DNA from: Gordius sp. MW1 | Taxonomy: Eukaryota; Nematomorpha; Gordioida; Gordea; Gordiidae | NCBI GenBank assembly: GCA_964036665.1 | Contig: OZ038532.1 | Span: forward strand, 3,038,001-3,102,000 | Reading direction: 5' to 3' | Length of the DNA: 64,000 nucleotides | Shown here: piece by piece, positions 1-64,000 of the stretch | How positions within the stretch are numbered: the stretch's first letter is position 1 | Layout: each line of letters opens with the position of its first letter | Program-made: the position numbers and the translations under genes | Notes under the pieces: generated by a model | Told to the model about the DNA's origin: nothing | Seen by the model: only the letters and a program-made list of their open reading frames with translations | Database searches by the model: none

Positions 1-660
1 TAGTTATATTAGGTTAACATTGATAATTACCCTGTGCCCTCCCTTACAAGGGCCTATGCCTCTACTGATATGGGTCCCTGGCCCCTACAAAAGCCTCAGC
101 CTCTACTAATGTGGGTACGAATCCCGGAGAGGTCAAAATTTTTATTTTTTTTTAAATTAAATTAATATATTGTTTTTGTTAATACCCTTGATAATACGAC
201 TTTTTAACCGTGTCCTGGCTACTGACCAATAAGGCCAAATTGTGATTCTAATTTTTTTTTCTTTTTTTTTCAAATTAATATATTGTTTTTGTTAATACCA
301 TTGATAATATGGCTTTTTGGCCGTCCGCTGGCTGCTGACCAATGGAAAAAATCATCATTGGCCAAAGTGTGCATCGAATTTTTTTTCTCTCGTTTTTTTC
401 GACTCGTATGTATCTATAAACCGTCTCTTGGTACTGACCAATGGAAAAAAATGACCATTGGCAAATTGTGATTTGAAATTTTTTTTCGGCTCTTATGTAT
501 TTTGTTCTTGTTAATACCATTGATAAAATTTATTTATTTAATTTAAAATATTTTGACCGTATACTGTAATATTTTTATTATATTTTTAAATATTAATTCG
601 AAAAAACTTCAACCTTGTATGTATGACGTCATTTATGTATATGATGCTATAAATGAAAGT
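1..660. repeat. tRNA-like module plus CCAATGG minisatellite block
   Basis: Begins inside a tRNA-like module (GTGGGTACGAATCCCGGAGAGG near 110-132, with a mutated B box). Diverged repeats follow, each with CCAATGG...CCATTGG stems and 'taataccattgataatatg' spacers. The same block is at 42211-42870. No coding signal is visible; open reading frames here are repeat shadows. Confidence 0.7.
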
Positions 661-800
661 GGCCGAGAAATGTTTGATATTTTTAAAACGAAAAGGTATT
701 TTCGGAATCTGAAAAAGCTATTTTACCTGGCCGCCCTGGGCATCTACGGCTATATTTTCGCGCGAATCGGGGCGGTAGTTTCAGAGTTTAGAGATTTTAT
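661..800 (-). repeat. Dispersed Helitron-5'-like repeat (inverted copy)
   Basis: The stretch with 'ctggccgccctgggcatctac' and 'cgcgcgaatcgggg' is the reverse complement of sequence seen at 2640-2760, 3330-3440, 3475-3600 and 21585-21720. The consensus 'ctgaaactaccggnccgattc' resembles the subterminal 5' part of arthropod Helitrons. The paired copy is at 42900-43040. Non-coding. Confidence 0.55.
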
Positions 801-1042
801 ATCGGTAAACATTCATCATTTTATTATATAATAAACATATTCATTATAAATTATGTCAGCAAAAAAGTTTAGTTTTTCTCTACACATGATATATCTAGAC
901 CTACTACGATACTCCCTTAACTCTACTATTCCTCTCCAGCTCCACACCTTCCCTTTTGTTGCAACGCTTTGTGACTCCTTCGAGATTTTATATCGGACAA
1001 TATTCATCATTTTATTATATAATAAACATATCTATATATATA

Positions 1043-2609
1043 AACTCGGGCCTTCGGCCCTCGTGGGAAGGGGGAAAAGGGAAGGGAAGAGGGGAAGGGA
1101 AGGGGGGACGACTCATCTGTACTTCGTATAAATGTATCATATTTGCTATGCAATTTATGGGCGAGAAAGGTGGGAAGGGGCGAGAATGCCTATAGGGGGG
1201 TATTAAATGCCTAATGATTAATTAATTATTTATACAAATTTTCCATTATAGGCAAAATGTAATAAAGGCAAAATGTAATATAGGCAAGGGTTAGGGTTAG
1301 ATTTAGTGTTTGCATCTAGTTGCGTATTACATTAGTTTTTATGGCCTTTAGTGATTATGGGTCTAACAAACATTATATTATAAAACAACACAATGTTAAG
1401 AATTTGCAGAATTGTTGGGAGAAATTTTTTGTAGAATTTGAACAATTTTTAATTAAAAAAATCAAAAATTTGGCCAATGGTCACTTTTTCTCTATTGGTC
1501 AGTACCAACAGATACTCTATAAGTCAATGATAGCCAAAAAAACGGAAAAAAAAATTTTGATGCTCACTTTGGCCAATGGTCATTTTTTTCCATTGGTCAG
1601 CAGCCAGCACACGGTAAAAGTGGATATAAATTCATAAGAGTAAAAAAAACGAAAAAAAAATTTTCGAATCACATTTTGGCCAATGGTCATTTTTTTCCAT
1701 TGGTCAGCAGCCAGGACACGGTAAAAGTGGATATAAATTCCTAATAGTCAAAAAAAAACAAAAAAAAAGTTTTCGAATCACATTTTGGCCAATGGTCATT
1801 TTATTCCATTGGTCAGCAGCCAGCGGACGGCCAAAAAGTCATAATAGCAATGGTAGGAACAGGAACAATCATAATAGTCAAAAAAACCGAAAAAAATAAT
1901 TTCGATTCACATTTTGGCCAATGGTCATTTTTTCAATCGGTCAGGAGCCAGCGGACGGCCAAAAAGTCATAATAGCAATGGTAGTAACAGGAACAATCAT
2001 AATAGTCAAAAAAAAAACGAAAAAATAAACTCGGATTCACATTTTGGCCAATGTTCATTTTTTTCATTGGTCAGCAGCCAACGGACGGCCAAAAAGTCTT
2101 ATTATCAATGATAGTAACAAGAACAATCATAAGAGTCAAAAAAACTCCGGGATTCTAACCCCAAAACTAGTTAAATTGCATAGCAATTAAAAAGTAAACA
2201 ACTTTTATTTATGTTTATTATATAACTAGTTAAATTGCATAGCATTAAAAGTAAACAACTTTTATCTATGTTTATTATATAACAAAAACTAGTTAAATTG
2301 CATAGCAATTAAAAGTAAACAACTTTTATTTATGTTTATTATATAATAGATAATTTAACAAATCTTATATATAACACACCGAGAGAGATAGAGATGAGGG
2401 GTGGGGCACCTCTTATGCATTAATTCAAAAAATAACACAGCGAGGGAGATAGAGATGAGGGGTGGGGCACCTCTTTCTCATCCATTAATTTAAAAAAGCG
2501 ATAACCTAATATACCCAATGCAAATAGATAGGGAGGGTAACGGACGGACAGACAGACAGACGGACGGACGGACAACAAAAAACGAGCCCATAAATTGCAT
2601 AGCAATTAA
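1043..2609 (+). mobile_element. X-element nested in the Helitron (1.57 kb)
   Basis: Begins AACTCGGGCC (cap hairpin GGGCC-TTC-GGCCC), then a purine-rich G/A tract and the motif TTGCTATGCAATTTATGGGC near 1143-1162. It ends with its inverted repeat and AATTGCATAGCAATTAA at 2609. Inside are a minisatellite (1475-2140) and a CGGA tract (about 2533-2574). It splits the Helitron only 12 nt from its 5' tip. Closest in layout to the copy at 23201-24821. Confidence 0.8.
1475..2140 (+). repeat. ~110-130-bp minisatellite with CCAATGG/CCATTGG hairpins
   Basis: About five diverged units. Each has 'ttggccaatggtcattttt' followed by 'ccattggtcagcagccag', then 'cggacggccaaaaagtcata' and an A-rich spacer. The two seven-base arms form a stem in every unit. 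Open reading frames over this array are repeat artefacts. Confidence 0.85.
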
Positions 2610-2884
2610 AAGTAAAGTGTATATATGTATATATGTAAGAGCTAAATTCTGAAACTACCGGTCCGATTCGCGCGAAAATTTACCCCTAGGTTTCCAGGGC
2701 GGCCAGGGGTAAAATAGCTTTTTCAGAATCCTAAAATTCCTTTTAGTTTTCGAGATATTGGGTTTTATGCGTTTTGACGTTCAATAAAATGTCAATCAAA
2801 CGCACCTCCTCGCGTTCGTTGAAAATTTGAATATACAGACAGTTCTGTAGTAAAAGTGTATCACTTATAGTAGTTTGTAAAACG

Positions 2885-3115
2885 TAATCTTTTCTTAACG
2901 GTGACAACATAAAATTTATGAATTAAATTTCTTAAGCGTCATCTTTTCTTAACGGTGACGATATAAAATTTATGAATTAAATTTCTTAAACGTCATCTTT
3001 TTTCATCTTTTCTTAACGGTGACAAGACAACATAAAATTTATGAATTAAATTTCTTAAACGTCATCTTTTCTTAACGGTGACAACATAAAATTTATGAAT
3101 TAACCTGAAATAAAT
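2885..3115 (+). repeat. 58-bp tandem repeat, about four units
   Basis: Unit 'catcttttcttaacggtgac' followed by 'ataaaatttatgaattaaat' repeats at about 2885, 2938, 3000 and 3060, with small length variants. It lies inside the Helitron. Internal tandem repeats are common in non-autonomous Helitrons. No coding. Confidence 0.85.
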
Positions 3116-4350
3116 AAAATTTAGATTATTTGAGGAAATATATAGGTGAAGAAGATGAATTTTTATCATTAAATGAGATATTTTAAATGAGAAAGATGAA
3201 AGTATATATAATTTAAATGTAATATAAAATAGTCCAACGTTGATTATTCTGAGTAAATGCTATTTATATATGAATGTCATTATTTATCTATCATTAATTT
3301 TTATTAAATGAGATATTTAAATGAAAATAAATTCTGAAACTACCGGCCCAATTCGCGCGAAACTTTACCCGTAGGTTCTCAGGGCGGCCAGGTGTAAAAT
3401 AGCTTTTTCAGATTGCTAAAATTCCTTTTAGTTTTAAATTGGACATTTCTCGGCCTTTTGGTTTTAAAAAAGGGCTAAATTCTGAAACTTCAGATCCGAT
3501 TCGAGCGAAAATTTAGCCGTAGATGCCCAGATAGGCCAGGGGTAAAATAGCTTTTTCAGATTCCTAAAATACCTTTTTGTTTTAAAAATATCTGACATTT
3601 CCCGTCCAGTTTCATTTATAGCAGCATATACAATAATGACGTTTTACATACAAAGCTGAAGTTTTCTCGAATTAGATATTTAAAAGTATAATAAAAATGT
3701 TACAGTATACGGTTAAAATTATTGGGGTTTAACGGACTATTTAAATTAAATAAATAAAATTTAAATTATGCAGTTTTTGTCATTATTATCACGTGGTCGA
3801 TCATAGAAGCATATTTTTAATAATTATCCATCCTTCAATTAATTATTTTATTATATTAAAGAAAATTGTATTTTAAATAAAATAGCTAACTAGAAAAATA
3901 AAATAATGGTATTATTGTATATAAGTAACAGCATATTTTTCAAAAACATTTAATTTTAGTCGGATTTGATGACTAAAACAGAATTTGCATTTGGTTTGTC
4001 TTATTATATAAATATATACTAAAAATAGTGGGTTCATAAAATCATTCGGACCTCTCACATTATAAATTATTTCATATATGACCCCATTTTAGATAAGTCT
4101 TATTAATAGCTTATACTTAATTAACCACTTAAGGCCTGAGCCAAAACAACGCTTGGCCGGGCACAGCTAGTTCATTATAAATTATGGCAGCAAAAAAGTT
4201 TAGTTTTTCTCTACACATGATATACCTAGCTAGACCTACTACGATACCACTCTAACTCTACTATTCCTCTCCAGCTCCACAACTTCCCTTTTGTTACCAC
4301 GCTTTGTGACTCCTTCGAGATTTTATATCGGAAAATATTCATATCGCTCC

Positions 4351-5690
4351 TTTAAAGATTCATCAGTTAAGTTACTTGTGCAACTAACTTTTCCCTTCCC
4401 ACTCTACCAAATAAAATCAATAATATAAGTTATATATTTCGTGGGAGTATTCATTTTCCTTACCCATGTGACGTAATCGATTGAGGGGTGGAGATGTAGT
4501 TTGTTTAACAAGTATTGATAAAACTTACCACATAATTATCATGTTATTGATCAACATTTTATTCCTCACCGCAACTATGGGTCCAAGAGTAATAACAATT
4601 GATGCCGGTGCTTGTTAGTAGATTTATAAGTTTTAGTAAGGAATGATAATTACTATTGTAGGGGGAGGCATAAAGTGGCAACTGCCCCCCCCCCCCCCTA
4701 AATTTAAAAAACATTAATAAAAGAACTATGACTAATAAAATTTCAAAACAACAATTCGCCCCTCCCTAAATCATAATTGCCCTCTTCTAGCTCCAATCCT
4801 GCCTACGCCCATGTTGTATGTATGTTGTTATTATTGTATCATCGCACATGCTACAAGCGAGATAAAACTTCCCACCCCACATGTCTTGCCTGTATGCCAT
4901 CCTCTATGAATAGATATTAATTGCTATTTAATTTATGGTTTTTTATCCCATTATCCTTTAAATAAATTCTAACCTTCCTAGGCCAACTTCTTAAATTTTA
5001 ACAGACGATCTAAATTACTAAAAAATTATAAAAAAGACGTAACTCAACTAAAGACAAAAACAGATTTACACGGTTTAGAATAATGGAAATTAAAAATTCA
5101 ATGGATTGTTTAACCTTATAAAATAATTCAATTTTGGGCTGTCATAAGAGGATCGCTAATTCCATTAGTATTTTTCGTTAATTAAAATCGACATGAATTA
5201 AGTTGTATCGTTATTGGGAGTACTTATTTATAAAGCTTGATTCGCGGCAAAAAAAACAAAATTTATTACACCTATAATTTTACTGGCTGAATATAACCAT
5301 AGTCTAAAGAAAGACAATATATCACCTAAACTCAGTCTAAGGCAAATATTCGAAATTTGGACAAATACTAAGATATTTTTGTTAAGTTATTGAAAAATTC
5401 ATTTTTTTACACTACATCTATTAACTTTAATGATTTTTTGAAATTTACCGCAAATATTTGAGGTCACTAAAATTGTGGGAAATAAAGTATTTCTCCTAGT
5501 CCTATTGCTTTAATGGTTTCTCCCCCTTCCCCTCCCCAAAGAATTATATCAACGTTAGTTAGTTTAGTAGTGCAGCAATGAGTGACAAAATGCGTAGCGC
5601 TAGCCTCATAAAACGAATTCATTACCAAGGTTAATCTAATCCGCCACCACACACACAACCTCCATCACACAGTGCAGCAGCAGTACTAAC
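4351..5690. other. Low-repeat AT-rich segment conserved between A and A'
   Basis: Aligns almost gap-free with 43450-44800. Contains part of a G/C-tract MITE-like sequence (4668-4812) and a short purine/pyrimidine skew near 5515-5540. I see no convincing exon; the 63-residue minus-strand frame at 5467-5658 resembles nothing I recognise. It is the only non-repetitive part of the outer X-element, so it may be captured host DNA. Confidence 0.5.
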
Positions 5691-5734
5691 TATTGATACC
5701 CACCCCTCGGGGAGGTGGGGCATAGCTTTTCGAT

Positions 5735-6300
5735 ACCCTTCAAGTTATTTGCCCCAGCTTTCTGACCTGGATGTCCGAGTTCAAGCCCAGGAGAGGATAA
5801 ATTTTTTTTTTCAATTAAATGAATATTTTGTTCTTGTTAATACCATTGATAATATAACTTTTTGACCGTCCGCTGGCTCCTGACCAATGAAAAAAATGAC
5901 TATTGGCCAAATAAATCGAATTTTTTTTCCCGTGTTTGAATTGGTATATTAGGTTAACATTGATAATTACCCTATGCCCTCCCCTACAAGGGCCTATGCC
6001 TCTACTGATGTGGGTGCGAATCCCGGCGAGGGCAAATTCTTAATTTTTAATTAATATATCGTTCTTGTTATTACCATTTATAATGTAACTTTTTGACTGG
6101 CTACTCACCAATGAAAAAACCACTGGCCAAAGTGAGATTAAAATCGAATTTTTTTTTCTTGCTTCTAATTATAGGCTAGTTATTTGACTGTCTGCTAACC
6201 ATTAGAAAAGATCACCACTGGCACTGGCCAAAGTGATGAAAAATTTGTATAAATAATTAACTATTAATTTTGCATTTTATACCCCCCTATAGGCATTCTC
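5735..6300 (+). repeat. tRNA-like heads and CCAATGG units
   Basis: A tRNA-like head (5735-5800, 'gtccgagttcaagcccagga') is followed by an AT-rich body and a CCAATGG-type hairpin. Next comes a second tRNA-like module (about 5966-6030) with 'gtgcgaatcccggcgagggc'. Its ends TGCCCTC and GAGGGC(A) are complementary, as in an acceptor stem. Paired copy at 44850-45330. Confidence 0.65.
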
Positions 6301-6377
6301 GCCCCTTCCCACCTTTCTCGCCCAGAATTTGCATAGCAAATATGCTACTTCTATACGGAGTATAGATAAGTCGTTCC

Positions 6378-6611
6378 TGTTGAGTCTTGATATATTTATT
6401 GATGGATCTTAAACTACAAACACTAAGACTGAATAACTATTAGCGTTTTTTGTATATAAAGGGTAAGAACGCGTGATGGTGGGGTGATACGCGTGATGGT
6501 AGGGTGATCGCGTGTTGGTGGGGTGATTGTGTGATAGTGCCGTGATAATGAATATAATTTGAATAAACATAATTTGAATAAATGCGCTTGGTGCAGTTGC
6601 AGTATACAACA
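6378..6611 (-). repeat. Gypsy 3' LTR
   Basis: 234 bp; on the minus strand it begins TGTTGTATACTGC and ends CAAGACTCAACA. Nearly identical to 15785-16018 and to 45478-45703. It contains short direct repeats of 'gtgatggtggggtgat'. The polypurine tract (minus strand AAGGGGGTAGGAGA) immediately precedes it. Confidence 0.93.
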
Positions 6612-6623
6612 TCTCCTACCCCC

Positions 6624-8206
6624 TTAAGTTATTCCATATCTTTCTATTGGTTTTCGGATTCGTGTAGATCGCCGGACCGTTATTTCGGGTGAGGGTATAG
6701 GTGAATGAGGGTAGTCCGTACGAGGGGGTAGAGGTGAGAGCGGGGGAGGAATGACTAGCCTATTATCGCTAGCTTCATCATGTGGTAGATTAGGCTGTTG
6801 CGGGATGGTGGCGTCCAATAAATCACTGGGTTCATTTTGTGGCAGATCACCTGGTATTGCGTGCGAAATGTCAGCCCATCGATCTTCATAGTTAAGCGTG
6901 TCTGCTTCATCTAAAGATTTTCTAATATGATCACCATGTCTCTTCCATAATGCTCCATTATCCATTTCTACCATGTACGATACTGGGCCTAAGATTTTTA
7001 CTATTTTTTCCGTTACCCATAATTTATCATTAGTTGTGAAAGTTCTAACCCACACACTATCTCCAATTATAAATTTCCGTTTGATGGGTGCCAACTCGTC
7101 TTTGTCAAGACCAGTTACATGTGGGTTGAGTAAATTTAATGGACCGTTGGTTGTATTTTGATTAATAGATTGGCTGGAGTTAATCCAGTTGTTGGGTGAA
7201 TGGTATTCCTATAAGAAAACAAAAAGTTATATAATTTATCGTTTTTAAAATTCTTAGTTTTGTTTAAAAACTCCTTAAATTTTCGGACGAAACGTTCAGC
7301 TTCTCCGTTGGATCGAGGATGATACGGGCTGGAATATGCGTTACGAATGTTATTTATTTTGCAGTATGTTTTAAATTCGGCGCTTGTAAATTGAGGCCCA
7401 TTGTCTGTAGCCAGGGTGCTAGGTACTCCGAACCTTGAGAAAATAGCTTCGAGAGCGTTAAGAGTGCTTGACGTTGTTATCGTTGTCATAGGGATCACCT
7501 CGGGCAATTTACTGTAGGCGTCAATGAAAATTAGCTAATAATACCCATTAATTGGTCCGCAAAAATCTGCATGTAACCTAGACCATGGTTTTCCCGGGTT
7601 TTCCCATTTTTGCGTAGCTAATTCGTTGTGCCAGTGAACCATTGTTGAAAATCCACACAGTTTTGAACATAACCTTCTATATCTTTATCAAACCTGGATA
7701 CCAGAGATGTTGACGAGCCAAAATTTTTGAGCGACGCATGCCTGGGTGTCCTAAGTGGATTAGTTTCAGAATGGTTTGCCTTAATCCTTGAGGAATAATA
7801 ATTCGGTATCCCCAAAATATGCAGCCTTTTAAGGTGGTAAGTTCTCTTTGCCGTTGTTGGTAAACAACTAGGTCTGGAGTAACTTTCTTCGGCCAGCCAT
7901 GGAGTACATAGTTGTAGACTTGTTCCAGGATAGGATCTTTACGAGTATGACGCTCTATGTCGGCGGATGTAATGGGGAATTGTTGGAATGGTTCTTCATA
8001 AATGGTGTGTATATCATCTTCTTCTCCTTGTTCTAGCGTTTCTTCAGATTGTATCGGAAGTCTTGATAACATATCAGCTTGTCTAATTTCATTGCCAATT
8101 TTGTACTTTATGGTATATTGATAAGGTATTGTTAGCAAGGTCCATTTCTGAAGTCTCGCTGAAACGCCTTGTGATACATTTTTATTCGGGTTGAATATTG
8201 ATATTA
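6624..8206 (-). pseudogene. Gypsy integrase and C-terminal pol, copy A (broken)
   Basis: Minus-strand fragments: RNase H end and integrase zinc-binding region (about 8206-7677, HLGHPGMRRSK...LWYPG), catalytic core (7507-7136, TDNGPQF and SPYHPRSNGEAERF), and a C-terminal DNA-binding-like domain (7094-6624). A TAG stop at 7535-7537 interrupts 'GYY*LIFIDAY' just before the first catalytic Asp; the same stop is in A' (46628-46630). The fourth zinc ligand is Phe here (NCVDFQQ) and Cys in A'. A frameshift separates the core from the C-terminal part. The protein would insert the element's cDNA into the host genome; this copy cannot. Confidence 0.9.
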
Positions 8207-8220
8207 ATTGCTATGCAATT

Positions 8221-8960
8221 TATGGGCTCGTTTTTGGTTGTCCGTCGTCCACCAAGTTATTGGCGCCAGCTTTGTGACCTGGATATCCCGGGTTCAAGCC
8301 AGGGAGAGGACGAATTTTTTTTTTTAATTTTTTTAAATTAAATTAATATTTTGTTCTTGTTAATACCATAGATAATATGAATTTTTGACCATCCGCTGGC
8401 TACTGACCAATGAAAAAAATGACCATTGGCCAAATAAAGCGAAATTTTTAATTGCTATATGCAATTTATGGTATTTTTTCGTCTTTAAATAGGTTAACAT
8501 TGATAATTACCCTATGCCCTTTCCTACAAGGGCCTACGCCTCTACTGATATGGGTCCCTGTGCCCCTTACCAAAGCCTATGCCTTTACTGATATGGGTCC
8601 CTGTGCCCCTTACCAAACCCTATACCTTTACTAATGTGGGTTCGAATCCCGGAGAGGGCAAAATTTTTATTTATTTTTTAAATTAAATTAATATATTGTT
8701 CTTGTTAATACCATTGATAATGTGATCCTCCGTCCGCTGGCTACTGATCAATGAAAAAAAATGACCATTGGCCAAAGTATAAATTGAAATTTTTTTTTCG
8801 TTTTTGAATTGGTTAACATTGATAATTACCCTATTCCCTCCCCTACAAGGGTCTATGTTTCATTATCTATATATTGTCACGCTCTTCGGTGTCTTGCACC
8901 GAATGTCTTGTCACGCATCGAATGTCTTCTCACGCTGTTTACTTTTATTATTGTTAAGTA
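8221..8960 (+). repeat. tRNA-like module tandem and CACCGAATGTCTTG repeats
   Basis: A GTCCGTC tract after the hairpin end is followed by a tRNA-like head (8255-8300) and a CCAATGG unit. A partly duplicated tRNA-like module (8515-8662) repeats 'tatgggtccctgtgcccctt' before GGGTTCGAATCCCGG. Short 'caccgaatgtcttgtcacgc' repeats lie at 8874-8935. Same at 47310-48040. Confidence 0.7.
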
Positions 8961-9228
8961 ATGATGTAGGCAGGCAGCAAGCGTCATGTTTGAGGCATCA
9001 TTTAACAAAGTAAAGAAAGGATATGCGTTTTGTTGGATAATAGATATGAAAAGATTGTTATCCTTTCTTTCTTCCATGACTTTTGCAATATTTCACCGCG
9101 CAATTGCGCACATTGAAAAAACCTCGGGCAAAATGGGACGGCCTAAGTTCCTTAATAATAATTTACCGAGCGAACGAAAATTACATGTTCGCCATTATAT
9201 TGTTGGTTTGTTAGTATAAACTATAAAG

Positions 9229-9410
9229 TAGTGTTTTAAAAAGGGAGGGCTGAGCTTTGTTTGGTCCTCCTCTAGGCGGCTTCTTAAATAGATCAGAAGA
9301 GTTTAGCGTTAGTCTTATCCGTTGTTAAACCAAATGTGGACGCCACAAAACCGAGTCAGCCCGAGACTAGTCTCCTCACTCAAGGATAAACTTTACCTAA
9401 GTTTGTTTCT
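9229..9410. mobile_element. MITE-like hairpin repeat (intronic)
   Basis: The stretch 'aaaaagggagggctgag' with 'tttggtcctcc' resembles inverted sequence at 52490-52610 ('ccaaactcagccctttttac'). The repeats recur in TTC27 introns (9950-10135, 48330-48510, 49040-49225, 51530-51740). Short, non-coding and with imperfect inverted ends; superfamily not determined. Confidence 0.4.
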
Positions 9411-9604
9411 AGGGTTGTATATGTGCGCATTTCGGATAAAACTAAGCAATCAATCAACCTATGATACCCTCGATCGACCTTAAAAATCTATAAATTTGTG
9501 TTTTAACCTATCCTAAAACTCCTCAATATGATTTTGCCCCTATTAGATTTTGATGTGTTGCATAGCCTAAAATGAATGCAGTACTCTTTTCTGTTTGTTT
9601 TTAG

Positions 9605-9877
9605 AGTAGAAAAGCGTTGTCGCATTTCGAAAAATCGCTGCAGATCGTGCCCGCCCAAGCCGAAGTTTTATTTACGATCGGCTGCTTGGCTCTAACCCTA
9701 GCAGCAGGGGGCCAACACGAAGGTGCTCAAGGTGGTGTGTGCAATTACGAATTTGCGGAGTCTTGTTTCAGGAAAAGTGTCATGATTGAACCGGATAATT
9801 TTAGGGCTTGGAACAATTTAGCTAGGGTTCAGATGAAGAGAAACCTCTGGGAACAATCGGCATTCTGGACCTTAAAA
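9605..9877 (+). pseudogene. TTC27: TTC27 exon, isolated copy in A
   Basis: A 273-nt phase-0 exon with acceptor tttttag before it and donor gtaagaa after it. It encodes TPR sequence including EKSLQIVPAQAE, IEPDNFRAWNNLARVQ and NLWEQSAFWTLK, which I recognise as the C-terminal half of TTC27, a TPR protein. It is nearly identical to 48705-48977, with a few substitutions (for example SHFEK versus PHYEK). All downstream exons found in A' are absent because about 9.5 kb is missing, and upstream exons are absent too. It is therefore a non-functional gene fragment inside a transposable element. Confidence 0.85.
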
Positions 9878-9949
9878 GTAAGAAAACAAGGAAATATTAT
9901 TTCTTTAAAATTGGCAATCGTAAAAGCGGCTGGGGGGGGGGGTGTGGGG

Positions 9950-10135
9950 TTTAGTTTGGTCCACCTTTGGGGTTATGGTTATAGTCGAGTCCACTAAACC
10001 GAAACAGCAGACAGACCAAAGTGGACCTCAAGGAAGGCTTAGTTGATGATATTTGAAAAAGGGAGCATAGTTAGTCTTTCTTAGTTGAACCAAAGGTGTC
10101 GACACCAAACACGACTACCCCCCCGCCCCTTTTTA
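9950..10135. mobile_element. MITE-like inverted-repeat element
   Basis: Left end 'ggtttagtttggtccaccttt' and right end 'aaaggtgtcgacaccaaac' are imperfect inverted repeats around an internal copy of the same motif. Homopolymer G and C tracts flank it. Copy at 49040-49225. Non-coding. Confidence 0.5.
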
Positions 10136-10790
10136 CAAAACATTAGCAGCACAGGGCACAGGCTAATGTTACACATTCTACCTACGTTAATCAAGGTAAA
10201 TTTTACCGATTAATTTGCAAGTTATTGGCGTTTATAAAACGTCAATAATTACTGTTTTTTCCATTGACAGCAGCAACTTGACCGACTATAGGGAAAGAAT
10301 TTAAAGTATATTCCTGTCCTGTTCACCGTTGCAAACTCTACCAGAATCTGCAAACTGTATGTCAGTTGATGATTTGATGGGTCCATTATTTGTTGACTAT
10401 AGGCAGGCATTCAATGTTCTCAACATCATATTCTTTTTACAATACCTTTTTGCAATTTTCACTGAACAAATGCGCACCTATCCAAAAAGTTCACACACAA
10501 TTTCGTTCGACCCTTTTTTCTTGCTAAAATTTACTACTAAAATTGGTTGTTGGTTAGACGACGATTGTATTATTAGTCGTCTATGTATGTATGGATAAAA
10601 ATTGCAATAAAATTATTTTTTATGTGGTTTTTATTAGCAGCTATATGGCCTTGTTTTTGGTTGTTCGTTCTGTCCAACTTGGTTGGAATTGATTGCTGCT
10701 ATGATTTGTAAGTCTGTATAGACTTACTTGAATTGAAAATATTGTTTTCCCGTTGCTAGTATATTATTACAAAAGGCAATAATAATTATT
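10136..10790. other. Captured TTC27 intron sequence, no gene seen
   Basis: Aligns with 49226-49890, which lies in the intron after the first TTC27 exon of A'. The 89- and 68-residue frames here differ between the two copies because of indels, so they are not conserved coding sequence. Confidence 0.7.
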
Positions 10791-12640
10791 AATTGCTATG
10801 CAATTTATGGGCTCACTTTCCATTTTATTTTGTCCCGCTATTCGGTGTCTTGCACCGAATGTCTTGTTTTGTTGTTTACTTTTAATTTTTGTTAATTTAA
10901 CTAGTTTTTGGGTTAGAATCCCGAGTTTTTTTTGACCCTTATGATTGTTCTTGTTACTACCATTGATATAAGACTTTTTGGCCGTCCGCTGGCTGCTGAC
11001 CAATGAAAAAAATGACCATTGGCCAAAATGTGAATCCGAGTTTATTTTTTCGTTTTTTTTACTCTTATGATTGTTCCTGTTACTACCATTGCTATTATAA
11101 CTTTTTGGCCGTCCGCTCGCTCCTGACCGATGGAAAAAATGCTATGCCCTCCCCTAACAGAGCCTATGCCTCTACTGATATGGGTCCCTGTGCCCCCCTA
11201 CATTATGCCTATCCAGATCTGTGGTTCGAATCCCGGAGAGGCCAAAAAATTTATGGGCTCGTTTTTGGTTGTCCATCCGTTGTCCGTTGTCCGTCCATCA
11301 TTCCAATGAATATTAATTGCTATGCAATTTATATTTAATTAAATTAATATTTTGTTCTTGTTAATACCATTGATAATATGACTTTTTGACCGTCCGCAGG
11401 CTACTGACCATTGAAAAAAATGACCATTGGCCAAATAAATCGAATTTTTTTTTTGTTTTTGAATAGGTTAACATTGATAATTACCCTATGCCCTCCACTA
11501 CAAGGGCCTATGCCTCTACTGATATGGGTCCCTGTGCCCCTACAAAAGTTTATTAATTGCTATGCAATTTATGGTCTCACTTTCCATTTTCTGAATGTCT
11601 TGTCACGCACCGAATGTCTTGCACCGAATGTCTTGTCACGCTTTTTTTAACAGTATAGATATTGCTATTATTAATTTAACTAGTTTTTGGGTTCGAATCC
11701 CGATTTTTGGGTTCGAAGCCCGGGGATTTTTTTGACTATTATGATTGTTCCTGTTACTACCAATGCTATTATAACTTTTTGGCCGTCCGCTGGCTGCTGA
11801 CCGATGGAAAAACTGACCATTGGCCAAAATGTGAATCGAAATTTTTTGTTTTTGTTTTTTTTGGCTAACATTGAAAATTACCCTATGCCCTCCCCTAACA
11901 GAGCCTATGCCTCTACTGATATGGGTCCCTGTGCCCCCCCCCCTACATTATGCCTATCCAGATCTGTGGTTCGAATCCCGGAGAGGCCAAAAAATTTTAA
12001 ATAAAATTTTTTTATTTTTTGTTTAAATTAATATATAGTTATTGTTCATACCATTGATAATGTGACTTTTTGGCCGTCCGCTGGCTACTGACCATTGGAA
12101 AAAAATAACCATTGGCCAAAGTGTGAATCAAAATTTTTTTTCCGGTTTTTTTGACTCTTATGATTGTTCCTGTTAATACCATTGATAATATGGCTTATTG
12201 GCCGTCCGCTGGCTACTGACCAATGAAAAAAATGACCATTGGCCAAAGTGAGCATCAAAAAATTTTTTTTCGTTTTTTTGGCTAACATTGACTTATAGAG
12301 TATCTGTTGGTACTGACCAATGGAAAAAAATGACCATTGGCCAAAGTGTGGATCGAAATTTTTTTTCGTTTTTTTTTGACTCGTATGTATTTATAGACCG
12401 TCTCTTGGTACTGACCAATCGAAAAAATGACCATTGGCCAAATTGTGATTTAAAATTTTTTTTTCGTTTTTTTGACTCTTATGTATTTATAGATAGTCTC
12501 TTGGTACTGATCAATGGAAAAAAAATGACCATTAGCCAAATTGTGATTCGAAATTTTTTTTTCGTTTTTTTGACTCGCATGTATTTATAGACCGTCTCTT
12601 GGTACTGACCAATAAAAAAAATGAACATTGGCCATATTGC
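10791..12640 (+). repeat. Dense X-internal repeats: hairpin ends, tRNA-like modules, minisatellite
   Basis: Internal hairpin motifs TTAATTGCTATGCAATTT occur at about 10790, 11310 and 11550. B-box motifs GGTTCGAATCCCGG occur near 11223, 11690 and 11968. A CCAATGG hairpin minisatellite runs from about 12040 to 12640. The junction where A lost about 9.5 kb relative to A' lies near 11139-11260. From about 11260 the sequence matches 59760 onward. Confidence 0.75.
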
Positions 12641-12911
12641 TTAAGTAAAGGCTAAAATTTTAAAATGCTCCGCCCAAAATAATTATTTTCGTTTTTGAAT
12701 AGGTTAACGTTGATAATTACCCTATGCCCTCCCCTACAAGTGCCTATTTTTAAATTAAATTAATATTTTGTTCTTGTTGATATTTGTTAAATTATCTATA
12801 ATATATTGATTTTCTGTTATTGTTTCATTTTATTATATAATAAACATAAATAAACACATTTTTATTATTTCATTATCTATATAAATAACATAAAAACTTC
12901 TATGATTTTAA

Positions 12912-12984
12912 TGCCAGCATGGTATAGTGGTTATATCAACAGCTTACTAACTTGGAGGTTCGGGATCGAGACCCGGAGAGGTCA
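12912..12984 (+). repeat. tRNA-derived SINE head
   Basis: Starts 'gccagcatggtatagtggtt', giving an A-box-like TGGTATAGTGG. It has the B-box-like GGATCGAGACC at about 12961-12973 and ends 'ggagaggtcac'. Acceptor ends are not complementary, so this is a tRNA-derived promoter head, not a tRNA gene. An AT-rich body and CCAATGG hairpin follow. Copy at 61422-61495; a related inverted copy is at 21311-21382. Confidence 0.65.
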
Positions 12985-13520
12985 CAAATTTTTATTTTTT
13001 TTTAAATTAAATTAATATTATGTTCTTGTTAATACCATGGATATTATGACTTTTGGACCTTCCGCTGGCTACTGACCAATTAAAAAAATGACCATTGGCC
13101 AATCGAAATTTTTCGTTTTTGAATAGGTTAACATTGATAAATTGCCCTATGCTCTCCCCTACAAGTGCCTATGCTTCTACTGATATGGGTCCCTGTGCCC
13201 CTACAAAGGTTTATGCCTCTATTTAATGTGGGTTCGAATCCCGGCGAGGGCAATTTTTTTAAATTAAAGGGAAAATTTGCATAAATAATTAACTAATCAT
13301 TTTGCATTTAATCTCTTTAGGCATTTTCGCCCCTTCCCACCTTTCTCGCCCATATTTTTTAATCAGATGGAAAATTTGTATAAACATTTGCATATAACGC
13401 CCATAAATTGCATAGCAAACATGCTACGTTTATACGGAGTATAGATGAGTCGTCCCCCCTTCCCTTCCCCCCTTCCCTTCTCCCCTCCCCCTTCCCACGA
13501 GGGCCGAAGGCCCGAGTTTT

Positions 13521-15089
13521 AATGGTTTGTGATCTGTAAGTAATTTAAAATGGAGGCCATATAAATATTCCTTAAATTTATTAAAAGCATAAATGATGGC
13601 TAAAGCTTCTTTTTCAATCTGGCTATAATTTCTTTCAGCAGCATTAAGGGTGCGGGACGCAAAGGCAATAGGGTGATGATAACCTTTAATTTCGTGGGAA
13701 AGTACTGCCCCGAGTCCCTCAGAGGAAGCATCCGTCGAGAGTATTAACGGTAACTCATGGTCAAAATGTTTTAATATCGGGGCCTTGATATGGCTTTTTT
13801 AATGTTTTTGAATGCATTTGTACAGTCTATGGACCAATTCCAAGTTACAGTTTTCCTTAGCAATTTATAAAGCGGTTGTGCTAACGTAGAGAAATTTTTT
13901 ATGAATTTCGCGTAGTATGTTGCCATGCCTAAAAAGGATTGTAATTCTTTTATTTTAGTTGGGGCGGGTGCTGCTAAAATGGCTTTAGTATTTTTGTCAG
14001 TGGTAAAAATTCCGTCTTTACTAATGGTATGACCTAAATATTCCACTTTTTTTTCCAAAAATTTACACTTCCCTAATTTTAGTTTTAGGGATGTTTTTTC
14101 CAATTCTTTAAAAACTTTTTCCAATTTTTCATTATGGTCCTCTATTGTCTTGCCAGCTATAATGATGTCATCTAGGTAAACTACTATTCCCTTATTATTT
14201 CTAAATAATGAATCCATAAATCTTTGGAAAATAGCTGGGGCCGAGGCTATGCCAAAAGGTAGTTTAGTATATTTAAAAAGGCCCCTATGCGTATTAATTG
14301 CCAATAAGATTTGAGAATTTTCGCTAACTTTTATTTGGAAATAGGCGTCCTTAAGGTCCAAAACGGAAAAATATTTAAAACCACCTAGTTGAACAAAAAT
14401 ATCTTTAATACGTGGTAAAGGATATTTTTCAATTAACAGGTGCTTGTTTAAATCACGGAAGTCGCCGCAAATACGGATGTTTCCATTATTTTTAATGACA
14501 GTTACAATAGGAGCAGCGTGTTCACCGTATTTTATTGGTTTTAAGATACCTTCTTTAACTAACCTATCTAATTCTTCGTCAATTTTGGGTTTTAACATTT
14601 AGGGAATAGGTCTAGGAAAAAACGTGGACATAGCTCATTTTTTAAATTAAGCTTTGCTTCATACCCGGCTACCCCTCCCAGTTTATTTTCAAATAACACC
14701 GGATATTTTTTTACAATATTATTGGTTACTACATCATCGTTGGTATGATTAATCTCGTATCGTTGGAAAGGTTTGTTTTGCTCCCAATTCTCAGCTAGTT
14801 GACGTAATATGTGTGGAAATATCCTCAACCAGTCTCTTCCCAAAATGGTTTGCCCGTTCCCCTCATCAACGTAAAGCAAGAGTTGGTGGCTTGCGTCCTC
14901 TTCTTGCACGATTACTCTTGCCGATCCCTTTAGCGGTATAGACGAACCATCATAACCCCTTAACTCGGTACAACACGATTGAGTTGTAACGTGGGCCCCA
15001 TTGAGAGATTTAATCAAGGTGACCGCTGATCCGGTGTCAATTTCAAAATTAATACGGGCATTTACCTTCAAAGCATAGCATGGTCGCAA
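13521..15089 (-). pseudogene. Gypsy protease-reverse transcriptase-RNase H start, copy A (broken)
   Basis: The minus-strand frame 15089-14592 has the aspartic protease motif DTGSAV and ILGRDWL. The next frame, 14598-13771, has reverse transcriptase with the catalytic YLDD box (VVYLDDIIIAG), then the thumb (YLGHTISKDG) and connection. A 4-nt deletion near 14617, compared with A', shifts the frame between protease and reverse transcriptase. Another indel near 13792 breaks the start of RNase H. The coding continues to 13521, where the inner X-element cuts it. Function: polyprotein processing and copying element RNA into DNA; inactive here. Confidence 0.92.
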
Positions 15090-15094
15090 CGAGT

Positions 15095-15784
15095 CTCTTA
15101 AATGGAAATAATCTAATGAGGAAACCTTTTTGACACGGCAGATCTTTCCGATATGGCCTTGGGTATGGCATTAATTTACAGTTGACTCGAAGGTGGTTCC
15201 CCCCACAGGCAAAACATTTCAAATTTGATGCTGGGTGTTTGTTAGTTACTGTATGAACCGGTTCCAATTTTTGGGTGAACATATGGCTTTGGAATCTTGC
15301 CCGCTCCATTGATCTCGCAATATCTAATGCCCCTTGCCATGTCAGATTATCATAATCAATAGGCGCTCCACAATCTTGTTATTTTGTAACCCCGCCACGA
15401 ACCGATCCCTTAGGTTTTCCTCGAGAGAGGCACCAAAGTTGCAATTGATAGATATGAATTTCAGTTTAGCTGCAAAGGAATCAATATTTTCACCTACTTG
15501 TACGCTTTGTGGAACTTATATCTGTGGACAATAGCACTCAGAGAGGGAGCGAAGAAACTTTTCAAGGTTGCAACTATTTCTTCGAACGTCTTTTGTAACG
15601 GGTCCGAAGGAGAAAGAAGATTGATGAGTAATTCATAATTATCCGACCCACATACTGTAAGGCAAAGTGATTTCTTATCGCCACCAACTACTAAATGGTA
15701 ATGGTTAAATTGGGATACGTATAGATCGATATTATCCGAAGGTCTATAAGGGTGGAAAGTAAGCGAAGAAGTCGACCGCGCCAT
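15095..15784 (-). pseudogene. Gypsy gag, copy A (broken)
   Basis: The ATG (15784-15782, minus strand) abuts the LTR with no gap, and the frame opens MARSTSSLTFHPYRP. After frameshifts near 15490 the nucleocapsid part (15309 onward) has one zinc knuckle, CFACGGNHLRVNC. Compared with A' (63690-63712), about 20 nt are missing near 15171, removing the second knuckle (CYKCHTQGHIGKIC) and shifting the frame. Gag would package element RNA. Confidence 0.85.
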
Positions 15785-16018
15785 TGTTGAGTCTTGATAT
15801 ATTTATTGAGGGATCTTAAACTACAAACACGAAGACTGAATAACTATTAGCGATTTTTGTATATAAAGGGTAAGAACGCGTTATGGTGGGGTGATACGCG
15901 TGATGGTAGGGTGATCGCGTGATGGTGGGGTGATTGTGTGATAGTGCCGTGATAATGAATATAATTTGAATAAACATAATTTGAATAAACGCGCATGGTG
16001 CAGTTGCAGTATACAACA
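15785..16018 (-). repeat. Gypsy 5' LTR
   Basis: 234 bp, same length and almost the same sequence as 6378-6611. On the minus strand it ends ACTCAACA, and the gag ATG follows directly. The primer-binding site candidate TGGCGC starts within that ATG. GTTCC at 16019-16023 matches 6373-6377. Confidence 0.93.
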
Positions 16019-16072
16019 GTTCCCACTTCCATTCCCCCCTCCCCCTTCCCACGAGGGCCGAAGGTCCGAGTT

Positions 16073-18800
16073 TTTTTATAATTTTTAGTTTTGTGTCCCA
16101 AAAATTTTTGATTCGATTCTAGATTTGGTTGGAGGGGAACTATGAATAACACATATTATACAATCAAATAGAAAAGTCATAGGATACTACATGAAAAAAA
16201 TAATAAACTCTATATAAAAGAATATACTTAGAAATAATAAATACATTATAAAAACTAGGGGGTTATTAGTGAGACAATAAGAATCTCATTAAACCCGATT
16301 TGCCTGAATATTATTCAAGTGCCCCTCCCCGGCCTGCCCGAAATCTAAATTTAGGACAGTTGCCAGGCCGGGCCCGTGGAATAGCGGTGAAGGACGGGTA
16401 GCGGGCCAGGACGGGTTTTTTTGGTCTCTGGTTTGCATTTCAATAATCAAAATTTAATTAAAAATGGTTTTATGTTTATATTTAAGATTCTTTAAAATTT
16501 TATTAATCCAAAAAACAAGACACATCCAGGTAGAAGCCTGCAAAATAAAATTTCTTTGGCCCGAGCCCGGCCCGAGCCCGAAAATCCTTTTTATTTTTGG
16601 CCCGACCCAAATTTGAGCTCGACCCCAACCGGATTTCAAATAGAATTGAAAAGTTTATTTTTACAAATTCTTAGATTGTTATAACTCTTAATAGTTTGAA
16701 ATATAAAATAATTTCACTCACTACAATTTATTAAGCTAAGCTTAGAACTTAAAATCTAACTTTAAAGAATATGTTTTATTTAACAATTTTAAACGAAAAA
16801 ATCTTTTTGAAATATTTATCTATTTGATTTCTAAAGATCTAACAGCTACTATAAATATATTTAAATACTAGAATGAGATTTGCAATTCATGTCAAAATAT
16901 TATGATAAACGGGGAAAAGCTGAAGTTTATGAGCTATATTTTGTATGCCATGCAAAGATAAATTATTTAAGATCGAGTTATTTAATAAATTTTGCCCGAG
17001 CCAGCCCGAAACCCGATTTTAAATTTGTTCTAATAAAACTATTTATGACATAAAGTTTATTTATTCATAAATGATGAGATATTTTAAAACTGTTAAATTA
17101 AATTAGTGACATTTATCCTATATATTTGTTTAAATTTAAGTGGTATTTAAAATAGAATACACTTTACATTTTCATAATTTATTTTTTAAGTCTTAACAGA
17201 TTTGTGAAATTAGTTGGAATAATACAACGTAGTTGTTATAGGATGCTTATTTGCCACTCGATTAGGTAGTAACCTTCTTATGTCCCTGACTTAATTTTTT
17301 GTATCTTTAATTTCCTTTTTCCCTTACCTATAAAAATTAAATTTTAATTTTATAAATATCTAAAATTACTACAATTTATTCGTTTATTTATTAATAAGAT
17401 TACTTGCAGACCCATCTGTAGAATCGTAGTCGTTAATAGTCTAAACAAAGCGATTTATTAAATGAAATTAATATAAAACTTGCTGCTAAAGTTTTATAGG
17501 ATGATTTTGAATCACGTTTTTGAAATATTTTAAAATATATTCTCGATCAAAGCTAGAATTCCTGTTTTTCATTATTGATTGGGGGTTTTAAAATTTTTAA
17601 ACAATATTTTGGCCCAATCTCCTTTCTGCTCCTAAACTTGCATTAAATACCTAAAACGATCTACATTATCTTTCAAAGCTTTCGTAGCCATCTGTTGTTT
17701 ATAACATAAAATTTTGTAATAATTAACATTTTTATCAATCTATACATTTAAAATTGCATTTTATTGATTTTATTTAGAAACTTATCATATGCTAAAATTA
17801 TAAAAAATTTGAAAAATTAGTCGTTTAATTGCCAAAGAATAAAAAAAGTTACTTTTTATTAAATTAAGCTAGCAAATTTTCTTAAAATAACCAAATTGTT
17901 GTTTAATTTTAAAATTCATGATAAATAGATATAAATAATATTTTTAAAAATAAATTTTAATAAAATACCTTTAAATCGTTTAGGGAATTAAGAAGTGGAT
18001 CTGTGGGGTTGGAATGATCATTTAATTGATTAGATAATTCAGGCAGAGGTCTTTCTAGGAATGACTTATACATGTCTAGAGAATAAAACATTACTGTTCT
18101 TGATGATACAAAAGGATATTTTCCTTAAAGCATACATATTTCTTACAAGTTTATTTTCATATTCGGCCTATATCAAAAAATAACAACATATTTCAATATA
18201 TTTGTCAACCTCAAATTAAAAAAAAAAAATTCATCTGAGATTTAATATATAATTTGATATAATTTTTATTTCTTTTATCTTCACAAAATATGTATTTTAT
18301 AAAAAATAATTAATGATTAGTAATATAAAACTATAGAAAATCTAAAAAAAATATAGTTATTTAAAAGTTTGTCATTTATAAATTTATTTTGAGATTTTGG
18401 GAGAGATTAAACAATTAAAAATGTTAAAAGTCAATTAAAATAGTTCATTATATTTAAAACGAGTGAAGGGATAAATATATGATCTGATATACAAGATTAA
18501 AGGGATATTCAAGATGGCCCAATCCGCCTTTTATTGGGGATGCCATTAATATGATTATTACCATTTTTGTTTTGAGAAAAAATTAAGAAAAACAATGTTC
18601 ATATAATCTTAATATTAAATTTATTTTAATATTAAAGAAGTAAAATATCAATTTTTAAAAGGGTGTTCATCTTTAAATCAGTCTTATTACAATGCTCATT
18701 AAAACAAACTAATTAAGTTACTAGATTTTCCATCAAAAGAAACTATTTACAATTGTGTAACAGCGTTCATTTAAACATGTCAGCACACTATTAAACAATG
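16073..18800. other. Downstream flank of gene B: AT-rich, with GC-rich hAT-like remnants
   Basis: Aligns with 26990-28760 plus 31453-31664 and 36378-37150 of B'. GC-rich stretches of 'gcccgagcccggcccgag' type at 16318-16420 and 16555-16640 look like ends of decayed hAT elements. The B' Helitron corresponds to an empty site near 17775, and the BEL element to an empty site near 17970. No exon is recognised. Confidence 0.55.
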
Positions 18801-18951
18801 AAGGTTTATATCTTTATTATATATCATGTACAATCTTTATTCGATTATCATCATCATAATTTCAATTTTCAAAGTTTTTCGTGATTATACGTTTTAAAAA
18901 ATAGACACTAAAGTCCATCCCAACAATACTTCTCACATCACTAATTGACGT

Positions 18952-19601
18952 TCAATCATATCCTTTCTTTCCTTCATACTCTTTCTCACCAATCTCATAA
19001 ACCTTTCCTCCTTTTTCATATGCTTTTTCATCAGCCTTTCCATCTTTTTCATACGATTTCGCCTCATTTTCGTAACCTTTATCGTATGTTTTGTACGCGT
19101 ACTCCATTTCCTCTTCCAACTTAAGCTTGTTTATATAACGCGGATCTTCCTCTTCTATGTATGGTATGAAATCGGGTATATATTCGAAAAGGTCGGCCTC
19201 AGCCCCAGCTTCAGCCATGTAATCAAATCCGAGATCATAGCTTTTGTAAGCGTAATCAAAGTCGTAATATTCCTCATAATAATGTTCCATGTAAATTTTG
19301 GCGCACCTCTTGTATCGTTTATCATGAAAAATTTGCTTCAAAACAGGGAAATAATCTATGGCACTTTTGCTTTCGGGCAGTGGAGTTTTTGTGCCTTCTT
19401 GAAGTTCTATGTTAAAATCTTCATAAATTGGTACTTGATTGCTAATTACTATTGCAGCTCTGTATTGATTTTCTAAATCTACCGGTAAAATTTTCAAGGC
19501 GGCCAATGTTAATATTAAATCCATTTCATTATCTGGAACGTATGGCATAATACTCTGGAATTGCTCTTGTTTCCATTGACTGTAATCTTGTGGTCTAAAT
19601 T
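18952..19601 (-). CDS. Exon 9: Tyr-rich acidic cytoplasmic tail
   Basis: Acceptor tttttag before aatttagacc (minus strand) joins the phase-1 donor of exon 8, giving K-FRPQDYSQWKQEQF. The encoded 216 residues include PYVPDNEMDLILTLAALK, a run of tyrosines (HYYEEYYDFDYAYKSYD), EADLFEYIPDFIPYIEEED, and degenerate repeats YEKDGKADEKAYEKGGKVYE before TGA at 18952-18954. Extending the frame upstream to a Met at 19737 gives hydrophobic residues translated from intron, which I think are spurious. The B' counterpart (37297-37915) is broken. Confidence 0.7.
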
Positions 19602-22600
19602 CTAAAAATGATATTTTTTCATAAATTTCTAAACACGTTTTTAAAAGCGTAAAGCGTTTTAAAATCGTTAAGGACAAATAAATATCTACAAAAGTTATAA
19701 GTTTAAAAACTAAAACATATAAAAGTGTTTTATACATATTTAATTATAAAATATATTTAATTTTTCAAGTAATAATATATATACTAAGGCTTACTATTTT
19801 TCTTGAGATAAAGTATAAGACCCAGATAGGCACTTCCGATCAATAAAATTAATGCTATTAAGGCGCCCATGGCCATTGAAACTTTTATCAGCATTTTATT
19901 GATTGAACAACTACCTGTAATGAAAAATAAGAAATATTTTTGAACATAGTTATAATGAACTTTTCCTTAAATCCAATTTATAAAACATTTAAATAGTAAT
20001 GGGCGTAGCCAAGGGGAGGCATAAATTCTTTATGGCTAAAATTTCGAAATTGCCATTTGCCCCCCTTTAAATCACAGTTGCGCTCCCTTAGTTCCAATCC
20101 TGGCTAAGCCCATGTAAATAATTATTAGTAATTTAAAAGGTGGAACATAAAGGCATAGCCAGAATTAGGTGATCAACAATATAAAGGAACAAATTAATAA
20201 TTTATTTAAAAATAAAACTCATTTTAATAATCATGAAAAATTTTAGGATTTAAAGGAGGGGGCGGATTTTACCCTTTATACCCCCCCCCCCTTGCCACGC
20301 CATAGTTCGCTAAAATTGTATAGCGTAAAAACTATGTAAATAGAAAATTAGAAAATATCACACACAAAAAAACCTGAGAATGGCTTGATTTTAATGTTGG
20401 AATACTCAAAAATTAAGGTTCCCGAAGAAAAGGGGACGTCCATATTAAAATCTTGAGTGAGTGCTTCTACCATATCAGGTGAAATATTATCATCGACGGA
20501 TTTTAAATATATTATTAGATAGATGTTGGATGAATCTGATCTTAAACAAAGTTTGTAAAAAATTATATATTAATGAATATTACGAAAACAACATTACCTA
20601 TAACTAAGACTTGTGAAAACACTATGTTGTGGCAGATTATTTTGAAAAATGTTATTAATCTATTCATTTAAAATGAAAGTTTAAAAAAATATAAAATAGT
20701 TTTTTCTAAAATATGTTATTATTTTGGGAATAAAGTATACTCTAAGTTCAATTTCTTTGAGTAGAGTTTCCTTTTCGATTTCCTTTATTTGATTTAAATG
20801 TGAGAAATCTTCTTTGAATATAACACCCTTGTATATGCAATCATAAGTCATTTCGGCTAATTTAACAAATTTGTAAAAAAAAATTAATTTTCATTTGCTC
20901 TTTCAAAATTAAAAAATATTACAAAAACTCGGGCCTTCGGCCCTCGTGGGAAGGGGGAGAAGGGAAGGGGAGTAGGGGAAGGGAAGAGGGGAAGGGGGAA
21001 CTCTTCTATACTCCGTATAAACGTAGCATATTTGCTATGCAATTTATGGGCGAGAAAGGTGGGAAGGGGCGAGAATGCCTATAGGGGGTATTAGATGCAA
21101 AATAATTAGTTAATTAGTTATAGGCCCTTGTAGGGGAGGACATAGGGTAATTATCAATGTTAACCAATTCAAAAACGAAAAAAAATTTCGATTTATTTGG
21201 CCAATGGTCATTTTTTTATTGGTCAGTAGCCAGCGGACGGTCAAAAATTCATATTATCATTGGTATTAACATGAACAAATATTAATTTAAAAAAATTAAA
21301 AAAAAAATTTGTCCCCTCCCTGACTTGAACCCCCCACCTCCAGTTCACAAGCCGGCGCTATAACCACTATACCACGCTGGCTTTAAAATAGTAGAAGTTA
21401 TTATGTTATTTATATAGATAATGAAATAATAAAGTTGTGTTTGATGTTTAGAAAATCAATATATTTCGTCGGTCAGTAGCCAGCGGACGGTCAAAAAGTC
21501 ATATTATCAAGGTATTAACAAAAACAAAATATTAATTTAATGTAAAAAAAAAATTTAAAAAAAAAAGTTTTTTTTTAGTTTTAAAAAAGGGCTAAATTCT
21601 TAAACTACCAGCCCGATTCGCTCGAAACTTTACCCGTAGGTGCCCAGGGCGGCCGGGGGTAAAATAACCTTTTCAGATTCCTAAAATACCTTTTCATTTT
21701 AAAAATATCGGACATTTCCCTGCCACACGTGCGGTGTAATATCTATGACACGTAGAAAAATTTTACTAATTATATAAACTTACGCGCGCCATCTTATAAA
21801 GTACAATTCGTGTTTGAGTTTAATAGTAGATTCAATTTAATTAGAAATAACGGGCTATGATTATACCTTTGAAGGAGGTTTCGAATTTTGTGTTAGTTTC
21901 TATCGATATATTTTATCGTAAATTAGAATCTAATACCTATATTTTTTTAAATATTACTTTTTAGGTTTTCTATGAAATCACAATCTAATTAAATGAAATA
22001 TATTAACCCAATAAAAAAATATATAAGCATTTATAAGGTTAAAAATATATATTACATAGTTGGCTGTCTGTTAGACCATCTATAATAAATTTTTAGGTTA
22101 TATATAAAATTTGGCCAATGGTCATTTTTTTTCATTGGTAAGCAGCCAGGACACGGTAAAAGTGGATATAAATTCATAAGTCAAAAAAAACGAAAAAAAA
22201 AATTTTCGAATCACATTTTGGCCAATGGTCATTTTTTTCCATTGGTCAGCAGCCAGGACACGGTAAAAGTGGATATAAATTCATAATAGTCAAAAAAAAC
22301 TAAAAAAAAATTTTCGAATTACATTTTGGCCAATGGTCATTTTTTCCCATTGGTCAGCAGCCAGGACACGGTAAAAGTGGATATAAATTCATAATAGTCA
22401 AAAAAAACGAAAAAAAAAATTTCGAATCACATTTTGGCCAATGGTGATTTTTTTCCATTGGTCAGCAGCCAACGGACGGCCAAAAAGTCATAATAGCAAT
22501 GGTAGTAACAGGAACAATCATAATAGTCAAAAAAAAACGAAAAAATAAACTCGGATTCACATTTTGGCCAATGGTCATTTTTTCATTGGTCAGCAGCCAG

Positions 22601-25600
22601 CGCACGGCCAAAAAGTCTTATTATCAATGATAGTAACAAGAACAATCATAAGAGTCAAAAAAAACTCCGGGATTCTAACCCCAAAACTAGTTAAATTGCA
22701 TAGCAATTACCAAAATTTAAATATAGATATACTTATGCATTAATTTAACGTAGCAATTAAAACCCGACCCCGCCCGAAAGCGAGGGAGATAGAGATGAGG
22801 GGTGGGGCACCTCTTGATAGAGATGAGGGGTGGGGCAACTCTTTCTCATGCATTAATTTAAAAAAGCGATAACCTAATATACCCAATGCAAATAGATAGG
22901 GAGGGTAACGGACGACGGACGACGGACGGACACCAAAAAACGATCCCATAAATTGCATAGCAATTAAAAAAGAATAATGTTTAATAAATGTGAATTTATT
23001 TTACCTGGTTCGCAGACAGTATTATTTTTGGCTGACACAAAATTAGGTTTGCAAGCACAATGGCCCTTAATACATAATGAGTGTTGATTATAAGCTAAGC
23101 ATTCGGCAGAACTTTGGCATACAGAAGAAATTTTTTTCCCTGTCAAAAAGAAAACATAAGAATGATATATTTTTTTTCAAAAAAATATATAAATTAAATA
23201 AACTCGGGCCTTCGGCAATCGTGGGCAGGGGGAGGGGAGAAGGGGAAAGGAGAAGGGAAAAGGGGAAGGGAAGGGGGGACGACTCATCTTTACTTCGTAT
23301 AAATGTATCATATTTGCTATGCAATTTATGGGCGAGAAAGGTGGGAAGGGGCGAGAATGCCTATAGGGGGGTATTAAATGCCTAATGATTAATTAATTAT
23401 TAATACAAATTTTCCATTTATAGGCAAAATGTAATATAGGCAAAATGCAATATAGGCAAGGGTTAGGGTTAGATTTAGTGTTTGCATCTAGTTGCGTATT
23501 ACATTAGTTTTTACGGCCTTTAGTGGTTATGGGTCTAACAAACATTATATTATAAAACATCACAATGTTAAGAATTTGCAGAATTGTTGGGAAAAATTTT
23601 GTTGAATTTGAACAATTTTTAATTAAAAAAATCAAAAATTTGGCGAATGGTCATTTTTTCTCCATTGGTCAGTACCAACAGATACTCTATAAGTCAATGA
23701 TAGCCAAAAAAACGGAAAAAAAAATTAGATGCTCACTTTGGCCAATGGTCATTTTTTTCCATCGGTCAGCAGCCAGCACACGGTAAAAATGGATATAAAT
23801 TCATAAAAGTAAAAAAAAACGAAAAAAGAATTTTCGAATCACATTTTGGCCAATGGTCAATTTATTCCATTGGTCAGCAGCCAGCGGACGGCCAAAAAGT
23901 CATAATAGCAATGGTAGGAACAGGAACAATCATAATAGTCAAAAAAAAACGAAAAAAATAATTTCGATTCACATTTTGGCCAATGGTCATTTTTTCCATC
24001 GGTCAGGAGCCAGCGGACGGCCAAAAAGTCATAATAGCAATGGTAGTAACAGGAATAATCATAATAGTCAAAAAAAAAACGAAAAACCAAACTTGGATTC
24101 ACATTTTGGCCTATGGTCATTTTTTTCATTGGTCAGCAGCCAGCAGACGGCCAAAAAGTCATAATAGCAATGGTAGTAACAGGAACAATCATAATAGTCA
24201 AAAAAAACGAAAAAATAATTGGATTCACATTTTGGCCAATGGTCATTTTTTCTTTAGTCAGCAGCCAGTGGACGGCCGAAAAGTCGTATTAGCAATGGTA
24301 GTAACAGGAACAATCATAATAGTCAAAAAAAAAAAAACTTGGATTCACATTTTGGCCAAAGGTCATTTTTTTCATTTGTCAGCAGCCAGCAGACGGCCAA
24401 AAAGTCTTATTATCAATGGTAGTAACAAGAACAATCATAAGAGTCTAAAAAAACTCCGAGATTCTAACCCAAACCCTTGTAGTGGAGGGCATAGGGTAAT
24501 TATAGCAATTAATATCAATGTTACCCAATTCAAAAACGAATAGATATACTTATGCATTAATTTAACGTAGCAATTAAAACCCGACCCCGCCCGAAAGCGA
24601 GGGAGGTGGGGCATCTCTTATGCATTAATTTAAAAAATAACACAGCGAGGTAGATAGAGATGAGGGGTGGGGCACCTCTTTCTCATGCATTAATTTAAAA
24701 AATCGATAACCCAATATACCCAATGCAAATAGATAGGGAGGGTAACGGACGGACGGACAACGGACGGACGGACGGGCGAACGGACAACCAAAAACGAGCC
24801 CATAAATTGCATAGCAATTAAAAGGTAATCAGTCAGGCCCAAAAACGAAAATTGAATTTGGACTCTGGCGAGGTCGAAGAATTTTAAGCCAACCAGAGGT
24901 CATTAGCAAGTCTATATGCGAAAGCAAAATAAAAGTCTTTTACAGAAATACAAATTTCCACGGCAATAATTGAAAAATTACAAGTTGGACAGGACGGACG
25001 GACAACCCAAAACGAGCACATTAATTGCATAGCAATTCATAATTATCGAGTTTAAATAAATTTTAAAATGTTCAAAAAGTCAATGAAGAAAATACCTTGG
25101 GAACATTTAGTTCCTTTTAGGTAGTAGCCTACATGACACCTACACAAAAATTTTCGACAATTCCCATTGGGACAATTTGCGTCCGTCTCGCAAATTTTTT
25201 CTATCATTAAGAAAAAACAAGAATTTATATACAAAAAATTTAAGATTTAAAATAAAGAAAAAACAGTGATTTTCTCTTATGTTTCTATATTTTTTTAAAA
25301 ATAAATATAAAATTTAAAGTAACGTTTCACGCATCCAATTTCAGTTTCGAAATGATCTTTCTGACATTGACATATTTTGTCAGCATTACATATCGAATTG
25401 GTTTTGTAATTTTCACATTCGCTATCAACACTACATGATTTTCCGAGATCGTCTGAAAATTTATAAAATTAATTCCCAAATCAAATTTTGGGGGTGAAAA
25501 AATCAAATTTTTGTATGTTTTTGGTTATTTTTACCTTGCAGAATTTTAATGCAATTTGTAAATTCAAATTTATAGCCGATAGAACAATTGCACCGTTTAT

Positions 25601-25953
25601 TGTAGCAATTATCGGACTCGCATTCACTATTATTCTCACAATGTCGGCTATATTCTAATCCTAGATGCCAAAAATCAATTAAAACTTTATAAAGAAATAA
25701 AACATTAAAATAAAATAAAATTTTTCAAATTTTTTTAAAGTAATGTTAATAAAAGACATTAAAAATATGTTGTTAAATTCTTACGTGGTGTACACTTGCC
25801 TTGGTAGAAATAATGTGTTTTAAAAGGACATCTACAGGTATTATTTACGCAGTGACGTAGAATACACCAGCCATTGTCACTACAATAATCACCAATAACC
25901 CTTACTATAATTACGTTTAAAATTATATAAAAAAAATATAAAATTAGTCGCAT
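18952..25953 (-). CDS. Putative type I membrane protein: five EB-like Cys modules, SEA-like region, TM, Tyr-rich tail
   Basis: Nine inferred exons on the minus strand: 25785-25953, 25533-25660, 25324-25452, 25096-25200, 23005-23139, about 20735-20860, about 20374-20540, 19795-19914 and 18952-19601, giving about 540 residues. Exon 1 starts with ATG at 25953 and a hydrophobic signal peptide. Exons 1-5 each carry one six- to eight-cysteine EB-like module, and the exon 1-5 junctions are phase 1, allowing module duplication. Exons 6-7 look like a SEA domain. Exon 8 is the only transmembrane segment. Exon 9 is a cytoplasmic tail rich in Tyr, Glu and Lys. I do not recognise an orthologue; a cell-surface receptor or adhesion role is inference. 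The exon 6/7 junction does not resolve cleanly. AATAAAG signals lie at 18811-18842. Confidence 0.7.
19795..19914 (-). CDS. Exon 8: transmembrane segment
   Basis: Acceptor attacag and donor gtaagc flank 120 nt. The exon encodes GSCSINKMLIKVSMAMGAL followed by IALILLIGSAYLGLILYL and KKN. That is one hydrophobic helix bounded by lysines, with KKN as the stop-transfer side, placing exon 9 in the cytoplasm. Conserved in B' at about 38105-38229. The exon was inferred from splice sites and hydrophobicity. Confidence 0.75.
19999..20115. mobile_element. MITE-like element with GGGCGTAGCC inverted ends
   Basis: Left end 'atgggcgtagccaagg' and right end 'cctggctaagcccat' are inverted repeats. The interior has G- and C-rich halves ('ttgcccccc'). 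The same family is at 26357-26523, 38313-38432 and 40993-41163, with partial copies at 4668-4812, 43752-43915 and 51106-51235. It lies in an intron of the EB-module gene. Non-coding. Confidence 0.65.
20374..20540 (-). CDS. Exon 7: second half of SEA-like region
   Basis: Encodes DSSNIYLIIYLKSVDDNISP then DMVEALTQDFNMDV and SSGTLIFEYSNIKIKPFS. The donor is ccattctcag|gttttt (minus strand, phase 1), matching the phase-1 acceptor of exon 8. The acceptor is near 20540 (tttaag or atcag), but neither choice keeps frame with exon 6, so that boundary is unsure. The strand-SS-strand pattern after a helical stretch resembles SEA domains. Conserved in B' at about 38690-38860. Confidence 0.6.
20735..20860 (-). 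CDS. Exon 6: first half of SEA-like region
   Basis: Acceptor attag before ccgaaatgac (minus strand) accepts the phase-1 end of exon 5. It encodes AEMTYDCIYKGVIFKEDF then SHLNQIKEIEKETLLKEIEL. The likely donor is aga|gtatac near 20738. Start 'YKGVIF' plus an amphipathic helix fits a SEA-domain N-terminus; this is a weak structural guess. Conserved at 39065-39187 in B'. Confidence 0.55.
21311..21382 (-). repeat. tRNA-derived SINE head
   Basis: The minus strand reads GCCAGCGTGGTATAGTGG, an A-box-like start. It continues through a GTG-containing anticodon-like loop to GGGGTTCAAGTCAGGG. The acceptor arms do not pair, so it is not a functional tRNA. Related to 12912-12984. Confidence 0.6.
22105..22650 (+). 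repeat. CCAATGG-hairpin minisatellite, about five units
   Basis: Units of about 105-130 bp. The first three have 'caggacacggtaaaagtgga' and the last two 'cggacggccaaaaagtc', so two subfamilies sit side by side. Each has the CCAATGG/CCATTGG stem. Confidence 0.85.
23005..23139 (-). CDS. Exon 5: fifth EB-like cysteine module
   Basis: Acceptor ttgacag and donor gtaaaa flank 135 nt, phase 1 at both ends. It encodes CQSSAECLAYNQHSLC, IKGHCACKPNFVSAKNN and TVCEPG. The spacing (C-x5-C-x8-C-x4-C-x-C-x12-C) fits an EB module, an extracellular disulfide domain. In B' a 1-nt deletion shifts the frame. The exon lies between two intronic X-element insertions. Confidence 0.8.
23201..24821 (+). mobile_element. 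X-element in intron 4 (1.62 kb), empty site known
   Basis: AACTCGGGCC cap (here with the variant TTCGGCAATCG), G/A tract, subterminal repeat near 23317-23336, minisatellite 23640-24450, CGGA tract 24739-24785, and end GCAATTAA at 24821. B' reads ATTAAATA|AAGGTAATC at about 39478, so the insertion left little or no target duplication. Confidence 0.85.
23640..24450 (+). repeat. ~125-130-bp CCAATGG-hairpin minisatellite
   Basis: About six units at about 23640, 23735, 23846, 23976, 24106, 24231 and 24350. Spacing of the later units is about 125-130 bp. Each unit has the TTGGCCAATGG/CCATTGGTC stem and 'aatcataatagtcaaaaa'. Long open reading frames on both strands here are repeat artefacts. Confidence 0.9.
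24822..25037 (+). repeat. Older X-type 3' end shared by B and B'
   Basis: 'gacggacggacaacccaaaa' followed by 'cacattaattgcatagcaat' is an X-like 3' terminus. The preceding 'ggcccaaaaacgaaaattg' stretch is found in B' at 39478-39690. It therefore predates the B/B' duplication and lacks the AACTCGGGCC cap. Confidence 0.6.
25096..25200 (-). CDS. Exon 4: fourth EB-like cysteine module
   Basis: Acceptor atgatag and donor gtattt flank 105 nt. It encodes KICETDANCPNGNCRKFLC, RCHVGYYLKGTKCSQ. The compact spacing (C-x5-C-x4-C-x4-C-x-C-x8-C) is EB- or EGF-like. It ends in phase 1. B' (39749-39853) keeps all cysteines and gains small substitutions. Confidence 0.8.
25324..25452 (-). CDS. Exon 3: third EB-like cysteine module
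   Basis: Acceptor tttcag before acgatctcgg, phase 1. It encodes DDLGKSCSVDSECENYKTN, SICNADKICQCQKDHFETE and IGCVK. The donor is either c|gttact at 25323 (keeps phase 1, preferred) or gc|gtgaaa slightly earlier. B' copy at 39979-40104. Confidence 0.75.
25533..25660 (-). CDS. Exon 2: second EB-like cysteine module
   Basis: Acceptor catctag and donor gtaaaa, phase 1 at both ends. It encodes LEYSRHCENNSECESDNC, YNKRCNCSIGYKFEFTNC and IKILQ, an EB-like pattern. B' copy at 40189-40312 is similar, with a small deletion near 40225. Confidence 0.8.
25785..25953 (-). CDS. Exon 1: signal peptide and first EB-like module
   Basis: ATG at 25951-25953 (minus strand) opens MRLILYFFYIILNVIIVRVI, a signal-peptide-like hydrophobic stretch. 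DYCSDNGWCILRHCVNNTC and RCPFKTHYFYQGKCTP follow. The donor is cac|gtaaga, phase 1. In B' the initiating ATG is ATA and the signal peptide frame is lost. Confidence 0.8.
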
Positions 25954-26039
25954 ATATGTCTCTAAATTTTACGTTACATTTTTTCATATTTAAACTCTAC
26001 ATTCATTAGTTTTTACCGATGTAAGTTTATTTTAATTAT

Positions 26040-26960
26040 TTAAAGATACGAAATTATAAATAAAAAGTTGGACAGTCTCAGAATTACATAGCAATTTAGT
26101 TTACATTATATAGGCATAATTTATATTAAAAGGTTGTCGTGGGCTCATAAGAAGATTAAAATGGCTATTTTTATTTTATTTTAAATTTAAAGAAATTTTC
26201 ACAGCTTCGAGATTTTTATGAAATATACTTTAAAAGAATAGGTAAGAGGTATTGTTAATTCAAGAAAATTGCGCAAAATATTGTCAATATATTGAATTGT
26301 TAATAAATTTAACCTAATCACTAATTTTATTATACAAAATTTCTGGTGGTTTTATCATGGGCGTAGCCACTAGCCAGTATTGGGATTAGAGGGGGCAATA
26401 ATAATTTAGGGAGGTGTAAAATGATCATTTATTGAAATAGCCATAATTTTAATAAATTTCAACAAATTTTGAGGATTTAGAAGGGTCAGCCACCCTCCCT
26501 GCCCCCCCCCCGGCTAGCCCCATGAATTTTACCTTGTAATTTCATCATTATAATAATAGTTTTTTGTTAATCAACATTAAAAATGAAATAAACAATTTAT
26601 TTATTTTTAATTTTATGAACTTAAAAAATAAAAAAACTTACGGATAGGGTCCCTAGTAGTCATAGTAAGGTAACCAGGACTTGATAATGATGAGAATAAA
26701 AATAGGAGGAAAGTGATATAGTATAAATAGTGTGGCCTTCTTGTGTCTTCCACTTTCATTTCAATAAATCACTGTTTTTTTACAAATTTAGAAACCTACA
26801 TTCTTTACCACTTTTTATGATGACAAAGTTACACAAAAATAATAATTTTAAAATGTATACCTGTTTGCATCAGAGGTCTTGTTTAGATTTTTCTGCTCCC
26901 CGGCCCGGTCCAATTTTATATTGACCGACCGGGCACCTTACCTAAACTGCCCAGCCCGAA
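26040..26960. other. Upstream flank of gene B; MITE and hAT-like GC-rich remnant
   Basis: Conserved with 40680-41620. Contains a GGGCGTAGCC MITE (26357-26523) and a GC-rich hAT-like remnant (26893-26958, 'ccggcccggtccaattttat'). The promoter of the gene in B should lie between 25954 and about 26350, but no clear TATA or initiator stands out in this AT-rich sequence. Confidence 0.5.
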
Positions 26961-27299
26961 AATATAATTTTTTTTTTAATTTTTAGTATAATAGTTTTGT
27001 GATATTTTTCAAAATAAATTGATTCGATTCTAGATTTGGTTGGAGGGGAACTACGAATAATACATATACAACAATCAAATAGAAAAGTGACAAAATACTA
27101 CATGAAAACCAACTATATAAAAGAACATACTTAGAAATAATAAATCCATCATATAAACTGGGGGGTTTTATTAATGATCTCGTAAGAATGATAAAAAATA
27201 TAGATTGCCCGAATCTTCTGCATATGGTTTTATGTTTATATTTAAAATTCTCAAAAAATTTGTTATTCATAAAAACAATACACATGCAGAAGAACATCA

Positions 27300-27735
27300 A
27301 TTGTAGAATTTAAGCGAAGCACTACAAAGAATTCAACGTGCAGGAATGAAAGCAAGAAGGGGAAAAGTAAAGTTCTTTCAAGAAACTGTCGTCTATCTAG
27401 GACATAAAATTTACGCGACTGAATCACCCTAACACATGAAAGGGTCGAAGCAATAAAAAATTGTAAGACGCCGATGAATGAAAAAGAATTGCGGGCATTT
27501 GGGCTTGTCAACTATCAAGAAATACCGCGATTGCACGAAAAATGCATGGAACTATTACATTCCCAAACAAGTTCCTCTCATAGGATGGTGTTGAATGCAG
27601 AGAGAAAACGATATTTTTAATGAAGTTAAATATTCGTTTTCATCTTCTGATACTATTGTTCCTTTTTAGACAAGTTTACCTCTAATATTATCAGTTAACG
27701 TCTCTGAGTTCGGGATTAGGAGCGTCCTCCGAGCC
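27300..27735 (+). pseudogene. Gypsy-type reverse transcriptase/RNase H remnant
   Basis: The plus strand, with several frameshifts, reads LQRIQRAGMKARRGKVKFF, VVYLGHKI, an ELRAFxGLVNY-like stretch, and LILSVNVSEFGI. That order matches the thumb/connection region and RNase H start of a Ty3/gypsy pol (YLGH and the LxLSxDAS block). It is unrelated in sequence to the intact-order gypsy at 6378-16018. B has no counterpart at 16480, so it is an insertion in B' bounded by GC-rich hAT-like stretches. Confidence 0.6.
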
Positions 27736-27879
27736 CGGCCCGATCCCTAAAGTCTTTTTTTTATTTTTAGCCCACCAAATTTTTCAAAAAGATACTTTTG
27801 AAAAATTTGATTTGCACAAATTTTTTAACCATATAAATATAAAATGCATTAAATTTTTATTAATCGTAACATGTTTTAT

Positions 27880-28012
27880 AAATAGTTCGATTCGGGCAGG
27901 GCTTGGATGCCCGATTATTTTATTAAATTATGCCTGATCCCGGCCCGACATCTGATTGAGTCGGGCTCGGGCCGGGTCGGCCTTCGGGCGGCCCTTGCAG
28001 TGTTCTACATTT
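27880..28012. repeat. GC-rich hAT-like terminal remnant
   Basis: The stretch 'gggctcgggccgggtcggcc' then 'ttcgggcggcccttgcag' is the type of end seen in hAT elements with CCCG-rich subterminal repeats. No target duplication identified. It borders the gypsy remnant. Confidence 0.4.
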
Positions 28013-28763
28013 AGGGCATATAGTTTTTAAATTTTTTCTAATAAATTTATTTATGACATCAAGTTTATTTAATCATAAATGATGAAATATTTAAAATTAA
28101 ATTAGCGACATTTATTTTATATTTTTTTTTAAATTTAAGCGGTATTTAAAATAGAATACACGTTACATTTTCATAAATTATTTTTTAAGTCTTTACAGAT
28201 TTGTGAAATTATATGGAATATTACAACGTAGTTGTTATAGGATACTTCGGTAATATTCTTATGTGCCTGACTTAATTTTCGTATTTTTAATTTCCTTTTG
28301 CCTTTACCTAAAATAATTAATAATAAAATTTTATAAATATCTAAAATTGTTAAACGTTTTTAGTGCGTTAAATAAACGTTTTAATAATAAAATTACTTGT
28401 AGACCCATCTGTACAATCTTAGTCGTTAACAGTCTAAACAAAGCAATTTATTAAATGAAATTAAAATAAATTTACTGCTCAAGATTTTGCAGATGATTTT
28501 GAACCGCGGTTTTCGAAATATTCTAAAATATATTCACGATCGATGCTAGAATTCCTGTTTTTCATTATTAATTGGGGAGTTTTCTCAAAATTTTAAATAA
28601 TATTTTGGCCAAATCTCCTTTCTGACCCAAAACTTGCATAAAATATTTAAGATCAACATTATCTTTCAAAGCTTTCGTAGCCATTTGTTATTTATAACAT
28701 AAAATTAGGTAATAATCATTGCTTTTACCAATTTATAAATATATAATGTATTTTATTGTTATA

Positions 28764-31452
28764 CTAGCTGTGCCCGGCCAAGCGTTGCTTTGGCTTAGTC
28801 CTTAATTAGCTAAATAATTAGTATGAATTAATAAAACATTTATGAAAAATTTTGGGTCAATCGTTTATGATGTAAAAAATATAGGGAAAGGCATACTTAT
28901 TCATAATTAAATAGATATATAATAGTTTAAAATACTTATAAGGTATTTGTTAATTTTACATGTTGAAAAGTGCGATGTTAGCGATAATATGCATAGTTGG
29001 GTAACAAAAATTTATAAACCATTGCAATGGCTAAGCCCATGGGTATATTAATTTTGATTGTACATATACGGGTTTCAGTTTACCTGAGTGATGTTAAGAT
29101 ATTCCCGACCCGTCGGGCCAGGTTCGGGCCTGTCTTCGGACGGCCGAAAGAAAGCTATGCTTAATTTATTGAATAAGGATAAAACTGGGAGATTGATATG
29201 GTTGGTGGGGAAGAAACATATTGCTATTAGTAGATAGGCTAAAATGAAGATATATACAGCTTCACATGTTTTGGAGTTATAAAATTTAAAAATGCACGTG
29301 TCCAGTCAAAATCGTGGCTTCTTCAACGTTGCACATCAGCATTTAACAGCGAGACGTAAACCATTGCAAAGTTTTGGCTGACTGAAATTACATATCGCGA
29401 TACTTGGTATGCCAATTTTTAAATGCAAAATGTGAGGTGGAATCCCTGCCAGATCATTTGAATTGAAAGATTCGATTAGATAATTTGCGTCATCAATAAC
29501 AAAAGCAGTGTCAACCGCTTTGTAAGTAATTGGATTGCCTTGGATGTTAGACAGAATGAGATTGTTAAGCTCGTTGACGTCATTATTTTTGGGGGCGAGA
29601 ATAGCCAGTTGGCGGAGCCAAAATCGCTCATGACAATGGGCGTTAATATTTGGAAACATTTTATCAACCAAGCAGTTTAGATGGAACAAAATTGCAAATG
29701 TTGGTAGGAAAAGATATCCGTCCTGAGCATATATCAACGTGCACGGTTCCCTTCCCAATTTCTAGCAATTAATGGGAGAATCTCTCACATACAGGATGAT
29801 TTTGAAATACTACACTCATATTAGTAGTTAGATTTAATGTTTTGATATAAGGCAACAAAATAGAATAATTTAAGCAGGCATTAATTTCGTCCGCAGGGGT
29901 GGATCGTAAGAGAACCGGTAAAGTTTGCCTGAAATCTCCTGCAAGCAATAACCTTGCGTTACCAACAGGTTTGAGGGTTCTTTGTAAATCTTGCGATTAC
30001 CGATTAGAGCTTAGAACAATTTTTCATAATCCATTGTGCATTCACCCCAAACGATAAGCTTGCACTTTTGAAATACTCTACCCATTCCATTTGTTCTGGA
30101 AATGTTGCACATTAGAGTTTCACAGTAATAAGCGTTTAAAGGCAATTTTTATGCTGAATGAGCAGTTTTTCTACCGGGTAATTATGTGACAGCCCTTCCG
30201 GAAGACGCTAGAGCCACGGCCATATTAATTTGGGAACGAATAGTTGCCAGAGCTGTCAGTAGGAAAACTTTACCAGTTCCTCCTCAAGCATCTAAGAAGA
30301 AAACTTCTCCTTAATCTTTATTAACAGCAAGCAAAATCTTATTGTAAATGGCTTTTTGTTGCGTCGCTATCTTTGGAACATTAGATCGCATGAAAGACAA
30401 AAGATCATCTTGGTTGTATTTTTGTTTAAGATGTAAGTCTATATACATTGGAGCAGCAGCATATCGACATAATGCAGGCATACCCAGTTGATTCAAAGCT
30501 TTGTTTCGAGTTTTTAAGCATAAATCTTATAATACTTTTTGTAGCAAACGACAATCCAGGTTTTGGATTAGGGGGGGGGGGGGGGGGTGGGGGGCGTTTT
30601 AAGTTCAATTAGGGGGGAGGCAAAATATAAATTTTTAAGGGTTTTGTATTTAAATTGTTTTTTGTCATTTAAGGGGGGGGCCTAAACCCAAGAGTTATCT
30701 ACCTAGACTATTGCGTTCCGCATTGAATGGTTGCCAGCTACCACCATCCTCTGTTGATCTTCTTTTTTATAAAGGATACCCATCACTGCCCGTAATCTCT
30801 AACTAATGTAGAGCAGACGTTCCGATTCAATTTTGGCTAACATATTGCTTTGATGGAATATTTGGCGGCATTTTAAATATGTTCTTCGTGCTCTCGAAGC
30901 ATTATTTTGTATGAATAATAGCTCATATAACTGCATTTCAAGTTTGTTGGTTAAACATTGTCTGCATTTATCAACTTACCGTTATAATCTTTTTGTACTT
31001 TAATATTAATAACCGAACTTCATAAAAATAACAAAAAAGCACGAAACGTGGGAATATTTCTAAAAGCGCGCGTTATATTTATTTAAGAAAATGGTGATGT
31101 TTGACGGTATCGAGAATATTTGTTTGTTACAGCTTTAAATATTGTAAAAAATACGGGCGTAGTTGAGTAAAAAATTGAGACACAGATGACAAAGCAATTG
31201 TGGAAAAAGTTTAAGGCAAAAAGTAGCACCATAAGATAAATAAGTACAAAAAACGTAGTATAAATAATCCGCTAGATGGCGGTATAGACTACCAAAAAAC
31301 ATGGTTCCCGCTATCGCAGGTTGATAAAAAGTATCTATAGACCATCTACAATGCTAAGGCAATAATCTGGCCAAATTTGGTGGCAATCGGTTGAGAACTC
31401 TAAAAGTTATTAGCGTACAAAAAAACGGGACTTAGATTTTTATATATATAGA
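28764..31452 (-). mobile_element. Degenerate autonomous Helitron
   Basis: The minus strand starts TCTATATATATA at 31452 and ends GGGCACAGCTAG at 28764, with the same GCCAA/TTGGC hairpin as the Helitron at 1031-4170. It is inserted between A and T. B shows the unoccupied site near 17775 ('ttattgattttatttagaaac'). It carries helicase remnants, poly-G tracts (30571-30600, 30673-30682) and a GC-rich hAT-like piece near 29100-29145. Confidence 0.9.
29339..30330 (-). pseudogene. Helitron PIF1-like helicase remnant
   Basis: The minus strand in several frames reads: Walker A GGTGKVFLLTALATIRSQ (Thr to Val in GGTGKT), the Walker B region CKLIVWGECTM (usually VWDE), LLAGDFRQTLPV-like remnants, then RFWLRQLAILAPKNNDVN and GIPPHILHLKIGIPS with LCNGLRLAVKC. 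The order and motifs are those of the helicase domain of Helitron RepHel proteins. No Rep (HUH) domain is visible, and both nucleotide-binding motifs are mutated, so it is dead. RepHel nicks and unwinds DNA for rolling-circle transposition. Confidence 0.88.
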
Positions 31453-31664
31453 TTAAGAAACTTATCATATGCTAAAATTGTAAAAAATTTGAAAAATTAG
31501 TCGTTTAACTTCGTCCGATGAATAAAAAAGGTTAATTTTTATTAAATTAAGCTATAAAATTTTCTTAAAATAGCCAAATTGTTGTTTAATTTTAAAATTC
31601 ATGATAAATAGATATAAATAATATTTTTAAAATATTTAAATTTTAATAAATTATTTTTAAATCG

Positions 31665-32279
31665 TGTTAACACATAACATGAACAACATATTCACACATA
31701 TTAATACATAACATGAACACCGAACACACACATGTTAACCCATAACATGAACAATATATACACATATGTTAACCCAAACATGAACAACATATACACACAT
31801 GTTAATACATAACATGAACAACGTATACACACATATTAATACATAACATAAACAAATATATACACATATGTTAACTCATAACATGAACAACATATACACA
31901 CATGTTAATACATAACATGAACAACGTATACACACATGTTAATACATAACATAAACAACAGACATTCATTCATGAATGATATGATTATCTAGAACAAAGA
32001 TACACGTCGTGATAACATACTCACGTACATTCAATTTCAAACAACATCACCTATTTACATACATTCAAACATCATCATCCTTTACTTAAGCATTATCATT
32101 TACTTTATTTACTTAATCATATCTTACATATTTTACTATTATATTTCATTATACATATTTTCAGTATTTCAATAAACTTCCATAATTTCCATAAACATTT
32201 TGATCTTACATATTTTACTATTATATTTCATCATACATATTTTCAGTATTTCAATAAACTTCCATAATTTCCATAAACA
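31665..32279 (+). repeat. BEL 5' LTR with internal tandem repeats
   Basis: Begins TGTTAACACA and ends CCATAAACA. The first 300 bp is an array of ~35-45-bp units ('cataacatgaacaacatata' plus 'cacacatgttaat'). A ~78-bp unit is duplicated near the 3' end (about 32130-32201 and 32208-32279). 'tttggtccttcgagc' follows directly, as seen after BEL LTRs. Confidence 0.7.
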
Positions 32280-32307
32280 TTTTGGTCCTTCGAGCAGGAT
32301 ACCAGAT

Positions 32308-33462
32308 GCAGATCAGCTTGACTGCAAAATTTGAAAAGAAGAAGACAACATTTGTAAAAAGCCTTGCAAGATTTATGGACTATGTGGAATCATCATCTGA
32401 TGATATAATCAATATAGAATTAAGACTTGAAAATATTAAAAGTTTATATTCAAAATATGAGGATTTTCAAGAACAAGTTGATATAATTGATAAAAACTCT
32501 CATGAGCAAAAAGAGATTGAAGACAATTACTATAAGGCAATATCAAAGGCACAGAGTATCATTAACCAAACTCACACGCCAACAATCTGTCAACCATCTT
32601 CAACATCTGGGAAGCTACAACTTCCTCGAATTGAATTGCCTCACTTTGACGGGAATTATGAGGAGTGGTTAGGTTTCTCCAATTTGTTCACTACACTTAT
32701 TCACAATAACTTGGATATATCAAATGTAGAAAAATTGAATTACTTCAAACTGTCATTAAAGGGCAATGCGGCAAGTATAATTCAATCCCTAGACATATCA
32801 ACAGATAATTATAAGGTTGCATGGGACTTGTTAAATGATCATTTTAACAACAAGAGACTAATAATTAATAAACATATAAAGGTATATTTAATTTAAACAT
32901 GGTTAGAAAGGAGTCATTTCTAGACATCCGAAAATTATTGGATGGGTTACTAAAACAAACCAGAGCACTAAAATCATTAAATTGTTCGGTGGAACAATGG
33001 GATCAGTTGTTAATATATATAGTTACAAATAAATTAGATTTGACCACCAACAAGGCTTGGGAATCTACAATCAAAAGGGATGAGATCCCATCTTTCTTAA
33101 ATTTGACAAATTTTCTTGCTCACCAATGCCACATTTTGGAAAGTACTAATAAACTAGAAAATACAGATGTTCTGATCAGAGGTAATCATTTCAAATCATC
33201 TAACAACCTAGCTATTTCCACTCCTAGCTGCTTCATATGCAATCAATCCCATTTTATTTTTAGATGTAAAAAATTCTTAAACTCAACTTGTGAGGAAAAA
33301 AGAGAACTTGTCAAGCAGCACTCTCTTTGTTCAAATTGTTTAAACCAAATCATAGCATCTCACATTGCACGGCAGGATCATGTAGGATATGTTACAAAAG
33401 ACACAATACACTCTTGCACCAACATGATTTACAAAAAATTTCATCAACAAATTCAGCTCTAA
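32308..33462 (+). pseudogene. BEL gag remnant
   Basis: It starts with a coiled region (FEKKKTTFVKSLARFMDYV) and then LPRIELPHFDGNYEEWLGF, typical of BEL/Pao gag (DUF1759-like). SLKGNAASIIQSLDI follows. A stop at 32894-32896 splits the frame; the second frame (32899-33462) has a zinc knuckle region, CFICNQSHFIFRCKKF and HSLCSNCLN. Frame moves again near 33340. Confidence 0.85.
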
Positions 33463-33474
33463 ACATACATCATC

Positions 33475-35160
33475 ATAAAGATTCCATACAGGTATTACTC
33501 CCTACAGCTTTAATTGGTATAAATGATGTGAAAGGAAATACCCACCTATCTCGTGCTCTCTTAGATTCAGGATCCCAATCAAATTTCATCACAACTGAGT
33601 TTGTTAACAGGTTGCAATTAAAGGTACAACAAATTTCAATTGCAATAGGAGGCATCAATAACAGTCAATCATCAATTAAAACTTGCATTGATGCAAGGGT
33701 TCACTCTTTGCATAGCAAATACAATGCTCAACTAACATTCTTAGTTATGAATCATATTACAACAAACCTTCCAACATTATCAATCCCAAAGTCAAATATT
33801 TCAATACCAGACAAGTTACAACTTGCTACCCTTCCTTCAACATCTCTAGTGAAATAAATATGCTGATTGGTGCTGAATTGTTTTGGGATATCATATGCAC
33901 AGAACAAGTAAATCTTCGAAGTGGATTAGTGTTTAAAAACACACAATTTGGTTGGATAATTTTGGGTCCATATTCTTTTTCTAATCCGTGGAATGCTAAA
34001 GTTACACAAACATGCAATTTGTCCACTCAACTATTAAATGAGCAACTAACTAATTTTTGGGAAATTGAAGAGATAATCCAACCAGTTCAGTACTCCAAAG
34101 AAGAGCATCAATGTGAAGAGATATTCAAGGCTACTCACAGATGGAATTCATATGGCAGATATATTGTTGACCTACCACTAAAGGATCAGGTTAAAAAATT
34201 GGGAAATTCTTACAAACAAGCTTTCATCCGATTTCATTCTCTTGAAAATAAGATGTTGCGGAACCCTGAACTAAGACGTGATTACACGAGTTTTATCCAT
34301 AAATATCAACGTTTGGGCCACCTAGCCCCCACTACTGAAACGAAATCACAAGATTTACCTGTTTTTTATCTGCCGCATCACGCCATATTCAAGATGGACG
34401 GCCTCACTACAAATTTGCGGGTAGTCTTTGACGGATCCGCTAAATCAACTTCTGGACTATCATTAAATGACACTCTGATGGTTGGTCCTAAGATTCAGCA
34501 GGACTTAATATCAATAATATTAAGGTTTCGTAGTCGCAATATCGCAATAACAGCTGACATCAAAAAAATGTACAGACAGATATTGATTGATCCAGCACAT
34601 ACTCAATTGCACGAATACTGTGGCGAGATGAAATATCACATCCTGTTCAAGCTTTTGACTTACTTACAGTTACTTATGGAACATCATCAGCACCTTACTT
34701 AGCTACTAAAGTTCTTCAACAAATGGCTGAAGATGAATGCAACGAGTTCCCAGTTGGAGCACGCGTAGCACAACGAGATTTTAATGTTGACGTTTTATTA
34801 ACAGGGGCACACAACATTTCAGAAGCTAAAATTATTGTAGTACAATACAGACCATGCTAAAAAAAGCTGGATTAAATCTAAGAAAATGGGCCACATATTC
34901 CACCTCTTTATTCACTCAACTACCATCAATTTCTAGTGACGAAATCATACCTTTAGATATATAGTAACATGAAGACTTTAGGTATCCATTGGAATCCCAA
35001 TCCACAAAATGACAACATTCGATTCAACATTAAAAATGAAACTACAAGGGATACTATATCAAAACGAAATGTTCTATCACATATTTCTCAAATGTTTTAT
35101 CCACTTGGATTACTAAGGCCTGTATTGACAAGAGCTAAGGTATTTATGCAGCAACTTTAG
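33475..35160 (+). pseudogene. BEL protease and reverse transcriptase remnant
   Basis: The protease has ALLDSGSQSNFIT (33555-33600). After a stop at 33855-33857 the frame continues with LIGAELFWDI. Reverse transcriptase follows: YLPHHAIFKMDG, LRVVFDGSAKSTSGLSLND and ADIKKMYRQILI. Frameshifts near 34650 and 34760 disrupt the palm. The connection KTLGIHWNPNPQND is at 34972-35015. BEL reverse transcriptases use the order seen here; the element is inactive. Confidence 0.88.
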
Positions 35161-35219
35161 AAAGCTTCAACAATCTTGGGAAGAAATACTTCCTAGTGAT
35201 CTTAGCAATAAATGGACAT

Positions 35220-36377
35220 CATTTAAAAATTCCCCGGCGTGTTATAGGCCATGAGAATCCCTTGAAGATAGAAATTCACGGTTTCTGTGACGCAAGCGAA
35301 ATCGCTTATGGGGCATGTATATACTCGATCTTCCAGCAATAAAAACTGGTCCAGTAGACTTCTTTGCTCCAAATCGCGAGTTGCTCCTATTAAAAGCATT
35401 TCAATTCCAAGACTAGAATTGTGCGGGGCACTTCTGCTAACAAAATTATTAAAAATTGTTCATTTAGCATTCAAGTTCCAAAATCCACAACATATTGTTG
35501 GACTGATTCGACAATAATGTTAGCATGGATCAAGGTTTACCTAGCAACTGAAATACCTTTGTGGCTAATCGAGTAGCAAAAATTCAACAAAACTCTAAAG
35601 TTGACAATTGGCATCATGTACAAACAAGTGACAATCCAGCCGACTCTTTATCAAGAGGCTGTTCACCAAGTGAGTTGATTAATGATATAAAATGGTGGAC
35701 AGGACCCATTTGGTTATCCACCGACTGTCCTATTATTGAGCATTTGTCTTTGAGTGATATGTCCAATATACCCGAACACAAAACAGTGCACTGCTCTACT
35801 ATTTGTAAGACCAATCCTTTGTTAACAAAATATTCTAATTTTCGGAAACTGACACGAATTATAGCATATTGTTTACGGTTTTATTCAAACATTAAATGTA
35901 AAAATCATTTGAAATATGGATCCTTGTCAACCACAGAACTTTCTCAAGCTACATTAACTGTGTTAAAAATAGTTCAAATGGAATGTTTTTCAACAGACTT
36001 ACATACCCTTGTATAGGGTATCAAACAACAGTAAAATACTCAGTTTAACCCCTTTTCTTCACGATGGTGTAATCAGAGTAGGCGGAAGACTAAGAAACGC
36101 AAGTGTCCCTTTTAGTCAAAAACATCCTGTTGTTCTTCCAAAAAATCACTTCATTACTAATCTCATAATTAAAATGTACCATGAAGAATATTTGCATACT
36201 AGTGTGCAAAATACTATAGCTAATGTTCGAACCGCCTATTGGCCCATCAGTGCCAGATCTCTTGTCAAGCAAGTAATACGAAAATGCATTACCTGTTTTA
36301 CGGTTAAGCTAAGACCACAACAATGTATCATGGGCAATCTTCCAACTTGTCGGGTTGTACCTACCAGACCATTCTTG
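35220..36377 (+). pseudogene. BEL RNase H and integrase N-terminal remnant, truncated
   Basis: RNase H remnants include SISIPRLELCGALLLTKLLK and ASDNPADSLSRGC-like text (HHVQTSDNPADSLSRG). The integrase N-terminus reads HDGVIRVGGRLRNASVPF and HPVVLPKNHFITNLIIKMYH. A zinc-binding HHCC region ends in CITCFTVKLRPQQ, and the sequence stops after VPTRPF. The catalytic core is missing because of the truncation at about 36377. Confidence 0.88.
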
Positions 36378-37296
36378 GGGAATTAAGAAGTGGATGTGTG
36401 GGGTTGGAATGCTTATTTAATTGATTAGATAATTCAGGCAGTGGTCCTTCTAGGAATGACTTATACATGTCTAGAGAATAAAACATCACTGTTCTCGATG
36501 ATACTAATGGATATTTCCCTTGAAGCATGCATACATTTTTTACAATTTTATTTTCACATTCGGCCTATATCAAAAAATAACAACAAATTTCAATATATTT
36601 GTCAACCTAAAATTGAAACAAATTCATATGAGATTTAATATATAAATGGATATCATTTTTACAATATTTCTTTTATCTTCACAAAATATGTATTTTATAA
36701 AAAATAATAAATGATTAGTAATATAAAACTATAAAAAAGCTAAAAAAAAATATAGTTATTTAAAAGTTTGTCATTTATTTATTTTGAGATTTTGGGAGAG
36801 ATTAACAATTATAAATGTTAAAAATAAATCTTTATCGGTTAAGTCAATTGTTCATTATATTTAAAACGAGCGAAGGGATAAATATAAGATCCGATATACA
36901 AGATGAAAGGGATATTCAAGATGGCCCAAGATTATTACCATTTTTGTTTTGAGAAAAAAATAAGAAAATCAATGTTTATATAAGCAAATTATTAATTTTT
37001 AAAAGGGTGTTGCTCTTTAAATCAGTCTCGTTACAATGCTCATTAAAAAAACTGATTAAGCTACTAGATTTTCCATCAAAAGAAACTATTTCCAATTGTG
37101 TAACAGCGTTCATGTAAACATGTCAGCACAGTATTACACAATGAAGGTTTATATCTTTATTATATATCATATACAATCTTTATTCGATCATCATCATCAT
37201 AATTTCAATTTTCAATAGTTTTTCGTGATAATACGTTTTAGAAAATAGACTCTAAAGTACACCCCAACAATACTTCTCACACCATTAATTGACGTT
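36378..37296. other. 3' flank of pseudogene B'
   Basis: AT-rich sequence aligning with 17975-18951 of B. Holds the likely polyadenylation signals of the ancestral gene (AATAAAG on the minus strand near 37160-37195). No exon seen. Confidence 0.55.
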
Positions 37297-40200
37297 TCAA
37301 TCATATCCTTTCTTTCCTTCATACTCTTTCTCACCAATCTCATAAACCTTTCCTCCTTTTTCATATGCTTTTTCATCCGCCTTTCCATCTTTTTGACTTC
37401 GCCTCATTTTCGTAACTTTTAATTTTTGTACGCGTACTCCATTTCCTCTTCCAACTTAAGCTTGTTTATATAATGCGGATCTTCCTCTTCTATGTATGGT
37501 ATGAAATCGGGTATATATTCGAAAAGGTCAGCCCCAGCTTCAGCCATGTAATCAAATCCGCCATCATAGCTTTTGTAAGCGTAATCAAAGTCGTAATATT
37601 CCTCATAATAATGTTTCATGTAAATTTTGGCGCACCTCTTGTATCGTTTATCATCAAAAATTTGCTTCAAAACGGGGAAATAATCTATGGCACGTGCCTT
37701 CTTAAAGTTCTATGTTAAAATCTTCATAAATTGGTACTTGATCGCTAATTACTATTGCAGCTCTGTATTGATTTTCTAAATCTACCGGTAAAATTTTCAA
37801 GGCGGCCAATGTTAATATTAAATCCATTTCATTATCTGGAACGTATGGCATAATACTCTGGAATTCTTCTTGTTTCCATGGACTGTAATCTTGTGGTCTA
37901 AATTCTAAAAATGATATTTTTTCATAAATTTCTAGACACGATTTTAAAAGCGTAAAGCGTTTTAAATATCGTTAAGGACAAATAAATATCAACAAAAGTT
38001 ATAAGTTTAAAAACTATGGCAAAACATATAAAAGTGTTTTATACATATTTAATTATAAAATATATTTAATTTTTCAAGTAATAATATATATACTAAGGCT
38101 TACTATTTTTCCTGAGATAAATTATAAGACCCAGATAGGCACTTCCGATCAATAAAATTAATGCTATTAAGGCGCCCATGGCCCATGAAACTTTTATCAG
38201 CATTTTATTCATTGAACAACTACTACCTGTAATGGAAAATAAGAAATATTTTTGAACATAGTTATAATGAACTTTTCCTTAAATCTAATTTATAAAACAT
38301 TTAAATAGTAATGGGCGTAGCCAAGGGGAGGCAGAAATTCTTTATGGCTAAAATTTCAAAAATTGCCATTTTGCCCGCCCCCCCCTAAATTACAGTTGCG
38401 CCCCTCTAGTTCCAATCCGGGCTACGCTCATGTAAATAGTTATTAGTCATTTTAAAGGTGGAACATAAAGGCATAACCAGAATTAGGTGAAAGGGTATCA
38501 ACAATATAAAGGAACAAATTAATAATTTATATAAAAATAAAACTTATTTTAATAATCATGAAAAAATTTAGCATTTAAAGTGAGGGGTTGGATTTTCCCT
38601 TCCCCCCCCCCCTGCCACGCCCTAGTTCGCTAATATTGTATAGCGTAAAAACTATGTAAATAAAATTAGAAAATATCACACACAAAAAAACTGAGAATGG
38701 CTTAATTTTAATGTTGGAATATTCAAAAATTAAGGTTCCCGAAGAAAAGTGGACGTCCATATTAAAATCTTGAGTGAGAGCTTCTACCATACCAGGGGAA
38801 ATATTATCATCGACGGAATTTAAATATATTATTAGATAGATGTTGGATGAATCTGATCTTAAACAAAGTTTTGTAAAAAATTATATATTAATCAATGAAA
38901 ATTATTACGAAAACAACATTACCTATAACTAAGACTTGTGAAAACACTATGTTGTGGCAGATTATTTTGAAAAATGTTATTAATCTATTCATTTAAAATA
39001 AAAGATTAAAAAAATATAAAATAGTTTTTCCAATATGTTTTTATTTTTTTTTGCGTGAAAAGTATACTCTAAGTTCGATTTCTTTGAGTAAAGTTTCTTT
39101 TTCGATTTCCTTTATTTGATTTAATTGTGAGAAATCTTCGTTGAATATAACGCCTTTGTAAATGCAATCATAAGTCAATTCGGCTAATTAAAAAAGTTTT
39201 AAAAAAAATTAATTTTCATTTGCTCTTTCAAAATTAAAAAATATTTTAAAGAAAAAATATGTTTAATAAATGTATTATTTTACCTGGTTCGCAGACAGTA
39301 TTATTTTTGGCTGACACAAAATTAGGTTTGCAAGCACAATGGCCCTTGATACATAATGAGTGTTGATTATATGTAAGCATTCGGCAGAACTTTGGCATAC
39401 AATAGAAATTTTTTTCCCTGTCAAAAATAAAGCACAAAAATTAAATATTTACAAAATATATATAAAATTAAATAAAGGTAATCAGTCCGGCCCAAAAACA
39501 AAAATTGGATTTGGGCTCTGGCGAGGTCGAAGAATTTTAAGCCAACCAGAGGTCATTAGCAAGTCTATATGCGAAAGCAAAATAAAAGTCTTTTACAGAA
39601 ATACAAATTTCCACGGCAATAATTGAAAAATTACAAGTTGGACAGGACGGACGGACAACCCAAAACGAGCACATTAATTGCATAGCAATTCATAATTATC
39701 GAGTTTAAATAAATTTTAAAATGTTCAAAAAGTCAATGAAGACAATACCTTGGGAACAATTAGCTCCTTTTAGGTAGTTGCCTACATGACAAATGCACAA
39801 AAATTTTCGACAATTCCCATTTAGACAATTTGCGTCCGTCTCGCAATTTTTTTCTATCATTAATAAAAACAAGAATTGATATACAAAAAATTTAAGATTT
39901 AAATTATGAAGAAAAAACAGTGATTTTCTCTTATGTTTCTATATTTTTTTTGAAAATAAATATAAAATTTAAAGTAACGTTTAACGCATCCAATTTCAGT
40001 TTCGAAATGATCTTTTTGGCACTGGCATATTTTATCAGCATTACATATATTGGTTTTGTAATTTTCACATTCGCTATCAACACTACATGATTTTCCGAGA
40101 TCGTCTGAAAATTTAAAAAATTAATTCCCAAATCAAATTTTTGGGGGTGAAAAAATCAAATTTTTTGTATTTTTTTGGTTATTTTTACCTTGCAGAATTT

Positions 40201-40540
40201 TAATGCAATTTGTAAATTCAAATATAGCCGATAGAACAATTGCACCGTTTATTGTAGCAATTATCGGACTCGCATTCACTATTATTCTCACAATGTCGGC
40301 TATACTCTAATCCTGGATTTAAAAATTAATTTAAAAAATATTTACATACGAGAATCTTTTTTAAATTTTTTTAAAGTAAAGTTAATAAAAGACATTAAAA
40401 ATATATTGTTCAATTTCTTACGGATTGTACATTGGCCTTGGTAGAAATAATGTGTAGTTAAACGACATCTACAGGTATTGTTTTTGCAGTAACGTGTAAG
40501 ACAATGAACATCCTCTCTACAATAGTCATTAATACCCACA
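37297..40540 (-). pseudogene. Decayed tandem copy of the EB-module membrane protein gene
   Basis: Exons correspond one to one with B: about 40422-40540, 40189-40312, 39979-40104, 39749-39853, about 39285-39420, about 39065-39187, about 38690-38860, about 38105-38229 and 37297-37915. Damage: the initiator ATG is ATA and the signal-peptide frame is lost; 1 nt is deleted in module 5 near 39372; about 28 nt are missing near 37690 in the tail exon; and a stop at about 37419 follows another deletion. Most cysteines of modules 2-4 persist. It retains the introns without the two X-elements of B, so it supplies their empty sites. Confidence 0.8.
38313..38432. mobile_element. MITE-like GGGCGTAGCC element, intronic copy in B'
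   Basis: 'atgggcgtagccaaggggag' at left and 'cgggctacgctcat' at right, with a C-rich interior. Orthologous to 19999-20115, so it predates the B/B' duplication. Confidence 0.6.
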
Positions 40541-40992
40541 CCTATAATAAGGATAAAAATTATTAAAAAATTTAAAATTTATAGAATATATATGTCTTTA
40601 AATTTTATCTTCCATTTTTCATATTTAAACTCTACATAGTTTTTAGGTTTATATGTAAGTTTATTTTACTATTTTAAAGATATCAAATCGTATATAAAAA
40701 GTTGGACGGCCTCAGAATTACATAGCAATTTAGTTTACATTATATAGGCATAATTTATATTAAAAGGTTGCCGTAGGCTCAAAAGAAGATTAAATTGGCT
40801 ATTTTTATTTTATTTTAAATTTAAAGAAATTTTTACAGCTTCGAGATTTTTATGAAAATATACTTTGAAAGAATAGGTAAAAGGTATTGTTAATTCAAGA
40901 AAATTGCGCAAAATATTGTCAATATATTGAATTGTTAATAAATTTGACCTAATCACTAATTTTTTTATACAAAATTTCTGGTGGATTTATCA

Positions 40993-41163
40993 TGGGCGTA
41001 GCCAGCATTGGGATTAGAGGGGCCAATAATGATTTAGGGAGGGGCAAAATGATCATTTATTGAGAGTTTTGCCATAATTTTAATAAATTTTAACAATTTT
41101 TTAGAATTTAGAGGGGGCATGCCCCCTCCCTGCCCCCCCCCCTCCCCCGGCTAGTCCCATGAG
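40993..41163. mobile_element. MITE-like GGGCGTAGCC element, upstream copy in B'
   Basis: 'catgggcgtagccagcattg' to 'cccggctagtcccatg', inverted ends with poly-C near 41126-41150. Orthologous to 26357-26523. Confidence 0.6.
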
Positions 41164-41639
41164 TTTTATCTTGTAATTTCATCATCATAATAGTTTTTCT
41201 TCGGCTGATAACATGGTTTGTTAATCAATAGTAAAAATAAAATAAACAATTTATTTATTTTTAGTTTTATTAATTTTAAAAATAAAAAACTTACTGACAA
41301 TGTACTTCCAGGTAGTCGTAGTAAGGTAACCAGGATGTGATACATCAGCGCTACGAGAATAAAAATAGGAAGAAAATGATATAGTTTGTGTATTTCACTT
41401 TCATTTCAACAAATCATTGAGTTTTTTTTACAAATTTAGAAACTTACATTCTTTACCACTTAAAGTTTATGATGGCAAAGTTACACAAAAAATGATAATT
41501 TTGAAAAAATATACCCGTTTGCATCAGAGGTCTTGTTTAGATTTTTCTGCTCGAACTGGGCCCGGTCCAATTTTATATTGCTCGACCGGGCTCCTTACCT
41601 AAACTGCCCGGCCCGAAATAAATTTTAATTGCTATGCAA

Positions 41640-43090
41640 TTTATGGGCTCGTTTTTTGGTGTCCGTCCGTCCGTCCGTCCGTCCGTTCGTTACCCTTTAA
41701 GTTATTTGCCCCAGCTTTTCGACCTGGAGGTTCGTGTTCAACCCCAGGAGAGGACAATTTTTTTTATTTTTTTTAAATTAAATTAATATTTTGTTCTTGT
41801 TAATACCATTGATAATATGACTTTTTGACCGTCCACTGGCTCCTGACCAATCAAAAAATGACCATTGGCAAAATAAATCGAATTTTTTTTTCGTTTATGA
41901 ATTGGTATATTAGATTAATATTGATAATTACCCTATGCCCTCCCCTACAAGGGCCTATGCCTCTACTGATATGGGTCCCTGTGCCCCTACAAAAGCCTAT
42001 GCCTCTACTGATGTGGGTTCGAATCCCGGCGAGGGCAAATTCTTAATTGCTGATTCGATACCCGGAGAGGAAAAATATTTTTTAATTAAATTAATATATT
42101 GTTCTTGTTAATACCATTGATAGTATGACTTTTTGACCGTGTCCTGGCTACTGACCAATGAAAAAATGACCATTGGCTAAATAAATCGAATTTTTTTTTC
42201 CGTGTTTGAATAGTTATATTAGGTTAACATTGATAATTACCCTGTGCCCTCCTTTACAAGAGCCTATGCCTCTACTGATATGGGTCCCTGGCCCCTACAA
42301 AAGCCTCAGCCTCTACTAATGTGGGTACGAATCCCGGAGAGGGCAAAATTTTTATTTTTTTTAAAATTAAATTAATATATTGTTCTTGTTAATACCCTTG
42401 ATAATACGACTTTTTAACCGTGTCCTGGCTACTGACCAATGAAAAAATCACCATTGGCCAAATTGTGATTCTAATTTTTTTTCTTTTTTTTTCAAATTAA
42501 TATATTGTTTTTGTTAATACCATTGATAATATGGCTTTTTGGCCGTCCGCTGGCTGCTGACCCGTCCGCTGGCTGCTGACCAATGGAAAAAATCATCATT
42601 GGCCAAAGTGTGAATCGAATTTTTTTCTCTCGTTTTTTTCGACTCGTATGTATCTATAAACCGTCTCTTGGTACTGACCAATGGAAAAAAATGACCATTG
42701 GCAAATTGTGATTTGAAATTTTTTTTCGGCTCTTATGAATTTTGTTTTCGTTAATACCATTGATAAAATTTATTTATTTAATTTAAAATATTTTTGACCG
42801 TATACTGTAACATTTTTATTATATTTTTAAATATTTAATTCGAGAAAACTTCAACCTTTTATGTATGACGTCATTAATGTATATGATGCTATAAATGAAA
42901 GTGGCCGAGATATGTCTGATATTTTTAAAACGAAAAGGTATTTTCGGAATCTGAAAAAGCTATTTTACCTGGCCGCCCTGGGCATCTACGGCTAAATTTT
43001 CGCGCGAATCGGGCCGGTAGTTTCAGAGTTTAGAGATTTTATATCGGAAAATATTCATCATTTTATTATATAATAAACATATTCATTATA
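41640..43090. repeat. tRNA-like modules and CCAATGG units of A'
   Basis: tRNA-like modules at about 41935-42040 and 42240-42345, the first with an intact GTGGGTTCGAATCCCGGCGAGGGC. Between them is a truncated 'gattcgatacccggagagg'. CCAATGG hairpin units run at 41840-41870, 42130-42180 and 42430-42720. The Helitron-5'-like inverted repeat is at 42900-43040. Confidence 0.7.
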
Positions 43091-43450
43091 AATTATGGCA
43101 GCAAAAAAGTTTAGTTTTTCTCTACACATGATATATCTAGACCTACTACGATACCCCTCTAACTCTACAATTCCTCTCCAGCTCCATACCTTCCCTTTTG
43201 TTGCCATGCTTTGTGACTCCTTTGAGATTTTATATCGGACAATATTCATCATTTTATTATATAATAAACATATTCATTATAAATTATGGCAGCAAAAAAG
43301 TTTAGTTTTTCTCTACACATGATATACCTAGCTAGACCTCTACCATACCACTCTAACTCTACTATTCCTCTCCAGCTCCACAACTTCCCTTTTGTTACCA
43401 CGCTTTGTGACTCCTTCGAGATTTTATATCGGAAAATATTCATATCGCTC

Positions 43451-44830
43451 CTTTAAAGATACATCAGTTAAGTTACTTGTGCAACTAACTTTCCCCTTCC
43501 CTCTCTATCAAATAAAATCAATAATATAAGTTATATATTTCGTGGGAGTATTCATTTTCCTTACCCATGTGACGTAATCGATTGAGGGGTGGAGATGTAG
43601 TTTGTTTAACAAGTATTGATAAAACTTACCACATAATTATCATGTTATTGATCCACATTTTATTCCTCACCGCAACTATGGGTCCAAGAGTATTAACAAT
43701 TGATGCCGGTGCTTGTTAGTAGATTTATAAGTCTTAGTAAGGAATGATAGTTACTATTGTAGGGGGAGGCATAAAGTGGCGACTGCCCCCCCCCCCCCAA
43801 AATTTAAAAAACATTAATATTTAAAAGAACTATGACTAATAAAATTTCAAAACATCAATTCGCCCCTCCCTAAATCATAATTGCCCTCTTCTAGCTCCAA
43901 TCCTGCCTACGCCCATGTTGTATGTATGTTGTTATTATTGTATCATCGCACATGCTACAAGCGAGATAAAACTTCCCACCCCACATGTCTTGCCTGTATG
44001 CCATCCTCTATAAATAGATATTAATTGCTATTTAATTTATGGTTTTTTATCCCATTATCCTATAAATAAATTCTAACCTTCCTAGGCCAACTTCTTAAAT
44101 TTTAACAGACGATCTAAATTACTAAAAAATTATAAAAAGACGTAACTCAACTCAAGACAAAAACAGATTTACACGGTTTAGAATAATGGAAATTAAAAAA
44201 TTCAATGGATAATTTAACCTTATAAAATAATTCAATTTTGGGCTGTCATAAGAGGATCGCTAATTCCATTAGTATTTTTCGTTAATTAAAATCGACATGA
44301 ATTAAGTTGTATCGTTATTGGGAGTACTTATTTATAAAGCTTGATTCGCGGCAAAAAAAACAAAATTTATTACACCTATAATTTTACTGGCTGAATATAA
44401 CCATAGTCTAAAGAAAGACAATATATCACCTAAACTCAGGTCTAAGGCAAATATTCGAAATTTGGACAAATACTCTAAGATATTTTTGTTAAGTTATTGA
44501 AAAATTCATATTTTTACACTACACCTATTAACTTTAATGATTTTTTGAAATTTACCGCAGATATTTGAGGTCACTAAAATTGTGGGAAATAAAGTATTTC
44601 TCCTAGTCCTATTGCTTTAATGGTTTCTCCCCCTTCCCCTCCCCTAAGAATTATAGCAACGTTAGTTAGTTTAGTAGTGCAGCAGTGAGTGACAAAATGC
44701 GTAGCGCTAGCGCTCATAAAACGAATTCATTACCAAGGTTAATCTAATCCGCCACCACACACACAACCTCCATCACACAGTGCAGCAGCAGTACTAACTA
44801 TTGATACCCACCCCTCGGGGAGGCGGGGCA
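43451..44830. other. Low-repeat segment of A', orthologous to 4351-5690
   Basis: Near-identical to A apart from small indels. No exon recognised. The partial MITE-like stretch is at 43752-43915, and 'ccaccacacacacaacctcc' lies at 44752-44771. Confidence 0.5.
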
Positions 44831-45715
44831 TAGCTTTTCGATACCCTTCAAGTTATTTGCCCCAGCTTTCTGACCTGGAGGTCCGAGTTCAAGCCCAGGG
44901 GAGGATAAATTTTTTTTTCAATTAAATGAATATTTTGTTCTTGTTAATACCATTGATAATATAACTTTTTGACCGTCCGCTGGCTCCTGACCAATGAAAA
45001 AAATGACCATTGGCCAAATAAATCGAATTTTTTTTCCGTGTTTGAAATGGTATATTAGGTTAACATTGATAATTACCCTATGCCCTCCCCTACAAGGGCC
45101 TATGCCTCTACTGATGTGTGTGCGAATCCCGGCGAGGGCAAATTCTTAATTTTTCATTAATATATCGTTCTTGTTATTACCATTTATAATGTAACTTTTG
45201 GACTGGCTACTCACCAATGAAAAAACCACTGGCCAAAGTGAGATTAAAATCGAAATTTTTTTTCTTGCTTCTAATTATAGGCTATTTATTTGACTGTCTG
45301 CTAACCATCAAAAAGGATCACCACTGGCCAAAGTGATGGAAAATTTGTATAAATAATTAACTATTAATTTTGCATTTTATACCCCCCTATAGGCATTCTC
45401 GCCACTTCCCACCTTTCTCGCCCAGAATTTGCATAGCAAATATGCTACTTCTATACGGAGTATAGATGAGTCGTTCCTGTTGAGTCTTGATATATTTATT
45501 GATGGATCTTAAACTACAAACACGAAGACTGAATAACTATTAGCGTTTTTTGTATATAAAGGGTAAGAACGCGTGATGGTGGGGTGATACGCGTGATGGT
45601 AGGGTGATCGCGTGTTGGTGGGGTGATTGTGCCGTGATAATGAATATAATTTGAATAAACATAATTTGAATAAATGCGCATGGTGCAGTTGCAGTATACA
45701 ACATCTCCTACCGCC

Positions 45716-47300
45716 TTAAGTTATTCCATATCTTTCTATTGGTTTTCGGATTCGTGTAGATCGCCGGACCGTTATTTCGGGTGAGGGTATAGGTGAATGA
45801 GGGGAGTCCGTACGAGGGGGTAGAGGTGAGAGCGGGGGAGGAATGACTAGCCTATTATCGCTAGCTTCATCATGTGGTAGATTAGGCTGTTGCGGGATGG
45901 TGGCGTTCAATAAATCACTGGGTTCATTTTGTGGCAGATCACCTGGTATTGCGTGCGAAATGTCAGCCCATCGATCTTCATAGTTAAGCGTGTCTGCTTC
46001 ATCTAAAGATTTTCTAATATGATCACCATGTCTCTTCCATAATGCTCCATTATCCATTTCTACCATGTACGATACTGGGCCTAAGATTTTTACTATTTTT
46101 CCCGTTACCCATAATTTATCATTAGTTGTGAAAGTTCTAACCCACACACTATCTCCAATTATAAATTTCCGTTTGATGGGTGCCAACTCGTCTTTGTCAA
46201 GACCAGTTACATGTGGGTTGAGTAAATTTAATGGACCGTTTGGTTGTATTTTGATTAATAAATTGGCTGGAGTTAATCCAGTTGTTGGGTGAATGGTATT
46301 CCTATAAGAAAACAGAAAGTTATATAATTTATCGTTTTTAAAATTCTAAGTTTTGTTTAAAAACTCCTTAAATTTTCGGACGAAACGTTCAGCTTCTCCG
46401 TTGGATCGAGGATGATACGGGCTGGAATATGCGTTACGAATGTTATTTGTTTTGCAGTATGTTTTAAATTCGGCGCTTGTAAATTGAGGCCCATTGTCTT
46501 TAGCCAGGGTGCTAGGTACTCCGAACCTTGAGAAAATAGCTTCGAGAGCGTTAAGAGTGCTTGACGTTGTTATCGTCATCATAGGGATCACCTCGGGCAA
46601 TTTACTGTAGGCGTCAATGAAAATTAGCTAATAATACCCATTAATTGGTCCGCAAAAATCTGCATGTAACCTAGACCATGGTTTTCCCGGGTTTTCCCAT
46701 TTTTGCGTAGCTAATTCGTTTTGCCAGTGAACCATTGTTGACAATCCACACAGTTTTGAACATAACCTTCTATATCTTTATCAAACCTGGATACCAGAGA
46801 TGTTGACGAGCCAAAATTTTTGAGCGACGCATGCCTGGGTGTCCTAAGTGGATTAGTTTCAGAATGGTTTGCCTTAATCCTTGAGGAATAATAATTCGGT
46901 ATCCCCAAAATATGCAGCCTTTTAAGGTGGTAAGTTCTCTTTGCCGTTGTTGGTAAACAACTAGGTCTGGAGTAACTTTCTTCGGCCAGCCATGGAGTAC
47001 ATAGTTGTAGACTTGTTCCAGGATAGGATCTTTACGAGTATGACGCTCTATGTCGGCGGATGTAATGGGGAATTGTTGGAATGGTTCTTCATAAATGGTG
47101 TGTATATCATCTTCTTCTCCTTGTTCTAGCGTTTCTTCAGATTGTATCGGAAGTCTTGATAACATATCAGCTTGTCTAATTTCATTGCCAATTTTGTACT
47201 TTATGGTATATTGATAAGGTGTTGTTAGCAAGGTCCATTTCTGAAGTCTCGCTGAAACGCCTTGTGATACATTTTTATTCGGGTTGAATATTGATATTAA
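45716..47300 (-). pseudogene. Gypsy integrase half, copy A' (broken)
   Basis: Same domain order as 6624-8206. The zinc-binding Cys is intact here (NCVDCQQ). It shares with A the TAG before the first catalytic Asp (46628-46630). It has AKDNGPQF where A has ATDNGPQF, and an extra stop in FLNKT*NFKN near 46346. The C-terminal domain frame is 46186-45716. Confidence 0.9.
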
Positions 47301-47309
47301 TTGCTATGC

Positions 47310-48040
47310 AATTTATGGGCTCGTTTTTGGTTGTCCGTCGTCCGTCGTCCACCAAGTTATTGGCGCCAGCTTTGTGACCTGGATATCCCGGGTTCAAGCC
47401 AGGGAGAGGACGAATTTTTTTTTTTAATTTTTTTAAATTAAATTAATATTTTGTTCTTGTTAATACCATAGATAATATGAATTTTTGACCATCCGCTGGC
47501 TACTGACCAATGAAAAAAATGACCATTGGCCAAATAAAGCGAAATTTTTAATTTCTATATGCAATTTATGGTATTTTTTCGTCTTTAAATAGGTTAACAT
47601 TGATAATTACCCTATGCCCTTTCCTACAAGGGCCTACGCCTCTACTGATATGGGTCCCTGTGCCCCTTACCAAAGCCTATGCCTTTACTGATATGGGTCC
47701 CTGTGCCCCTTACCAAACCCTATACCTTTACTTATGTGGGTTCGAATCCCGGAGAGGGCAAAATTTTTATTTATTTTTTAAATTAAATTAATATATTGTT
47801 CTTGTTAATACCATTGATAATGTGACCTTCCGTCCGCTGGCTACTGATCAATGAAAAAAAATGACCATTGGCCAAAGTATAAATTGAAATTTTTTTTTCG
47901 TTTTTGAATTGGTTAACATTGATAATTACCCTATGCCCTCCCCTACAAGGGTCTATGTTTCATTATCTATATATTGTCACGCTCTTCGGTGTCTTGCACC
48001 GAATGTCTTGTCACGCATCGAATGTCTTCTCACGCTGTTT
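47310..48040 (+). repeat. tRNA-like module tandem and CACCGAATGTCTTG repeats (A')
   Basis: Orthologous to 8221-8960. The GTCCGTC tract is one unit longer here. The B box GGGTTCGAATCCCGG is at about 47738-47752. Confidence 0.7.
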
Positions 48041-48704
48041 ACTTTTATTATTGTTAAGTAATGATGTAGGCAGGCAGCAAGCGTCATGTTTGAGGCATCA
48101 TTTAACAAAGTAAAGAAAGGATATGCGTTTTGTTGGATAATAGATATGAAAAGATTGTTATCCTTTCTTTCTTCCATGACTTTTGCAATATTTCACCGCG
48201 CAATTGCGCACATTGAAAAAACCTCGGGCAAAATGGGACGGCCTAAGTTCCTTAATAATAATTTACCGAGCGAACGAAAATTACATGTTCGCCATTATAT
48301 TGTTGGTTTATTAGTATAAACTATAAAGTAGTGTTTTAAAAAGGGAGGGCTGAGCTTTGTTTGGTCCTCCTCTAGGCGGCTTCTTAAATAGATCAGAAGA
48401 GTTTAGCGTTAGTCTTATCCGTTGTTAAACCAAATGTGGACGCCACAAAACCGAGTCAGCCCGAGACTAGTCTCCTCACTCAAGGATAAACTTTACCTAA
48501 GTTTGTTTCTAGGGTTGTTTATGTGCGCATTTCGGATAAAACTAAGCAATCAATCAACCTATGATACCCTCGATCGACCTTAAAAATCTATAAATTTGTG
48601 TTTTAACCTATCCTAAAACTCCTCAATATGATTTTGCCCCTATTAGATTTTGATGTGTTGCATAGCCTAAAATGAATGCACTACTCTTTTCTGTTTGTTT
48701 TTAG

Positions 48705-51700
48705 AGTAGAAAAGCGTTGCCGCATTATGAAAAATCGCTGCAGATCGTGCCCGCCCAAGCCGAAGTTTCATTTACGATCGGCTGCTTGGCTCTAACCCTA
48801 GCAGCAGGGGGCCAACACGAAGGTGCTCAAGGTGGTGTGTGCAATTACGAATTTGCGGAGTCTTGTTTCAGGAAAAGTGTCATGATTGAACCGGATAATT
48901 TTAGGGCTTGGAACAATTTAGCTAGGGTTCAGATGAAGAGAAACCTTTGGGAACAATCGGCATTCTGGACCTTAAAAGTAAGCAAGCAAGGAAATATTAT
49001 TTCTTTAAAATTGGCAGATCGTAAAAGCGGCTGGGGGGGGGGGGTTTAGTTTGGTCCACCTTTGGGGTTATGGTTATAGTCGAGTCCACTAAACCGAAAC
49101 AGCAGACAGACCAAAGTGGACCTCAAGGAAGGCTTAGTTGATGATATTTGAAAAAGGGAGCATAGTTAGTCTTTCTTAGTTGAACCAAAGGTGTCGACAC
49201 CAAACACCACTACCCCCCAGCCCCTTTTTACAAAACATTAGCAGCACAGGGCACAAGCTAATGTTACACAATCTACCTACGTTAATCAAGGTAAATTTTA
49301 CCGATTAATTTGCAAGTTATTGGCGTTTATAAAACGTCAATAATTACTGTTTTTTCCATTGACAGCAGCAACTTGACCGACTATAGGGAAAGAATTTAAA
49401 GTATATTCCTGTCCTGTTCACCGTTGCAAACTCTACCAGAATCTGCAAACTGTATGTCAGTTGATGATTTGATGGGTCCATTACATGTTGACTATAGAAA
49501 GATAGGCAGGCATTTAATGTTCTCAACATCATATTCTTTTTACAATACCTTTTTGCAATTTTCACTGAACAAATGCGCACCTATCAAAAAAGTTCACACA
49601 CAATTTCGTTCGACCCTTTTTTCTTGCTAAAATTTACTACTAAAATTGGTTGTTGGTTAGACGACGATTGTATTATTGGTCGTCTATGTATTTATGGATA
49701 AAAATTGCAATAAAATTATTTTTTATGTGGTTTTTATTATAGCAGCTATATGGCCTTGTTTTTGGTTGTTCGTTCTGTCCAACTTGGTTGGAATTGATTG
49801 CTGCTATGATTTGTAATAGTCTGTATAGACTTACTTGAATTGAAAGTATTGTTTTCCCGTTGCTAGTATATTATTACAAAAGGCAATAATAATTGTTAAT
49901 TGCTATGCAATTTATGGGCTCACTTTCCATTTTGTTTTGTCCCGCTATTCGGTGTCTTGCACCGAATGTCTTGTCACGCACCGAATGTCTTGTCTTGTTG
50001 TTTACTTTTAATTTTTGTTAATTTAACTAGTTTTTGGGTTAGAATCCCGGAATTTTTTTTGACTCTTAGTTCTTGTTACTACCATTGATAATAAGACTTT
50101 TTGGCCGTCCGCTGGCTGCTGACCAATGAAAAAAATGACCATTGGCCAAAATGTGAATCCGAGTTTATTTTTTCGTTTTTTTTGACTATTATGATTGTTC
50201 CTGTTACTACCATTGCTATTATAACATTTTGGCCGTCCGCTCGCTCCTGACCGATGGAAAAAATGACCATTGGCCAAAATGTGAATCGAAATTATTTTTT
50301 TCGTTTTTTTTGACTATTATGATTGCTCCTGTTACTACCATTGCTATTATGTCTTTTTGACCGTCCGTTGCTGACCAATGGAAAAAAATGACCATTAACC
50401 AAAATGTGAAAATTTTTTTTTTTTTGACTATTATGATTGTTCCTGTTATTATTATTACCTTTGTAGGTTCAGAAATTTGAAATAAAAAGTTATTGTCCGC
50501 CTTAAATAGTATAACTTCTATCGTAGATAAAAACACACTAAGGCATTAATCAACGTATCTAGGTTCCCGACCTTAAAATCAACCCTAAACCCATAGTAAA
50601 ATTTATTTACATCATCTCCCTTTGTTTACTTGCTTATTTATTTATTAATTTATTTTATTTATACATTTATATGTTTTTTGTCTTAGGAGGCTTTGAAGTA
50701 CAATTATCACGGGGCTTGGCAGATGTGGGAAAATTTAGCTTACGTCAGCGCCCGACTCCTGGCCATTAGTGACGTCATCGAATGTCTTTTACGCCTGCGC
50801 GAATTATTGTTATCACGTGATCATTTGACGGCCCGGACCGCCCTAAGCCCAAAGGACTCTTTCATTGATTTGAATGATAAAAGTACATACTAATCGTTGA
50901 TGGACAAAACTTGCAGATTGTTAACTGCTTAGACTAATAATACTAACTATATACTGGTAAACAGCTGATAATGTTTGAGTAAGGGTGTAGGTCGCCCTCT
51001 TTGAGGTCATTAATAATAATATTAAACGCTATATCCATTTTATTAATCTTAATATTTATCTGCAAAATATATATTAAGCAAGCAAATATCACCTAACAAA
51101 AGAGCATGAACGTAGTCAGGATTGAATTTAGGGGGGAGGGGGGGGGGGCAATCTGAATTAGGGAGGGGGGTAAAATGATCATTTTTGGAAATTTTCTTAA
51201 CAAATTTTTTGAATCTAGAGGCAGTTACGGCCTTGCAAAAGACCTTAACAATGAAATTGATTTTTTTTTGGGGGGGGGGAATTGATACTACATTTTAAAT
51301 AGTTAATTAAATGTGTAAGATTCCACATTAAAGTATTCACACAAAATGGCGTCTTAAGTTGTTTATTTCTATGCAATAAACAGCTGTTCGTCAGTGTCTG
51401 TATAGTTTTATAATAAGTCTAAAATTAGATCTAGTACTATCTTTTATTTATTTTATTATCCCTTTGCGACGACAGACAACTACACTAACAACAACAACAA
51501 CAACCTTTAGCTGTAATGTTGTAAAACGACTGACTGGATTTAAATAGTTTGGTCGACCGACAGCCTTTGGTTTTGGTCGTGTCATAATCAGACCAAAGAC
51601 TTCTTGGTCACTCTGCCTAAGTCTTATAAACAGCAGAATAAAACCTTTGGTCTGTTCTGTTTATGTTCATGTTTAGTCTATGATGACTAAAACCAAAGGA

Positions 51701-54700
51701 GGCTGTCGACGACCAAACTAAACCACCCAGCCAGCCAGCAGTTTGTTTAACACTAGAGGCAAATTTATTTGCTATCACCTCCCTGCCTGACAACCGCCAT
51801 TTTTTTACAAGGCAGGAAATGTGCTGCATTACACACTATATGAAATATGATTTACTCGCAATATCAGAACAGAATGTTATCCTTTTTATAATAACAACTT
51901 CTTTTTTATTTACTCTCTTCTTTTGGCTTTTAAACTAAAAATTAAAATTTAATGCAATGAAATACGAATTGAAAATAATAATATTATGTAAAAAGAAAAA
52001 CGCCCACAATTTGATTTTAGGCCAAGCGGAAGGATTTAACGGAAATGGTGTTAATCGGTCGGCAGGAGGTGCTGCCATCTTTGATCGGATTGTGCCTGGT
52101 ATGTTGGAGGTTGTCGTTAGCGACGACGTACCAACTTTTCCCAACGCTACGCCAGCCGTAAAGTTGAAACCTAAAGTCGAACAGCTGTTTCGTGCCCTTA
52201 CCTCCGAGGTAACGAAAAGGATTCCTACTCGTCTCATATTTTTAGTCTGCCACACTGCTTTTTGTTCCCTTTTAAAAAATATGCATTTTGTTTAGGATAA
52301 TATTTTAAAAGAGGATGGTTTTAGTTGTTTCTGCATTTTTAACTTGTAAATTGTTAAGTTCGTGCCTGAATGTTTAATTAATTCTGTAAGAAAATCAATC
52401 ATCATTCATTGATCTTTAAATGTTGTTTCTAATGGTATCGTCGAGCGATTGACATTTTTTGTTTCACCAACGGTCGACTACTCTATTTTGTTTTTTAAAT
52501 GGGACCAAGCTTAGTTGTCGACTGCAAAAAGGAGATCTTAGTCTATGACTAAAACTCCTGGTCGTCGACCAAATCAAACCAAACTCAGCCCTTTTTACAA
52601 CAACACTACACTACTTGAAAGGAAGGAGACTGACTAATAATACAATCACAATAGGAAGGATGGTGGATAAATGAATGAACAGCTGACTGGCTCTAAACCT
52701 AAAAAAGAACCAATACGTTGAAGCGAGCGCGTCTGTTTTTCTCTTCTCAGTCGACGGACGACCTCTAGGAAGGAGGCTTAGTCGAAATTTGAAAAAGAGA
52801 TAGCAGACCAGCAGAGTCACTCACTCAATCACTACTTCATTGTCAAGTGTCGTCCTGTAATACCCTTTCTTTCTAGGGTTGTTTAACATATCATCAAAAA
52901 TTTATGATTTTGCATAAATCCTTCAATTTCAACCTTTTTGCCCTTCCCTGTTAAATAACATTTCCCACTTTTAGGCCTGAAAAGGATTATAAATACTAAC
53001 TGTTCATGGTTTTGAAGGTATGCGACAATGGTACCATCTGGTTTTTGTATGCCGAATTCGCGCTAGCTGGCAAAGACCTTTCGGGTCCTCAATTATTGCA
53101 GGTTAGTACTTTTCCTTATAATCCTTTTGATAACCTATATTATTTTTTAAACCAAAATTTTCTCTATTGATCATATTGTCTTATTAGCTCTGCTTAGCCC
53201 TTTGGTGTGTCAAGTAGAGGCCTGCAAAGTCACTTTTTTTCAACCCGAATCCGACCCGACCCGAAAGCATTTTTAAATTTTCAACCCAAACCGGACCTGA
53301 CCCGAAAGCGTTTTTAAAATTTTAACCCGAACCCGACCCGACCCGAAAGCGTTTTTAAATTTTCAACCCGAACCCGACCCGAAAGCGTTAATAAATTAAG
53401 TATAAAATTTTAGATCTACATAATAATAAATAAAACTTACTTTTTAGTTGATTCATAAATATTTAGTTATATCTTTATGTAGTTAAATTTATAATTTGCT
53501 CTATAGACTATAAACAATAATGCTCCTCGCGAATCGTACAAACCGATGAAGAGGTTGGCGCCAGGAAGGGCATCCGGCTGTAAAACATGCTCCAACCCCC
53601 CCCCCCCCCCCTATGAATACAAAGTCGAATGGGCGGGGTACAGCCCTAAGTACCCCGTGGGTTAACTCATCGACCGACGTCAAAAAGAAAGATGAGGATC
53701 CTGGTCAAATCGTTTGGGAACTCCGCAAGGATTCCCTCCTCATGATGGTCATCGACTTGAAAATATTCGAGGAGGCCGGTTTAAAGGCGACACGCTAAGA
53801 ATCGCTACCTGGAACATAGGGAATATGACGGGAAGAGCGGGCGAGGTAGTGGAAGCACTCAATCGGAGAAGGATAGATATATGCTGCATACAGGAGACAA
53901 GGTGGAAAGGAGAAGGTGCTAGGATGATGGGAGCCATTGGTGCGCGGTATAAATTCTACTGGCAAGGGCACAAGGATGGAAAAGCTGGTATAGGGATAAT
54001 GGGTGGACAAAGTTATCGATGTCAAGCGATGGAATGACCGGATTATAGTTATAAAGATGGCGATGGGAGAAAGGCTATTCAACGCTATATCGGCCTACGC
54101 CCCTCAAGTAGGAAGAAGCGATGAAGAAAAAGACATTTTCTGGGATCGTCTGATGGAAATTACTTCCCACCTTCAAGAATCTATTATTTTAGGCGGGGAT
54201 CTAAACGGACATGTTGGCGCGAATATCGATGGTTATGAAGGGGTTCATGATGGTCACAGCTATGGAACCAGGAATCCGGAGGGGGAACGCATTTTGGATT
54301 TTGGGGACGCTACTCAGATGGTTATATGCAATACTTTCTTCAAGAAAGAAGACAGGAAACTTATAACATATGAATCGGGTACATTCAAAAGTACTGTCGA
54401 CTATATGATGGTCAAAAAATCGGACAGATGTATGGTGAAAAACGTCAGGTTTTCCCCGGGGAAGAATGCGTGACACAACACCGTCTTATCGTTGGGGATT
54501 TCGTAATGAAGGGGCTTATAAACCCAAGAAACGTTATATCCCTAGGCTAAAGGCGTGGTGCTTAAAAGATGGTACTCAAAAAAGGGATTTTGCCAAAGCA
54601 CTTGATGGAACCTCAGTTTCGATGGCGAAGAACGTGAACGACAAATGGACGGCTATGAAGAATGCTTGGCTTGACACAACAGCGCGCGTTTGCGGTTGGA

Positions 54701-57700
54701 CAAAGGGGCCCCCAAGACACAAGGAAACTTGGTGGTGGAACTCTGAGGCGGCGAAAGCTATTGAAGATAAAAGGCGCTGCTATAAAGTCTGGCATGAATT
54801 CCAACAAAGGTCCGACAAAGTCGTTAATCAAGAGGCTAAAAGAATTGCAAGAAGGACCGTCGCCAGAAAAGGAAACAAAAAGTTGCGAGTTTGCTAAAAC
54901 GCCTTGATTCAGAGGAAGGGACGAAACACATGTTTCGAGTAGCTAAACAAATTGCGAAAGAAACACTAGATGTTAGGGCGGTCACATGCGTTAAAACTCC
55001 CGCGGGTAACATCATCTCCCATGGCGATGAAATCAAAAAGGTCTGGAAAACTACATGAAACGACTCTTAAACGAAGAGAACACCTGGGACAATAACGTCG
55101 GTTGCGATAAAGTGGAGGGACCCTGCTGTTGGATATGGACTGACGAAATTCAGCATGCAATCAATAAAATGAAACAAGGTAAAGCAGCAGTCCCCACAGG
55201 AATAGTGGCGGAAATGGTAAAAGCTTCTGGACATTTGGGAGTCGTTTGGCTTACACAGCTGTGTAATGCCATAATCCAGGAAGGGACCATACCCAGCGAC
55301 TGGAAAAATAGCGTTCTTTTACCAATATACAAAGGAAAAGGTGATCCACTTGACTGCGGATCATATCGGGCTATTAAGCTCCTTGACCAAACTTTGAAAG
55401 TTATCGAGAGGGTGTTCGAGAAAGGAATCCGGAACAAACGAACATCGACGCAATGCAGTTTGGATTCCAACCAGGGACAGGGACCACCGATTCTTTATAC
55501 TACGACAGATGCAAGAAAAATACCAAGGTAAAGGCAAAAGACTTTACTATACCTTCGTAGACCTTGAGAAAGCGTTCGACCGTGTGCCGCGGGAAGTTGT
55601 AAAATGGGCTCTTAGAAAAACAGGTGTGGAAGAATGGTTGGTTACGGCTGTCATGTCTATGTATCACGAATCTCAAACGGCAGTGAGGACCCATGATGGC
55701 GATAGCGAAAGCTTTGAAGTGAAGGTTGGGCTACACCAAGGTTCCGTTTTAAGCCCCCTACTTTTCATACTTGTAATGGAGGTGGTGACAAAACAACTGC
55801 GAGAAGGACTCCCATGGAAACTTTTATACGCCGATGATCTCTTGATAATGGCTGAGAGTGAGGCTGATCTCTCAATAAAGATACTAAAATGGAAGGAATG
55901 GAGGCAAAGGGCTTAAAAGTTAAAATGGGAAAAACAAAGGTGTTGTTAGTCGGGAAAAGTATGAAGAGCGCCGAGCCAACTTGCGCCTGGCCCTGTAGCG
56001 TATGTCACAAAGGAGTGGCTAGCAACTCTATACAATGCAGAAAATGCCTAGGATGGGTCCACAAAAAATGTAGCGGTGTGAAAGGAAGTCTTATATTGGC
56101 AAGCCGTACGTGTAACTGCAAGCCTTGCGCCACAGGACCTCTACCGGATAATGCCCTAATCGACTTTAACATCGGTAATGGGGAGACGCTAGGAAAAGTT
56201 GACACCTTTACCTACCTCGGGGACTCTTTCAGTGCAGATGGGAATGTTGACTCGGCACAGCAAGGATACGACAAGCCTGGAAGAAGTTTAGAGAGATGGC
56301 CCCTCTTTTGACCAGAAAAGGTGTCTCACTCACTTTAAAGGGTAAAGTCTACGCGGCATGTATTAGAAGTTGTCTTGTATATGGAAGTGAAACGTGGCCA
56401 CTAAGGTCGACAGATAAAGTCAAATTGGAAAGCACAGAAATGCGTATGAGATGGATGTCAAGCGTGTCGCTACGGGAAAGAAAAACAAGCCATACAATCC
56501 GAGAAAGAATTGGGATCGAGCCAATCAACGAGGTCATCCGGAAAAACAGGCTAAGATGGTTTGGACATGTGGAGCGGAAGAATGACGACAACTGGGTGGA
56601 GAAATGTACTTCGGAGGTATCTGGAAAGAAACCGCGCGGGAGGCCGAAATCCACATGGTCTTCCGTTCTCGCTAATGACATGGAAAAAATGGGCCTGACA
56701 AAACACGATTCTCATGACCGGATAAAATGGAGGAAATGCATTATGGGAATACAGGTCAACCCAGGAGATTCTGGAAAACGGCCTTAAAACGACGAAGAAG
56801 AAGAAGAAGACTATAAACAATAATAAATAATTATTTGTTAATATTTTACCTTTCGTGATTCAACCTTAAATTGATTATTTAATTATGACTTTACGTAGTT
56901 AAATTAATAATTTACTCTATAGACTATAAACAATAATAAATACTAATTTGTTAATATTTTACCTTTCGTGATTCAGCTTTAAATTCAAATTTGCCTCCAA
57001 ATTAAACAAATTAAAAAAATAGAAAAGGAAATTGATTACATGAATGTATGATTATAATTAGTTATACAATTCGATATTGTTTTACAAAAATTATAGATAA
57101 TAGCATTAATTTAACAAATACGTTTTGTTCATTTTGTAATGTAAGATTCATATCCTTTGACCCGACTCTATAAATCCAACCCGACCCGACCCAAAAGCAT
57201 TCTAAAATTTTCAACCCGAACCCGACCCGACCCGAAAGCGTTTTTAAATTTTTTAACCCAATCCCGACCCGACCTCGGGTTTCGGGTGACCCGTGCAGGC
57301 CTCTAGTGTCAAGGGTGAAAGTTTTTATCGCACGAATAAATAGAAGACAAATTAAACCCTTTAGACTTTACCTTTTTTACTCTGTTTTGCAATTTGGGGG
57401 TAGCGAAAGGGTTAAAAAATATTATAAACCATTTTTTGGTATGCAAGTTATGCTTTGTTGTTACAATATTGTATGGTGTAAATTCCTTATGATTTTTAAT
57501 TACCATTTTATCGATCAATCGGTACTAAGATCTCTGGTATAAAATATATAGGAAAAGTAGGCTTATCATTAGATATTTATAAACTTTTGATTCCAAAAAT
57601 TTAATATTTACTTAAATTCTATCGCTCCTGCTTAAGGGCAAAGAGTTATTTTTTTAGTTTTTTTATCATGAAATTAATGAAAGAATTTTTGTGTTAGATT

Positions 57701-59608
57701 GGTGATTACCTGTTGAAGGCTTACAAATACTACGCTGCATCCCACAAAGATTGGTTCAATCATCCTACGCAAACTCGAACGATATGCTCGTACAGCCACA
57801 AACTCGCTAGCTATTAGTACTTGATTTTGCTAACCATTCATCTGGAAAAGTTTCGTAAAAGCTCGTTACAGAGGCTTGAACCCTATCTATTTTTATCAAA
57901 ATTGACGCTTGATTTGTAGACAATCCTATGAAATAAGTTATTTAAATAATCAGAAGAAAATAATAACCCCTTTCAGGAGTGCCGCAAAAGGTATTCTCCA
58001 ATTAGCGCCAATTATAGGCAATTTTAATTAGAGCCTAATTTGAACTATATATATCCCATCTTTTTTAGCATTAAAGTATTTTTGAAAGATAGGGGTTCTA
58101 TTTTTCAATATATCATCGCGAATTAACTAAATAATAATTAATGAAAGTGACAAATGGGGACGAAGTTTTTGGGATTTTTATAATTTTATTGGTATAATTT
58201 TTATTGGATTTCTCAGTGTTGAAAACATAAAAACATGATCAAATCTAAATTTTTGAGTTCTGTCGATTTTTTATGCAAGTTTTACAAATTTAATATAAAT
58301 TAGAAATAAACCTGTATCGTTATTTAAAATCCATTTTATCGGAGTAAAAGCTAAGAGGGGCAGACAGTGCCACCCTCTCCCCTCCCCCTAAATCTTAGAA
58401 TTCTCTTACTACTTTTAATTCAATTATTGAAGTAGATCCCCGAAAAATCATTGCTAACTCCGTTTAAATATTAAAGTTTATCCACCCACCCCGTGGAATG
58501 AATTTATACTCCTATTTCTTTGTCTCTAAAACTTTTGGGGCCCTACAGAGAGATTTTCTATCTTAAAGACCGGTTTACCGAAACATCATCCAGTTGTTTT
58601 TGACACTGCGTGTCCTGCGTGCGAGTCAAGTCATTTCATCGTATACATTTGGCTGCAAGATTTTTAAATAAGGTTTGTGCATTAAAATTGTCCCTCCTAT
58701 ATTCTTTTTTGCCGCAAAACTGATCAGTACAAAAATTTAAAGAACTTCATCTAAACGCCAAAAACTTGGTTTTTATGAAGTCTCACAGGTCTAGAACCGT
58801 ATATCACAATTCTAAACGTATAACGTTTAGAATTGTGATATATATATTAATTGACCTTTTGCTTGCCTCGTCTTTTGATATGTGATAATTTATTATTTTT
58901 AAATTATTACGTTTTCTTTTTATTTAAGTATGTACACGACAAATGATTTCGTCAAAGGAAAATGGGGAGGAGTTATGGCAGTTATTATCATCAACTAGAC
59001 TCCTCATTAATAACACCGTTCATCGTGTTAAAGTAATATATTGCTAAACTTCTATATTATAATAAAATATATTTCTACCTTTGCCTTATAATAACTGATA
59101 GAATAGGTAGGAAAAACTGCAAAAATGGATGTTTGTTGCAGATATGTTGCCTAATGTTTTTAAAATTTTTCTATATTTTCCTTATATAAAACTTTTAGCT
59201 GCAGTTTATTTATCGGCTCACTTCTCATTTTAATTGCTATGCAATTTATGGGCTCACTTTCCATTTTCCGATGTCTTGTAACGCACCGAATGTCTTGCAC
59301 CGAATGTCTTGTCACGCACCAAATGTCTTGTCTTGTTGTTTACTTTTATTATTTTAAATGTTGTATTTAAATTATATTACCATTTTAGCAATCATCTTCA
59401 CATTTTTTTAACACTGATGAATATTTTTGATTATAAATATAAATTTGGAAAAATGTTACTTAAGAATGTATCATCTTCGTATGTTTAGGAAATTAGGACT
59501 TTAGCCATTGAGCCAACACAAAATGAGTGCCCAGATGATTTTCTTTTAGAGCTTGAAACGGACCTCGTTGCCATTAATGAAATAATAAATCAAATGCAAT
59601 CACTTTAA
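48705..59608 (+). CDS. TTC27: TTC27 3' part (TPR protein), seven exons, 5' end missing
   Basis: Exons: 48705-48977, 50687-50882, 52021-52208, 53018-53101, 57698 to about 57789, 58929-59032 and 59489-59608 (TAA). Phases match at the first four junctions (LK|EALKYN; NDK-S-QAEGF; LTSE|VCDNG; QLLQ|IGDYL) and the last (HRVK|EIRTL). Content follows TTC27: TPR repeats (EPDNFRAWNNLARVQ), WQMWENLAYVSAR, IWFLYAEFA, then a helical C-terminus. TTC27 is a conserved TPR protein (yeast homologue EMW1), implicated in spliceosomal U5 particle maturation. Exon 5 meets a stop (57817) unless spliced, and its junction with exon 6 is unresolved. Exons for roughly the first 500 residues are absent upstream. AATAAA at 59647. 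Confidence 0.8.
49040..49225. mobile_element. MITE-like inverted-repeat element in TTC27 intron
   Basis: Orthologous to 9950-10135: 'tttagtttggtccacctttg' at left, 'ccaaaggtgtcgacacc' at right. G- and C-homopolymers at its edges vary in length between copies. Confidence 0.5.
49890..50460. repeat. X hairpin end, CACCGAATGTCTTG repeats and inverted CCAATGG minisatellite
   Basis: 'ttaattgctatgcaatttat' at 49895, short 'accgaatgtcttgtcacgc' repeats to 50000, then about three CCAATGG hairpin units (50085-50430). It sits in the intron between TTC27 exons 1 and 2. This is where A diverges from A' (A 11139, A' about 50260). Confidence 0.75.
51106..51300. repeat. G-tract MITE remnant
   Basis: 'gaacgtagtcaggattgaatttaggggggagg' type sequence and 'gaatctagaggcagttacgg' match one half of the GGGCGTAGCC family. 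A second G tract lies at 51269-51279. Intronic. Confidence 0.45.
51530..51745. mobile_element. MITE-like inverted-repeat element in TTC27 intron 2
   Basis: 'atagtttggtcgaccgacag' at left pairs imperfectly with 'ctgtcgacgaccaaactaaa' at right. The middle holds 'gtctatgatgactaaaacca', shared with 52540-52560. Non-coding despite a 70-residue minus-strand frame. Confidence 0.55.
52490..52615. mobile_element. Short MITE-like element in TTC27 intron 3
   Basis: 'gggaccaagcttagttgtcg' at left and 'cgtcgaccaaatcaaacc' then 'aactcagcccttttt' at right, with 'gtctatgactaaaactcc' inside. Same family as 51530-51745 and 9229-9410. Confidence 0.5.
53789..54520 (+). pseudogene. LINE endonuclease domain (frameshifted)
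   Basis: LRIATWNIGNMTGRAGEVV and DICCIQETRWKGEGARMMG mark the exonuclease-endonuclease-phosphatase fold. After a frameshift near 54000, AYAPQVGRSDEEKDIFWDRL and ILGGDLNGHVG (catalytic Asp/Asn) follow, then YGTRNPEGERILDFGD and STVDYMMV. The frame breaks again at 54473. The domain nicks target DNA. Confidence 0.9.
54521..56787 (+). pseudogene. LINE reverse transcriptase and Cys-rich C-terminal region (frameshifted)
   Basis: Linker (54521-55050) with a stop at 54895. RT: PTGIVAEMVKASG, TIPSDWKNSVLLPIYKGKGD, FVDLEKAFDRVPREVVKW, LHQGSVLSPLLFILVMEVV and the catalytic YADD (55827-55838). A stop at 55914 then leads to CSVCHKGVASNSIQCRKC and WVHKKCSGVKGS (55995-56090), a zinc-finger-like insert. FTYLGDSFSADGNVD and the C-terminal RLRWFGHVERKNDDNWV region follow. 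Copies element RNA at the nick; inactive here. Confidence 0.9.
57790..58928. other. TTC27 intron 5, no gene; perfect palindrome inside
   Basis: AT-rich intron sequence. A C/A-rich stretch at 58367-58392 ('ccaccctctcccctccccct') is the only compositional feature besides the inverted repeat at 58800-58842. No TE coding recognised. Confidence 0.5.
58800..58842. repeat. Perfect 20-bp inverted repeat, 3-nt loop
   Basis: The arm 58800-58819 (TATATCACAATTCTAAACGT) is exactly complementary to 58823-58842, with ATA between. A longer AT-rich tail follows. It lies in the intron before TTC27 exon 6. Confidence 0.95.
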
Positions 59609-59646
59609 TACCTGTATATTGTTGAAACTATGTTTAATTTGTTGAT

Positions 59647-59652
59647 AATAAA
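59647..59652 (+). terminator. Polyadenylation signal of TTC27 fragment
   Basis: AATAAA 39 nt after the TAA stop at 59606-59608, in a T-rich context ('cgttattcttttgttag' follows). Supports the captured fragment including the natural gene end. Confidence 0.6.
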
Positions 59653-59744
59653 TGTTGAATCGTTATTCTTTTGTTAGAGTAAAATTGTCAAGATGTATGG
59701 AAATGCTAAATAAAAAGGTCTCATAGTAATTTGATAATTGTTCT

Positions 59745-62030
59745 ATTAATTGCTATGCAATTTATGGGCTCGTTTTTGGTTGTCCATCCGTTGTCCGTTG
59801 TCCGTCCATTACATTCCAATGTATATTAATTGCTATGCAATTTATATTTAATTAAATTAATATTTTGTTCTTGTTAATACCATTGATAATATGACTTTTT
59901 GACCGTCCGCAGGCTACTGACCATTGAAAAAAATGACCATTGGCCAAATAAATCGAAATTTTTTTTTTGTTTTTGAATAGGTTAACATTGATAATTACCC
60001 TATGCCCTCCACTACAAGGGCCTATGCCTCTACTGATAAGGGTCCCTGTGCCCCTACAAAAGTTTATTAATTGATATGCAATTTATGGTCTCACTTTCCA
60101 TTTTCCGAATGTCTTGTCACGCACCGAATGTCTTGCACCGAATGTCTTGTCACGCTTTTTTTAACAGTATAGATATTGCTATTATTAATTTAACTAGTTT
60201 TTGGGTTCGAATCCCGGTTTTTGGGTTCGAAGCCCGGGGATTTTTTTGACTATTATGATTGTTCCTGTTACTACCAATGCTATTATAACTTTTTGGCAGT
60301 CCGCTGGCTGCTGACCGATGGAAAAACTGACCATTGGCCAAAATGTGAATCGAAATTTTTTTTTCTCGTTTTTTTTGGCTAACATTGAAAATTACCCTAT
60401 GCCCTCCCCTAACAGAGCCTATGCCTCTACTGATATGGGTCCCTGTGCCCCCCCCCCCTACATTATGCCTATCCAGATCTGTGGTTCGAATCCCGGAGAG
60501 GCCAAAAAATTTTAAATAAAATTTTTTTATTTTTTGTTTAAATTAATATATAGTTATTGTTCATACCATTGATAATGTGACTTTTTGGCCGTCCGCTGGC
60601 TACTGACCACTGGAAAAAAATGACCATTGGCCAAAGTGTGAATCAAAAATTTTTTTCCGGTTTTTTTGACTCTTATGATTGTTCCTGTTAATACCATTGA
60701 TAATATGGCTAATTGGCCATCCGCTGGCTACTGACCAATGAAAAAAATGACCATTGGCCAAAGTGAGCATCAAAAACTTTTTTTTCGTTTTTTTGGCTAA
60801 CATTGATTTATAGAGTATCTGTTGGTACTGACCAATGGAAAAAATGACCATTGGCCAAAGTGTGGATCGAAATTTTTATTCGTTTTTGACTCGTATGTAT
60901 TTATAGACCGTCTCTTGGTACTGACCAATCGAAAAAATGACCATTGGCCAAATTGTGATTTAAAATTTTTTTTTCGTTTTTTTGACTCGTATGTATTTAT
61001 AAATAGTCTCTTGGTACTGATCAATGGAAAAAGAATGACCATTAGCCAAATTGTGATTCAAAATTTTTTTTTCGTTTTTTTGACTCGCATGTAATTATAG
61101 ACCTTCTCTTGGTACTGACCAATAAAAAAATGAACATTGGCCATATTGCTTAAGTAAAGGCTAAAATTTTAAAATGCTCCTCCCAAAATAATTATTTTCG
61201 TTTTTGAATAGGTTAACGTTGATAATTGCCCTATGCCCTCCCTTACAAGTGCCTATTTTTAAATTAAATTAATATTTTGTTCTTGTTGATATTTGTTAAA
61301 TTATCTATAATATATTGATTTTCTATTATTGTTTCATTTTATTATATAATAAACATAAATAAACACATCTTTATTATTTCATTATCTATATAAATATAAC
61401 ATAAAAACTTCTATGATTTTAATGCCAGCATGGTAGAGTGGTTATAGCAACGGCTTACTTACTTGGAGGTTCGGGATCGAGACCCGGAGAGGTCACAAAT
61501 TTTTATTTTTTTTTAAATTAAATTAATATTATGTTCTTGTTAATACCATAGATATTATGACTTTTTGACCTTCCGCTGGCTACTGACCAATTAAAAAAAT
61601 GACCATTGGCCAAATAAATCGAAATTTTTCGTTTTTGAATAGGTTAACATTGATAAATTGCCCTATGCTCTCCCCTACAAGTGCCTAAGCTTCTACTGAT
61701 ATGGGTCCCTGTGCCCCTACAAAGGTTTACGCCTCTATTTAATGTGGGTTCGAATCCCGGCGAGGGCAATTTTTTTAATTAAATGGAAAATTTGCATAAA
61801 TAATTAACTAATCATTTTGCATTTAATACCCCTCTATAGGCATTTTTGCCCCTTCCCACCTTTCTCGCCCATATTTTTTAATTAGATGGAAAATTTGTAT
61901 AAACATTTTGCATATAACGCCCATAAATTGCATAGCAAATATGCTACGTTTATACTGAGTATAGATGAGTCGTCCCCTTTTCCCTTCCCCCCTTCCCTTC
62001 TCCCCTCCCTCTTCCCACGAGGGCCGAAGG
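59745..62030 (+). repeat. X modules downstream of TTC27 (matches 11260-13510)
   Basis: Hairpin ends at about 59752 and 59827, CACCGAATGTCTTG repeats (60105-60155) and B-box modules at about 60200 and 60485. A CCAATGG minisatellite spans 60580-61145, and further tRNA-like modules lie at 61660-61775. The reversed subterminal repeat ('gcccataaattgcatagcaa', 61919-61938), pyrimidine tract and cap hairpin end the element at 62038. Confidence 0.8.
61422..61495 (+). repeat. tRNA-derived SINE head
   Basis: 'tgccagcatggtagagtggt' gives an A box, and GGATCGAGACC a B-box-like motif at about 61473-61483. Closer to a tRNA consensus than the copy at 12912-12984 (TGGTAGAGTGG), but still without acceptor pairing. 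Confidence 0.65.
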
Positions 62031-62038
62031 CCCGAGCT

Positions 62039-63616
62039 TTAATGGTTTGTGATCTGTAAGTAATTTAAAATGGAGGCCATATAAATATTCCTTAAATTTA
62101 TTAACAGCATAAATGATGGCTAAAGCTTCTTTTTCAATCTGGCTATAATTTCTTTCAGCAGCACTAAGGGTGCGGGACGCAAAGGCAATAGGGTGATGAT
62201 AACCTTTATTTCGTGGGAAAGTACTGCCCCGAGTCCCTCAGAGGAAGCATCCGTCGAGAGTATTAACGGTAACTCATGGTCAAAATGTTTTAATATCGGG
62301 GCCTTGATAATGGCTTTTTTAATGTTTTTGAATGCATTTGTACAGTCTATGGACCAATTCCAAGTTACAGTTTTCCTTAGCAATTTATAAAGCGGTTGTG
62401 CTAACGTAGAGAAATTTTTTATGAATTTCGCGTAGTATGTTGCCATGCCTAAAAAGGATTGTAATTCTTTTATTTTAGTTGGGGCGAGTGCTGCTAAAAT
62501 GGCTTTAGTATTTTTGTCAGTGGTAAAAATTCCGTCTTTACTAATGGTATGACCTAAATATTCCACTTTTTTTTCCAAAAATTTACACTTCCCTAATTTA
62601 AGTTTTAGGCCTGTTTTTTCCAATTCTTTAAAAAATTTTTCCAATTTTTGATTATGGTCCTCTATTGTCTTGCCAGCTATAATGATGTCATCTAGGTAAA
62701 CTACTATTCCCTTATTATTTCTAAATAATGAATCCATAAATCTTTGAAAAATAGCTGGGGCCGAGGCTATGCCAAAAGGTAGTTTAGTATATTTAAAAAG
62801 GCCCCTATGCGTATTAATTGCCAATAAGATTTGAGAATTTTCGCTAACTTTTATTTGGAAATAGGCGTCCTCAAGGTCCAAAACGGAAAAATATTTAAAA
62901 CCGCCTAGTTGAGCAAAAATATCTTGAATACGTGGTAAAGGATATTTTTCAATTAACAGGTGCTTGTTTAAATCACGGAAGTCGCCGCAAATACGGATGT
63001 TTCCATTATTTTTAATGACAGTTACAATAGGAGCAGCGTGTTCAGCGTATTTTATTGGTTTTAAGATACCTTCTTTAACTAACCTATCTAATTCTTTGTC
63101 AATTTTGGGTTTTAACATATAGGGAATAGGTCTAGGACGGAAAAAACGTGGACATAACTCATTTTTTAAATTAAGCTTTGCTTTATACCCGACTACCCCT
63201 CCCAGTTTATTTTCAAATAACACCGGATATTTTTTAACAATATTATTGGTTACTACATCATCGTTGGTATGATTAATCTCGTATCGTTGGAAAGGTTTGT
63301 TTTGCTCCCAATTCTCAGCTAGTTGACGTAATATGTGTATAAATATCCTCAACCAGTCTCTTCCCAAAATGGTTTGCCCGTTCCCCTCAGCAACGTAAAG
63401 CAAGAGTTGGTGAGTTGCGTCCTCTTCTTGCACGATTACTCTTGCCGATCCCTTTAGCGGTCTAGACGAAACATCATAACCCCTTAACTCGGTACAACAC
63501 GATTGAGTTGTAACGTGGGCCCCATTGAGAGATTTAATCAAGGTGACCGCTGATCCGGTGTCAGTTTCAAAATTAAGAATACGGTCATTTACCTTCAAAG
63601 CATAGCATGGTCGCAA
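62039..63616 (-). pseudogene. Gypsy protease-reverse transcriptase-RNase H start, copy A'
   Basis: One long frame (63616-62120, 498 residues) covers the protease (DTGSAV, ILGRDWL), reverse transcriptase with YLDD, thumb and the start of RNase H ([18 protein letters not shown]). A 1-nt loss near 62207 breaks the end of that frame. RNase H resumes as [18 protein letters not shown] and stops at LLTDHKP where the inner X-element is inserted. It is the best-preserved pol segment in the window. Confidence 0.93.
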
Positions 63617-63639
63617 CGAGTCTTTTAAATGGAAATAAT

Positions 63640-64000
63640 CTAATGAGGAAACCTTTTTGACACGGCATATCTTTCCGATATGGCCTTGGGTATGGCATTT
63701 ATAACACGTCGCAAAACGGAATTTACAGTTGACTCGAAGGTGGTTCCCCCCACATGCGAAATTTCAAATTTGATGCTGGGTGTTTGTTAGTTACTGTATG
63801 AACCGGTTCCAATTGTTGGGTGAACATATGGCTTTGGAATTTTGCCCGCTCCATTGATCTCGCAATATCTAATGCACCTTGCCATGTCAGATTATCTATA
63901 ATCAATAGGCGCTCCACAATCTTGTTATTATGTAACCCCGCCACGAACCGATCCCTTAGGTTTTCCTCGAGAGAGGCACCAAAGTTGCAATTGATAGATA
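63640..64000 (-). pseudogene. Gypsy gag C-terminal part, copy A' (cut by window end)
   Basis: The minus strand encodes ERLLIIDNLTWQGALDIARS, then HPASNLK and two zinc knuckles. The first (63740-63770) is damaged by a small deletion (FRMWGEPP). The second, CYKCHTQGHIGKIC (63671-63712), is intact, unlike in A. Confidence 0.8.

Follow-up and report, generated by a model that had tools for sequence, protein, structure and literature searches.

A HINE-bounded insert in a gypsy element

The window, a stretch of 64,000 nucleotides from Gordius sp. MW1 (C6:3038001-3102000, in an assembly searched as 211.8 Mb on 12 contigs), contains a gypsy element with a minus-strand pol gene that is interrupted within RNase H. 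The downstream, integrase side of pol lies at 45716..47298 (ORFs 45716-46345 and 46770-47303), the second ORF matching Integrase_H2C2 at 24.5 bits, slightly below the curated cut-off of 25.5. The upstream part, with the reverse transcriptase and the first half of RNase H, lies at 62039..63763; its ORF, 62120-63763, scores 116 bits with RVT_1 and ends on positions 1-51 of the 100 positions of RT_RNaseH_2. Between the two halves are 14,740 bases (47299-62038). An earlier note, made from the sequence alone, had read this arrangement as a 14.7-kb insertion splitting pol, and comparison with other gypsy copies confirms it. When 18 of the at least 38 others in the genome (L036-L053) were compared, each flank aligned separately, all 18 proved uninterrupted at the insertion point. 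In these alignments homology on the left side runs to 47300-47301 and on the right side begins at 62039, the two flanks overlapping by 4-5 bases. The empty site reads TATTGATATTAATGGTT in five of the 18 copies; the other 13 differ from this by some base yet are continuous. The five closest copies have GATATTAATGG at the site and the window has GATATT-insert-TTAATGG, so that TT stands on both sides of the insert; the target shares only this TT (or TTAA/TTAAT by overlap) with the insert's flanks.

As delimited by the empty sites and by its own ends, the insert runs on the plus strand from a HINE 5' end to a HINE 3' hairpin (47299..62038). The earlier note had taken its ends for X-element termini. 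We rejected this assignment because the subterminal repeats, 3' hairpin and TT flanks are explained by HINE; judged by their anatomy, the ends are those of a HINE, a non-autonomous Helentron. The left end, AATTGCTATGCAATTTATGGGC, is partly palindromic and returns inverted near the right end: the subterminal repeats at 47298-47320 and 61919-61941, 23 nt long, are 96% complementary. A hairpin, GGGCCGAAGGCCC, is found in the right end at 62021-62033. A scan of C6, C3 and the locus DNA for the exact pattern GGGCC-N2..5-GGCCC, by which diverged hairpins would be missed, gave seven distinct sites, all seven framed CGA-hairpin-GAG(T/C)TT, as expected if they mark the 3' end of one family. The insert itself has a single exact occurrence, at 62021 on its right edge. 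The hairpin alone folds no better than shuffled sequences (z -0.56); the last 126 nt as a whole reach z -2.68. Central repeats (families D1-D6, about 43-135 nt) fall mostly in the HINE parts, and the insertion site is T-rich, the target being otherwise unchanged in comparison with the uninterrupted copies.

Pack-TIR elements usually have target duplications, which the insert lacks at its outer ends. Its inverted repeat lies about 100 bases inside the right end, and no target duplication beyond TT/TTAA/TTAAT was found there. The insert resembles the Pack-TIRs of animals, as presented in passages of the report on them (PMC8277862), in holding single-copy host DNA between transposon ends, but it has no terminal inverted repeats at its outer ends. 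A closer model is offered by the HINE/DINE-1 elements, for which passages of Thomas et al. (2014) describe subterminal repeats, palindromic in mite HINEs, a 3' stem-loop, central repeats, and insertion with at least two T on each side of an unmodified target; the insert follows the same plan of repeats, 3' hairpin, central repeats and T flanks (PMC4067079). Our literature search found no paper on a Helentron in Nematomorpha, and papers on the genomes and transposons of hairworms contributed nothing further.

The insert contains HINE sequence on both flanks of host DNA. On the left, comparison of HINE copies identifies 47299..48052 (plus strand; HINE-L) as the 5' part of a HINE, lacking the 3' end and hairpin. 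Among the best 40 of 3645 candidates scored, at least 38 relatives outside the window match 47299-47960 at 96-98%, and 36 of these 38 begin at HINE-L's first base. In the window HINE-L ends after TGTTTACTTTTATTATT; in a comparison of 13 sequences, from which L061 was left out because it is not a HINE, 12 of 12 other HINE copies continue into internal HINE sequence at this point. HINE-L therefore has the family's start without its 3' end, and we rejected its reading as a complete short element. On the right, HINE-R (59748..62038, plus strand) carries the 3' subterminal repeat and the hairpin.

The 3' half of TTC27 and its two loci

The DNA between the two HINEs (48053..59747, plus strand) is colinear with C3:128123-120377 on the minus strand, its first alignable base being 48151, and comprises part of an intron, seven TTC27 exons with their introns, the stop codon, 3' flank and later insertions. 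The exons, all on the plus strand, are E1 (48705..48977), E2 (50687..50882), E3 (52021..52208), E4 (53018..53101), E5 (57698..57751 for its certain part), E6 (58929..59032) and E7 (59489..59608), the last with the stop TAA at 59606-59608 and followed by AATAAA at 59647 and 59709. The earlier note's description of seven exons in order with splice sites, stop and AATAAA thus stands, with AG at 7/7 acceptors and GT at 5/6 donors. In neither copy could the 3' end of E5 be fixed: over the whole candidate exon (57698-57816; C3:122413-122295) both lack a GT donor fitting the frame of E6.

Three mobile elements lie within this DNA. HINE2 (49898..50451, plus strand), in the intron between E1 and E2, is absent from C3. 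The intron between E4 and E5 holds a larger element (53215..57305, plus strand), which we take to be hAT-like, with a 12-bp terminal inverted repeat TAGAGGCCTGCA, an 8-bp target duplication GTGTCAAG and a single target near C3:124221; within it, at about 54000-56787, is a LINE-type reverse transcriptase (RVT_1). End parts of this element have relatives in an intron of the C3 TTC27 gene (C3:133303-132184). HINE3 (59232..59353, plus strand) is a 5' HINE fragment. The intron between E5 and E6 also contains a perfect 20-bp inverted repeat with a 3-base loop (58800-58842), and a scan of the insert for tRNA- and tmRNA-type genes with ARAGORN gave none.

The earlier note had proposed a search for a second, full-length TTC27 locus and a comparison of introns. 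Such a locus exists on C3, with the same seven exons (C3:127750-120546, minus strand, colinear with 48705-59605) and five upstream ones (C3:136005-128909); as for full length, the first roughly 250 residues were not located in its gene model. The captured introns do align with those of C3, and homology continues through the introns and 3' flank as far as the next HINE, on the 3' side to the 5' end of HINE-R, although the 3' flank alone aligns weakly (score 27.5, against a best of 25.5 from 200 shuffles). A search of the 104 kb of C6 that surround the insert gave none of the five upstream exons, which bears out the earlier statement that 5' exons are absent upstream; the insert locus does not hold a complete TTC27 gene, and the notion that the captured piece is the sole TTC27 locus was rejected on the evidence of C3. 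Since C3 has the same exons and introns plus the 5' exons, the piece on C6 reads as a DNA-level copy of the 3' half of TTC27. Its capture at the DNA level by a mobile element, as the earlier note had suggested, is supported in these alignments by the empty gypsy sites, by the intron homology to C3 and by the presence of 5' exons on C3 alone in the DNA examined.

At the protein level, a search with the C3 protein returned 384 proteins at E<=0.001, many of the best 120 listed being named TTC27. From this search and from an alignment with 15 homologues, the captured copy is homologous to the C-terminal half of TTC27. Captured and C3 proteins are 83% identical in amino acids; a Gordionus homologue (P0005) shares with both insertions that are absent from the 14 other aligned homologues. 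In the captured protein aligned here, which was also used for the site preferences and homologue scores below, residues 6, 8 and 22 are those of the duplicate insert (copy 1, described next); copy 2 has other residues at these three positions. The residue at the join of E5 and E6 is a guess.

The gypsy element and its insert belong to a segmental duplication of 33-37 kb on C6 (-4514..28738 and 37694..74840 in window coordinates; 92-98% identical by block). The duplicate gypsy contains a second copy of the insertion, absent from the earlier note, at 8206..13518 (plus strand), which keeps HINE-L, E1 and HINE-R. It lacks 50265-59759 of the second copy and hence exons E2-E7. Between the duplicates lie retroelement ORFs (32258-36386), perhaps BEL/Pao, one of them with an integrase zinc-binding match; a 263-aa ORF at 18952-19743 has a Y-, E- and K-rich tail and no Pfam match. 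The duplicates could instead be haplotypes placed side by side. An insert embedded in a repeat-rich, near-duplicate stretch might also be suspected of being an assembly artefact, with haplotypes or repeats wrongly joined. This we regard as very improbable, because both duplicates share the two gypsy junctions and the HINE-L/TTC27 junction, and because each outer junction coincides with a clean element end and is matched by an empty site. The right TTC27/HINE-R junction is present in only one of the two duplicates.

An old, constrained gene in a young insertion

Over 335 codons, taken from copy 2 (the 47299-62038 insert) and including only 18 codons of E5, captured and C3 exons differ by a dS of 0.35 (bootstrap 0.26-0.47) and a dN of 0.084, giving a dN/dS of 0.24 (bootstrap 0.16-0.35), with no stop in either copy. 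The exons differ by three indels, all multiples of three, and by no frameshift. Over about 4.4 kb of aligned introns there are 79 indels that are not multiples of three and JC distances of 0.23-0.65; these distances are raised by introns that align poorly, and two of the intron blocks have 138 bases in common. On one neutral branch about nine frameshifts would be expected in the coding sequence, the probability of none being about 1e-4. Simulated neutral branches of 0.10, 0.15 and 0.20 accumulated on average 4.7, 6.5 and 8.4 stops, and remained free of them in 0.6%, 0.45% and 0% of 2000 runs, respectively. The lack of stops and frameshifts, together with the low dN/dS, indicates that the captured lineage evolved under constraint during a large part of its history. 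At 37 scored differing sites the family (60 of 120 homologues) prefers the captured residue at 22 and the C3 residue at 15; without seven sites in the doubtful E5 tail or join, the numbers are 17 and 13. Some decay is nonetheless present, as the captured protein scores slightly below C3 with the family (median 60.5 against 63.0 bits; only 32 of the 120 homologues give the captured protein the higher score). Between the two window copies of E1 four codons are different, and at three of these the amino acid changes too, a pattern expected of a sequence no longer under constraint, albeit from a small number of differences.

The vehicle is much younger than its cargo appears to be. The gypsy element differs from its nearest other copy by a K of 0.023, and the two insert-bearing duplicates in the window differ from each other by a K of 0.007-0.021. 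Intermediate divergences from their best-scoring other copies are seen for HINE2 (92%), the reverse transcriptase element (94%) and the 3' part of HINE-R (61396-62036; 92%). Because the relatives of HINE-R and of HINE-L stand at different distances, the two HINEs may differ in age. What is new here, as dated from these alignments, is a captured copy that is old yet constrained, set in a gypsy element, a left HINE and a local duplication that are only 1-4% diverged. Capture from the resident TTC27 gene is accordingly a part of the earlier interpretation that we could not sustain: the divergence from C3, accumulated under constraint, would be far older than the insertion.

One could envision that a HINE took up a piece of the resident gene long ago and that this piece decayed neutrally until a recent hop into gypsy. 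The large intron distances to C3 would suit such a history, and a HINE-borne piece could have gone on moving. We give it little credence, however, in view of the 335 codons free of stops, the exons free of frameshifts and the dN/dS of 0.24. With a dN/dS of 0.05-0.15 on the C3 branch, the captured branch would have been neutral for 21-40% of its length by the point estimate, or 47-63% at the upper bootstrap bound. HINE-L, moreover, is only 2-4% from its relatives outside the window, and no other copy of the chimera was found among the matches listed, where 39 other matches all stop before the captured part.

The C3 gene in its present form is thus not the one that was copied, and as far as DNA comparison goes the copied gene is not seen in the assembly. 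Searches with E1, the E2-E4 region and the E5-E6 region, with the best 40 candidates scored in each, gave C6 and C3 only; beyond these there were partial repeat matches at query 447-746 (E2-E4 search) and 327-492 (E5-E6 search). By its divergence and constraint, the source was probably a second TTC27 lineage under constraint. A passage of PMC13049181 presents TTC27/Emw1 as an essential gene that is conserved across the eukaryotes, so that a second constrained copy would be unexpected. A constrained but distant TTC27 with no donor found by DNA could also have arrived by horizontal transfer, in a HINE unit assembled in a related species, and Helitrons are reported, in passages of two papers, to move between species (PMC4344730, PMC6544945). 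This route appears improbable, as HINE2 and the reverse transcriptase element have their relatives on many contigs of this genome and those of HINE-L reside there too, as expected for a donor in the same lineage. Since the piece holds transposons common in the genome, an old duplicate or sex-limited copy is favoured over transfer from another species. That an assembly can lack such a donor is illustrated by the texim gene of fish, an intron-bearing host gene associated with Helitrons, whose Y-linked copies were undetected in an XX female genome (PMC4021074). Texim is like the insert in combining an intron-bearing host gene with rolling-circle elements; it differs in having a Helitron coding region near or in the gene and in occupying several loci, and the passages concerned show no ends of a single mobile unit (PMC4021074).

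Proposed composite transposition and its implications

Inside the insert, a TTC27 intron adjoins a HINE that lacks its 3' end, and directly behind the gene stands a second HINE, oriented like the first and equipped with the hairpin. From the 5' end of the first HINE to the hairpin of the second, the sequence forms a single block placed at TT in gypsy. The missing 3' end of HINE-L and the single exact hairpin at the right edge fit an end-bypass (composite) rolling-circle transposition. With a probability of about 0.6, we interpret the insert as one composite HINE transposition unit carrying TTC27 from a second constrained lineage. A Helentron Rep/helicase acting from another locus would have nicked at the 5' end of HINE-L; with no terminator in HINE-L, copying would have proceeded through the seven TTC27 exons and halted at the HINE-R hairpin, and the copied strand would then have integrated in gypsy. 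By the dating, the TTC27 gene used would belong to the second constrained lineage (an old paralogue or a sex-limited copy) and not be C3; that lineage would have gathered local transposons and be absent from, or lost in, the assembly. A later local segmental duplication would have copied gypsy and insert, one copy losing E2-E7. The carried piece, without promoter-side exons, is probably a pseudogene now.

We infer the bypass step; nested or gap-filling origins would yield nearly the same end product. HINE-L holds another small stem, TTCGGTG-N5-CACCGAA, which could be a signal and would then count against bypass. Alternatively, a HINE residing in gypsy might have been broken and the gap filled, without transposition, from a HINE-flanked TTC27 locus elsewhere, in keeping with passages reporting that single-copy animal Pack-TIRs arise mostly from gap filling (PMC8277862). 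We consider such a repair unlikely: at the right inner junction the HINE begins with its natural 5' end, as in an ordinary insertion beside a gene. HINE3, too, which is flanked left and right by donor DNA, breaks off at the internal position where HINE-L does, so that the end of HINE-L need not be a repair junction.

Composite transposition has been proposed for HINEs. Passages of Thomas et al. (2014) suggest capture via missed termination or composite transposition and cite DINE-1-linked gene duplications, for which they put forward this kind of process (PMC4067079). The captures described in those passages are of histone gene fragments, one of which, from H4, shares 84% identity over 244 bp with its putative parent (PMC4067079). 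The insert, by comparison, holds seven exons, introns and a 3' end, 11.7 kb including inner insertions. HINE-borne capture of a gene with introns is of a kind already known, and the present case is well preserved. It would be a dated example of the proposed process, in which two HINEs move the gene that they flank, the first having no terminator. Its size, the missing 3' end and the conflict of ages make it a good test case for HINE-borne capture. The chances seem to us evenly balanced that this unit is the sole trace found in the genome of a second, once-functional TTC27, whether a sex-limited or lost duplicate of this essential chaperone gene or the gene of another species that the element brought in. 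The age conflict suggests that HINE units can preserve pieces of genes that are no longer seen in the genome.
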